From the NCBI GenBank assembly GCA_903884435.1, contig CAISEY010000021.1, positions 1 to 46,711 of the forward strand: a stretch of 46,711 bases of DNA. Direction: 5' to 3'. Below the pieces are notes generated by a model. That model searched no databases and had not been told where the DNA came from. It saw only the letters and a list, made by a program, of their open reading frames with translations. The position numbers and the translations under genes are program-made. Source of the DNA: an uncultured Hyphomicrobiales bacterium. GTDB taxonomy: Bacteria; Pseudomonadota; Alphaproteobacteria; Rhizobiales; Beijerinckiaceae. The number at the start of each line of letters is the position of its first letter. The first letter of the stretch is position 1. This document shows positions 1-46,711 of this stretch, in pieces.

Positions 1-177
<177 letters not shown>

Positions 178-217
178 AACCCGCCGCCGCGATTCTCGCG
201 GGCGATTTCACGATTTT

Positions 218-256
218 CGCCCTCGCGCAAGCCGCGCGAGGGCGTTTTCATTTTTG
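218..256 (+). terminator. Rho-independent terminator after ahcY
   Basis: A 10-bp perfect stem, CGCCCTCGCG (218-227) against CGCGAGGGCG (235-244), with a 7-base loop is followed by the T-rich run TTTTCATTTTT. It separates ahcY from the downstream kinase operon. The remaining intergenic bases up to 367 are comparatively AT-rich and presumably hold the promoter of the next unit; TAAGAT at 290-295 could be a -10 element, but no convincing -35 accompanies it. Confidence 0.85.
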
Positions 257-367
257 ATTAACCACTTTCTCGGGAAGTGTTCCTGCGGATAAGATGTTTT
301 GATTCGGGTTGAGGCGGTTCGCGGCGTTCGGCGCGCGGCGGTTCTATTTTAGGGACAGGGATCGGGA

Positions 368-2884
368 ATGGGACCGCTTCGGCGCAGGACGGCCGGGGGA
401 CCGGCGGAAGCGACGCGAGTCGCGTCGGGACGCGCGATTCCTGGTCTTTTGACATTCCTGGCGGCGGCGGGCGCGTCGGGCTTCGCGCTGGCGCAAACCC
501 GCTCGATTCTGCCGCTCGAGGACATGTACGAGAATCAGGGCCTTGTCGGCGTCTCCTTCGTCGTCGCTCTCGTGCTGATCTCCACGGTCACGTCGCTGCT
601 GCATCTCACCGGGCGCAAGCAATGGACCCAGCGCGAGGCGACGCTCGCCGCCGAACTCACGAAACTGCGCTCCGGCCTCGACCGCGCCAACATTTTTCTC
701 TCCGCCGAACCGCAGATCGTCGTCGCCTGGGGCAGCGCCAGCGGCGAACCCGACATCGAGGGCGACCTGTCCCTGGTCACGGAGGCGCCCGCGCCGCGCC
801 GCGTGCTGGGCTTCGGTTCGTGGCTGCCGCCGCGCGCCGCGCAGGATTTCGAGGCGCATGTCGAACGGCTGCGCAATCGCGGCGAGGGCTTTCGCCTCGC
901 CCTGACGAGCACGAGCGGCCGCCACCTCGAGGCGGAAGGCCGCGCCGTTGGCGGACGCGCTGTTTTGCGGATCCGCGACGTCTCCGGCGACCGGCTGGAA
1001 CTCGTGCGGCTGCGCGAGCGGCACGGCAAGGTTCTCACCGAACTCGACTCGCTGCGCACCCTGCTCGACGCCGTGCCCAATCCCGTGTGGATGCGCGACC
1101 AGGAGGGCAAGCTCGCCTGGGTCAACGCCGCCTACGCGCGCGCCGTCGAGGCGACGGATTCGCGCGACGCCGTCATGCGCGGCATCGAGCTCCTCGATCG
1201 CGCGACGCGCGACGCGACGCTTTCCTCGCAGCGCAAGTCGCCGGCGTGGCGAGCGCGCGTGCCCGCCGTCGTGACGAGCGAACGCAGGATGCTCGACGTG
1301 GTCGACATCGTGGCCGCCGGCGGCTCCGCCGGTCAGGCCATCGACCTTTCCGAACTCGAGAAACTGCGCGCCGATCTCGGCCGCGAAATGGCCGCGCACA
1401 CGCGCACGCTCGACCAGCTCTCGACGGGCGTCGCCATCTTCGACCGTTCGAAGCGCCTCGTGTTCCACAATTCCGCTTGGCGCCAGCTCTGGTCGCTGGA
1501 CCCCGCCTTTCTCGAGCAAAAGCCGACGGACGCGGAAGTTCTCGATCGCCTCCGCGCCGAGCGCCGCCTGCCCGAACAGGCCGATTTCCGCGCGTGGCGC
1601 GAGAGTCTTCTGGCCGCGTACCAGTCCGTCGACACCGTGGAACAGGTCTGGTATCTGCCGGACAGCCGCACCTTGCGCGTCGTCGTCAATCCCAATCCGC
1701 AGGGCGGCGTCACCTATCTCTTCGACGACGTGACGGAGCGATTCCATCTGGAATCCCGTTACAATTCCCTGATCCGGGTGCAGGGCGAGACGCTGGATTC
1801 GTTGCGCGAGGGCGTCGCGGTGTTCGGCAGCGACGGCAAGCTGAAGCTCTTCAATCCGGCCTTCGCGTCGCTGTGGGGAATTGATCCGGCCAGCCTCGCC
1901 GAACATCCGCACATCGACCGCGTCGCGGCCTCCTGCGCGGCGAGTCTCGCCGACGAATCCGGCTGGCGCGAAATCCGCGCCGTTGTCTCGGGACTGCACG
2001 ACGCGCGCACCGGCTTCCAGCGGCGCGTGCTGCGCAAGGATGGCGGCGCCCTCGATTGCGTCGCGGCGCCCTTGCCCGATGGCGCGACCTTGCTGACCTT
2101 CGCCGACGTGACGGCGGGCGTCGATGTCGAGCGCGCCCTCACCGAGCGCAACCAGGCGTTGATGGCGGCGGAAAAGCTGCGCAACAACTTCGTCCACCAC
2201 GTTTCCTACGAGCTTCGCTCGCCGCTCACCAACATCATCGGCTTCATCCAGTTGCTGTCGGACGGAACGGTCGGCCAGCTCAACGCGAAGCAACTCGAAT
2301 ACGTCGGCTACGTGAAGAAGTCCTCCGCGGCGTTGCTCGCGATCATCAACGATATTCTCGATCTCGCGACGATCGACATGGACGCGATGGAGCTTTCCAT
2401 CGGCGACATCGACATTCGCAAGACCATCGAGGCGGCGGCCGAGGGCCTGCACGACCGCCTCGACGAGGCCTCGATCCGCTTGCGGATCATCGCGCTCGAC
2501 AATATCGGGACCATGAAGGGCGACGCCAAGCGTCTGCGCCAGATTCTCTTCAACCTTCTGTCCAACGCCATCGGTTTTTCCGAACCCGGGCAGACCGTGT
2601 CGCTGACGGCGTTGCGGCGCGACGGCGAAGTCGTCTTCCGCGTCACCGACCAGGGCCGCGGCATTCCCCCCGAAGCGCTCGAATCCGTGTTCGACCGTTT
2701 CCACAGCCACACCGTCGGCTCGCGCCATCGTGGCGTCGGTCTTGGCCTGTCGATCGTCCGCGCCTTCGTTGAATTGCATGGCGGCAAGGTGCACATTCAG
2801 TCGCATCCCGGCGAGGGCACGACGGTGACGTGCACTTTTCCGGTGGCCGGCGTCGCCAGCGGCGACGTCACCGAGGTGGCCTGA
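368..2884 (+). CDS. divL: DivL-like atypical sensor histidine kinase (Tyr replaces phospho-acceptor His)
   Basis: This 838-residue membrane protein has two N-terminal hydrophobic segments (about 23-43 and 58-80). Three PAS-like regions follow (about 225-300, 345-455, 470-585), then a HisKA dimerisation domain (about 600-665) and an HATPase domain (about 710-825). The N box (NLLSNAIGFS), G1 (DQGRGIP) and G2 (GVGLGLS) look intact. The H box reads FVHHVSYELRSPL, so Tyr614 (TAC 2207-2209) sits where the phosphorylated His of SHELRTPL should be. That replacement is the hallmark of Caulobacter DivL, which controls the CckA-CtrA cell-cycle phosphorelay through the response regulator DivK. PAS repeats, size and membrane anchor agree. 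A purine-rich GGGACAGGGATCGGGA stretch precedes the ATG. The assignment rests on this residue and the architecture; a non-DivL atypical kinase is the alternative. Confidence 0.78.
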   Translation: MGPLRRRTAGGPAEATRVASGRAIPGLLTFLAAAGASGFALAQTRSILPLEDMYENQGLVGVSFVVALVLISTVTSLLHLTGRKQWTQREATLAAELTKLRSGLDRANIFLSAEPQIVVAWGSASGEPDIEGDLSLVTEAPAPRRVLGFGSWLPPRAAQDFEAHVERLRNRGEGFRLALTSTSGRHLEAEGRAVGGRAVLRIRDVSGDRLELVRLRERHGKVLTELDSLRTLLDAVPNPVWMRDQEGKLAWVNAAYARAVEATDSRDAVMRGIELLDRATRDATLSSQRKSPAWRARVPAVVTSERRMLDVVDIVAAGGSAGQAIDLSELEKLRADLGREMAAHTRTLDQLSTGVAIFDRSKRLVFHNSAWRQLWSLDPAFLEQKPTDAEVLDRLRAERRLPEQADFRAWRESLLAAYQSVDTVEQVWYLPDSRTLRVVVNPNPQGGVTYLFDDVTERFHLESRYNSLIRVQGETLDSLREGVAVFGSDGKLKLFNPAFASLWGIDPASLAEHPHIDRVAASCAASLADESGWREIRAVVSGLHDARTGFQRRVLRKDGGALDCVAAPLPDGATLLTFADVTAGVDVERALTERNQALMAAEKLRNNFVHHVSYELRSPLTNIIGFIQLLSDGTVGQLNAKQLEYVGYVKKSSAALLAIINDILDLATIDMDAMELSIGDIDIRKTIEAAAEGLHDRLDEASIRLRIIALDNIGTMKGDAKRLRQILFNLLSNAIGFSEPGQTVSLTALRRDGEVVFRVTDQGRGIPPEALESVFDRFHSHTVGSRHRGVGLGLSIVRAFVELHGGKVHIQSHPGEGTTVTCTFPVAGVASGDVTEVA

Positions 2885-2899
2885 GGAGAGTCCGGAGTC

Positions 2900-4444
2900 A
2901 TGGCCATTTCATCCGAACCGCGATTTGCCTGGCGCGTCGAGGTCGACGACGAGGACGCGACTGCGGCGCTCGCCCGCGAGCTCTCTCACGTCCTGCGGCC
3001 CGACGATCTCGTCACGCTCTCCGGAGATCTCGGCGCGGGCAAGACCACCTTCGCGCGCGCGCTGATCCGCGAACTCGCCGGCGATCCCGCGCTGGAGGTG
3101 CCAAGCCCCACCTTCACGCTGATGCAGATTTATCAAACCCCGCTGTGTCCCGTCGTTCACGCCGATCTCTATCGCCTGAAGAGCGAGGACGAACTCGCCC
3201 AGCTCGGCTGGGACGAGGCGGCGGAAGGCGCGCTCGTGATGGTGGAATGGGCGGATCGCGCCGGCGATCAATTGCCAGGCGACCGGCTCGACGTGGCGCT
3301 CGGTCTCGATCTCGCCCGGGGCCCCGGCGCGCGCGCCGTGACGCTGGGCGGGCATGGAAGTTTCGCGCGCCGCCTCGCCCGGGCGAAGGCGATCCACGAA
3401 CTCCTCGCGCATTCCGGCTGGAGCAAGGCGGAGCGGCGCTTCATGCTGGGCGACGCCTCCTCGCGCGCCTATGAACGCCTGACCCATCCCGATGGCGGAC
3501 GCGCCATCCTCATGATTTCGCCGCCGCGTCCCGATGGTCCCGTCATCCGTTTCGGCAAGCCCTATTCCGGCATCGCGCGTCTCGCCGAAAACATCGTGCC
3601 TTTCGTCGCTATGGACGAGGCCTTGCGGGCGCAATCGCTCTCCGCGCCGGAGATTTACGCCTGCGACACGACGGAAGGCCTCGCGATCCTCGAGGATCTC
3701 GGCGCCGAACCGGTCGTGGACGCGAATGGTCCGATACCCTCGTGCTACGCCGAAGCCGTGGCGGTGCTCGCGGCGTTGCATGGCCGCGATCTGCCCGACG
3801 CGATCCCCGCGGGCGCGGCTCCCGCGTATAAAATTCCCGTCTACGATCTCGAGGCGCTGCTCATCGAGGTCGAGTTGCTCGTCGAATGGTACGTGCCGGC
3901 CTTCGCTCCGCTCAACGTTTCCTCGGGCGCGCAGGCGACCTTCGTCTCGCTTTGGAAATCGCTGCTCGCGCAAACCGTTTACGACGAGCGAACCTGGACG
4001 CTGCGCGACTATCATTCGCCGAACCTGATCTGGCTGCCCGAACGCGAGGGTCTTCGTCGCGTCGGCGTCATTGACTTCCAGGATTGCGTCATGGGGCATC
4101 CGGCCTATGACGTCGTGTCGCTGTTGCAGGACGCGCGCGTCACGGTTGGCGACGAACTCGAGTTGCGGCTGCTCTCTCACTACGCGCGCAAGCGGCGCGA
4201 GGCCGACGCCGGCTTCGACATGGCGGGCTTCGCGCGCGCCTACGCCGTTCTTGGCGCCCAGCGCGCAACGAAAATCCTCGGCATTTTCGCGCGCCTCGAC
4301 AAGCGCGACAACAAACCGCAATACCTCGCGCATCTCCCGCGCGTGCGCAGATACCTGGCGAAAGACCTCGCGCATCCCGTGATGGCCGAGTTGAAGGCGT
4401 GGTACGAGACGCACGCGCCCGGCATATTTTCAGACGGGGCCTGA
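2900..4444 (+). CDS. tsaE: TsaE-AmgK fusion: tRNA t6A ATPase joined to amino-sugar kinase
   Basis: The 514-residue protein has two parts. Residues 1-165 are TsaE, with the P-loop GDLGAGKTT (42-50), PSPTFTL and the HADLYRL/VEWADR motifs. TsaE is the ATPase that supports TsaB/TsaD in making t6A37 on ANN-decoding tRNAs. Residues 170-510 are an aminoglycoside-phosphotransferase-fold kinase with D370-YHSP-N375 in the catalytic loop and a DFQD metal motif (392-395), as in AmgK, the MurNAc/GlcNAc anomeric kinase of peptidoglycan recycling. The next gene is a MurU-like nucleotidyltransferase, the enzyme that uses AmgK's product, which supports the kinase assignment. The start lies 15 bases after divL. 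Such fusions are common in Rhizobiales. Kinase substrate specificity is inferred from homology and context. Confidence 0.88.
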   Translation: MAISSEPRFAWRVEVDDEDATAALARELSHVLRPDDLVTLSGDLGAGKTTFARALIRELAGDPALEVPSPTFTLMQIYQTPLCPVVHADLYRLKSEDELAQLGWDEAAEGALVMVEWADRAGDQLPGDRLDVALGLDLARGPGARAVTLGGHGSFARRLARAKAIHELLAHSGWSKAERRFMLGDASSRAYERLTHPDGGRAILMISPPRPDGPVIRFGKPYSGIARLAENIVPFVAMDEALRAQSLSAPEIYACDTTEGLAILEDLGAEPVVDANGPIPSCYAEAVAVLAALHGRDLPDAIPAGAAPAYKIPVYDLEALLIEVELLVEWYVPAFAPLNVSSGAQATFVSLWKSLLAQTVYDERTWTLRDYHSPNLIWLPEREGLRRVGVIDFQDCVMGHPAYDVVSLLQDARVTVGDELELRLLSHYARKRREADAGFDMAGFARAYAVLGAQRATKILGIFARLDKRDNKPQYLAHLPRVRRYLAKDLAHPVMAELKAWYETHAPGIFSDGA

Positions 4445-4465
4445 TCGCCAGCGGACGAAAGCGAC

Positions 4466-5194
4466 ATGTCACACGCCGGAATGCCTGACACCGCAATGGT
4501 TTTCGCCGCGGGCCTCGGCACGCGCATGCGTCCGGTCACGGACCGGATGCCGAAGCCGCTCGTCGAGGTCGGCGGCAAGGCGCTGATCGATCACGTGCTC
4601 GATCGTTTCGCCGGGGCGGGCGTCGGCTCGGCCATCGTCAACGTTCACTATCTTCCGGACATGATCGTGAGCCATCTCGCGGGCCGCCGGAAACCGCGCG
4701 TGGTGATTTCCGACGAGCGGGACCTGCTGCTGGATCAGGGCGGCGGCATCAAAAAGGTCTTGCCGCTTCTTGGCGAGGAGCCGTTTTTCGTCGCCAACAC
4801 CGACGCCTTCTGGGTCGAGGGCCCAACCTCCAACCTGCGTCGTCTCGCCGGGGCATGGGATCCAGAAAAAATGGACGCGCTGTTGCTGGTGGCGAGCGCG
4901 ACGACGAGCGTCGGCGTCGACTGGCCGGGCGATTTCAGCATGGACGCGGAAGGCAGGCTGGCCCGGCGCGAGGAAACCGCCGTCGTGCCCTTCGTCTATT
5001 CCGGCGTCGGAATCGTCAAGCCGGGATTGTTCGCGGCGGAAACGCGGGAGGTTTTCCGCCTCGCGCCGTTTTTCTTCGCCGCGGCGGAGCGGGGCCGGCT
5101 GTTCGGCGTGCGGCTCGAGGGCGCGTGGATGCACGTCGGCACGCCCGAAGCGATCGCGGAAGCCGAACGGGCCATCGCCCGTTCGGTTCTCTAG
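4466..5194 (+). CDS. murU: MurU-like nucleotidyltransferase (MurNAc-1-phosphate uridylyltransferase)
   Basis: This 242-residue sugar-1-phosphate nucleotidyltransferase carries the signature MVFAAGLGTRMRPVTDRMPKPL near its N-terminus, with the nucleotide-binding G-x-G-T-R and the conserved Lys. It also has VNVHYLPD, the DQGGGIK loop and VANTDAFW (metal-binding Asp). Its length equals that of MurU, which converts MurNAc-1-phosphate plus UTP to UDP-MurNAc and so bypasses fosfomycin-sensitive MurA. Immediate linkage to the AmgK domain favours this over general GlmU/RmlA-type functions. No strong ribosome site precedes ATG 4466; ATG 4481 is an alternative start. The TAG stop is 5 bases before addB. 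Confidence 0.82.
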   Translation: MSHAGMPDTAMVFAAGLGTRMRPVTDRMPKPLVEVGGKALIDHVLDRFAGAGVGSAIVNVHYLPDMIVSHLAGRRKPRVVISDERDLLLDQGGGIKKVLPLLGEEPFFVANTDAFWVEGPTSNLRRLAGAWDPEKMDALLLVASATTSVGVDWPGDFSMDAEGRLARREETAVVPFVYSGVGIVKPGLFAAETREVFRLAPFFFAAAERGRLFGVRLEGAWMHVGTPEAIAEAERAIARSVL

Positions 5195-5199
5195 CGGAC

Positions 5200-8100
5200 A
5201 TGGCGCGCCCGCCGCCGCGCGTCTTCACCATTTCGCCGGGCGCGCCCTTTCTCGCGACCTTCGTCGAAGCGTTCATCGCCGGTCGCGTGGCGCCTGGCGT
5301 TGGCGCCGATCCCGCGATCCTCGCCGGCGCGACGATCTTCGTGCCGACGCGCCGCTCCGCCCGCGCGCTCGCGGAGGAATTCGCGCGCGCGCTGAACCGG
5401 TCGGTTGTCCTGCTGCCAAAGATCGTTCCGCTGGGCCGTCTCGAGGACATCGAGACGAGCCTCGCCTTCGACGAGGTCGCCGCCGGAGACTTTTCTGAAA
5501 ACCTGCCGGACGCGGTTGGCGACGTCGAGCGCCGCCTGGTGCTGACGCGTCTCGTGCTTGAATGGGCGCGGCGATTGCGCGGCGCCATTGTCTCCATCGA
5601 CGCTTCGGGCAAGGCGCGTCTCGTCGAGAATGAATCGCTTCTCGTCGCGACGTCGCCGGCCCAGGCCTGGCAATTGTCCGGCGACCTCGCGGCGCTGATC
5701 GACGACATGACGATCGAGGGCGTTCCGTGGGAGGCCCTGTCGAAACTCGCGCCCGAGGCCTTCGACGACTACTGGCGCATCACGCTGGAGTTTCTGAAAA
5801 TCGCCATCGGCATGTGGCCCGGGCATCTCGCCGCGCGCGGCCTCGTCGACGCGGCGGAGCGGCAGAAGCGGCTCGTGGACATGGAGATCGCGCGCCTCGA
5901 AGCCTCCGGCGACGCGCGTCCCGTCGTCGCCATCGGCTCCACCGGCGCCAATCCCGCGACGGCGCGGCTGCTCGGCGCCATCGCGCGCCAGCCGGCGGGC
6001 GCGATCGTTTTGCCAGGCCTCGATCTCGGTCTCGACGACGCCGCGTGGTCGCTGATTCCCGGCGACGCCGCGCGCCGCGCCGATCCCGCCGATGGCCACC
6101 CGCAGGCGATGTTGTTCCGGCTGTTGAAGACGCTCGGCGTGGCGCGCGCGGACGTGATCGAACTTGGAACGGCGTCCGCCGAACTGGCCCGTCGCGCGCG
6201 GCTCGTGGGCGAGGCCATGCGTCCCGCCGAGGCGACGGAGGGCTGGCGCGACTGGTTCGGCGAAGCGCGCGGGAGTTTCGCCTCCGCGCTCGCGGGCGTC
6301 ACGCTGATCGAGGCGGCGGACGAGCGCGAGGAAGCCCTGTGCCTCGCCATCGAGGCGCGGCGATTGCTGGAACGGGACGGAGCGACGGGAGCGCTCGTCA
6401 CGCCCAATCGCAACCTCGCGCTGCGGGTTCGGGGCGAACTCGCGCGCTGGAACGTCGAGGTCGACGATTCCGGCGGCGAATCCCTCGCGCTGACGCCCGC
6501 CGGCGTTCTCGCGCGTCTCGTTCTCGCGGCGGCGGCGCCGGATCGCGCGCCGCTCGATTGCGTCGCCTTGCTCGCTCATCCGCTCGCGCGGCCCGGCTTC
6601 GAGGCGGCTGAATTGCGCCGTCTCGCGGAACTCGCGGAAATCGGCGTCTGGCGCGGAGTTCCCGCCGGCGATCTCGACACGGCCGCGGCGGTCGAAATGG
6701 CGCGTCTCGCCGCGCAAGACCGCGACGCGCACCCGGCCGCGCGGGCGATGTCCGACGAGGACTGGGACCTCGTCCACGATCTTCTCGACAATCTGGACGC
6801 GGCGATGGCGCCGCTGCGCGTCGCGCCGCCTGGCGCGGATCTCGCGGTCTGGGGCGGCGCGCATCGCCAGGCGCTGGCCAGGGTCACGGGGCTCGTCGCC
6901 GCCGGCGAGGAAGACTCGCCGCTCGCCGATTTCTTCGAAACCTTCGCGCGGTCGGACATCGCCGGCCTGTCGCTGACTTTCGCGGACTACGTCGCGCTGT
7001 TCGAGCAGATGATCGCGGAAGCCGTCGTCCGGGCGCCGCGCCGGGGCCATCCGCGCTTCAAGATTCTGGGTCCGCTCGAGGCGCGCTTGTTGCACGCCGA
7101 TGTTTTTCTGCTGGGCGGTCTCGACGAAACGGTCTGGCCGCCGGCGGCGAGCGTCGATCCCTTTCTCAATCGACCCATGCGCGCCGCGCTTGGCCTCGAC
7201 GCGCCCGAGCGGCGCATCGGACAGACGGCGCACGATTTCACGCAGGCGCTCGGCGCGCCTCTCGTCGTCGTCTCCCGCGCGCGCAAGCGCGGCGGCTCGC
7301 CAACCGTGCCCTCGCGCTTTCTGCAACGGATCGCGGCGCTCGCCGGCGAGAATGAATGGCGCGCGTGCCGCGACCGCGGCGAGGCGACCATCGCGCTCGC
7401 CCGCGCTCTCGACGCGACGGGCGAGGCGAAACCGGTCGCGCCGCCGCGGCCGAAGCCGCCGCTGCCCCTGCGCCCCGTCTCCCTCGGCGTCACGCGCGTC
7501 GAAACCCTGCGGCGCGACCCCTACGGCGTTTACGCCGAGCGAATTTTGCGTCTGAAGCCGCTCGCGCCATTGGGCCTCGACCCGGGAGCGCGCGAAACCG
7601 GCACTTACCTGCACGATCTCGTCGCGACGCTGGCGCGCGACCATCCGCGCGGCCCGCTGCCGGCGGACGCGCTCGAACGGTTGCGGGAGTCGGCGCGGGA
7701 AAAATTCGCGGCGCTGCTCGCGCGTCCCGAGTTTCGCGCCTTTCGCTGGCCGCGCGTCGAAACCGCCCTCGGCGCCATCGTCGATTTCGAGAACGGTCGC
7801 CGCGGCGATCTCGCCGCCATCGAGGTCGAGCAATCCGGCCGGCTGTCGATCGTCCTGTCGGATGGATCGCTGTTCACGCTCACGGCCCAGGCTGACCGCG
7901 TCGAGCGGCGCCACGACGGTTCGCTCGTCATCCTCGATTTCAAGACGGGACAGCCGCCGTCGCGGAGAACCGTCGCCGCGGGATTCGCGCCGCAACTGAC
8001 GCTGGAAGCCGCGATGATCGAACGGGGCACCTTCGCGTCCATCGCCGCCGCGCCGGTCGCCGACGCGGTTTACGTCAGGCTTCTCGCCGGCGAGACCATC

Positions 8101-8313
8101 GCTCCCGCGTCGATCGTCGCGAAGGGAACGTCGCTCGCGGAAATGGTCGCGGAACATTTCGTCGAATTGCGAAAGCTTCTCGATGAATATCGCGATCCCG
8201 AGACGCCCTATCTCTCGCGTCCCTATCCACAATTCGTCAATGAATACAGCGACTACGACCATCTCGCGCGCGTGCGCGAATGGTCGCTCGGCGCCGGCGG
8301 GGGCGAAACGTGA
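5200..8313 (+). CDS. addB: Double-strand break repair protein AddB
   Basis: The 1037-residue protein matches the alphaproteobacterial AddB type, the inactivated-helicase plus nuclease subunit of AddAB that resects broken DNA ends and loads RecA. It opens with VFTISPGAPFLATFVEAF and VPTRRSARAL. LLGGLDETVWPP lies in the middle. The C-terminal 200 residues carry a RecB-type PD-(D/E)XK nuclease: GTYLHDLVA, then IVDFENGR, then LVILDFKTGQPP (catalytic Asp and Lys). The ATG at 5200 was chosen because it lies just after the murU stop; an in-frame extension upstream would run through murU. The stop overlaps the GTG start of addA, so the two are translationally coupled, as expected for subunits made in equal amounts. 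Confidence 0.93.
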   Translation: MARPPPRVFTISPGAPFLATFVEAFIAGRVAPGVGADPAILAGATIFVPTRRSARALAEEFARALNRSVVLLPKIVPLGRLEDIETSLAFDEVAAGDFSENLPDAVGDVERRLVLTRLVLEWARRLRGAIVSIDASGKARLVENESLLVATSPAQAWQLSGDLAALIDDMTIEGVPWEALSKLAPEAFDDYWRITLEFLKIAIGMWPGHLAARGLVDAAERQKRLVDMEIARLEASGDARPVVAIGSTGANPATARLLGAIARQPAGAIVLPGLDLGLDDAAWSLIPGDAARRADPADGHPQAMLFRLLKTLGVARADVIELGTASAELARRARLVGEAMRPAEATEGWRDWFGEARGSFASALAGVTLIEAADEREEALCLAIEARRLLERDGATGALVTPNRNLALRVRGELARWNVEVDDSGGESLALTPAGVLARLVLAAAAPDRAPLDCVALLAHPLARPGFEAAELRRLAELAEIGVWRGVPAGDLDTAAAVEMARLAAQDRDAHPAARAMSDEDWDLVHDLLDNLDAAMAPLRVAPPGADLAVWGGAHRQALARVTGLVAAGEEDSPLADFFETFARSDIAGLSLTFADYVALFEQMIAEAVVRAPRRGHPRFKILGPLEARLLHADVFLLGGLDETVWPPAASVDPFLNRPMRAALGLDAPERRIGQTAHDFTQALGAPLVVVSRARKRGGSPTVPSRFLQRIAALAGENEWRACRDRGEATIALARALDATGEAKPVAPPRPKPPLPLRPVSLGVTRVETLRRDPYGVYAERILRLKPLAPLGLDPGARETGTYLHDLVATLARDHPRGPLPADALERLRESAREKFAALLARPEFRAFRWPRVETALGAIVDFENGRRGDLAAIEVEQSGRLSIVLSDGSLFTLTAQADRVERRHDGSLVILDFKTGQPPSRRTVAAGFAPQLTLEAAMIERGTFASIAAAPVADAVYVRLLAGETIAPASIVAKGTSLAEMVAEHFVELRKLLDEYRDPETPYLSRPYPQFVNEYSDYDHLARVREWSLGAGGGET

Positions 8314-11300
8314 GCGTTCGCCGCGAAATTCCGGGAAGAATCACGCGGGCGCAAGGCGAGGCTTCCGATCCGCGCGCCTCGGTCTGGGTGTCCGCGCACG
8401 CGGGTTCGGGCAAGACGCACGTGCTCACGCAACGCGTCGTGCGCCTGTTGCTGGGCGGCGCGCCGCCCTCGAAAATCCTGTGCCTCACCTACACCAAGGC
8501 GGCGGCGGCCAACATGTCGATGCGCGTCTTCGCCATGCTGTCGAAATGGACGGTGCTCGACGACGCGGAACTGGCGCGCGAGATCGAGCGCGTCGGCGCG
8601 CCGGTTGGCGCCGCGAGCCTCGCGACGGCGCGCCGGTTGTTCGCGCGGACCGTGGAGACGCCTGGCGGGCTGAAAATCCAGACGATCCACGCCTTTTGCG
8701 AAAGGCTCCTGCACCTCTTCCCGTTCGAGGCGAATCTGCCTTCGCGCTTTCGGCTGGTCGAGGAGGGCGAGCAGCGCGAGGCGCTCGCCAGCGCCCGGCG
8801 CTCGGCGCTCGCCGAGGCCATCGCGGAGCCCGATGGCGCCGCCGGACGGGCGCTGGCGATCCTCTCCGCCGCGACCTCCGAAAGCGGCTTTCAGGAGCTT
8901 CTCGTCGAGGCCATCGGCGCCCGGCGCAAGCTCCACGACTTCATTCGCCAGGCGGGAACCGTCGGCGCCTGCCGCGATTTTCTGGGCCAACGCTTCGGTC
9001 TCGGACGCGGCGAAACGCCGGCGGACATCGGCCGCGCCATGGTCGACGACGGCGTCCCCCCGACGCAATGGGCCGCCCTCGCGCGCCGCCTCGCGAAGGG
9101 CGGGACCAACGACGGCAAGCTCGGCGAGGCCTGCCTGCGCGCGCTGGCCGCCGCCGGCGACGCCCGCCTCGACGCCTGGCTCGCGGTCTTCTTCACGCAA
9201 AAGGGCGAGCCGCGCGGCGTCGGCAAGATCAGGATCGTGTCGAAGGCGTTGCAGGACGGCGATCGCGATCTCCTGGCGCTCATGGAGGGCGAACGCGACC
9301 GTCTCGTTCTCCTGCGCGAGCGGCGCAAGGCGGCGCTGATCGTCGAACGAACGGCGGCGCTCGTCACCATCGCGGAACTGGTGCTCCGGCGTTACCAGGA
9401 TTTCAAGAACGCCCGCGCCCTGCTGGATTTCGACGATCTCATCGACAAGACGCTGGCGCTGCTGTCGCGCAGCGACGCGGGCTGGGTTCTCTACAAGCTC
9501 GATTCCGGCATCGACCACGTTCTCGTCGACGAGGCGCAGGACACGTCGCCGGAACAATGGGAAATCCTGCGTCGTCTCGCCGAGGAATTCACCGCCGGCG
9601 AGACCCGCGGCCCCGCGGGGCGCACATTCTTCGCGGTGGGCGACGAAAAACAGTCGATCTATTCGTTTCAGGGCGCGAAGCCGGCGAAATTCGCCGAGAT
9701 GAAGCGCTATTTTGGTCGCAGGGTCGAGGAGTCCGGCGCGCTGTTCCGCGACGTGCCGTTGAATCTGTCGTTCCGCTCGGCGCCGGCGGTTTTGTCGGCC
9801 GTCGACCGGGTTTTCGCCAGCGAGAGCAATCGCGAGGGCCTGTCTTCGGACCCGCTCGCGCCCCTGCACGAAGCGCTGAAGACCGACGTGCCGGGCCTTG
9901 TCGAGATCTGGGATCCCGTCGCGCCTGGCGAGACGAGCGAACCGCGCGACTGGAAACTGCCGCTCGACGCCGGCGATCCGGCCGACCCGCCGGTGATTGT
10001 CGCGCGCCGCGTCGCCGCTCTGGCGCGGAGCTGGCTGCGCCCGGAGTCGCGCGAGCGTGTGTTCGACGAGCAGACCGGCGCGCCGCGCCCCGTTCGCGCC
10101 GGCGACGTGATCGTGCTCGTGCGCACGCGCTCGGCGTTTTTCGAGGCCATCATTCGCGCGCTCAAGGACGCCGGCGTGCCGGTGGCCGGCGCCGACCGGC
10201 TGAAATTCGTCGAACACATCGCGGTCATGGATTTGATGGCCGCGGGCCGCGCCGCGCTGCTGCCGAAGGACGACCTGTCGCTCGCCTGCCTGCTCAAGTC
10301 GCCGCTGTTCGGCCTCGACGACGACGATCTCGTGGAGATCGCGCCCGAACGGGCGGGAAGCCTGATCGAGGCGCTGGAGGCGTCGCGAAATCCGGCTCAT
10401 CGCGCGGCCTGCGCGCGGCTCGCCGTCTGGCGCGCGCGCGCGCGCGGACTCACGCCATTCATGTTCTACGCGCGGTTGCTGGGCGCCGACGGCGGCCGGC
10501 GCCGGCTGCTGGCGCGACTGGGGCCCGAGGCGGGCGACGCCATCGACGAATTTCTCAATCAGGCGATGAACCAGGAGCAAAGGCGCCCGCCCTCGCTCGC
10601 CGCCTTCCTCGCGTCGCTGGAAGTGGCCGATGGCGAGGTCAAGCGCGACATGGATTCCGCCGGCGATTACGTGCGCGTGATGACGGTTCACGCGGCCAAG
10701 GGGCTCGAGGCGAAGATCGTGATTTTGCCCGACACCTGCGGGACGCCTGACGGCAAGCACGATCCGAAAATCTTCGCGCTCGAGGACGCCGCGCTGGGGA
10801 CCGCGCTCGTCTGGTCGCCGCGCAAGGACGACGATTTCGAGCCCGTCGCCGCCGCGCGCGAGGCGTCCCGACGGGCCGCGCGGGACGAATACCGGCGTCT
10901 GCTCTATGTCGCGATGACGCGCGCCGAGGAGCGGCTCTACGTCATGGGATACGTCGGCGTCCGGGAGCGGAAGGCGGATTGCTGGTACAACATGATCCGC
11001 GACTCCCTCGCGGACGAGCTCGTCGAGGCGCCGGCGTTCTGGAACAGGGAGGAAACCGTGTGGCGCCGCGCCGCGGGCGAAGTCACGGCGCCCGCCCCGC
11101 GCGGCGCCGCGGGCGAGCCGGTCGAGTCCGCGGCGCCGGAATTGCCCGCGTGGCTGACCGCGCCCGCGCGCCCCGAGCGCGACGCCCCGCCGCCGGTGCG
11201 TCCCTCGACCGCGCTGGCCGCCGCCGATCTCGCGGATTTTCGCGGCGACACGGCGGGCCCGCCCGACCGCGCCGAAGCCGCCCGCGCCGGGCGGCTGGTC

Positions 11301-11846
11301 CACGCGCTGTTGCAACATTTGCCCGAGGTCGCGCCGGAGAAGCGTCGCGCCGCCGCCCTGCGATTCCTGTCGTTGCGCGCGGGCGGGCTCGACGAGGCGC
11401 GCCGTCTCGATCTCGCCGGAAAAGTCCTCGCGATCATCGAGGGGCCCGCCCTCGCGTCGCTGTTCGGTCCAGGGTCCCGAGCCGAGGCGTCGCTCGCCGG
11501 AAGGATCGAGACGGCGCCCGGCCGATTCACGGAGATTGTCGGCCAGGTCGATCGCCTCGCCGTGACCGCGGACGAGGCGCTGGTCGCCGATTTCAAGACG
11601 GGCCGTCCGCGTCCGGCCTCCGAAACGCCGGCGTCCTACGTGGCGCAGCTCGCGCTTTACCGCGCGGCGCTCGCCGCGATTTACCCCTCGTCGAGGATTC
11701 GGGCCCTGCTTGTCTGGGTGAACGGCCCCGAAGTCGTTGAATTTTCCGAAGACGCCTTGCGGCGCGCCCTCGCGTCCGCGGGCCGCCTTCACGATACCGA
11801 GACCGCCGCGGCGCGCGGCCTTGACGGGTCGCGAGGCGCTACCTAG
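8310..11846 (+). CDS. addA: Double-strand break repair helicase-nuclease AddA
   Basis: This is a 1178-residue UvrD/RecB-like superfamily I helicase. The Walker [12 protein letters not shown] lies at about 30-40; the other helicase motifs include [40 protein letters not shown] (Walker B), [29 protein letters not shown] and [15 protein letters not shown]. The C-terminal nuclease retains the VADFKTGRP motif. With AddB it unwinds and trims double-strand ends until Chi is met. The GTG at 8310 overlaps the addB stop by four bases (GTGA) and puts the P-loop at the usual distance; ATG 8280 inside addB is less likely. The stop is TAG at 11844-11846. Confidence 0.95.
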
Positions 11847-11902
11847 GTTCCCGGCTCCGAAAGCGGCGCGCATCGCGCCAGCCCCCGCACCGTGAGGCGC
11901 TC

Positions 11903-12223
11903 ATGTCGACGTCCAAAGTCACCGACGCAAGTTTCGAAGCCGATGTCCTGAAGTCCAGTGAACCCGTCGTCGTCGATTTCTGGGCGGAATGGTGCGGCCC
12001 CTGCAAGATGATCGGCCCGTCGCTCGAGGAAATCGCGACGGAAATGAAGGGCAAGGTCAAGATCGTCAAGCTGAACGTCGACGAGAATCCCGGCGTCTCC
12101 GGCAAGCTCGGCATCCGCTCGATCCCGACGCTGATGCTGTTCAAGGACGGCAAGCTGTCGTCGCAAAAGGTCGGCGCCGCTCCCAAGGGCGAGCTCGTCA
12201 AGTGGATCAGCGGCGCGATCTGA
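11903..12223 (+). CDS. trxA: Thioredoxin 1
   Basis: The 106-residue protein has the thioredoxin fold and the active site WCGPCK (30-35), a central [18 protein letters not shown] segment with the cis-proline, and no signal peptide. It is therefore the cytosolic dithiol reductant for ribonucleotide reductase, methionine sulfoxide reductase and PAPS reductase. The start has GTGAGGC 6-12 bases upstream. It lies 56 bases after addA, and a strong terminator 22 bases past its stop ends the six-gene plus-strand unit. A trxA next to addA is common in Rhizobiales. Confidence 0.97.
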
Positions 12224-12245
12224 GCCGATTCGCGAACCGTCATGG

Positions 12246-12280
12246 CGGCCCGGTCCCTCGCGACCGGGCCGTTTTATTTT
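12246..12280 (+). terminator. Rho-independent terminator after trxA
   Basis: A 10-bp perfect stem, CGGCCCGGTC (246-255) against GACCGGGCCG (262-271), with a 6-base loop is followed by TTTTATTTT. The T-tract overlaps the last codons of the convergent binding-protein gene. In the minus orientation no T-run follows the hairpin, so it mainly serves trxA. Confidence 0.88.
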
Positions 12281-13359
12281 CCGGTCTTCACCCGGGTCCA
12301 TTCGCGCGTGATGATTCGCTGGGTCGCCAGATCGTTCGTCGTGATCGTGTAGAGCCGCTTCAGCATGGCCTCGTCGGGATAGATCGACCTGTTGTCGATG
12401 ATCTCCTTGTCGACGAGGGGTTTCGACGCCAGCACGCCGTTGGCGAAGTTCGTCACCGAGGTGTTCCGCGCCGCGATCTCGGGCCGCAGCAGGAAGTCGA
12501 TGAACCTGTGGGCCTCCTCGACGTGCGGCGCGTCCTTCGGAATCGCGAGATTGTCCAGCGACATCAGGGCGCCTTCCTTCGGGATGACGTAATTGACGTC
12601 GACGCCGTTGTTGGCCTCGCGCGCGCGGTTGCGGGCCTGGAAACTGTCGCCGGCCCAGCCGACGGCGAAACAGATGTCGCCGTTGGCGAGCGCGTTGATG
12701 TATTCCGAGGAATGGAATTTCTTGATGCTGCCCTTCACGCGCGCCAGCGCGTCGGCGGCCTTGCGGATGTCCTCCGGCTTTTTCGAATCGGGATTGAGGC
12801 CGAGGAATTTCAGAGCCGCCGTGAACATGTCCTCCGGGCTGTCGAGCGCGTAGACGCCGCAATCGGCGAAACGCTTGAGATTTTCCGGCTTGAAGAACGC
12901 GTCCCATGAATCGGGCGGCTTGTCGCCGGTCCGCTGCCGCGCCTTGTCGACGTTGTAGGCGATGCCCGTGGTGAACCACATGTAGTTGATGGCGTATTGA
13001 TTGCCCGGATCGTAGGCCGCGAGCCGCGCCATGACGTCCGGCCACAGGCCCGCCGCGTTCTTCAGTTTCGAGCGGTCGATTTTCTGGAAGACGCCGGCCT
13101 GAATTTGTCTTTGCAGAAAGGTCGCGGAGGGCACGACGATGTCGTAGCCGGTCTTGCCCGCGAGCAGTTTCGTCTCCAGCGTCTCGTTGGAATCGTAGGT
13201 GTCGTAGACGACCTTGATTCCCGTTTCGCGCGAAAACTCGTCGAGCGCCTTCGTGTCGATGTAGTCCGACCAGTTGTAGATGTTGACGGTCTTCTGCTGC
13301 GCGGCGGCGAGGGACGCCGTCGCCGCGAGAATCGCGCCCGCGAGGAAAGTTGCGCGCAT
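12274..13359 (-). CDS. Polyamine-type (PotF/PotD) extracellular solute-binding protein
   Basis: This is a periplasmic binding protein of about 361 residues. The signal peptide MRATFLAGAILAATASLAAA ends near AAAQQ, and the mature protein begins VNIYNWSDYI, typical of spermidine/putrescine binding proteins. Other PotF-like motifs are GYDIVVPSATFL, MWFTTGIAYNVD, CGVYALDSPEDMF and VGWAGDSFQA. No permease or ATPase lies beside it, so it is an orphan binding protein or works with components elsewhere. An ATG at 13371 overlaps the aminotransferase stop (ATGA); ATG 13359 has a GAGG Shine-Dalgarno seven bases upstream and is preferred, and both give a signal peptide. Coupling to the aminotransferase suggests uptake and transamination of an amine or amino acid, which is inference. 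Confidence 0.88.
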   Translation of the reverse strand: MRATFLAGAILAATASLAAAQQKTVNIYNWSDYIDTKALDEFSRETGIKVVYDTYDSNETLETKLLAGKTGYDIVVPSATFLQRQIQAGVFQKIDRSKLKNAAGLWPDVMARLAAYDPGNQYAINYMWFTTGIAYNVDKARQRTGDKPPDSWDAFFKPENLKRFADCGVYALDSPEDMFTAALKFLGLNPDSKKPEDIRKAADALARVKGSIKKFHSSEYINALANGDICFAVGWAGDSFQARNRAREANNGVDVNYVIPKEGALMSLDNLAIPKDAPHVEEAHRFIDFLLRPEIAARNTSVTNFANGVLASKPLVDKEIIDNRSIYPDEAMLKRLYTITTNDLATQRIITREWTRVKTGK

Positions 13360-13367
13360 GTTGGGCC

Positions 13368-14525
13368 TCATCTTCTGGCGCGGCGCGCGGCGTCGCCGAG
13401 CCGCGCGAGTCCCGCGTCGAGGGTCGCGTCGTGCTTGGCGAAGCAGAATCGCACGACGGTCTTCACGTGATTTTCGGCGTAGAAGGCGGAAACCGGAATC
13501 GCCGCGACGCCCTGGGTCTCGACGAAGCGCTGGCAAAAGGCCACGTCGTCGGTTTCGCCGAGCGGCGCGATGTCGACATTGACGAAATAGGTGCCCTGAC
13601 TCGGGATCACCGAATAGCCGAGTTGCGTCAGCCCGTCGCAAAACCGGTCGCGGCTGCGCTGGAAGTTCGCGCGCATGTCGCGGAAATAGGCCTCGTCCTT
13701 GCCGAGCCCGTAGGCGACCGCGACCTGAAGGTTGGGCGGCGTCGTGAAGGTGAGGAACTGGTGCGATTTCGCGATGACCTTGAGAATGTCGGGCGCCGCC
13801 GCGACGAGACCGACCTTCCACCCCGTCAGCGAGAAAATCTTTCCCGCCGAGCCGATCTTGATCGCGCGCTCGCGCATCGAGGGAATGTTCAGCATGGAGA
13901 CGTGCTGGCGTCCGTCGAACACGACGTGCTCCCAAACTTCGTCGCAGATCGCGATGGCGTCGAAGCGCACGCAATAGCGCGCCAGCAATTCGAGCTGGTC
14001 GCGGGCATAGACGATGCCGCTCGGGTTGAGCGGATTGTTGAACACGACCGCGCGCGTTCGCGGCGAGAATGCGGCGTCGAGATCGGCCTCCGTGAAGGTC
14101 CAGCGGGGCGGCTTCAGCGTGACGAATTTCGGCACGCCGCCGGCCCGCAGCACGAGCGGCAGATAGGCGTCGTAGGTCGGCTGGAACAGCACGACCTCGT
14201 CGCCCGGCTCGATGGCGCCGAAAATGGCGCCGGCGATGGCCTCGGTGGCGCCCGACGTCACCATCACCTCGCGCCCCGCGTCGAGATCGATGTTCTGGAA
14301 GCGCTTGTAATGATCGGCGATGGCCGCGCGCAGCTCCGGAATCCCCATCATCGAGGGATATTGATTGTAGCCGTCGAGCACGGCTTCCGCCGCCTTGCGC
14401 CGCACGTCCTCGGGGCCGGGATCGTCGGGAAAGCCCTGGCCGAGGTTGATCGCCTGCCTTTCGCGGGCGAGCGAGGACATGACCTCGAACACGGTTGTCG
14501 GAAGACCGGCGAAAATGCTGTTCAT
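13368..14525 (-). CDS. PLP-dependent class I/II aminotransferase
   Basis: This 385-residue fold-type I aminotransferase has the N-terminal INLGQGFPDDPGPEDV typical of the methionine/kynurenine/glutamine (YbdL/KAT-like) subgroup. It has VTSGATEAIAGA (cofactor phosphate cup), NNPLNPSG, ICDEVWEHVVFD and the Schiff-base lysine in GSAGK229IFSLTGWKVG. Partner and product are not determined by the sequence. ATG 14525 faces away from cobU across about 100 bases, so the promoter of this minus-strand pair lies there. Its TGA overlaps an ATG of the downstream binding-protein gene, which implies co-translation. Confidence 0.9.
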   Translation of the reverse strand: MNSIFAGLPTTVFEVMSSLARERQAINLGQGFPDDPGPEDVRRKAAEAVLDGYNQYPSMMGIPELRAAIADHYKRFQNIDLDAGREVMVTSGATEAIAGAIFGAIEPGDEVVLFQPTYDAYLPLVLRAGGVPKFVTLKPPRWTFTEADLDAAFSPRTRAVVFNNPLNPSGIVYARDQLELLARYCVRFDAIAICDEVWEHVVFDGRQHVSMLNIPSMRERAIKIGSAGKIFSLTGWKVGLVAAAPDILKVIAKSHQFLTFTTPPNLQVAVAYGLGKDEAYFRDMRANFQRSRDRFCDGLTQLGYSVIPSQGTYFVNVDIAPLGETDDVAFCQRFVETQGVAAIPVSAFYAENHVKTVVRFCFAKHDATLDAGLARLGDAARRARR

Positions 14526-14624
14526 GGGAGACGCAAGACCCCGCGAAGGATATGATTTGTTAGCATGATCGCGGCGAAGCGGGAAAGTTTCCGCCGGCGG
14601 CGCGGACCCCGGGGCGCGGAACCC

Positions 14625-15170
14625 ATGACCGGCAAGCCACGATCGATCCTCGTTCTCGGCGGCGCCCGCTCCGGCAAGAGCGGCTGGGCGCGAGCTCTCG
14701 TCGAACGCGGCGGGCGCCAGCCCGTGCTGATCGCCACGGCGCGGGCGGGGGACGCCGAAATGGCGGAGCGCATCGCGCGCCATCGCGAAGAGCGGGGGCC
14801 CCGATGGACCGTCATCGAGGAACCCGACGACATCGCCGCGGCCATCGCCGCCGCGACGGGCCCCGGCTCCGTTGTCGTGGTCGATTGCCTGACGCTCTGG
14901 CTGAGCAACTTGATGCTGGCCGGGCGCGATGTCGAAGCGGCGACCGCCGGCCTCCCGCGCGTCATCGCGGGCGCGCGCGGCCCGCTGGTTCTCGTCAGCA
15001 ACGAGGTCGGCGAGGGGGTCGTGCCGCGCACCGAACTTGGCCGGAAATTTCGCGACGCGCAGGGCCGTCTCAACCAGGCGGCGGCGGCGGCCTGCGACGC
15101 TGTTGTCGTCATGCACGCGGGCCTGCCCTCGCGGATCAAGCCCGCGCCCGCTCCGGATCCGGAGATCTGA
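14625..15170 (+). CDS. cobU: Adenosylcobinamide kinase / adenosylcobinamide-phosphate guanylyltransferase
   Basis: The 181-residue protein has the CobU/CobP P-loop GGARSGKS (12-19), LIATARAGDAEMAERIARH, the guanylylation-region histidines, DCLTLWLSNLM (Walker B-like) and VSNEVGEGVVP. It phosphorylates adenosylcobinamide and transfers GMP to give AdoCbi-GDP in the nucleotide-loop part of B12 synthesis and salvage. ATG 14625 was chosen over ATG 14565 because the domain begins there and a purine-rich GGGGCGCGGA lies upstream. It ends two bases from the convergent btuF stop. The B12 uptake genes beside it support a salvage role. Rhizobial literature calls this cobP. Confidence 0.94.
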   Translation: MTGKPRSILVLGGARSGKSGWARALVERGGRQPVLIATARAGDAEMAERIARHREERGPRWTVIEEPDDIAAAIAAATGPGSVVVVDCLTLWLSNLMLAGRDVEAATAGLPRVIAGARGPLVLVSNEVGEGVVPRTELGRKFRDAQGRLNQAAAAACDAVVVMHAGLPSRIKPAPAPDPEI

Positions 15171-15172
15171 CC

Positions 15173-16042
15173 CTATTTCGCCTTGGCGCGGATTTCCGCG
15201 ATCATTTGCGCGATCAGCGCCGGCGTCGAGGGCCCGCCGCAGATCGTCAGCCGGTCCGGCAGCACCAGCCGGCGCTCGCCCGGCCAGAACGCGCGCAGCG
15301 CCGGATGCGCCAGAAACGCCTGGCCCTGGTCCATGGCGCGAAAATCCGCTTCCGACACGAGAAGGTAATCCGGCCGCGCGGCGACCAGCGCCTCGAGCCC
15401 GACGAAGCCGGAGCCGGAAACGCCCAGCGAGGGCGCGAGGTCGCGCAGACCGGCGCGCTCCGCGATTTCGCCGGTGAGGCCGGCGTGAAAGACATATCCG
15501 CGCCGGTGCAGCACGAGGCTCGTGGCCGTGACGCCCCGCTCCGCCCGCAGGGCGTCGATGGAAGCGAGGCCCGCCTCGATGGCGCCGATCAGCGCTTCGC
15601 CCCGTTCGGGATGGCCCAGCAGCGCCGCGAGGCTCCGGACCTGCGCCGCGCCTTCAGCGAAGGTCCGCCACGGATCGAGCGCCAGAAATTTCATGCCGCG
15701 CGCGGACAGCAGCGCGCGCGTGTAGCGGCTGTCCCACGGGCCCGTGAGCACGAGGTCGGCGTCGAGCCGCACGATGTCCTCGCCCGTGCCCCTGTTGGCC
15801 GGAAACCGCGCCGCCCGTTCCGCGAACCAGGAGAGGTCCGGGTCTCGCGCGAAGGGGCTGAGGGATGCGATCTGTGCGGGATCGGCGAGGTCCAGCAGGA
15901 GTTGATCCGCGCAGAGATTGGCGGAGACGACGCGGCGCGGCGCTTCGGCTGCGGGCGCGCCGCGCACGAGCGCGGCAATCAGGGCGAGGGCGACGAGGGC
16001 GCGAATGGGGGGCTCCGGGAAAGGCTGACGGATTTTTAACAC
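15173..16042 (-). CDS. btuF: Periplasmic cobalamin/siderophore-type ABC binding protein (BtuF-like)
   Basis: This 289-residue helical-backbone (cluster A, BtuF/FhuD) binding protein has a signal peptide (about residues 14-31, ending APAAEA). VVSANLCADQLLLDLADPAQIASLS is the usual opening of alphaproteobacterial BtuF-like proteins. VRLDADLVLTG and LEALVAARPDYLLVS are typical lobe motifs. It should carry corrinoid to BtuCD, encoded on the opposite strand downstream of the riboswitch. The start is GTG 16042, with only a weak ribosome site. Only about 43 bases separate it from the riboswitch, so the two divergent promoters must overlap or lie inside coding or aptamer DNA. The ligand is inferred from the neighbours. 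Confidence 0.85.
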   Translation of the reverse strand: MLKIRQPFPEPPIRALVALALIAALVRGAPAAEAPRRVVSANLCADQLLLDLADPAQIASLSPFARDPDLSWFAERAARFPANRGTGEDIVRLDADLVLTGPWDSRYTRALLSARGMKFLALDPWRTFAEGAAQVRSLAALLGHPERGEALIGAIEAGLASIDALRAERGVTATSLVLHRRGYVFHAGLTGEIAERAGLRDLAPSLGVSGSGFVGLEALVAARPDYLLVSEADFRAMDQGQAFLAHPALRAFWPGERRLVLPDRLTICGGPSTPALIAQMIAEIRAKAK

Positions 16043-16084
16043 GCCCGTTGCCAGACGGCGAGCCGCGCCCTACACATGGTCCCA

Positions 16085-16266
16085 ACGTTGGTGCCCCGCT
16101 TGAACGCGGGGTGAAACGGGAATGCGGTGCGGGAGAAATCCCAATGCCGCGGCTGCCCCCGCAACTGTAGGCGGAGAGTCTTTTCCACCCATGTCACTGA
16201 AGCGCCCGCGCTTCGGGAAGACCGGAAAAGACGACGACCCGCGAGCCAGGAGACCGGCCAATGTCA
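16085..16266 (+). promoter_or_regulatory. Cobalamin (B12) riboswitch upstream of btuB
   Basis: All classical blocks of the AdoCbl aptamer are visible in order. They are TTGGTGCCCC (P2 region), GGGAATGCGGTGCGGG, GGCTGCCCCCGCAACTGTA, the GTCACTG element, CTTCGGGAAG, GACGACGACCCGCGAGCC, and the B12 box AGCCAGGAGACCGGCC at 16244-16259. The aptamer ends about 40 bases before the btuB ATG. Bound adenosylcobalamin should repress btuBCD. No U-run terminator follows, so control is probably at translation initiation. GTCACTG replaces the more usual GCCACTG. Confidence 0.95.
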
Positions 16267-16279
16267 GTGTAACTCAAAA

Positions 16280-16301
16280 CCCGTCGGTGGGACGGGGGAG
16301 G
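16280..16301 (+). promoter_or_regulatory. Possible RBS-adjacent expression-platform hairpin
   Basis: CCCGTC (16280-16285) can pair with GACGGG (16291-16296) across a GGTGG loop. The btuB Shine-Dalgarno GGGGGAGG overlaps and extends from the 3' arm. Together with the missing U-run this suggests that the riboswitch acts by controlling ribosome access. The pairing is seen in sequence; its regulatory use is inferred. Confidence 0.45.
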
Positions 16302-16306
16302 TTATC

Positions 16307-18277
16307 ATGTCTGGCATTCGCATCGCCCGCGCGCTCGCGCCGGGTTTCCTCGCCATTGTTTCCCTTCATCCCCGCGGGGCGCTGGCGCAGCAGCCGCCGG
16401 AAGCCTTGCCGCCCGTCGTCGTCACCGCGACGCGTGGCCCGCTCGAAGTTTCGCGCGTTGGCGGCGCCGTCACGATTGTTGACGCGGCGGACATCGAGAA
16501 ATCCGGCGCGAGCAGCCTCGCCAGCGCGCTTCGCGCGGTTCCGGGCCTCGACGCGCACGAGGCCGGCGGCGTCGGCAGCCTGAGCAACGTGTCGCTGCGC
16601 GGCGCGACGCCAGGGCAAACTCTCGTTCTCGTCGATGGCAATCGCGTCGGCGACCCGACCGGCACCGACGGCGCTCTCGATCTCGGTTCTCTGGCCGTCA
16701 CGGATATCGAACGCGTCGAGGTGCTGCGCGGACCGCAATCGGCGCTCTACGGGTCCGACGCCATGGGCGGCGTCGTCAACATCATCACGCGCAAGGGCGA
16801 GCCGGGAATTCGCCGCTCCGCGAGCGTCGAGGCGGGAAGTTACGGAACCTTGCATTCTCGCGGCTCGGTGTCCGGAGCGACCGATAAAGCGACATACGCC
16901 TTTTCCGTGGACATGCTGCATGTCGATGGCTTCGCGCGCTACGTCGATCGCGCGAGGCAGCGCGCCGGGACATGGCCCGCGCCGCCGAAAAGCGATCCGG
17001 TGAACCGCGTCGGCGCCAGCGGGCGCGTCTCCTACCGGTTGAGCGATTCCGTCGAGGTCGAAACGGGTTTTACCGCCTCTTTCAATCGCCTGACCTTCGA
17101 CAACGGCTTCGCCTTCGTCCCCGCGAATGTCTACGACCGCTTCAACGTTCAAAAGCAATGGACCGGAAGCCTGTTCGCGCGCGCGACGGCGGACGCCTTC
17201 GATGGCGCGCTGAAAAACAAGGTCACGGTTTTCGCCAGCTCCATCGATCGCGCCGTGGCGGAAACGGAATCCTGTCCGGATTTTGTCTCCAGTTGCGTGT
17301 CGAACTATCGCGGTCGCCGGCAGGGCGCGGAATATCAGGGCGATCTGAAGCTGGGACGTTTCGGCCTGCTGGCCTTCGGCGCCCGTTCCGAGACGGAATC
17401 CGCGGCGACCTCTCAGGATTATCCCGCGGGCTACGCGGGCGCGCCGTTCCAGGGCGTGTCGGCGCGGCAGACGACGAATTCACTCTTCGCGCTGCATGGT
17501 TTCACTCCCGCGAACAATATCGACGTGTCCCTCGGCGGACGCGTCGACGCGGTCGAGGGCGGCAAGACTTTCGCGACGTGGCGCGCGACGATCGCCTACC
17601 GGCTTCCCGAGTCCGGCACGAAATTGCGCGCCAGCGCCGGAACCGGGGCGCGCGCGCCCTCCCTGTTTCAAAGGTTCAGTCAGTACGGCGCTCCCGGACT
17701 GGGGACGGAATACAGCACCGGTTTCGACGCCGGGATCGACCAGAGCCTCGCGGATGGACGCGTGACCCTTTCGGGTTCGGTCTTCCTCAACCGGTTCCGC
17801 GATCTCATCGACTTCGGCTTTCCATCCGCGGGTTGCCTGCCCGCGCAGGTCTTCGGCTGCTATTACAACGTCGGACGGGCCGTCACCCAGGGCGCCGAAA
17901 TCGCGGCCAGCGCGATTCTGGTTCCCGGGACGTGGCGCGCGCGCGCGAGCTACACTCATCTCGTCGCCAGGGACGAAATCGCCAGAACGCGGCTGTTGCA
18001 AAAGCCGCGCGACAAGGGAGTCGTCTCCGTCGTTTACACCGGCGTGGCCGGGCTTGAACTCGAGGGACGCGCGACGTTCGTCTCCAGCGTTCTCGACTAT
18101 GGTTCGGTGAAACTGGCGCGCTGGGCGCGGTTCGACGTTCTCGCCAGCCACAAAATCAACGAGACGCTGTCCGCTTTCGGGCGGCTCGAAAACATCGGCA
18201 ACGCCCGTTATGAAGAAGCCTTCAACTTCGCCGTCGCGGGCCGCGCCGTTTACGCGGGCCTGAAGGCGGCGTGGTGA
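16307..18277 (+). CDS. btuB: TonB-dependent vitamin B12 outer-membrane receptor
   Basis: The 656-residue protein has a signal peptide (cleavage near GALA-QQ, residue 27) and the TonB box PVVVTATR (36-43). A plug domain follows (DIEKSGASSLASALRAVPGL, VSLRGATPGQTLVLVDGNRV, ERVEVLRGPQSALYGSDAMGGVVNIITRKG), then a 22-strand-type barrel ending in aromatic Trp (YAGLKAAW). The plug is BtuB-like. The cobalamin riboswitch directly upstream and btuCD downstream make corrinoid the most likely ligand. It sits in the outer membrane and needs TonB-ExbB-ExbD. The start has a strong GGGGGAGG site 6 bases upstream. Confidence 0.94.
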   Translation: MSGIRIARALAPGFLAIVSLHPRGALAQQPPEALPPVVVTATRGPLEVSRVGGAVTIVDAADIEKSGASSLASALRAVPGLDAHEAGGVGSLSNVSLRGATPGQTLVLVDGNRVGDPTGTDGALDLGSLAVTDIERVEVLRGPQSALYGSDAMGGVVNIITRKGEPGIRRSASVEAGSYGTLHSRGSVSGATDKATYAFSVDMLHVDGFARYVDRARQRAGTWPAPPKSDPVNRVGASGRVSYRLSDSVEVETGFTASFNRLTFDNGFAFVPANVYDRFNVQKQWTGSLFARATADAFDGALKNKVTVFASSIDRAVAETESCPDFVSSCVSNYRGRRQGAEYQGDLKLGRFGLLAFGARSETESAATSQDYPAGYAGAPFQGVSARQTTNSLFALHGFTPANNIDVSLGGRVDAVEGGKTFATWRATIAYRLPESGTKLRASAGTGARAPSLFQRFSQYGAPGLGTEYSTGFDAGIDQSLADGRVTLSGSVFLNRFRDLIDFGFPSAGCLPAQVFGCYYNVGRAVTQGAEIAASAILVPGTWRARASYTHLVARDEIARTRLLQKPRDKGVVSVVYTGVAGLELEGRATFVSSVLDYGSVKLARWARFDVLASHKINETLSAFGRLENIGNARYEEAFNFAVAGRAVYAGLKAAW

Positions 18278-18290
18278 CGGGGAAAGCCGG

Positions 18291-19331
18291 ATGAGCGAGG
18301 CGCCTCCAGCGCGGGAACTTGGCGCGGGCGCGCGGATTTCGACGCCCGCGCTGAACGCCCTGCTGTGCGCCGGGCTTCTCGCGCTCGCCGTCGCCTCTTT
18401 GCTCACGGGCCCCGCGAAACTGACGGGCGCCGATTTTCTCCAGGCTTTGTCGGCGCCGGACTCCGTCCCCGCCATCATCCTGCGCGACATACGCTTGCCG
18501 CGGTTGCTTCTGTCGCTGGGCGTCGGCGCGACGCTCGGCCTGTGCGGCGCCGCCATGCAGGGACTTCTGCGCAATCCGCTCGCGGAGCCGGCGATTTTCG
18601 GCGCGCCGCAGGCCGCCGCCATGGGCGCCGCGGCGGTGCTCTATCTCGGGCTCGCGGACGCCTTCTCCTTCGCGTTGCCGCTGGCCGCGATGGCGGGCGC
18701 GGGCCTGTCCATCGCCATCGTCGTCATGGTCGCGGGCCGCGACGCGCATCTCGTCACGCTGATTCTCTCGGGCCTCGCGGTTGGCGCGCTCGCGGGCGCC
18801 GCGACCTCGCTGGTCATCAACCTCTCGCCCAATCCCTTCGCGGTGACGGAGATCGTCTTCTGGCTGATGGGCTCCTTCGAGGATCGTTCGCTGCGCCATG
18901 TCGTCATGGCCGCGCCCTTTCTCGTTTTGTCGGCGGCGATGATTCTCGCGGCGGGACGAGGCTATCGCGCGCTGACGCTCGGCGAGGACGCGGCGCGCAC
19001 GATGGGCGTCAATGTCGGCGGACTGCGCCTTCTGACGATTGTCGCTGTCGCCATCGGCGTCGGCGCGAGCGTCGCGGTGTCCGGCGCCATCGGCTTTGTC
19101 GGGCTCGTCGCGCCGCATCTCGTGCGTCCCGCGGCGGGCGGCGATCCGCGACGCGTGCTGATTCCCGCGGCCTTGACCGGCGCGTTTCTGCTGACCGCCG
19201 CCGACATCCTCGCGCGTCTCATTCCCGCGACGAGCGAGGTTCGCGTCGGCGTGCTCACCGCGGCGATGGGCGTGCCGCTGTTTCTCTGGCTCGTCGTCAC
19301 GCAACGCGCCTTTTTCACGGGTGAATCGTGA
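18291..19331 (+). CDS. btuC: FecCD/BtuC-family ABC permease for cobalamin
   Basis: This 346-residue inner-membrane permease has about ten predicted helices. The family motifs are present: LRDIRLPRLLLSLGVGATLGLCGAAMQGLLRNPLAEPAIFG (split over helices 1-3), LILSGLAVGALAGA, FWLMGSFED, and the cytoplasmic ATPase-coupling segment SGAIGFVGLVAPHLVR. Two copies form the channel through which BtuF delivers corrinoid. It begins 13 bases after btuB and overlaps btuD by GTGA, so the three genes are one transcript under the riboswitch. Confidence 0.93.
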   Translation: MSEAPPARELGAGARISTPALNALLCAGLLALAVASLLTGPAKLTGADFLQALSAPDSVPAIILRDIRLPRLLLSLGVGATLGLCGAAMQGLLRNPLAEPAIFGAPQAAAMGAAAVLYLGLADAFSFALPLAAMAGAGLSIAIVVMVAGRDAHLVTLILSGLAVGALAGAATSLVINLSPNPFAVTEIVFWLMGSFEDRSLRHVVMAAPFLVLSAAMILAAGRGYRALTLGEDAARTMGVNVGGLRLLTIVAVAIGVGASVAVSGAIGFVGLVAPHLVRPAAGGDPRRVLIPAALTGAFLLTAADILARLIPATSEVRVGVLTAAMGVPLFLWLVVTQRAFFTGES

Positions 19332-20101
19332 CGGGCGCGGGGCTGGAGGCGCGCGACCTGGAGGTCTCTCTCGGCGGGCGCGTTGTGCTGCGCGGCGTGT
19401 CCACGCGGCTCGCGCCCGGAGAATTCATCCCGGTGATCGGGCCCAACGGCGCCGGCAAGACGACGTTTTTGCGCGCGCTGGCGGGACTGGTTCCGGCGCG
19501 GGGCGCGCTCACCTTCGACGGCCTTGACTGGCGCGGGCTCGGCCATGCCGGGCGGGCGCGTCGCATGGCCTGGCTTGAACAGCGCGGCTCCATTGCCTGG
19601 CCTCTCCCGGTGCGCGACGTCGTCGCGCTCGGGCGTCTGACCGCGGGCGGGCCGCGCGACTCCGCCGGCGCGGCGGCGATCGCCCGCGCGCTCGATCTGT
19701 GCGATCTCGCGCCGCTCGCGGCGCGGCCGGCGACGGAACTCTCCGGCGGCGAGCGCGCCCGCGTCCTGCTCGCCCGGGCGCTCGCCTCGGGCGCGCGCCT
19801 GCTGCTGCTCGACGAGCCCGTGTCCTCGCTCGATCCCGCCTGGCAATTGCGCGTGATGGACATTCTGAAGGACGAAAGCCGCGCCGGGCGCTGCGTTGTC
19901 GCGGTGATGCACGATCTTTCGCTCGCCCTGCGCCACGCGGATCGCGTGCTGCTTTTTTCCGCCGGCGCTCTCGTCGCCGACGCGACGCCGCTGGACCTGC
20001 TGGACGGCGGCGCGCTCGGCGCGGCCTTCGGCGTGCGGATCGAGGCGCTGCAATCCTCCGGCGGACTCGTCGTCGGCGCCAGCCTCCCGCCCGCCGTCTG
20101 A
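19328..20101 (+). CDS. btuD: ABC transporter ATP-binding protein for cobalamin
   Basis: This 257-residue ABC ATPase has the Walker A GPNGAGKTTFL (about 38-48), a Q-loop region near LEQRGSIAW, the signature LSGGERARVLLARALA, Walker B LLLLDEPVSSLDP, and the switch His in AVMHDLSLALRHAD. The GTG start at 19328 overlaps the btuC stop by four bases. It powers BtuC2D2. The fold is shared with heme and siderophore importers, and the B12 assignment comes from the operon. Confidence 0.93.
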   Translation: MTGAGLEARDLEVSLGGRVVLRGVSTRLAPGEFIPVIGPNGAGKTTFLRALAGLVPARGALTFDGLDWRGLGHAGRARRMAWLEQRGSIAWPLPVRDVVALGRLTAGGPRDSAGAAAIARALDLCDLAPLAARPATELSGGERARVLLARALASGARLLLLDEPVSSLDPAWQLRVMDILKDESRAGRCVVAVMHDLSLALRHADRVLLFSAGALVADATPLDLLDGGALGAAFGVRIEALQSSGGLVVGASLPPAV

Positions 20102-20175
20102 CGGGCCGAGCCTTGCCGCCCCGCGGCGCGCGGCTAATATGTCCGCGCGACGCACGGTCGCGGCGGGAGCATGAC

Positions 20176-21804
20176 ATGGCGCGCGAGGCAGCCGCGGACA
20201 TTGGTGAGTTCGACTATATCGTGGTGGGCGCGGGGTCCGCCGGCTGCGTCCTCGCCAATCGCCTTTCCGCCGATCCCCGCAATCGCGTTCTGCTGCTCGA
20301 GGCTGGGGGCAAGGACAACTGGATCTGGTTCCACGTTCCCGTCGGCTATCTTTTCGCCATCGGCAATCCGCGCGCCGACTGGATGTTCAAAACGCGGCTG
20401 GAAGCCGGGCTCAACGGACGCGCGCTCGCCTATCCGCGCGGGCGCGTGATCGGCGGCTGTTCGGCGATCAACGCCATGATCTACATGCGCGGCCAGGCCG
20501 CCGACTACGACGGCTGGCGCCAGCTCGGTCTCGCCGGCTGGGGCTGGGACGACGTGCTGCCCCTGTTCAAAAAGCACGAGGATCATTTCGCCGGCGCGAG
20601 CGACATGCATGGCGCGGGCGGCGAGTGGCGCGTCGAGGAGCCCCGGATGCACTGGCCGATTCTCGACGCCGTGCTCGAGGCCGCGACGCAGATCGGCGTT
20701 CCGCGCGTCGCCGATTTCAATCGTGGCGACAATCGCGGCGCGGCCTATTTTCAGGTGAACCAGAAGACGGGCCGACGCTGGAGCGCGGCGCGCGGCTTTC
20801 TGAGGCCCGCGCTGTCGCGGCCAAATCTCACGCTGATGACGGATGTCGAGGTCCGCCGCCTCGGGATCGAGAATGGCGAGGCGCGCACGGTCGAGTTTTC
20901 CCGCGGCGGGCAAGCGCGATCCGCGCGGGCGCGCGGCGAAATCGTTCTGGCCGCGGGCGCCATCGGCTCCCCGCATCTCCTCGAACTGTCCGGCGTCGGC
21001 GCGGGCGCGCGCCTGCGCGATCTCGGCGTGAGCGTCGTCGCGGACCTGCCGGGCGTCGGCGAGAACTTGCAGGACCACCTGCAATTGCGCCCGATCTTCA
21101 AGGTGTCGAACACGCGCACGCTCAACGTCGAATACCGGTCGTTGTTCAAGCGCGCGAAAATGGGGATCGACTACGCCCTGTTCCGCCGCGGTCCGCTGAC
21201 GATGGCGCCCTCGCAACTCGGCATTTTCACCCGGTCCGGTCCCGACCATGAAACCGCCAACATCCAGTTTCACATTCAGCCGCTGTCCCTCGACAAGTTT
21301 GGCGACCCCATGCATCCCTTCGGCGCGATCACCGTCAGCGTCGCCAACCTGCGCCCGACGAGCCGCGGCGGCGTTCACGCGACGTCGCCCGACGGCCGCG
21401 CGCCACCGTCGATCGCGCCGAATTATCTCTCCACCGACGAGGATCGCCGCGTCGCCGTGGAGTCCATTCGCGTGGCGCGTGAGCTTTGCGCCGCGCCCGC
21501 GCTCGCGCCCTACGCGCCCGAGGAATTTCGCCCGGGCGTCGCTTGCGTCACCGACGAGGAACTGGCGCGCGCGGCGGGCGATCTCGGCACGACGATTTTC
21601 CATCCGGTTGGCACGGCGAAAATGGGGACGGCGCGAGACCCGATGGCTGTCGTCGACGAGCGGCTGCGCGTGCGCGGAATCGGTCGCCTGCGCGTCGCCG
21701 ACGCCTCGGTCATGCCGCGCATCACCTCGGGAAACACGAATTCGCCAACGATGATGATCGCGGAAAAGGCGTCGGAGATGATTCTCGCCGACGCGCGCGG
21801 CTGA
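20176..21804 (+). CDS. GMC-family FAD-dependent oxidoreductase (choline/alcohol dehydrogenase-like)
   Basis: This 542-residue flavoprotein has the ADP-binding motif YIVVGAGSAGCVLANRLS near residue 14, then GGCSAINAMIYMRGQAADYDGW (GMC signature 1), GAIGSPHLLELSGVG (signature 2), the catalytic-His segment FHPVGTAKMG and the closing GNTNSPTMMIAEKASEMI. It resembles BetA/AlkJ-type alcohol dehydrogenases, which oxidise primary alcohols and pass electrons to quinone. No betaine genes lie nearby, so choline is not a safe substrate call. A sequence in a second frame offers ATG 20171; ATG 20176 gives the conserved frame. It is 75 bases from btuD and probably separate from the B12 regulon, although no terminator is visible between them. 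Confidence 0.9.
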   Translation: MAREAAADIGEFDYIVVGAGSAGCVLANRLSADPRNRVLLLEAGGKDNWIWFHVPVGYLFAIGNPRADWMFKTRLEAGLNGRALAYPRGRVIGGCSAINAMIYMRGQAADYDGWRQLGLAGWGWDDVLPLFKKHEDHFAGASDMHGAGGEWRVEEPRMHWPILDAVLEAATQIGVPRVADFNRGDNRGAAYFQVNQKTGRRWSAARGFLRPALSRPNLTLMTDVEVRRLGIENGEARTVEFSRGGQARSARARGEIVLAAGAIGSPHLLELSGVGAGARLRDLGVSVVADLPGVGENLQDHLQLRPIFKVSNTRTLNVEYRSLFKRAKMGIDYALFRRGPLTMAPSQLGIFTRSGPDHETANIQFHIQPLSLDKFGDPMHPFGAITVSVANLRPTSRGGVHATSPDGRAPPSIAPNYLSTDEDRRVAVESIRVARELCAAPALAPYAPEEFRPGVACVTDEELARAAGDLGTTIFHPVGTAKMGTARDPMAVVDERLRVRGIGRLRVADASVMPRITSGNTNSPTMMIAEKASEMILADARG

Positions 21805-21817
21805 CCGGGAGCCCCGC

Positions 21818-22297
21818 GTGCGGCCCGCGCCGAACCTCGCGCTTCCCGCCGACGGGCGCCAGTCGGAAACCGCGCTCGCGGTGGCGCGCGGCGCGCGGCG
21901 TCTGTTCCGCTCGCTCGGATTTTCGACGCTGGTCGAATTGACGCTGGCCAGCGGGAGGCGCGCAGACATTGTCGCGCTCGGCCCCGGCGGCGAAATCCAC
22001 GTCGTCGAAATCAAGTCCTCGGTCGCCGATTACAGGGCCGACCGCAAATGGCGCGATTATCGCGACGATTGCGACCGGTTCTGGTTCGCGATTCCACGCG
22101 AGCTTCCGGCGGACATCATTCCAGCCGACGCCGGCCTCATTCTGGCGGACCTCTAGGGCGCCGGCGTCGAACGCGAGGCGCCGGAACATCGTCTCGCGCC
22201 GGCGCGTCGCCGCGCGGTTCTGCTTCGCTTCGCCCGGGCGGCGGCGGATCGCCTGCACGCGCTTGGCGATCCCGACGCGGGGCCCTCGCCCTGGTGA
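21818..22297 (+). pseudogene. mmcB: MmcB-family DNA repair protein interrupted by one in-frame TAG
   Basis: The GTG at 21818 opens an MmcB-like protein (DGRQSETALAVARGARRLF, LASGRRADIVAL, VVEIKSSVADYRADRKWRDYRDDCDRFWFA), a small restriction-fold protein of the alphaproteobacterial mitomycin C response. The frame stops at TAG 22154-22156 after LILADL (codon 113). In the same frame the sequence continues as GAGVEREAPEHRLAPARR and LLRFARAAADRLHALGDP to TGA 22295-22297, which is the family's normal C-terminus. The full span is 159 codons, the expected length. Relatives usually have Tyr at the stop position (from memory: ADAYGA), so one base change (TAC or TAT to TAG) explains it. Unless TAG is read through or is a base error, the product lacks its last 46 residues. 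The terminal TGA abuts the convergent regA stop. Confidence 0.82.
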
Positions 22298-22855
22298 TCA
22301 GCGCGGCGCGCGCTTGGCGAGGATGCGCTGCAAGGTGCGGCGATGCATGTTGAGACGGCGGGCCGTCTCCGAGACATTGCGGTCGCAGAGTTCGTAAATG
22401 CGCTGGATGTGCTCCCAGCGCACGCGATCCGCCGACATGGGATTTTCCGGCAGTTCCGGCTTCTCGTTCGGGATCGCCATCAGCGCGCTGTAAATCTCGT
22501 CGGCGTCCGCCGGCTTGGCGAGATAGTCGAAGGCGCCCAGCTTCACCGCTGTCACGGCGGTGACGATGTTGGCGTAGCCCGTGAGGATGATGCCGCGCGC
22601 GTCGGGCCGCTTCGCCTTCAGTTCGCTGATCACGTCGAGGCCGCTTCCGTCGGACAGGCGCAGGTCGATGATGGCGAACGAGGGCGGGCTGCTGGCGATG
22701 GCGGCGAGTCCTTCGGCGACGTTTTCCGCGGTGCGGACGGTGAAGCCGCGCGATTCCATCGCGCGCGCGAGCCGCGACAAAAACGGCTTGTCGTCGTCGA
22801 CGATGAGCAGGTGCTTTTCGACGACGGCGGCGGGGTTTGTCGTGGCTGGTTTCAT
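22298..22855 (-). CDS. regA: Redox response regulator RegA/ActR/PrrA
   Basis: This 185-residue regulator has an N-terminal receiver domain with the acidic pair in LIVDDDKPFL, the phospho-acceptor D64 in AIIDLRLSDGSG, the switch Thr in ILTGYANI and Lys in YLAKPADADEI. Its C-terminal Fis-type helix-turn-helix NVSETARRLNMHRRTLQRIL is nearly invariant in RegA/ActR/PrrA. It activates or represses respiration, carbon and nitrogen fixation and related operons when oxygen or redox state changes. ATG 22855 has AAGGGG about 7 bases upstream and is preferred; ATG 22873, overlapping the regB stop (ATGA), would add six residues. It is coupled to regB. Confidence 0.95.
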   Translation of the reverse strand: MKPATTNPAAVVEKHLLIVDDDKPFLSRLARAMESRGFTVRTAENVAEGLAAIASSPPSFAIIDLRLSDGSGLDVISELKAKRPDARGIILTGYANIVTAVTAVKLGAFDYLAKPADADEIYSALMAIPNEKPELPENPMSADRVRWEHIQRIYELCDRNVSETARRLNMHRRTLQRILAKRAPR

Positions 22856-22869
22856 CGTGATCCCCTTGT

Positions 22870-24228
22870 TCATGAATGGCCGGAGTCCCGCTGGATCGGC
22901 GGCGTTGTGTCCCGGGATGTTTGCGCGCGCCGCTGAAAGGCCGCGCGGCTCCACGCGATGACGATGCGGGCGCCCGTCTCCGGCGACGGGCGGTTGGCGG
23001 CGGTCACGGTCGCGCCGGAGCGTTCGAGAAGCGTCTTGGCGATGAACAGACCGAGGCCGAGGCCGGCGCCTTCCTCCGACTTGGCGCGGCGGAAGTCGCC
23101 GCGCGACGTGACGTAGGGTTCGCCGACCCGGCTGAGCACGTCCGCGGCGAAGCCCGGCCCGTCGTCCTCGATCGTGATGGCCACGCCTTCGGCGGTCCAC
23201 TCGGATTTCACCGCGACCTCCGACTTCGCGAAGTCGATGGCGTTTTCGACGAGGTTGCCGAGCCCGTAGAGCATCCCCGGATTGCGCCTGCACACCGGCT
23301 CCGGCGCCGCGCCCATCGAGTCGGCCCTGACCTCGACGCCAAAATTCCGGTGCGGCTCCACCACCTCCTCGATGAGGTGTCCGAGCGTCATGTTCTCGAT
23401 CATGCCGGCGCCCTCGTTGTCGAGCGAGGCGATTTTCGAGAGAATCGTCCGGCAGCGGCGCACTTCCTGGCCGAGCAGATTGATGTCGTCGGCGACGATG
23501 CCCTCCCGCGGCGCGAGATTGGCCATTTCCTTGACGACGAGGGCGATGGTCGCGAGCGGCGTGCCGAGTTCGTGGGCGGCGGCCGCCGCGAGACCGTCGA
23601 GCTGCGTGAGGTGCTGCTCGCGGGCCAGCACGAGCTCCGTCGCCGCCAGCGCGTCGGACAATTGCCGCGCCTCCTCGGCGACCCGCGACGCGTAGACCGA
23701 CACGAAACAGGCGCCGAGCACGATGCTGATCCAGATCGCGACGACGTAAAGGAAGGGCAGGTCCAGCGTCGAGCCAGGGAACCAGGGAAGCGCCTGGTGC
23801 CAGAAGACGAGCAGGCTCGCGCCCGCGATCATCAGCACCAGCAGCCACAGCGTCTTTCGCCAGGGCAACGACACCGCCGAAATGATGATGGGCGCCAGCA
23901 CGAGCAGCGAGAAGGGGTTCGCGAGGCCGCCCGACAAATAGAGCAGGCCATCGAGTTGCAGGATGTCGAAGGCGAGCAGCTTGAACGCGGCGGCGTCATC
24001 GACCCGGTGGCTGACCGGAAAGCGGAGGCGCAATCCGATGTTCAGCCAGGCGGAAATGGCGATCAGAACGAAACAGAAGCCCACGGGCAACTGAAAGCCA
24101 AGGCCAAAGAACGTGATGACCACGGCGGCGGACTGGCCCGCGACCGCGAGCCAGCGCAGACGCACCAGCGTGTCCACGCGCAACCTGCGCGCCCGCCGCC
24201 CCATGTTGAAATCGGAAATTCCGCTCAT
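22870..24228 (-). CDS. regB: Redox sensor histidine kinase RegB/ActS/PrrB
   Basis: This 452-residue membrane kinase has six hydrophobic segments in residues 25-180, including the quinone-sensing motif GGLANPF (100-106). The H box AAAAHELGTPLATIAL has the phospho-acceptor at H219. The redox-active cysteine position is kept in EVRRC259RTIL. An HATPase domain follows (NLVENAIDFA, DDGPGF, GLGLGLFIAKTL). RegB autophosphorylates under reducing or low-oxygen conditions and phosphorylates RegA, encoded just downstream with an ATGA overlap. The start faces phaZ across about 185 bases. All sensing residues named above are present, so it should be functional. Confidence 0.95.
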   Translation of the reverse strand: MSGISDFNMGRRARRLRVDTLVRLRWLAVAGQSAAVVITFFGLGFQLPVGFCFVLIAISAWLNIGLRLRFPVSHRVDDAAAFKLLAFDILQLDGLLYLSGGLANPFSLLVLAPIIISAVSLPWRKTLWLLVLMIAGASLLVFWHQALPWFPGSTLDLPFLYVVAIWISIVLGACFVSVYASRVAEEARQLSDALAATELVLAREQHLTQLDGLAAAAAHELGTPLATIALVVKEMANLAPREGIVADDINLLGQEVRRCRTILSKIASLDNEGAGMIENMTLGHLIEEVVEPHRNFGVEVRADSMGAAPEPVCRRNPGMLYGLGNLVENAIDFAKSEVAVKSEWTAEGVAITIEDDGPGFAADVLSRVGEPYVTSRGDFRRAKSEEGAGLGLGLFIAKTLLERSGATVTAANRPSPETGARIVIAWSRAAFQRRAQTSRDTTPPIQRDSGHS

Positions 24229-24335
24229 CGCGAATGACTATACGACATGAGGCCGTCCCAACTCCATCGTCCCCGGAGGATGCTTTCGCGCAACCATGTC
24301 CCTTTTATCAAGTTGCATCGGCGCATCCTTTGTGT

Positions 24336-24347
24336 TGCAGTGCACCA
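24336..24347 (+). promoter_or_regulatory. Candidate PhaR operator upstream of phaZ
   Basis: TGCAGTGCACCA fits every position of the PhaR-binding consensus I recall for rhizobial PhaR (TGCRNYGCASMA). It lies about 67 bases before the phaZ start, as expected for control of a PHB-metabolism gene by PhaR, which leaves DNA when it binds PHB. The consensus is from memory and the site is a single short match. Confidence 0.5.
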
Positions 24348-24413
24348 CGGGGGGTTTTAAAGACGGAAATCCATCCGGAAATCCGGTTTCCCCGACGCGG
24401 ACGGTCAATCGCA

Positions 24414-25709
24414 ATGAATTTATTCTCTTACCACGCATACGAAATGGCGCATCTCGCGCTGGCGCCGGCGCGCGCCATTTCCGACGCGACGCGCCTTGCT
24501 TTTCGCAACCCTCTCAATCCCATGTCGCACACCGCGCTCGGTCGCAATCTCGCCGCGTCGGCGGAATTGTTCGAGCGGCTGACGCGGCGTTACGGCAAGC
24601 CGATTTTTGGCCTCGACCGCGCGCGCGTCGACGGCGTCGAGGTCGAGGTCGCCGAGACGATCGTCTGGAGCCGGCCCTTCTGTAACCTCGTTCACTTCAC
24701 GCGCGATCTGCCGGCCTCGGCGCCGCCGCAACCGCGGCTGCTGATCGTCGCGCCGATGTCCGGCCATTACGCGACCCTGCTGCGTGGAACCGTCGAGGCG
24801 TTCCTGCCGCATTTCGAGGTCTTCATAACGGACTGGGCCGACGCGCGCGTCGTTCCGCTCGCGCTCGGGCGTTTCGATCTCGACGATTACATCGATTACC
24901 TCGTGGAGATATGCCAGTTCCTTGGCAAGGACGATCCTGGCCGCGGCCTGCACACTTTGGGCGTTTGCCAGCCTTCGGTCCCGCTGATCGCCGCGTCGGC
25001 GATCATGGAAAGCGCCGGCGACCCGACGGCGCCGGCGTCGATGATCCTGATGGGCGGGCCCATCGACACGCGCCGCAGCCCCACGGCGGTCAACAAGCTC
25101 GCCGAGCAGCGCGGCCCCGACTGGTTCCGCAGCCATTGCGTCATCCAGGTGCCTTTCCCCTATCCGGGCGTCGGACGCGAGGTCTATCCGGGCTTCCTGC
25201 AATTGTCCGGCTTCATGGCCATGAACTTCGACAAGCACGTCAACGCGCACGTCGAGATGTTCAATCACCTCGTCGATGGCGATGGCGACTCCGCCGAAAA
25301 ACATCGCGATTTCTACGACGAGTACATGGCCGTGATGGATCTCGACGCCGCCTATTATCTGCAAACGGTCGAGACCGTGTTCGTGCGTCACGCGCTGCCG
25401 AGGGGCGAAATGACCCACCGCGGCGCGCCTGTCGATCTGTCCCGCATTCGCCGCTCCGCGCTGATGACCGTCGAGGGCGAGAACGACGATATTTCCGGCG
25501 TCGGCCAGACGCAGGCCGCGCACGATCTGTGCGTCAACGTTCCCGCGAGCCGCAAGAGCCATTACCTTCAGTCCTCGGTCGGTCATTACGGCGTCTTCAA
25601 CGGTTCGCGCTTTCGCGCGGAAATCGCGCCGCGCATTCGCGAGTTCATTCATGGCGTCGAGGCTTCGGCGCCGCGGAGCCTCCAGAAAAACGGCGAAACA
25701 ATGGCCTGA
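24414..25709 (+). CDS. phaZ: Intracellular polyhydroxyalkanoate depolymerase
   Basis: This 431-residue protein of the PhaZ1 family lacks a signal peptide and acts on native intracellular PHB granules. It has the opening LFSYHAYEMAHLALAPAR, APMSGHYATLLRGTVE, ITDWADARVVP, and the lipase-box-like GVCQPS with nucleophile Cys185 (this family uses Cys instead of Ser). FPYPGVGREVYPGFLQLSGF and SVGHYGVFNGSRFR at the C-terminus (catalytic-His region) also fit. It releases 3-hydroxybutyrate oligomers when carbon is needed. The start is ATG 24414. The upstream gap holds a PhaR-like box and is shared with divergent regB. Confidence 0.95.
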   Translation: MNLFSYHAYEMAHLALAPARAISDATRLAFRNPLNPMSHTALGRNLAASAELFERLTRRYGKPIFGLDRARVDGVEVEVAETIVWSRPFCNLVHFTRDLPASAPPQPRLLIVAPMSGHYATLLRGTVEAFLPHFEVFITDWADARVVPLALGRFDLDDYIDYLVEICQFLGKDDPGRGLHTLGVCQPSVPLIAASAIMESAGDPTAPASMILMGGPIDTRRSPTAVNKLAEQRGPDWFRSHCVIQVPFPYPGVGREVYPGFLQLSGFMAMNFDKHVNAHVEMFNHLVDGDGDSAEKHRDFYDEYMAVMDLDAAYYLQTVETVFVRHALPRGEMTHRGAPVDLSRIRRSALMTVEGENDDISGVGQTQAAHDLCVNVPASRKSHYLQSSVGHYGVFNGSRFRAEIAPRIREFIHGVEASAPRSLQKNGETMA

Positions 25710-25796
25710 ATCGCCATTGAAAAATGATCGGGATTGTGCAGGCCTTGTGACAAATCGCACTGGCGGCGGATCGGTTGATCCGCATAGGCTGGCAAA

Positions 25797-26567
25797 ATGC
25801 TTCGTCTGTTTCGAATCGATTCGCCGCGCAAGCGCGAGACAACGCATCTGGAGATCGCGCACGCGGGCGCGGGCTATCGCGTCGCGCTGAAACGCGTGAC
25901 CGGCGCGCGTCGTTTCACGTTGCGCGTTCGCTCCGCGACGCGCGACGTCGTGCTGACCATGCCGGTGCGCGGTTCACTGGCGTCGGCCCGCGAATTCGTC
26001 GAACGTCACGCGGCCTGGATTGGCGCGCGGCTCGATCGTCTGCCTCGTCCCGTGCCGTTCGAGCCTGGCGAGACGATTCCCCTGCGCGGCGTGGATCATC
26101 GCATCGTCCACGCGCCGGGATTGCGTGGCAACGTCTGGGCGGAGCACCGGCTGACGACGGAGGCGCAATCCTGGCGCGCCCTGTGCGTCGCCTGCGAGGC
26201 GCCGCACGTCGGTCGTCGCGTCACCGACTTTCTGCGCCGCGAGGCGCGCGCCGATCTCGAGGCGGCGGTGAAGCGTCACACGGCCGCCATCGGCGTCGCC
26301 GCGCGTCGCGTCACCGTGCGCGACACCGTCAGCCGCTGGGGATCCTGCTCCGCCACGGGCGCGCTGAATTTCTCGTGGCGGCTCATTCTCGCGCCGCCCT
26401 TCGTGCTCGATTATCTCGCCGCCCACGAGGTCGCGCACCTGTCGCACCTCAATCATTCGCCAAAGTTCTGGGCGCTGGCGCGAAAGCTGTCGCCGGACAC
26501 CGACCGCGCCGAAGCCTGGCTGAAGGCGCATGGCGCCTCCCTGCACAGGTTCGGTTCGAGCGACTGA
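25797..26567 (+). CDS. YgjP-like (DUF45/M48-related) metal-dependent hydrolase
   Basis: This 256-residue protein belongs to the UPF/DUF45 YgjP group. The zinc motif H210-E-V-A-H214 is followed by LSHLNHSPKFW, and the upstream WGSCSATGALNFSWRL matches the family's WGSC...LNWRL signature. No signal peptide or membrane segment is seen, so it is cytosolic. The group has a zincin fold but no well-defined physiological substrate; SprT-like or M48-like protease activity is inferred. Its stop lies six bases from that of the convergent CoA-transferase gene. Confidence 0.88.
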   Translation: MLRLFRIDSPRKRETTHLEIAHAGAGYRVALKRVTGARRFTLRVRSATRDVVLTMPVRGSLASAREFVERHAAWIGARLDRLPRPVPFEPGETIPLRGVDHRIVHAPGLRGNVWAEHRLTTEAQSWRALCVACEAPHVGRRVTDFLRREARADLEAAVKRHTAAIGVAARRVTVRDTVSRWGSCSATGALNFSWRLILAPPFVLDYLAAHEVAHLSHLNHSPKFWALARKLSPDTDRAEAWLKAHGASLHRFGSSD

Positions 26568-26573
26568 CGGCGT

Positions 26574-27740
26574 CTAGCCCTGAATCAGTTTCGTGTCGGC
26601 GCCGAGGTCTGGCGGCGCGCGCTCCATCGGCGGACGCACGCCGTCGAAGGTCAGCGGCGTGCCCATGAACGACTTGCGTCCATCCGGGGTTTTCTGCAGC
26701 ATTTCGAGCGCGTGCGTTTGCGGATGCGCCAGAACCTCGTTGATCGTCTGCAAGCCGGCGCTGGGCACGCGCCCGCGCTCGAAGAGTTCGATCCAGTGGG
26801 CGCGCGTGTTCGTCGCCACGATTTCCTGCACCATCGAGTTCACGAGATCGCGATGCGCGACGCGCGCGGGATTGTCGACGAACCTGGGGTCCGAGCGCCA
26901 TTCGGGATGGCCGAGCGCGTCGCCGAGGCGTCCGAACAGATTGTCGTTGCCCGCCGCGATCAGCAGATAGCCGTCCGAGGCCTCGAAGATTTTATAGGGC
27001 ACGAGGAAGGGCATTTCCGTGCCGCGCCGCGTCGGCACCTCGCCGCTGGCGAGATAGTTCGAACAGGCCGATCCGACCCAGCACAGCGTCGATTCAAACA
27101 GCGACGTGTCGATGACGCTGCCCTCTCCCGTCGCGGCGCGCCTCTGCAGGGCGGCGAGAATGCCGATCACCGCCCACATGCCCGTGGACATGTCGACGAT
27201 CGAGGCGCCCACGCGCACCGGCGGGCGGCCTTCCTCGCCGGTGATGCTCATGATGCCGCCGAAGGCCTGCATCATCGGATCGTAGCCAGGCTTGTGCGAA
27301 AGCGGTCCCTTCGCGCCGAACGCGCCCATGTTGCAATAGACGAGCCGCGGATTGCGCTCGCGCAGGCTCGCGTCGATCCGGTATTTCTCGACGAGGCCCG
27401 CGCGCATGTTTTGCAACACGACATCGGCCTTCGTCGCGATGAAGTCGCGCAGCGCCGCGCACTGGTTCTCGTCCTTGATGTCGATCGCCGCCGAGAGCTT
27501 GTTGGCGTTGTAGACGCCGAAGGCGACGGAATCGCCATGCCAGAAGGGCGGGCCCCATTGCCGCGTGTCGTCGCCCTTGCCGGGCTTTTCGATCTTGATC
27601 ACGGTCGCGCCGAGGTCCGCGAGGATTTTCCCCGCGAAGGGCGCGGCGACGCTGTGGCCGAGCTCCACGACCACGAGGCCCTTCAATGGCTGGTGCGCCG
27701 GCCTGCCGGCGCCCGTGGCGGTTTGACTGTCCTGCGTCAT
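26574..27740 (-). CDS. Family III (CaiB/BaiF) CoA-transferase
   Basis: The 388-residue protein opens GLVVVELGHSVAAPFAGKILADLGATVIKIEKPGKGDDTR, the class III signature (ring-interlocked dimers). It carries the catalytic Asp in GYD154PMMQAFGG, then DMSTGMWAVIGILAAL and DTSLFES. It transfers CoA between carboxylic acids such as formyl-, succinyl- or carnitine-type substrates; the acid here is unknown. AGGAGA lies 8 bases before the ATG at 27740. An FAH-family hydrolase gene sits upstream on the same strand, 141 bases away, so the two may be co-transcribed. The C-terminus (PPDLGADTKLIQG) is slightly short for the family. Confidence 0.9.
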   Translation of the reverse strand: MTQDSQTATGAGRPAHQPLKGLVVVELGHSVAAPFAGKILADLGATVIKIEKPGKGDDTRQWGPPFWHGDSVAFGVYNANKLSAAIDIKDENQCAALRDFIATKADVVLQNMRAGLVEKYRIDASLRERNPRLVYCNMGAFGAKGPLSHKPGYDPMMQAFGGIMSITGEEGRPPVRVGASIVDMSTGMWAVIGILAALQRRAATGEGSVIDTSLFESTLCWVGSACSNYLASGEVPTRRGTEMPFLVPYKIFEASDGYLLIAAGNDNLFGRLGDALGHPEWRSDPRFVDNPARVAHRDLVNSMVQEIVATNTRAHWIELFERGRVPSAGLQTINEVLAHPQTHALEMLQKTPDGRKSFMGTPLTFDGVRPPMERAPPDLGADTKLIQG

Positions 27741-27881
27741 TCAACGCGTCTCCTGGTTTTGAACTGAAATGAGCCGTTCGCCGTTCAGGTCGCGCCGCGT
27801 GTCCCGACGAAGGTCCGGACCGGCGGCGGATCGGAACGCGTTTGAACGGTCGTGTTTGCCGGGTCGCATGAAATTCGCCCG

Positions 27882-28934
27882 TCAGGCCTTCGGCGCCGGC
27901 GGATCGATCAGGCCCTTCATGCCGAGCACGTGACTGACGACGTGCTCTCCGGCGACGATCTTGTGCCGCATCGCGCCGATGCCCTCGACCTCGAAGGTCA
28001 TGGTCTGCCCGACCTGGGGCCACTTGTGGTAATCCATCGAGCAGCCAAAGCCGATCGTGCCGGTGCCGATCACGTCGCCGGGAAACAGCCATTCGTTGTC
28101 GGAGGCGTAGGCGACGAGATGTTCCGCGTGAAAGCTGCGGGGCTCGCTGGTGGCGCCCTCGAACCAGACCTCGTCGTCGCAGGTGACCCTCACTTTCAGG
28201 TTGCGTTCGTCGATCTCGTCGGCGGTGACGATGCAGGGGCCGAGCGCCGTCGAGAAATCCTTGCGTTTGGTCGGGCCGAACGGCTCGCGGTCATGTCCGT
28301 CGCGCGCGCTGGGGTCGATCCAGATCGTGTAACCCGCGATATGCTCCTTCGCCTGTTCGAAGGTGAGGTTGCGCCCCTTCTTGCCGATGACGATGCCGAT
28401 CTCGATCTCGAGGTCGAGCTTCTTCGTGTAGTAAGGGAACGGCACGTCGGCGCCATAACCCACGACCGCGTCGCAATTGCCCTTGTAGAACGGCGGCGTC
28501 GTGTACCAGGCGAGCCGTTTCTCGCTTTGCCGGCCCGCGTTCGTCATGTGCTTCTGGTAGATGGAGAAGTCGCGCAACGATGGCGGCCGCGGAATCGGCG
28601 CGAGCAATTGCGCGTCCTTCGCTTCGTAAACGAGCGTCGCGCCATCGGCGCCGACTGGCGCGGCGCCGCGTTCGAGCTGGCGGCGCGCCCAGGCGACGGC
28701 GGTCTCCGCCGCGGCGCGCGATGTCTTGCCGCCCTCGAGATATCCGATCATGTCGGGGGGCGTGTAGAGATTGGCGAGGCCCCGCGGCTTCGGTTCGTCG
28801 GTTTCGCGCGTGAGATAGTCGGTCCAGGCCGCCGTGAGATCGACGACGCGACCGTCCTGGCGCCCGTCGATCAGCGCGCCGAGCCGGTTCACGGCCCCGA
28901 CGGGCGTATTCACGCGAAAGGTGACGAGCTTCAT
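27882..28934 (-). CDS. Fumarylacetoacetate hydrolase-family protein
   Basis: This 350-residue FAH-fold enzyme has the metal ligands in LDLEIEIGIVIGK (E176, E178) and IDPSARD (D207), with RDFSIYQKHM, FGPTKRKDFSTALGP and GDVIGTGTIGFG. Members hydrolyse C-C bonds of 1,3-dicarbonyl acids or decarboxylate or tautomerise oxoacids, using Mg2+ or Ca2+. An in-frame ATG at 28976 is possible, but ATG 28934 has GGAGG six bases upstream and matches the usual MKLVTF start. With the CoA-transferase it may process a ring-cleavage or dicarboxylate intermediate; this is inferred from context only. Confidence 0.9.
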   Translation of the reverse strand: MKLVTFRVNTPVGAVNRLGALIDGRQDGRVVDLTAAWTDYLTRETDEPKPRGLANLYTPPDMIGYLEGGKTSRAAAETAVAWARRQLERGAAPVGADGATLVYEAKDAQLLAPIPRPPSLRDFSIYQKHMTNAGRQSEKRLAWYTTPPFYKGNCDAVVGYGADVPFPYYTKKLDLEIEIGIVIGKKGRNLTFEQAKEHIAGYTIWIDPSARDGHDREPFGPTKRKDFSTALGPCIVTADEIDERNLKVRVTCDDEVWFEGATSEPRSFHAEHLVAYASDNEWLFPGDVIGTGTIGFGCSMDYHKWPQVGQTMTFEVEGIGAMRHKIVAGEHVVSHVLGMKGLIDPPAPKA

Positions 28935-29137
28935 GCTTCCTCCGGCGCCTGTCATCGACGTGCGCGCAAGGTGCAACCGGGTGGATGCGATGTCAAATCG
29001 CGCGACGGAGACGCGCGAACTTGCAAGCCGGAGGCCGCGGCGTCATTCTCGCTTCTCGAAAAGGGAGGCGAAAATCAACGCGCGTTCCACCGCGCGCGGC
29101 GCCTCCCGCGATCGACGGAACAATGAGGAAACACGCG

Positions 29138-30715
29138 ATGTCCCTGCGTGAAAATATCGCGATGGTGGAATCCGGCCGGATCGTGGGCGCTTTCGGGCGG
29201 GATCGCGCGGTGCGCGTGTTCCGCGGCGTGCCTTACGCGGCGGCGCCGGTCGGCGCCTTGCGCTGGCGCCCGCCGCGCCCGCCCGCGCGCTGGGACGGAC
29301 TTCGCCCCGCGAAGGATTTCGCGCCCTGTTGCGTGCAGCCGCCGCGCCCGCGCGGCTCGATCTCCGATTTCGGCGTCGAGCGCGACGACGAGGATTGCCT
29401 CTATCTCAACATATGGACCGCGGCGGACGAACCGGAGGAAAAACGTCCGGTGATGTTGTGGATTCACGGCGGCGGTTTTTCCTACGGTTCGGGAGCCTTG
29501 CCGCTCTTCGATGGCGAGGGGCTGGCGAGGCGCGGAATCGTGCTCGTCACCATCAACTACAGGCTCGGGCCGCTTGGCTATCTCGCGCACCCCGAACTCA
29601 CCGGCGAATCCGCGCATGGCTCCTCCGGAAACTACGGCTTCCTCGATCAGGTCGAGGCGCTGCGCTGGGTGCGCGACAATATCGCGGCCTTTGGCGGCGA
29701 TCCCGGCCGCGTCACGATCTTCGGCCAGTCCGTCGGTTCCAGCAGCGTCAGTTGCCTGCTCGCGTCCCCGCTCGCGAAAGGCCTGTTTCATCGGGCGATC
29801 TGCCAGAGCGGCGGCTCCGTTGGTCCACTCGGGAATCCCGGCGGCGGCTCGATGCAGACGCTGGCTGTCGCGGAGAAGCGCGGCGTCGAATTCATCGCGG
29901 CGCTCGGCGCGCGCTCCATCGACGAAATGCGCCACAAATCCGCGCGCGAAATTCAATTGCCGCCGCCAGAGGCGATGTCCGATCCTTGGAAGATGACGCC
30001 CGCCAACCAGCGCTTGCGCAATTCCGGCTGGGTGATCGTCGATGGCCACGCGATCCCCGCGAGTCCCTTCGATATCTTCGACGCGGGCCGCCAGAACGAC
30101 GTGCCTTTGTTGACGGGCGCCAATTCCCGCGAAGGCTCCACCGCGCCCGCGCCATCGACGCTGCCCGACTTCGAGTCCTTCGCCAGGTCGGTTTATGGCG
30201 ACGACATGGAGGAATTGTTCGATCTCTATCGCGTGCGCGAGGCGCCGCAAGTCTCCGAGGCGGCCCGTCTGATCAACGGCCATCGAACCTTCAACTGGCA
30301 AAACTGGACCACGTTGCGGATGCACGCGCGCACGGCGAAGTCCCCCGCCTTCGGCTATTATTTCAACCGCCCGCCGCCGTTTCCGCCAGGCGCGGTCTAC
30401 GTCGACAACAAGACGGAAAATCTCGGCGCGTTTCACACCGCCGAAATTCCCTACGCCTTCGACCATCTGGCCGCGCGCGACTGGCCCTGGACGCAAACCG
30501 ACCGCGATCTCGCCAGCGTGATGTCGTCATGCTGGGTGAATTTCGCCCGCGCGGGCGATCCCAACGGCGCGGGCGCGCCGAAGTGGCCGCGCTTCGGCGG
30601 CGCGTCGACCGACGTGATGCTGCTGGGCGATTTCGTTGGCGCCGGGCCGATGCCGGACCAGGACAGGCTCGCCTTCTGGGACCGCTTTTTCGGCAAGCAG
30701 CGTCACTCCGCGTAA
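29138..30715 (+). CDS. Type B carboxylesterase/lipase
   Basis: This 525-residue alpha/beta hydrolase of the para-nitrobenzyl-esterase/cholinesterase family opens GRIVGAFGRDRAVRVFRGVPYAAAPVGALRW. It has EDCLYLNIW, the oxyanion hole HGGG (110-113), the nucleophile elbow GQS198VG, the catalytic Glu in SREGS and the His in FHTAEIPYAF. No clear signal peptide is seen, so it is probably cytosolic. ATG 29138 has TGAGGAA upstream; ATG 29123 is an alternative. Its TAA end overlaps the convergent dehydrogenase end by 13 bases. It faces the FAH gene across about 200 bases and may release acids for the neighbouring enzymes. Confidence 0.92.
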   Translation: MSLRENIAMVESGRIVGAFGRDRAVRVFRGVPYAAAPVGALRWRPPRPPARWDGLRPAKDFAPCCVQPPRPRGSISDFGVERDDEDCLYLNIWTAADEPEEKRPVMLWIHGGGFSYGSGALPLFDGEGLARRGIVLVTINYRLGPLGYLAHPELTGESAHGSSGNYGFLDQVEALRWVRDNIAAFGGDPGRVTIFGQSVGSSSVSCLLASPLAKGLFHRAICQSGGSVGPLGNPGGGSMQTLAVAEKRGVEFIAALGARSIDEMRHKSAREIQLPPPEAMSDPWKMTPANQRLRNSGWVIVDGHAIPASPFDIFDAGRQNDVPLLTGANSREGSTAPAPSTLPDFESFARSVYGDDMEELFDLYRVREAPQVSEAARLINGHRTFNWQNWTTLRMHARTAKSPAFGYYFNRPPPFPPGAVYVDNKTENLGAFHTAEIPYAFDHLAARDWPWTQTDRDLASVMSSCWVNFARAGDPNGAGAPKWPRFGGASTDVMLLGDFVGAGPMPDQDRLAFWDRFFGKQRHSA

Positions 30716-31656
30716 TATTTCGCGGGATCGACAAGCTCGTGTTCGTCGAGCCCGCGAATCGCCGCGCGCACGGTGGCGAGGCGGATTTCCTCGGCGCTCG
30801 CGCCAATGTGCGGCGTCGCCAGCATGTTGGGATGATTGAGCAGCGCGTCGTTGTCGCAGGGCTCGACCGCGAAAACGTCGAAGCCGGCGGCGGTCAGCGC
30901 GCCGGACTCGAGCCGTTCCAGCAGCGCCGCCTCGTCGACGATTCCGCCGCGGCAGGTGTTGACCAGCACGCAGTCCGGGCGCAATTTTCCCAGCGCGGCG
31001 CGATCGTAGAGTCCCCGGGTCGCCGCCGTTTTCGGCAAGTGCAGCGTCAGAACCTCCGAACGCTCCAGCAGCGTTTCGAAGGACACCGGGGTTACGTTGT
31101 TTCGCGCGTGGAACTCAGGGTAGTCGTTGATGTCGGTCGCGAGGATCGTGCAGTTGAACGGTTTCAGCAGACGCGCGACTTCCTTGCCGACGTTGCCGCA
31201 GCCATGGATGCCGACGACGCGGCCCGTGAGCAGCCGTCCGTTCTTGTAGCGCGGACGCTCGCCGCGGCGCATGGCGAGATTGAGCGCGGGAACCCAGCGC
31301 AGTGCCGCGATCATGAAGCACAGCGTCAGTTCCGCCACGGCCAGCCGGTTGACGCCCCACGTGTAGCCAAAGCGAATTCCGTGGCGTTGCATCGCGTGAA
31401 AATCGAAGGATTCTTAGCCCGCTCCGAATTTGCTGACGACTTTCAACCCGGGCAGGGCGGCGAGGACCTTTTCGGTCAGCGGTTCGAAGCCGATGATCGC
31501 CGAGTCGCAGCCGCGCAGAAAGGCGATCAGTTCATCCTCGTCCATGACATGCGTTCCCTGGTGGACGATGGCGTCGGGCAGGGCCTCGCTTATGACGCGC
31601 CGCAGGACGGGATGGTTCCAGATGATCGGCGTCGCGACGCCAATGCGCTTGTGCAT
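30703..31656 (-). pseudogene. D-2-hydroxyacid (phosphoglycerate-type) dehydrogenase with one in-frame TAA
   Basis: Starting at ATG 31656 (GGGAGG upstream), the protein reads as the catalytic domain of a D-isomer-specific 2-hydroxyacid dehydrogenase as far as LKVVSKFGAG. It then meets TAA at 31416-31414 (codon 81). The same frame continues ESFDFHAMQRHGIRFGY and GVNRLAVAELTL, the expected next segment, through the NAD motif GIHGCGNVGKEV. The catalytic Arg (NTCRGGIVDE), Glu (DVFAVEP) and His (ATPHIGAS) remain. The full span is 317 codons, normal for the family. Every active-site residue lies downstream of the stop, so the lesion looks recent, or may be a base error (for example TTA to TAA). A restart at ATG 31392 would give an NAD-binding domain lacking its N-terminal part. 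Confidence 0.82.
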
Positions 31657-31765
31657 GTAGTCCTCCCGTTGAACGTCGTCCGTCAGTGTCGCTTCGCGGA
31701 CTTGGCGGGTCAAATGCTTTCGACTAGCCTGCGCGAGACAATCGCTCACGGGATGGAACTTCGGC

Positions 31766-33109
31766 ATGGCTTCTCTGACACAGGATATCGGCGCGTTTAT
31801 TTCGGGTCTTCGCTACGAGGAAATTCCCGAAGCCGGCCTTGCCTCCGTGCGTAACGGCTTCACCGATTACACGGCGGCGACGATTCTCGGCCGCAACGAC
31901 GACGTGACGCGCGTCGTCACCATGGTGACGGGACCGCGCGGCGGGGATTCTCGCCTCTGCTTTGGCGCGGGCCGCGCGACGGCGCCCGAAGCCGCGCTCA
32001 TCAACGGGGCGTCGGCGCACGCGCAGGATTATGACGACGTGGGCCTCGGCGGGATTCAGCCCACTCATCCCTCCGCCTGCATCGCGCCGGCGATTTTCGC
32101 CGAGGCCGAGGCGCTGGGGCGGAGCGGCAAGGACATGCTGACCGCCTATGTCGCGGCGTTCGAGACCTGGGGCGAGCTTGGCTCGCGCGATCCCGATCCG
32201 CCGCACCTCAAGGGCTGGCACTCCACGGGCACCTTCGGCGCCATCGCCGCGGCCGCCGCGGCGGCGAGCCTCCACAAACTGGACGCCCCCCGCGCCGCGC
32301 ACGCCGTGGGGATCGCCTCGTCCATGGCCGCCGGCGTCGTCGGCAATTTCGGCTCGATGACCAAGCCCTTCCACGCGGGCCGCTCGGCCCAGAGCGGTGT
32401 CCTCGCCGCGCGCCTCGCCGCCGCCGGAATGACCGCGACGAAAAACTCGCTGGAAAGCGACGTCGGCTTCCTCAAGGCCATTTCCCCCGCCGGCAAGGTC
32501 GACGTCGAGACTCCCGCGCGGTTCCGCGAGCGCTGGTGGATCGTCTCCCACGGCCTCGGGTTCAAGCTGTTTCCGATGTGCTACGGCGCCCACCGGGCGC
32601 TCGACGGCGTTCTTGAACTGCTTCAGGCGCATCCCTTCGGCGCGGACGAGGTGGAATCCATCGAGGTCGAGGCGTCGAGGCTCCAGTACACCAACCTCGT
32701 GCACACCGACCCGAAAAACGCCCTCGACGCCAAGTTCAGCATGGAATTCGCCATGGCGTCCGCGGTGCTGTTGCGGCGCGTGACGCGGGCGGAATTCGAC
32801 GATTCCTTCGTCAACCGCCCGGACGTGCGCGCCATGATGAAAAAGGTCAGCCGCAAGTTCCTGCCGGGCAAGGGACCCGATGGCGATGGAATGGTGGTTC
32901 TGTTGAAGGATGGCCGGCGGCTCGAAAAGAAATTCCGCGAGCCGCTTGGCCATCCGCGCCGACCGCCCTCGCAGGAGGCGATCTGGACGAAGTTCCAGGA
33001 TTGCACCGACGGCGCCCTGTCGCCCGCCGACCAGAAGCGCATGTTCGACATGCTCCAGCACGCCGACAGCCTCGCGCGGCCTTCGGATTTGCCGGTCGCC
33101 GGTCTCTGA
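31766..33109 (+). CDS. MmgE/PrpD family protein
   Basis: This 447-residue member of the 2-methylcitrate dehydratase/cis-aconitate decarboxylase fold has INGASAHAQDYDDVGLGGIQPTHPSACIAPAIFAEAE at the active site. SVRNGFTDYTAATILG, GWHSTGTFGAIAAAAAAA, GSMTKPFHAGRSAQSGVLAA and GFKLFPMCYGAH are the usual family blocks. Substrates vary (methylcitrate, aconitate, other tricarboxylates). No prpB or prpC lies near, so true PrpD activity is doubtful. It diverges from the broken dehydrogenase across 109 bases, which should hold both promoters. It is part of the catabolic island at 26574-33109. Confidence 0.9.
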   Translation: MASLTQDIGAFISGLRYEEIPEAGLASVRNGFTDYTAATILGRNDDVTRVVTMVTGPRGGDSRLCFGAGRATAPEAALINGASAHAQDYDDVGLGGIQPTHPSACIAPAIFAEAEALGRSGKDMLTAYVAAFETWGELGSRDPDPPHLKGWHSTGTFGAIAAAAAAASLHKLDAPRAAHAVGIASSMAAGVVGNFGSMTKPFHAGRSAQSGVLAARLAAAGMTATKNSLESDVGFLKAISPAGKVDVETPARFRERWWIVSHGLGFKLFPMCYGAHRALDGVLELLQAHPFGADEVESIEVEASRLQYTNLVHTDPKNALDAKFSMEFAMASAVLLRRVTRAEFDDSFVNRPDVRAMMKKVSRKFLPGKGPDGDGMVVLLKDGRRLEKKFREPLGHPRRPPSQEAIWTKFQDCTDGALSPADQKRMFDMLQHADSLARPSDLPVAGL

Positions 33110-33495
33110 TCCGTTCCACGCGAGGCGCCGGACGGATTGCGCGCGGGCCGCGGATTCGACCTGTTTGGTTGACCGGTCGTTAAACACGCGCGCGCCACGC
33201 TGGCTGCGTCAGCGCGTCTGGCGCGCGGGCCTCGCCATCTCTTGAAAAAACAAATCCGGATCAACTGGTTGCGGGGATTCCGATCGGTCGGAGTTCGCTG
33301 AATTCCGTTCCTCGCCCGCGCTTTCCCCAACGTCCTGACGCACCGTCCGGCGCCTCCGCGAGGCCCGCGCGACGCTGGCTTTTTTCCGATTGAAGCAACG
33401 CACAATTAATCGGTTGGGAACGTTTCCCCGGCATTCTGGAAAGTGTCCACGCGAGTCCAGGCGCGGGGACGGGTGTGTTCGTTTCGGGAGTCATC
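33110..33495. other. 386-base intergenic region before the ATP-grasp/MFS operon
   Basis: No gene is supported here. It should hold the promoter of the four-gene operon. Visible elements are a perfect GACCGGTC palindrome near 33170, an inverted repeat TCCGA-4-TCGGA at 33279-33292, and CCGATT (33386-33391) facing AATCGG (33408-33413). The heptamer TTCCGAT recurs directly about 106 bases apart. These could be operator half-sites; none matches a regulator I can name. The stretch 33380-33415 is the most AT-rich part. Confidence 0.4.
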
Positions 33496-34683
33496 ATGCA
33501 GACGGCAGCGGCCCTCGCCAGTTTCTCTTCGCCTCCGGCGCGCCGGACTCGCGTGGAGGAATTGCAGCGGCAGGTCACGAAAATGCTCCGGCGGCTTCGC
33601 GTGGCGGTGATCTACGCCGGCGACAAGGCGCGTCAGGGTTCCGTTCTCTATCCCACCTCCAATCCCCGCTCCTGGAAGAGCTACGAGCCGGTCGCCCGCG
33701 ACATCGCCGCGTCCCTGCGGCGGCTGGGTTGCCTCGAAGTCGAGGTGATTCCCGAAGACATGCACCTCGGCGAGCGGCTTCGCGAAGCGGGAAGCCATAT
33801 CGCCTGGCTCAACACCGGAGGCGTGCAGGGCTACAGTTCCGTGGCGCACGCGGCCGCGATGCTGGAAATGCTTGGCGTGCCCTATGTCGGTCACGATCCG
33901 CTGGTGGCGGCGATGCTCGACAACAAACATGTCTTCAAGCGCCAGATCATGTCCGCGGGCATGCCGACGGCTCCTTTCGCGGCCTAGCATCCGTCCTGTT
34001 ACGCGCGTCTCGACGAAGATCCTGTTTTCCGTCGGGCCTTCGCCTCGTGGACCGGCGCGTTCATCGTCAAGCCGGTGTCCGGTCGCGCCTCGCTGAACGT
34101 TCATTTCGTCGAGACCATGCAAGAACTCCAGGCGGTCGCGGCCGAGGTTTACGAGATCACCGGAAATCACGTGCTGATCGAGGGCTATCTCGGCGGGCGC
34201 GAATATTGCGTCGCGGTCTGCGGTCCGGTCGTCGCGCGCGGCGGACGGATCGACCGGCTCGATCATCCCTTCGTGTTCGGCGAGCTGGAGCGAGCCTTCG
34301 ACGCCGACGAGAAAATCTTCACGTCGATGGATTTGAAGCCCATCACCGACGGTCGCGCCCGTCCGCTCGATGGCGGGAAGGACGCGGACGTTCGCGAGCG
34401 CCTCGCGGTTCTGGCGCGCGATCTCTACGTCACGCTCGGTCTTGAAACTCTGGTTCGCCTCGACGTGCGCGCCGACGACGCGGGCGATCTGCACATCCTC
34501 GAGGCGAATCCCAAGCCGGACCTCAAGGCGCCCGCCGCCGGCCAGACGAGCCTCGTGGGCATCGGCCTCGCGGCCATGGGCATGAGCTACGACGATCTCG
34601 TTCTGTCGCTTCTCGCGGACAAGATCGACAATCTGTTCGCGCAACGCAGGGGGACGGCCGACAGGCTGCTGGCTCTCGTATGA
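33496..34683 (+). pseudogene. D-Ala-D-Ala-ligase-like ATP-grasp protein with one in-frame TAG
   Basis: From ATG 33496 (GGGAG upstream) the N-terminal part resembles Ddl: RLRVAVIYAGDK, NTGGVQGYSSVAHAAAMLEMLGVPYVGHDPLVAAMLDNKHVFKR (the substrate and lid region). It reaches MPTAPFAA and then TAG 33985-33987 (codon 164). The frame continues HPSCYARLDEDPVFRRAF and then GAFIVKPVSGRASLNVHF, VLIEGYLGGREYCVAV, LVRLDVRADDAGDLHILEANPKPDLKAP, i.e. the ATP-grasp nucleotide and Mg2+ sites, to TGA 34681-34683. The full span is 395 codons, longer than housekeeping Ddl (about 310), and no mur or fts genes lie near. So it is a Ddl-like amide ligase of unknown amino-acid substrates, not the cell-wall enzyme. 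TGG (Trp) or CAG (Gln) to TAG would explain the stop. It overlaps the next gene by ATGA. Confidence 0.8.
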
Positions 34684-37103
34684 ACACTGGAACGGCAATG
34701 CCGGAGACCACGAAAATGAACGCCCCGCGATCCAACCTGACGAGTCGCCTGATCGACGCGGTGACGAGCTTCATCGTCTCCGCCTTGTCGTTTTCGTTGC
34801 TGATTTACGTCGGTTACGGCGAGTCGCGCCGGACCTACGAACAGTTCCAGATCGAGAAGCTCGTCGGGCAGGCCGAACTGGTCCAGGACACGATGGAGGC
34901 CTTCCTCAGGAACGGCTATCCCATCCGTCAGTTCGCCGGCTTCGCGACCCTGGCGGAGCCGATCCTCAGTTCCGACAGTTCGGTCGCGCGCCTTGGCGTC
35001 CTCGACCTCGCGGGACAATCGGTTTTCCAGGCCGGCGAGGGCAGCCTGAAACTCCTGACGCACGTGCGGGATCGTTCCTCCGAGCGCTTTGAGATTCGCG
35101 ACGGCTCCGACCGGGTCCAGGTGGTTCTGCCCCTGAAAAACCGCTTCGAAAAGGTCGGCAACATCGCGGTCACGATGCTCTACGAGAAGCTCGACGCGCG
35201 GGTTCTGGAAGCCTTCCAGCCCGTGGCGATCACCGCTCTCGTCATCACCATCGGCTTTTCGCTCTTCACGCTGCTCTTTGGCCATCGGCTCAAGGCGAGC
35301 AACAGCCGCTGGCTTGGCGTCGCGTTCGGCGGCCTGTTTCTCGTCGTGGCCTCGGCGGTCATCGGCACCCTGATTTCGCTCTATTCCGAGGGAGCCCAGT
35401 CGAAGGCGCGCGCAGTCGCCTCGGCGCTTGGAGGCCGTCTCGACGACGCGGTGATCTTCAGGCTCAATCTCGAGGAGATGGAGGGGATCAACGAGATTCT
35501 CGCCGATTACAAGCGCCTCAATCCCGACGTGAGCGCCGCCGCGATCGTCGTCGAAAACAAGGTCATCTATCACACGGACCGCAAGCTCGCGGGCCACCCG
35601 ATGGCGCAGGACGGCGGCGTCTACAACATCAACGTGTCCCTGAGCGGCGACGCCGCGGTTGGCTCGTCCTATCTCGCGGTCCAGATTCCCAAGAGCGTCA
35701 TCTACTGGCAGGTCGGCCGGAGCGTGAAGAACTTCGCGGCCCTGTTCCTCGCGTCCGCCTTCTTCGCCGTGCTGTTCCTCGAACTTGGCCGCGCCTTGCA
35801 AAGGTTGCACGAGACGCGCCTCAATGGCGGCTCGGGGCAGCCCACCGGCGCGGAAATCAGCCTCGTCAAGCCGGCGTTCTTCCTCGCCGTGTTCCTCGAG
35901 AACCTGACCTACGCGTTCCTGCCGCAGTTCATGCGCGAGGTCGTGGCGTCCTACGGAATTTCGCAGGCCTACACGTCCGCGCCCTTCATGGCCTATTATC
36001 TGTGCTTCGCGCTCGCGCTTTTGCCGGCGGGGCGGATGGAAGGCCGCGTCGGTTCGCGCGTTTTGATCGTCGGCGGGTTGCTCCTGTCGGCCGCGACCTA
36101 CGTGCTGATGTACGCCACGCAGAGCTTCCCGGCGATCATGGTGGCCCGCGCGCTGGCGGGCGCCGGACAGGGCGCTCTCTTCATCGGCGTCCAGTCGTAC
36201 ACGCTGTCGAACAGCTCGTCCGACCGCCGCACCGAGGCCGCGAGCATCATCGTGTTCGGCTATCAGGCGGGCATGCTCTCGGGCATGGCGATCGGTTCGT
36301 TGCTGATCACGCACATTGGCATGACCGGCGTTTTCGCGCTTGGCGCGGTGGTCGGGCTCACCGCGGCCCTCTACACGCTCGTCGCCGTGCCGGCGCACAA
36401 TCCGCGCCAGGCCGTCGAGGCGGTCTCGCGCAGCCGCGGCGTTCTGCGCGACTTCCTCGACATGCTCGCGGATCGCCAGTTCATCCGCACCATGATGCTC
36501 ATCGGAGTTCCCGCGAAGGCGGTGATGACCGGCGTCGTTCTCTTCGCCCTGCCCCTGTTGCTCTCGAAACAGGGCTTCGTGCAGGAGGATCTCGGGCAAA
36601 TCATCATGCTTTACGCGGTCAGCGTCGTGCTCGTCAGCAACTTCGCGGCGAAATACGTCGATCGCGCCGGCGGCATCGAGGGCCTGCTGTTCTGGGGCGC
36701 GCTCTTCAGCGCCACGGGCATGTTGCTGATCGGCGGCAGCGTCTGGTCCCCGGCCCTCGACTGGCGCGTCTCGCCGACCGTCGCCACCGGGGTGCTGATC
36801 ATTGGCGTGTGCATCGTCGGCTTCGCCCATGGTCTCGTCAACGCCCCGGTGATCACGCATGTCGCCGACGCGCCCATCGCGTCGCGGCTGGGCGCCACAT
36901 CCGTGGCGGCGACCTACCGCTTCGTGGAACGCATCGGCCACGTCATGGGTCCGATGGTCATGAGCCTGCTTTTCTCCACGTTCGGCCAGAACTGGAGCAT
37001 GCTCCGCTGGGTGGCGGGCGGCGTTTGCCTCTGCGGCTTCATCTTCATCGCCACGTCGCGGACGATCGACGTGTCCGGCTACAATGTCGAGGTGTCGAAA
37101 TGA
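34680..37103 (+). CDS. MFS transporter fused to N-terminal tandem extracytoplasmic sensor-like domains
   Basis: This 807-residue protein is about twice the size of an ordinary MFS carrier. Residues 24-46 form a membrane helix, 47-178 an extracytoplasmic domain, 179-201 and 211-235 two helices, 236-350 a second extracytoplasmic domain (AAAIVVENKVIYHTDRKLAG, Cache-like), and 351-371 a helix. Residues 393-800 are a 12-helix MFS domain (FLPQFMREVVASYGIS, ALAGAGQGALFIGVQSY, ARALAG). No HAMP or enzymatic output domain is present. The architecture suggests a transporter gated by, or reporting on, an external ligand. ATG 34680 overlaps the ligase stop, and its own stop overlaps the next start (ATGA), so translation is coupled on both sides. 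I do not recognise a characterised homologue; export of a ligase product or import of a peptide-like compound are guesses. Confidence 0.8.
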   Translation: MNTGTAMPETTKMNAPRSNLTSRLIDAVTSFIVSALSFSLLIYVGYGESRRTYEQFQIEKLVGQAELVQDTMEAFLRNGYPIRQFAGFATLAEPILSSDSSVARLGVLDLAGQSVFQAGEGSLKLLTHVRDRSSERFEIRDGSDRVQVVLPLKNRFEKVGNIAVTMLYEKLDARVLEAFQPVAITALVITIGFSLFTLLFGHRLKASNSRWLGVAFGGLFLVVASAVIGTLISLYSEGAQSKARAVASALGGRLDDAVIFRLNLEEMEGINEILADYKRLNPDVSAAAIVVENKVIYHTDRKLAGHPMAQDGGVYNINVSLSGDAAVGSSYLAVQIPKSVIYWQVGRSVKNFAALFLASAFFAVLFLELGRALQRLHETRLNGGSGQPTGAEISLVKPAFFLAVFLENLTYAFLPQFMREVVASYGISQAYTSAPFMAYYLCFALALLPAGRMEGRVGSRVLIVGGLLLSAATYVLMYATQSFPAIMVARALAGAGQGALFIGVQSYTLSNSSSDRRTEAASIIVFGYQAGMLSGMAIGSLLITHIGMTGVFALGAVVGLTAALYTLVAVPAHNPRQAVEAVSRSRGVLRDFLDMLADRQFIRTMMLIGVPAKAVMTGVVLFALPLLLSKQGFVQEDLGQIIMLYAVSVVLVSNFAAKYVDRAGGIEGLLFWGALFSATGMLLIGGSVWSPALDWRVSPTVATGVLIIGVCIVGFAHGLVNAPVITHVADAPIASRLGATSVAATYRFVERIGHVMGPMVMSLLFSTFGQNWSMLRWVAGGVCLCGFIFIATSRTIDVSGYNVEVSK

Positions 37104-38317
37104 GCATGCTGTTTACCCGCCGGTCCGCCGCCGGACTGATTGGCGGCGCCTTGTTCGCGCCGCCGCCGGCCTCGGCTCAATCGAGGGCGAGCTTCGCCGA
37201 CTGGTTCAAGTACGGCAAGGACGTGGAGCGCTTCTGGAGCGTCTCGGAGGTCGAGGGAGACGCGAATCGCGTCCTGATCCGCCCGCTTGGCATGGAGCTG
37301 AGTTCGGGCAAGCGGATGATGGTGCTCTATCCTCGCGCCTCCTCGGCCTACGACTCCGCGATCACCAAGATGCTCGACGTGTTCGACGACAAGAACATGG
37401 CCGTCTGGATCGACGTGGTGAATTATGCCGGCTCCGCCGATCGCGCCCGCGAGGCCATCAGGGAGGCGGAACGCAATGGCGTCGATCTGCTCGTCGCCAT
37501 GGGTTCGGAATCGACCGCGTTGCTCTGGCAGGACTACAAGGGCGGCAGGATTCCTGTCGTCACGGTGTGCGCGAAGGATCCGGTGACTCTCGCGCAAATG
37601 CAGTCCTACGACGTTGGCTCCGGCACCAATTTCGCCTTCACGTCGCTGAACATGCCGATCGACGCCCAGATGGGCTACGTCCATCAACTGCGGCCCAATC
37701 TCAAGCATCTCGCGGTTCTCGTCGACGAAACGAACGTCAGCGCCGTCGAAACCCAGGCCAAGCCCGTGGCCGAATATGGCTCGGCGCGCGGGATCAGGGT
37801 TCTGCAACTGGGCGTCAAGGATCCCAGGAACGCCAGGGAAGAATTGCGCGAACACGTTCGCCGCGCCGTCGCGTTCATGCAGCGCAACGACAAGGAACTG
37901 CAAAACAGTGTTTTCTGGATTACCGGAAGCACGTCCGTCTTCAACGAAATCAAGACCATCAACGCGGAAGCCGGCAACGCGCCCGTGCTGAGCGTGGTCC
38001 CGGAAGTCGTGCGAGAGGGAGACGACAGCGCGACCCTGTCGATCGGGATCAGTTTCGACAGCAACGCGCATCTCGCGGCGATTTACGCCGCCGACATCAT
38101 CGACCGGAAGGTCGAGGCGGGCAATCTCAAGGTCGGCCTCGTTTCGCCGCCCGACATCGCCATCAACTTCCGCCGCGCCCGCGCGATCGGCTTCAGGGTG
38201 CCCTTCAACTTCTTCGAGAGCGCGACGAACATCTACGACTACGAAGGCAAGCCGGCGCGCATCAACGGCGTCATGCTGGCCGAACGCAGGAATGGCGGCG
38301 CGGCCGCGGTTCGATAG
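37100..38317 (+). CDS. Orphan ABC_sub_bind-type periplasmic binding protein
   Basis: This 405-residue protein begins MSMLFTRRSAAGLIGGALF, a twin-arginine-like signal peptide ending near ASAQS. The rest has the two-lobed type I fold of the ABC_sub_bind (TrpX/YtfQ-like) family: RMMVLYPRASSAYDSAITKMLDVF, GVDLLVAMGSESTALLWQDY, IPVVTVCAKDPVTLAQ, HLAVLVDETNVSAVETQAK, LSIGISFDSNAHLAAIYAADII. No ABC permease or ATPase is in this operon. Its partners are instead the sensor-MFS protein upstream and the GGDEF-EAL protein downstream, so it may present a ligand to the MFS sensor domains (inference). Its start overlaps the MFS stop by four bases. Confidence 0.85.
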   Translation: MSMLFTRRSAAGLIGGALFAPPPASAQSRASFADWFKYGKDVERFWSVSEVEGDANRVLIRPLGMELSSGKRMMVLYPRASSAYDSAITKMLDVFDDKNMAVWIDVVNYAGSADRAREAIREAERNGVDLLVAMGSESTALLWQDYKGGRIPVVTVCAKDPVTLAQMQSYDVGSGTNFAFTSLNMPIDAQMGYVHQLRPNLKHLAVLVDETNVSAVETQAKPVAEYGSARGIRVLQLGVKDPRNAREELREHVRRAVAFMQRNDKELQNSVFWITGSTSVFNEIKTINAEAGNAPVLSVVPEVVREGDDSATLSIGISFDSNAHLAAIYAADIIDRKVEAGNLKVGLVSPPDIAINFRRARAIGFRVPFNFFESATNIYDYEGKPARINGVMLAERRNGGAAAVR

Positions 38318-38344
38318 CGGAACGCAGGGGACGCGGGGGCCAGC

Positions 38345-40996
38345 ATGTCGCGGAGCACGTTTTCGGCTGTCGGGGATGACGGGTCGAACCCGCTCGCGTC
38401 CCCGGGGCGGCCGCTGGTCGAGCATGTCCTCGGCTTGCAGCGCGAGTTGCTCGCGGCCAGCGTCGATGGAGGAACCGTCGCGCGACTGCTGGAGCGCGTG
38501 GCGCGCTTCGTCGAAAAGTCTTTTCCGGGCGTTCTGTGCCGCGTTATCGCGCGCGCTGGCGGCGCGGTCGACAGGCGCGACCCCGAGGGCTGGAGCGAGT
38601 CCGCCGGAGGCGAACCGCTCGATGTCCCCGGGGATCCTCTCGAAGTTTGCGCCACTGGCGGTCAAAGCGTCTCGATTCCGGATTTCCGCTCCGGCGGCGC
38701 CTGGCCCCGCCACGCGGCGCTGGCGCTGCTGCGCCGGCTGAGATCGTGCCATGTCGAGCCATTGCCGGGACGCGACGGCGAATCCGGCGCCATCGCGGTT
38801 TATTCGGGTTCTCCCGCCGGTCCCGGCGAAAGGCACGTCGAATTCGTCTCCGCCGTCGCGGGTCACGTCGCGCTCGCGCTCTCGGCTTGCCGGAAAAGCG
38901 AAAAGGACGCCGCCGACGCGTCGCGCTTTCACTCGTTGTCCCGTTCGATTCCGGGCGTCGTCTATCAACGTCTCGTCACTCCCGGCGGCGACATCCGCTA
39001 CACCTACGTCAGCGAGAGCGCGTCCGAACTGTTCGGCGTCGCCGCTGAACGCATCGTCGGCGATCCCGAGGCCCTGTTCCAGCACTATGACCAGGACTAT
39101 CGCGACAGCTTCCGCGGGAAGCTGATCGAGGCTTCCCGCGCCATGGCTCCCTGGGACGTCGAGGCCAGGATCGTGCGGCCAGACGGCGAAATACGCCACA
39201 CGCACGCGGTGGCGCGGCCCGCCAGGCTCGCCGACGGATCGGTTCTCTGGACTGGCGTCATCCTCAACGCCGAGCGCATCAAGCAGGCCGAACGCGCCGC
39301 CGCGGAAGCGGAGGCGAGGACGCGCGAGGCCATCGTCGACAGCATGTCCCAGGGCATGGTCCTGTTCGATCGCGACGACCGTCTCGTCATCGCCAACCGC
39401 TATTTTCGCGAACTGTACCCAACGCTTCGCGAGGAAGTCGCGCCAGGAACGCTCTATCGCGATTTCATCCTCGCGGAACAGCGGGCGCTCAAGTTTGGCG
39501 GACGCGAGACCGATCACGAGGAACTCGCCAGACGCCTCGGTCAGCGCGACGAGGGTGGCTACGTCGCCGAGCGCCGCGTTGGCGACGAGCGCTGGATCAT
39601 GGTGTCGGAAAACCGCACCGCCGATGGCGGCACGGTCATCCTGCACACGGACGTGTCGGAACTGAAGACGCGCGAGCGGCGTATTCACCACCTCGCCTAT
39701 CACGACGTGCTGACGGGATTGCCGAACCGAGCGTCCTTTCTGCAAAGGCTGAACGACGAGTTGACGCGCTGCCGCAAGGCGCGCGAGAGCCTCGCTGTGC
39801 TGTGCATCGATCTCGACGGGTTCAAGCACGTCAACGACACGCTGGGTCATCCGTTCGGCGACGAACTGCTGGTCGAGATCGCCAGACGCATCAAGGACAA
39901 CATCCGCGAGGTCGATGTTTCCGCGCGTCTTGGCGGCGACGAATTCGCCATCGTCGTCAGCGACAACGTGAGCGTCGAGACGGTGACGGGCATCGCCTGG
40001 CGTCTGCTGCACGCGCTCGCCGAACCCGTGATGATCCGCGACCAGCAGGTCGTGACGACGGCGAGCATCGGCGTCGCCTTCGCGCTGCCCGGCGAGGAAA
40101 CGGATCCCGATTTCCTGATGAAATGCGCGGATCTCGCGCTGTACCGGTCGAAGTCCGACGGGCGCGACACCTTCCGGTTCTTCGAGACGGAAATGGACGC
40201 CATCGCGCAGAGGCGTCGCCGGCTCGAGAACGACCTGCGCCTCGCGCTGGAGCGCGATGAACTGGAACTTTATTTCCAGCCGCTCGTGGACGTCTACACG
40301 GAGGAGGTCATGGGCGCCGAGGCGCTCGTGCGCTGGCGGCATCCCGAACGCGGACTCATTTCGCCGCTCGATTTCATCGCGCTCGCCGAGGAGACCGGCA
40401 TCATCGTCAGGATTGGCGCGTGGGTTCTGCGCCGCGCCTGCATCGAGGCCTCGCAATGGCCGAGTTCGGTGCGCGTCGCCGTCAACCTGTCGCCGGCGCA
40501 GTTCCGCGACCGCGATCTCGTGCCGGGCATCCAGCGCGTCCTGGAGGAAGTGGGCCTGCCTCCCAACCGCCTCGAACTGGAGATCACGGAATCCCTGTTG
40601 CTGCGCGACACCGCCGCGAACCTGCAAACGCTCAACGAAATCAAGGCGCTCGGCGTGCGCATCTCGATGGACGACTTTGGCACGGGCTATTCCTCGCTGG
40701 GCAATCTCCGCAGCTTTCCCTTCGACAAGATCAAGATCGACCGCTCCTTCGTCAACGACCTCGAGACCTCGGCGGATTCCGCCGCGATCGTCCGCGCCGT
40801 GCTCAGCCTTGGCCGCGGCATGGGCATGACGACGACGGCGGAGGGCGTCGAAAACCTCGACCAGCTCGCCTATCTGCGGGCCGAGGGCTGCTCGGAAGTG
40901 CAGGGCTTCTATTTCAGCGAGCCGCGGCCCGCCGCGGAAATCGCGAAAATGCTTCGCGAGGGCTTCCCGAAAACGCCGGCCAACGGCCGAAAATAG
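38345..40996 (+). CDS. GAF-PAS-PAS-GGDEF-EAL cyclic-di-GMP protein
   Basis: The 883-residue cytosolic protein has a GAF-like domain (about 45-180), PAS (195-310), PAS (325-440), GGDEF (450-610) and EAL (630-870). The cyclase site G530-GDEF534 and the inhibitory RxxD (R521-EVD524) are intact. EAL residues are complete: E659-A-L in GAEALVRWRHP, NLSPAQF, E in ITESLLL, DDFGTGYSS, KIDRSFV and TTAEGVEN. It could therefore both make and degrade c-di-GMP. No membrane helix is seen, so input must come from a cytosolic ligand or partner. It lies 27 bases after the binding-protein gene, with a GGGGG-rich ribosome site, and ends the operon; a terminator follows. Confidence 0.93.
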   Translation: MSRSTFSAVGDDGSNPLASPGRPLVEHVLGLQRELLAASVDGGTVARLLERVARFVEKSFPGVLCRVIARAGGAVDRRDPEGWSESAGGEPLDVPGDPLEVCATGGQSVSIPDFRSGGAWPRHAALALLRRLRSCHVEPLPGRDGESGAIAVYSGSPAGPGERHVEFVSAVAGHVALALSACRKSEKDAADASRFHSLSRSIPGVVYQRLVTPGGDIRYTYVSESASELFGVAAERIVGDPEALFQHYDQDYRDSFRGKLIEASRAMAPWDVEARIVRPDGEIRHTHAVARPARLADGSVLWTGVILNAERIKQAERAAAEAEARTREAIVDSMSQGMVLFDRDDRLVIANRYFRELYPTLREEVAPGTLYRDFILAEQRALKFGGRETDHEELARRLGQRDEGGYVAERRVGDERWIMVSENRTADGGTVILHTDVSELKTRERRIHHLAYHDVLTGLPNRASFLQRLNDELTRCRKARESLAVLCIDLDGFKHVNDTLGHPFGDELLVEIARRIKDNIREVDVSARLGGDEFAIVVSDNVSVETVTGIAWRLLHALAEPVMIRDQQVVTTASIGVAFALPGEETDPDFLMKCADLALYRSKSDGRDTFRFFETEMDAIAQRRRRLENDLRLALERDELELYFQPLVDVYTEEVMGAEALVRWRHPERGLISPLDFIALAEETGIIVRIGAWVLRRACIEASQWPSSVRVAVNLSPAQFRDRDLVPGIQRVLEEVGLPPNRLELEITESLLLRDTAANLQTLNEIKALGVRISMDDFGTGYSSLGNLRSFPFDKIKIDRSFVNDLETSADSAAIVRAVLSLGRGMGMTTTAEGVENLDQLAYLRAEGCSEVQGFYFSEPRPAAEIAKMLREGFPKTPANGRK

Positions 40997-41023
40997 CGGC
41001 CCTCCCGCGCGAAATCGACGAAG

Positions 41024-41049
41024 CGGCGCCTCCGGGCGCCGTTTGCGTT
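41024..41049 (+). terminator. Probable terminator after the GGDEF-EAL gene
   Basis: CGGCGCC (41024-41030) pairs with GGCGCCG (41035-41041) across a TCCG tetraloop, followed by TTTGCGTTT. The stem is short but perfect and GC-only, and the T-run is interrupted. It sits 28 bases after the stop and separates the operon from the ABC importer. Confidence 0.6.
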
Positions 41050-41144
41050 TCGGGCGGGCGCCGCGTGTCGCGGAATTGTCGCGGGCGTGCTTGATATGTC
41101 CGCCTCCCTGGTTGAAAATCACGTCACGGATTCTGGAGGATCGC

Positions 41145-42464
41145 ATGCGCCGTCTCGCCGCCGCCCTTTGTATCGGCCTCGCCACGCTCGCCGCCGCCCG
41201 CGCGCAGGCGCCCGCCGGAAAGGTCACGGTCGTCACTTCTTTCGCGAAGGACGTGACCGACCCCTACAAGAAGGCCTTCGAGAAGGCTTTCCCCGGCGTC
41301 AGCCTCGAGGTGCAGAACCGCAACACCAACTCCGCGGTCAAGTTCATCGAGGAAACGAAGAGCGCCAACGCGACGGATTTGATGTGGGCCTCCGCCCCCG
41401 ACGCGTTCGAGGTGCTCAAGGGCAAGAACCTCCTGATGAAGTACCAGGTCAAGGCCGCGGGCATTCCCGACAGGGTCGGCACCTATCCCGTCAACGATCC
41501 CTCCGGAACCTATTTCGGCTTCGCCGCCTCCGGCTATGGCATCATGTGGAACGAGCGTTACGCGAAGGCCAACAAGCTGCCCGACCCGAAGGAGTGGGAG
41601 GACCTCGCGAAGCCCGTCTATTTCGATCACGTCGCCATCGCCGCGCCCTCGCGCTCGGGCACGACGCATCTCACCATCGAGACGATTCTCCAGGGCGAGG
41701 GCTGGGACAGGGGCTGGCGCTCCATCAAGGAAATCGCCGGCAATTTCCGCCAGGTGACGGACCGCTCCTTCGACGTGCCCGAACAGGTGAACTCCGGTCA
41801 GGTGGGCGTCGGCGTCGTCATCGATTTTTTCGCCTTCTCGGCACAGGCCGCCGGCTTCCCGGTGAAATTCGTTTATCCCTCGGTGACGACGGTCGTGCCG
41901 GCCAACATCGGCATTGTCGCCAATCCGCCGAACCGCGCCGTGGCCGAGGCCTTCGTCGAATTCCTCCTCTCGCCCGCGGGGCAGGAGGTGCTGCTCGATC
42001 CGACGATTCGGCGTCTGCCCGTCAATCCCGCCATCTACGCGAAGGCGCCGGCGGACTATCCGAACCCCTTCAAGGACGCGCGCTTCACGAAGATGATTTC
42101 CTTCAGTTCGGAAACCTCGGAAAAACGCACGGACGCGGTGGACACCCTGTTCGACCAGTTGATCACCTTTCAGCTCGCCGGGCTGAAGGACGCGACGAAG
42201 GCCATTCACGCCGCCGCCGCCGCGCTGGAGAAGAAGGACAACGCCCGGGCGCGCGCCCTGCTCGCCGAGGCCCGCGACGCGATCGCCGCCATGCCGGTCA
42301 CCGACGCGCAGGCGTCGAGCCCCGAAATCCGCGGTGCCTTCACCGGCGCGAAGGAAAAGACCGCGCGCCAGGCCGAGGTCGAGCAGAAATGGGCGAGCTT
42401 CGCGAAGGAACAATACGCGACGGCGAAATCGAAGGCCGAGGAAGCGCTGAAGCTGGCGCGATGA
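41145..42464 (+). CDS. Periplasmic binding protein of an AfuA/PgtC/FbpA-type importer
   Basis: The 439-residue protein has a signal peptide (MRRLAAALCIGLATLAAARA) and a type II binding-protein fold: VTVVTSFAKDVTDPYKKAFEK, DLMWASAPDAFEVLK, GYGIMWNERYAK. Where ferric-binding FbpA/FutA carry a tandem Tyr pair, this protein has IDFFAFSAQAAG (F228-F229) followed by VKFVYPSVTTVVPANIGIV. That pattern fits PgtC/AfuA-like proteins for phosphorylated compounds better than Fe3+ binders. Residues about 325-439 are an Ala/Lys/Glu-rich, probably helical C-terminal extension absent from the usual 330-350-residue members. GGAGG lies 6 bases upstream of ATG 41145. The ligand is unproven. Confidence 0.85.
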   Translation: MRRLAAALCIGLATLAAARAQAPAGKVTVVTSFAKDVTDPYKKAFEKAFPGVSLEVQNRNTNSAVKFIEETKSANATDLMWASAPDAFEVLKGKNLLMKYQVKAAGIPDRVGTYPVNDPSGTYFGFAASGYGIMWNERYAKANKLPDPKEWEDLAKPVYFDHVAIAAPSRSGTTHLTIETILQGEGWDRGWRSIKEIAGNFRQVTDRSFDVPEQVNSGQVGVGVVIDFFAFSAQAAGFPVKFVYPSVTTVVPANIGIVANPPNRAVAEAFVEFLLSPAGQEVLLDPTIRRLPVNPAIYAKAPADYPNPFKDARFTKMISFSSETSEKRTDAVDTLFDQLITFQLAGLKDATKAIHAAAAALEKKDNARARALLAEARDAIAAMPVTDAQASSPEIRGAFTGAKEKTARQAEVEQKWASFAKEQYATAKSKAEEALKLAR

Positions 42465-42489
42465 AGCCGCCCCGCGTCCCGGACCGGCG

Positions 42490-44205
42490 ATGAGCGCGCC
42501 CGGCGCGTCCGTCGCGGCGCGCCGGCGTTCCGCCTGGCGCGCCGGCGAACTGGCGCTTGGCCTTTCAATCGCGGCGTTCCTCCTCGTCTTCGTCGCCTGG
42601 CCCGCCGCGACGGTCGCTTACGTGGCCTTCACGGAGAAGGGAACAGGCGCCTTCACGCTGGTGAACTTCCTCGATTTCGCGCGGACGGATCTCTTCACGC
42701 GGTCTCTGTGGAACTCGATTTACGTGGGCGCCATGACCGTGGTCTGGGCCTCCGTGATCGCGCTGCCGCTGGCCATTCTGACGACGCGCTATTCCTTTCG
42801 CGGCGCCCTGCTCGTGCAGACGCTGGGCTTCGTGCCGCTGATCATGCCGCCCTTCGTCGGCGCCGTCGCGATGCAGATGCTGTTCGGGCGCAACGGCGCG
42901 GTCAACTTGCTGCTCGACGACTGGTTCGACGTGAAAATCCCCTTCATGGAAGGGCTCAACGGCGTCATCTTCGTCGAGGCCCTGCACTATTTTCCATTCA
43001 TTCTGATCAATCTCTCCGCCAGTCTGCGCAACATCGACCGTTCCATGGAGGAAGCCGCGCAAAACCTCGGCGCCTCGGGCTTCCGGCTGTTGCGGCGGAT
43101 CGTTCTGCCCCTGTCGATGCCCGGCTTCGTCGCCGGCGCCTCGCTCGTTTTCGTCAAGGTTTTCGACGATCTCGCGACGCCCTTGCTGCTCAACGTCAAG
43201 GACATGCTGGCGCCGCAGGCCTATTTGCGCGTCACGTCCATCGGCATCGCCGATCCCATGGGATACGTGATCGCCGTCGTGCTCGTCGCGCTCTCGGTCG
43301 CGTGCATGGCGCTCGCCGCGCTCGCGACGCGCGGAACGGATTTCGCGACCGCGCAACGTGGCGGCGGCGGCCTCGCCCGCCGCCGCCTGAGCCCCGCGGA
43401 AAACGCCATGGCCAGCCTCGTCGTCGGACTGATCCTCCTGCTGGTTCTCGCGCCGCACATTGGACTGCTCCTTCTGTCCTTCGCGACGGTCTGGTCCTTC
43501 AGTCCGCTGCCCGACGCCTTCACGCTCGCGCATTACGCGCGCGTGCTCTCCGAAAGCTCGCTCTACGTCAGGAACACCATTCTCTACGCGTCCCTGGGCG
43601 GGCTGATCGATGTCGTCGTCGGCACGGCCATCGCCTGGCTGGTCCTGCGCACGCAATTGCCGTTCCGGCGCTGGCTCGATCGCGGCGCGACGGCGGCGCT
43701 GGCGATCCCCGGCGTCGTCCTCGGCATCGGCTATCTGCGCGCCTTCTACGACGTGCGCCTGCCCGGCGGCGTTCCGCTCGCGACGCTCTGGATCATGATG
43801 GTGCTCGCCGTCGCCGTGCGGCGCCTTCCCTATGCGCTGCGCGCGAGTTACGCCGCGCTCCAGCAAATCTCGACCTCGCTCGAGGAGGCCGCCGAAAATC
43901 TCGGCGCGACGCGCGCCCGCGCCGTGCGTCGCGTCGTGCTGCCGCTGATGACCGGCGGCATTCTCGCGGGCTTCGTCACGTCCTTCGCCACGGCCGCGGT
44001 CGAATTGTCGGCGACCTTGCTGCTGGTTCAGTCGAATTCCGACGCGCCGCTCGCCTATGGCGTTTATGTCTTCATGCAATCGCCCGCCGGGCGCGGCCCC
44101 GGCGCGGCGCTCGGCGTCATCGCCGTCGTCATCGTGACAATTTGCACGCTGGTCGCCCAACTGGCGATCGAGCGAAGCCAGAACGCCAGGGGAGCCTTGC
44201 ATTGA
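42490..44205 (+). CDS. Two-domain ABC permease (ThiP/FbpB/AfuB type)
   Basis: This 571-residue protein holds two fused permease halves of about six helices each. Each half carries an EAA loop: MEEAAQNLGASGFRLLRRIVLPLSMPG in the first and LEEAAENLGATRARAVRRVVLPLMTGG in the second, the contacts for the ATPase. It forms the inner-membrane channel of the importer. ATG 42490 lies 25 bases after the binding-protein stop, and its TGA overlaps the TTG start of the ATPase gene. The fused layout is standard for iron, thiamine and sugar-phosphate systems of this superfamily. Confidence 0.93.
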   Translation: MSAPGASVAARRRSAWRAGELALGLSIAAFLLVFVAWPAATVAYVAFTEKGTGAFTLVNFLDFARTDLFTRSLWNSIYVGAMTVVWASVIALPLAILTTRYSFRGALLVQTLGFVPLIMPPFVGAVAMQMLFGRNGAVNLLLDDWFDVKIPFMEGLNGVIFVEALHYFPFILINLSASLRNIDRSMEEAAQNLGASGFRLLRRIVLPLSMPGFVAGASLVFVKVFDDLATPLLLNVKDMLAPQAYLRVTSIGIADPMGYVIAVVLVALSVACMALAALATRGTDFATAQRGGGGLARRRLSPAENAMASLVVGLILLLVLAPHIGLLLLSFATVWSFSPLPDAFTLAHYARVLSESSLYVRNTILYASLGGLIDVVVGTAIAWLVLRTQLPFRRWLDRGATAALAIPGVVLGIGYLRAFYDVRLPGGVPLATLWIMMVLAVAVRRLPYALRASYAALQQISTSLEEAAENLGATRARAVRRVVLPLMTGGILAGFVTSFATAAVELSATLLLVQSNSDAPLAYGVYVFMQSPAGRGPGAALGVIAVVIVTICTLVAQLAIERSQNARGALH

Positions 44206-45299
44206 GCGTCGCGAGCACGGCGCGGGGGAGGGGCCCCGCCGCGGTCGATGTCGAGATTTCCGGCGTCAACCTGTCTTATGGCGCCAACCACGTTCTGCGG
44301 AACATCGACCTGCGGGTCGAGCCGGGCGAGTTTTTCGCGTTTCTCGGTCCGTCCGGCTGCGGCAAGACAACGCTCCTGCGTCTGATCGCGGGCTTCAACG
44401 TCGCCGATTCCGGCGAGGTGAAGATCGGCGGGCGCGACGTGGGCGACCTGCCCGCGTGGAAACGCGACGTGGGCATGGTCTTCCAGTCCTACGCCCTGTG
44501 GCCGCACATGAGCGTGCGCGGGAACGTCGCCTTTGGCCTCGAGGAGCGCCGCGTTCCGCGCGCCGAAATCGCGCGGCGCGTCGCGGCGGCGCTCGATCTC
44601 GTGGGGCTCGCGTCGCTCGCCGATCGCAAGCCGTCGCAACTCTCCGGCGGCCAGCAGCAGCGCGTGGCTCTGGCGCGCACCATCGTGATCGAGCCGAAGG
44701 TTCTGCTGCTCGACGAGCCCCTGTCCAATCTCGACGCGAAAATGCGCGTTCAGGTGCGGCATGAATTGCGCGAGCTTCAGCAAAGGCTCGGCATCACCAC
44801 GATTTTCGTGACGCATGATCAGGAAGAGGCCAACGCCATTTGCGACCGGATCGCGGTGATGAACGCGGGAATCGTCCAGCAGGTCGGCGCGCCGATGGAA
44901 CTCTACGCCAACCCCGCCAATCTCTTCGTCGCGAATTTTCTGGGCACGGCGAACATCGTCGATGGAAAATTCGTCGAGACGAACGGCGTCCGCGCCTTCG
45001 ACGCGGGCGGCGGGCTGATGCTGCCGGTTCCCGAAGACAGGGCGATTCCTCCGGACGCGAAATTCGTCTTCCGCCCGCAGGACGCGCGACCGGGCCCCGT
45101 GGCCGCTGGCGAAATCTCGCTGCCCGCGCGCGTGCTGGGACACGAATTCCTCGGCGCGTCGGTGCGTTACCGCTTGGCGACGGGCGCCGCCGAGATCTTC
45201 GTCGACGCGCCCTTTCACGGTGGCGCGGGGCTTCTCGCGAACGGCGCCGCGACAACGCTCGCGCTGCCGCCGGGCGCGGGCCTCTGGCTGGCGCGATAG
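44202..45299 (+). CDS. ABC importer ATP-binding protein with C-terminal TOBE-like domain
   Basis: This 365-residue ATPase has Walker A GPSGCGKTTLL, Q-loop VFQSYALWPHMSVRGNVAFGL, signature LSGGQQQRVALARTI, Walker B VLLLDEPLSNLDAK, and the switch His in FVTHDQEEAN. A C-terminal regulatory domain (about 240-365, FRPQDARPG) is of the OB/TOBE type. The start is TTG 44202, overlapping the permease stop (TTGA), with GGGGAG upstream; no in-frame ATG fits better. It completes a three-gene importer with the two upstream genes. Confidence 0.93.
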   Translation: MSVASTARGRGPAAVDVEISGVNLSYGANHVLRNIDLRVEPGEFFAFLGPSGCGKTTLLRLIAGFNVADSGEVKIGGRDVGDLPAWKRDVGMVFQSYALWPHMSVRGNVAFGLEERRVPRAEIARRVAAALDLVGLASLADRKPSQLSGGQQQRVALARTIVIEPKVLLLDEPLSNLDAKMRVQVRHELRELQQRLGITTIFVTHDQEEANAICDRIAVMNAGIVQQVGAPMELYANPANLFVANFLGTANIVDGKFVETNGVRAFDAGGGLMLPVPEDRAIPPDAKFVFRPQDARPGPVAAGEISLPARVLGHEFLGASVRYRLATGAAEIFVDAPFHGGAGLLANGAATTLALPPGAGLWLAR

Positions 45300-45651
45300 T
45301 TCCCGAATTCGCCGGCCAAATCGGACCGGCCGAAAATGTCCGGCTGTCCGCGCGGGCGGGTTGCGATTGAACCGGGCGTTCGAAATCCGCGACCGCGTCG
45401 GCGGTTCGCTGGAGCGACGATGTTCCTGCGCCCTGTCCCGACTCGCGGCGACGATGAACTCCGTCCGGATGAAACACTCGCCAGTCCCGGCGTCCCGCGT
45501 CGGAGAGCGGGCGGCGTTTTTGACGGAATTCTCCGTGGTTCGCGCGAGTTCATCTCTTTGAACGTCATGACCGTTTTGTTGTTCGGGCGTAACCTAAACT
45601 TCAGACATTTTAGTATAACTACTCACGGATGTTTTTTGGGAGTTGGAGGCA
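45300..45651. other. 352-base gap before the second GGDEF gene
   Basis: I see no gene that I can support. An open plus-strand frame across 45408-45540 has no recognisable family, and no ribosome site was found for it. From about 45570 to 45650 the base composition falls well below the surroundings (CATTTTAGTATAACTACTC), which suggests a promoter; TATAAC at 45614-45619 could be a -10 box, but no good -35 is present. GCCGG/CCGGC pairing near 45311-45330 lacks a T-run, so it is not a clear terminator for the importer operon. Confidence 0.4.
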
Positions 45652-46711
45652 ATGTTGCCGCAAACGCAACCGTCTCGCGCGGGCGATAGTTTCGAGGATG
45701 CCGGCGGGCAGGATCGCGTTGTCGCGCGGTTTCGTGAACGGGAAATCGAACTGATCCGGCAAAATCAGCTTTTCATGGCGGCGCTGGACAACATGCCTCA
45801 CGGGCTCGCCATGTTCGACGCGGACATGACGTTGATTTTTTGCAACTCGAAATATCTCGAAATGTACCGGGTCGGCGCGGATGTCGTGAAGCCCGGCGTT
45901 TCCGTCGACGCCCTCGCCGCGGCGCGCCTCGCGGCCGGCACCGGACCCAGGATAGACGGGGAGAGCTATTTCGCGGATCGAACCCGCAACAGAACCACGC
46001 TGACCTCCGAAACAGAACTTCAGGATGGCCGTATTTGCGTCGCGGTGCGCCAGCCGATGGAAGGCGGCGGATGGGTCTCGGTTCATCGGGACGTGACCGA
46101 AGAAAGAATGAACGAACGCAAGATCGCCCATCTGGCCCATAACGACGTGCTGACCGGTTTGCCGAACCGGGTGCGCCTGCACGAGCAGATCAGCGCGAGT
46201 TTGAATGGCCTGCGGCGCGACGACGATTGCGTCGCGATTCTTTGCCTCGATCTCGATCATTTCAAGAACGTCAACGACACGCTTGGCCATCCGATTGGAG
46301 ACCGGTTGCTGCAGGCGGTCGCTGGCCGCCTGCTGGAGTGTCTGCGCGAAGGCGACCTGGTCGCTCGCACGGGTGGAGACGAATTCGCGATCGTGCAATC
46401 CGGCGCCTCGCAGCCAAGGTCCGCGTCGGCGCTCGCCGAAAGGCTCATCGAAGTCATGCACGCGCCCTTCGACCTCGGGGAACACCAGGTCGTCATCGGC
46501 ACCACGATTGGCATCGCGCTGGCCCCCCAGGACGGGAATACCGCGGATGAACTGCTCAAGAACGCCGATCTCGCGCTTTACAGGTCGAAATCAATCGGGC
46601 GCGGCAGCTTCAGCTTTTTCGCGGCGGAAATGGACGCCAGGGCGCAAATGCGGCGATTGCTCGAACTCGACCTGCGCAAGGCCGTGGCGACGGGCGAGTT
46701 CGAAATGTTCT
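45652..46711 (+). CDS. PAS-GGDEF protein, probably with an EAL domain (3' end outside window)
   Basis: The frame runs open to the window end for 353 codons from ATG 45652, with GGAGG seven bases upstream. Residues 35-150 are a PAS domain (ALDNMPHGLAMFDADMTLIFCN). Residues 160-325 are a GGDEF domain with NDVLTGLPNRVRLHEQ, DLDHFKNVNDTLGHPIGD, the intact GGDEF (241-245) and an RxxD inhibitory site (R232-EGD235). The last residues (LLELDLRKAVATGEFEMF) are the usual entry into an EAL domain, so a full-length GGDEF-EAL protein is likely but not seen. No membrane helix is visible. It closely resembles the GGDEF part of the protein at 38345-40996. Confidence 0.9.
   Translation, partial: MLPQTQPSRAGDSFEDAGGQDRVVARFREREIELIRQNQLFMAALDNMPHGLAMFDADMTLIFCNSKYLEMYRVGADVVKPGVSVDALAAARLAAGTGPRIDGESYFADRTRNRTTLTSETELQDGRICVAVRQPMEGGGWVSVHRDVTEERMNERKIAHLAHNDVLTGLPNRVRLHEQISASLNGLRRDDDCVAILCLDLDHFKNVNDTLGHPIGDRLLQAVAGRLLECLREGDLVARTGGDEFAIVQSGASQPRSASALAERLIEVMHAPFDLGEHQVVIGTTIGIALAPQDGNTADELLKNADLALYRSKSIGRGSFSFFAAEMDARAQMRRLLELDLRKAVATGEFEMF

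Follow-up and report, generated by a model that had tools for sequence, protein, structure and literature searches.

Organization of the locus

Four genes lie on the + strand at positions 33496-40996 of the window (the whole 46,711-nucleotide stretch of DNA analysed here, from an uncultured Hyphomicrobiales bacterium), in the order ligase, sensor-MFS protein, binding protein and transducer. The ORF coordinates agree with the junctions given in a preliminary description of this DNA: the ligase and MFS genes share an ATGA overlap (34680-34683), the MFS and binding-protein genes share another (37100-37103), and a 27-base gap separates the binding-protein gene from the start of the transducer (38345). 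The frames of the MFS protein, the binding protein and the transducer are open, as described there, but that of the ligase is interrupted by a TAG codon. A promoter scan upstream of 33496 returned no candidate. An ABC gene set located downstream in the window carries its own binding protein.

The TAG (33985-33987, + strand) was missed in the preliminary description, which had treated 33496-34683 as a single open frame, and divides the ligase into 163 and 231 codons. The N-terminal part of this Ddl-like ATP-grasp ligase (33496-33984, + strand) is 75-77% identical to intact copies in relatives (for example, at loci L040 and L041), and the part following the stop (33988-34683, + strand) is the C-terminal, catalytic ATP-grasp region (Dala_Dala_lig_C, 3.8e-13). 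Stop-codon recoding was rejected as the cause: 10 of the 11 ligases found in the order are free of a stop, a second interrupted gene, 2 kb from the ligase, is split by TAA, and no stop occurs in any of the genome's 18 GGDEF matches. The TAG represents a recent loss or an assembly error; the assembly comprises 461 contigs with 6.88% contamination, which makes an error possible. Should the TAG be genuine, the strain has kept the receiver and lost the synthase, and may be able only to listen. It is possible, if doubtful, that the copy in this genome is decaying and is no longer a working unit, a question separate from the function of the module. The two interrupted genes are consistent with decay, as is the pN/pS of the ligase against L040 and L041 (0.22-0.32), which exceeds that between L040 and L041 (0.16-0.18). 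However, the neighbouring genes show nearly the same pN/pS against these relatives (0.20-0.28), and both the three open frames and the state of the assembly argue against decay.

The fold and residues of the ligase were assessed on the intact relatives, in which a Ddl/ATP-grasp fold, from a structure model of middling confidence, and the ATP-Mg residues were found; all 50 among the Foldseek matches listed for the model were Ddl. The lysine of VKP, R-x-D and E-x-N can be aligned with E. coli DdlB, a D-alanine--D-alanine ligase (TIGR01205, PF07478), whereas a conserved SMDxxPI stretch falls in a part unaligned to DdlB, and the score of 67.5 bits is below the curated Ddl cut-off (TIGR01205, 245.65). 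The genome also contains a separate canonical ddl (270.9 bits), and a cell-wall Ddl was rejected. Searching a phage collection with the ligase yielded only ordinary ddl-like matches, with 24-28% identity.

The second gene (34680-37103, + strand) encodes an MFS protein of 807 aa. Its MFS_1 domain (residues 400-746; 35877-36917, + strand) scored 118.5 bits against a cut-off of 33.4 (4.1e-34), and its N-terminal half (34680-35834, + strand) is predicted from a model (pLDDT 73), hydropathy and a profile (A3) to comprise four TM segments and two periplasmic domains. The earlier description of an MFS protein with two fused sensor-like domains is borne out for the carrier; for the sensor half, the model, of middling confidence, lends weak support to two Cache-like extracytoplasmic domains. 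The Foldseek matches listed for the sensor model include many amino-acid chemoreceptor domains (PctA, PctC and Mlp24) with weak scores; no Pfam Cache match was obtained for this half, and the sensor profile retrieved nothing meaningful from PDB sequences (best E, 0.27). The MFS protein weakly resembles AAHS symporters, Bcr/CflA exporters and EmrB efflux families, sequence matches that point towards both export and import.

The third gene (37100-38317, + strand) encodes an exported solute-binding protein that is distantly TrpX-like and is the sole match of its own family profile in the genome. An open frame extends over 36002-38317, and the start at 37100 was chosen because of the ATGA overlap and a signal-peptide-like N-terminus. 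The TrpX match is weak (NF041285; 35.5 bits, cut-off 390), no PF04392 (ABC_sub_bind) match was found in the protein, and its profile recovers two relatives of solved structure (6hni and 3lkv). The 25 largest ORF clusters of 33 loci include no recurring ABC permease or ATPase family, consistent with the earlier account of a binding protein without an ABC channel. A remnant of an ABC importer is likewise unsupported, given the lack of recurring ABC genes and a downstream set already provided with a binding protein.

The fourth gene (38345-40996, + strand) encodes a transducer of 883 aa with the architecture GAF-PAS-PAS-GGDEF-EAL, in which a GAF-PAS input region (38345-39304, + strand; domain matches, with GAF just below its cut-off) precedes a GGDEF domain (39695-40168, + strand) with intact GGDEF and RxxD motifs and an EAL domain (40229-40924, + strand) with intact EAL, DDFG and EGVE motifs.

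Conservation of the core and exchange of the output

The ligase, sensor-MFS and binding-protein genes are consecutive and co-directional in all 25 ligase-bearing alphaproteobacterial loci, which are distributed over many families of the class, indicating that the gene order is beyond chance. The ligase and MFS-sensor profiles match in an identical set of 11 of 397 genomes. The neighbourhood, whose conservation the preliminary description had set as a check, is conserved. Distances on the three family trees were also correlated (r 0.73-0.96, 19 to 26 rows; none of 2000 permutations as high), a correlation that may arise from vertical descent alone. Some loci are close kin (the pairs L043/L045, L069/L070 and L075/L076). 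In three others (L084, L085 and L086, from genomes G808 and G641), the sensor and binding protein are present and the ligase is absent from the fetched stretches; in L085 and L086, the binding protein adjoins a sensor-only protein. The trio also lies inside type VI secretion clusters on three of the six Vibrio plasmids opened. When ORFs of at least 120 aa from 33 loci were clustered, the recurring families (4 or more loci) among the 25 largest clusters were the core genes, their antisense or out-of-frame ORFs and a TauD family, which is the only substrate hint from flanking genes (4 of 33 loci, three Pfam-confirmed).

A GAF-PAS input adjoins the trio in 19 of the 25 ligase-bearing alphaproteobacterial loci, and is present as a single full-length copy per genome in the four genomes searched. 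Its output is GGDEF-EAL in 10 of these loci, a histidine kinase in 8 and cut off in 1, and at least three switches between the two outputs were counted on the MFS tree (18 rows labelled). No such transducer lies within the L033 stretch, and the transducers of L082 and L083 are different. The fourth gene had been described as a dual c-di-GMP enzyme, which fits the motifs in this genome but not the variation between loci, and c-di-GMP was rejected as the defining output. Because c-di-GMP is one of several outputs, the core consists of the ligase, MFS protein and binding protein, in most cases accompanied by a GAF-PAS input. The four-part linkage proposed earlier holds in that these genes and a signalling enzyme recur together; its reading as a c-di-GMP pathway is corrected, since the output is exchangeable and the core much less so.

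More distant pairs of MFS and binding proteins have SpoIIE phosphatases or nucleotide cyclases nearby, and amino-acid enzymes are found near some of them (a GCS2 ligase; an alanine racemase with a GNAT protein; TauD). None of the enzymes near the Azospirillum pairs is a ligase; the soil bacterium Azospirillum brasilense Sp7 carries an alr-SBP-MFS-GNAT-cyclase version. The distant binding proteins barely match the binding-protein profile of the module.

Proposed function and alternative readings

We tentatively propose, with slightly less than even confidence, that this is a module by which an amino-acid-derived amide is made, moved and sensed through a swappable transducer, the ligand most likely being self-made. 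The Ddl-fold ATP-grasp enzyme, distinct from the cell-wall Ddl, would couple two amino-acid-like substrates into an amide, and the MFS protein would carry this product, or a close relative, across the inner membrane. The periplasmic binding protein would capture the ligand and dock on the two putative Cache-like domains fused to the MFS carrier, and the GAF-PAS input would read the occupied complex, or ligand let in, in the cytosol. The transducer would then alter c-di-GMP here and drive a histidine kinase in other genomes. A self-made ligand would imply an autocrine or quorum-type signal system, which is the likeliest case. The constant gene order, the shared 11 genomes, the tree correlation, the recurrent input domain with its switching outputs and the separate ddl all favour this proposal, as do the binding protein beside a sensor-only protein and the amino-acid enzymes near distant pairs. 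The interrupted ligase in this genome, the three ligase-less loci, the absent or different transducers of L033, L082 and L083, the non-ligase neighbours in Azospirillum and the poor profile match of the distant binding proteins stand against it.

The main rival is nutrient sensing, in which the binding protein and MFS protein, as a transceptor with UhpABC-like logic, would recognise an environmental amino acid or peptide and import it, the ligase would conjugate it inside and the transducer would adjust lifestyle to its presence. The distant TrpX likeness, the chemoreceptor domains listed for the sensor model and the AAHS-symporter resemblance of the carrier, alongside that to Bcr/CflA, are compatible with import; however, no catabolic gene recurs in the cluster scan and an ATP-consuming ligase would be an odd constant partner for import. 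We consider this reading rather unlikely. Still less probable is a module for antagonism, in which the ligase would make an antibiotic-like amide, the MFS protein would export it and protect the producer, and the sensors would watch competitors, the same role explaining the type VI location on the three Vibrio plasmids. Dipeptide antibiotic clusters do hold pairs of ATP-grasp and MFS genes, and the carrier bears a weak resemblance to the Bcr/CflA and EmrB efflux families, but the alphaproteobacterial loci show no further recurring biosynthetic gene (25 largest clusters) and binding proteins usually serve uptake or sensing. Accidental synteny without joint function can hardly be maintained: although several loci are close kin, the order is found in many alphaproteobacterial families and on Vibrio plasmids, and the identical genome sets already contradict it.

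Returning to the made-moved-sensed proposal, a broader possibility, which we regard as less likely than not, is an unnamed class of signal systems in which an MFS protein fused to two outside sensors, together with an orphan binding protein, acts as the receiver and gate for a small amino-acid-derived molecule of a neighbouring enzyme. Both the enzyme (Ddl-like ligase, GCS2 ligase, racemase with acetyltransferase, perhaps TauD oxygenase) and the output (c-di-GMP, histidine kinase, nucleotide cyclase, SpoIIE phosphatase, type VI secretion) would be swappable, across Alphaproteobacteria, Vibrio and, in outline, Nitratidesulfovibrio.

Relation to known systems

As in the preliminary description, no pathway or named system of this composition was found in the titles and abstract openings of the literature searched; an earlier mention is possible, a likely place for it being the survey of amidoligases that Iyer and co-workers published in 2009. 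The module is apparently a conserved bacterial gene set without a name. If our proposal is true, it would be a portable sensing cassette with signal maker, receptor and output side by side, and the chemical signal could therefore be found by expressing one enzyme. An MFS carrier would serve as a sensor scaffold jointly with a binding protein, and the cassette could provide an input to type VI secretion clusters on certain Vibrio plasmids.

Three known systems share parts of this arrangement. In UhpC/UhpBA, an MFS sensor is paired with a cytosolic kinase, and the module likewise pairs an MFS protein with a cytosolic signalling enzyme, but its MFS protein has two extra sensor-like domains, a binding protein and a ligase accompany it, and the output varies. 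Bacilysin BacD/BacE is a dipeptide producer of ATP-grasp plus MFS type in which, as here, an amide ligase adjoins an MFS gene; the module adds a binding protein and a transducer, and no other biosynthetic genes recur. In LuxP-LuxQ, a periplasmic binding protein acts with a two-domain periplasmic sensor to drive a signalling output; the module shows the same pairing at the level of genes, with docking putative, but here the fusion partner of the sensor is an MFS carrier instead of the kinase.

Layout of the module and the interrupted ligase

The four genes at 33496-40996 (+ strand) are arranged as the preliminary description had it: the first three are joined by ATGA overlaps (34680-34683, 37100-37103), and the fourth, which begins at 38345, follows after 27 bases. 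The ligase, however, had been taken for an uninterrupted gene, which it is not: a TAG in its frame at 33985-33987 had been missed. Pfam/NCBIfam models assigned Dala_Dala_lig_C to the ligase (C-terminal portion), MFS_1 to residues 400-746 of the 807-residue MFS protein, a weak TrpX match to the binding protein, and GAF-PAS-PAS-GGDEF-EAL to the last gene, the transducer, whose GAF domain scored 27.8 bits, slightly below the cut-off of 28.6. Immediately downstream (41145-45299) lies a separate phosphonate-type ABC uptake set, with a binding protein that is phnS2-like by NCBIfam and a permease and ATPase assigned from sequence reading only; it is followed by a second GGDEF gene, interrupted by the contig end.

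A search of 397 genomes of the order gave 11 ligases, and the window's is the sole one with a stop; outside that set, the ligase of L044, a Devosia MAG locus, also has one. The pN/pS of the window ligase against those of L040 and L041 was 0.22-0.32, near the values for the MFS and binding protein (0.20-0.28), whereas L040 against L041 gave 0.16-0.18. Because relatives have intact ligases and the ratio is near that of the neighbouring genes, the stop is either recent or an assembly error, with relaxed constraint at most mildly hinted. Whether the window copy is decaying, which we consider possible but doubtful, is a question separate from the function of the module. A second interrupted gene lies ~2 kb from the ligase, where an in-frame TAA (31414-31416, - strand) splits a D-2-hydroxyacid dehydrogenase (31767-30703). 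In L044, stops at 484-486 and 4508-4510, within the ligase and binding protein respectively, mark either another copy in decay or noise in the assembly.

Conservation of the trio and exchange of the transducer output

The association of ligase and MFS noted in this contig recurred across genomes. A first search of 61 genomes yielded seven full-length sensor-MFS genes, including the window's. A3, the profile of the N-terminal sensor half of the MFS, matched 11/397 genomes of the order and 11/385 of the class (E 1e-10), and 5/398 of the phylum (E 1e-6); these draws overlap, and the window's genome is among those drawn. A4, the corresponding profile of the ligase (E 1e-30), matched the identical 11 genomes of the order, three of which had supplied rows for A3 and seven for A4. 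Because A4 was built from ligases adjoining sensor-MFS genes, this comparison asks mainly whether the ligase exists without the MFS, and no such ligase was found in the 397 genomes. In the phylum, A4 matched 5/354 genomes, four of them module carriers; the fifth, G889, matched weakly (1.4e-35), in a frame of 750 aa, and its 19.5 kb stretch contains no further module gene.

Gene order was surveyed in 33 loci, three on Vibrio plasmids and 30 elsewhere. Five of the latter were set aside: L042 and L046 end before the ligase, and L084, L085 and L086 lack a ligase in the fetched stretch. In all 25 that remained, ligase, MFS and binding protein were consecutive on one strand, although several of the loci are closely related (L043/L045, L069/L070, L075/L076) and locus counts are therefore not counts of independent events. 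Many of the sources are metagenome assemblies. Path lengths on the three family trees, which are quick trees, correlated with r between 0.73 and 0.96 (19 to 26 rows in common; reached by 0/2000 permutations), a result that is compatible with both shared function and vertical descent and does not separate them. The comparison left out the fragmentary rows (window, L033, L044, L073), and the trees did not contain L042, L046 or L086.

A transducer with GAF-PAS input stood beside the trio in 19 of the 25 loci (co-directional in 14, on the opposite strand in 5), and also in L046, outside the 25. Of the remaining six, L041 and L073 end at a contig edge, L080 matched weakly at its edge, L033 had no GAF-PAS transducer within its stretch, and L082 and L083 carried a dCache nucleotide cyclase and a dCache histidine kinase, respectively, as replacements. 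The last gene had been described as a dual c-di-GMP enzyme, which holds in the window, but of the 19 transducers only 10 have a GGDEF-EAL output (that of L075 cut inside EAL), while eight have a histidine kinase output and one (L040) is cut off. At least three changes between these outputs are needed on the MFS tree (18 labelled rows). In four whole genomes, the full-length GAF-PAS input occurred once per genome, within the cluster (398-436 bits), and the sole other match at E 1e-5 scored 83 bits (G060); as all four had given rows to the input alignment A7, this search asks about further copies. The GAF-PAS input belongs to the system, and the output is exchanged.

Models of the ligase and the sensor half

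A ligase model built from five sequences (pLDDT 67.6) matched Ddl structures with E down to 1e-15, and the ATP-grasp residues line up with those of E. coli DdlB. In A4 (19 rows, window ligase left out), the VKP lysine, the arginine and aspartate of R-x-D, and the glutamate and asparagine of E-x-NPKPDL do not vary. Since the ligase scores well under the Ddl cut-off and a canonical ddl is present elsewhere in the window's genome, the natural reading is that it would make an amide other than that of Ddl.

Two fused sensor-like domains had been proposed for the MFS protein. The AlphaFold2 model of the sensor half (eight sequences; pLDDT 73, pTM 0.66) contains two units, each a long helix with a PAS-like sheet, and hydropathy places transmembrane segments near residues 24-42, 175-204, 214-232 and 352-370. 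The Foldseek matches are rich in Cache sensors (KinD, PctA, PctC, Mlp24), at weak scores; the best-ranked one, a modelled kinase complex, superposed poorly, and no Pfam Cache family matched the sensor half. A3 also found carrier-less, sensor-only proteins next to the binding protein of L085 and of L086. In G820, a weak A3 match (1.4e-8) falls at the start of a hybrid kinase adjoining an ABC_sub_bind protein and overlaps the kinase's sCache domain only in part. The carrier may thus be less basic than the association of a binding protein with a sensor.

Distant versions and the proposed circuit

Distant MFS proteins from Aureimonas AU20, Azospirillum and Nitratidesulfovibrio have the carrier part in common with the module MFS; their front-end sequence is barely recognisable, but of the four checked by hydropathy, three have four helices in the front end (the L102 pattern was not clear). 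Distant binding proteins hardly match the module's profile, and both of those scanned matched PF04392, which the module's does not. On Aureimonas pAU20a (L099, 5501-12746), a sensor-type MFS gene overlaps a GCS2-type ligase gene and is faced by a binding protein and a dCache-SpoIIE phosphatase. Azospirillum plasmids (L100, 2874-8489; L102, 2868-10441) encode consecutively an alanine racemase, a binding protein, a sensor-type MFS and a GNAT acetyltransferase, extended in L102 (A. brasilense Sp7) by a dCache nucleotide cyclase. L085, which is nearer the module family, has SpoIIE and TauD, and L082 has a cyclase with the ligase kept. Here too, the genes nearby encode amino-acid enzymes and signalling outputs; that the distant versions form one system with the module is an inference.

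Three further arrangements were observed. A Nitratidesulfovibrio plasmid (L101, 6836-12792) carries a binding protein, an MFS of 987 aa whose front end is enlarged and a protein of 578 aa that matches no Pfam family, in the vicinity of a type III secretion chaperone gene. In three distant genomes the locus contains, or has close by, a TauD-family oxygenase gene (L036, 14336-15163; L084, 12988-13956; L085, 8315-9229); a fourth, in L077, is indicated by BLAST clustering only. One L100 protein (8511-11882, - strand) combines a periplasmic binding domain, a mechanosensitive-channel beta-domain and a cyclic-nucleotide-binding domain.

What stays constant is a small-molecule enzyme together with a carrier in the inner membrane that bears outside sensors, a binding protein that is exported, and a PAS-type reader in the cytosol. 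In the simplest circuit, to which we give somewhat less than an even chance, the enzyme would synthesise an autocrine ligand that would pass through the MFS, be captured outside and be read out inside. That a nutrient is sensed instead of such a ligand is rather unlikely.

A tblastn search with the ligase returned six plasmid records, all Vibrio (~43% identity), and the MFS sensor and binding protein searches matched those same six. In all three opened (V. tubiashii p251, V. gigantis p1 and V. crassostreae p2; L087, L088 and L089; module about 11970-17260), the trio and an additional, smaller binding protein are located in a type VI secretion cluster, with tssH on one side and an FHA gene on the other; the L087 copy of the smaller protein has no Pfam match. 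Antagonism in place of autocrine signalling is improbable. The main text of a study of V. europaeus plasmids (PMC12824646), in which MFS, ATP-grasp and ligase do not occur, assigns the plasmid type VI system of that species to subtype i5.
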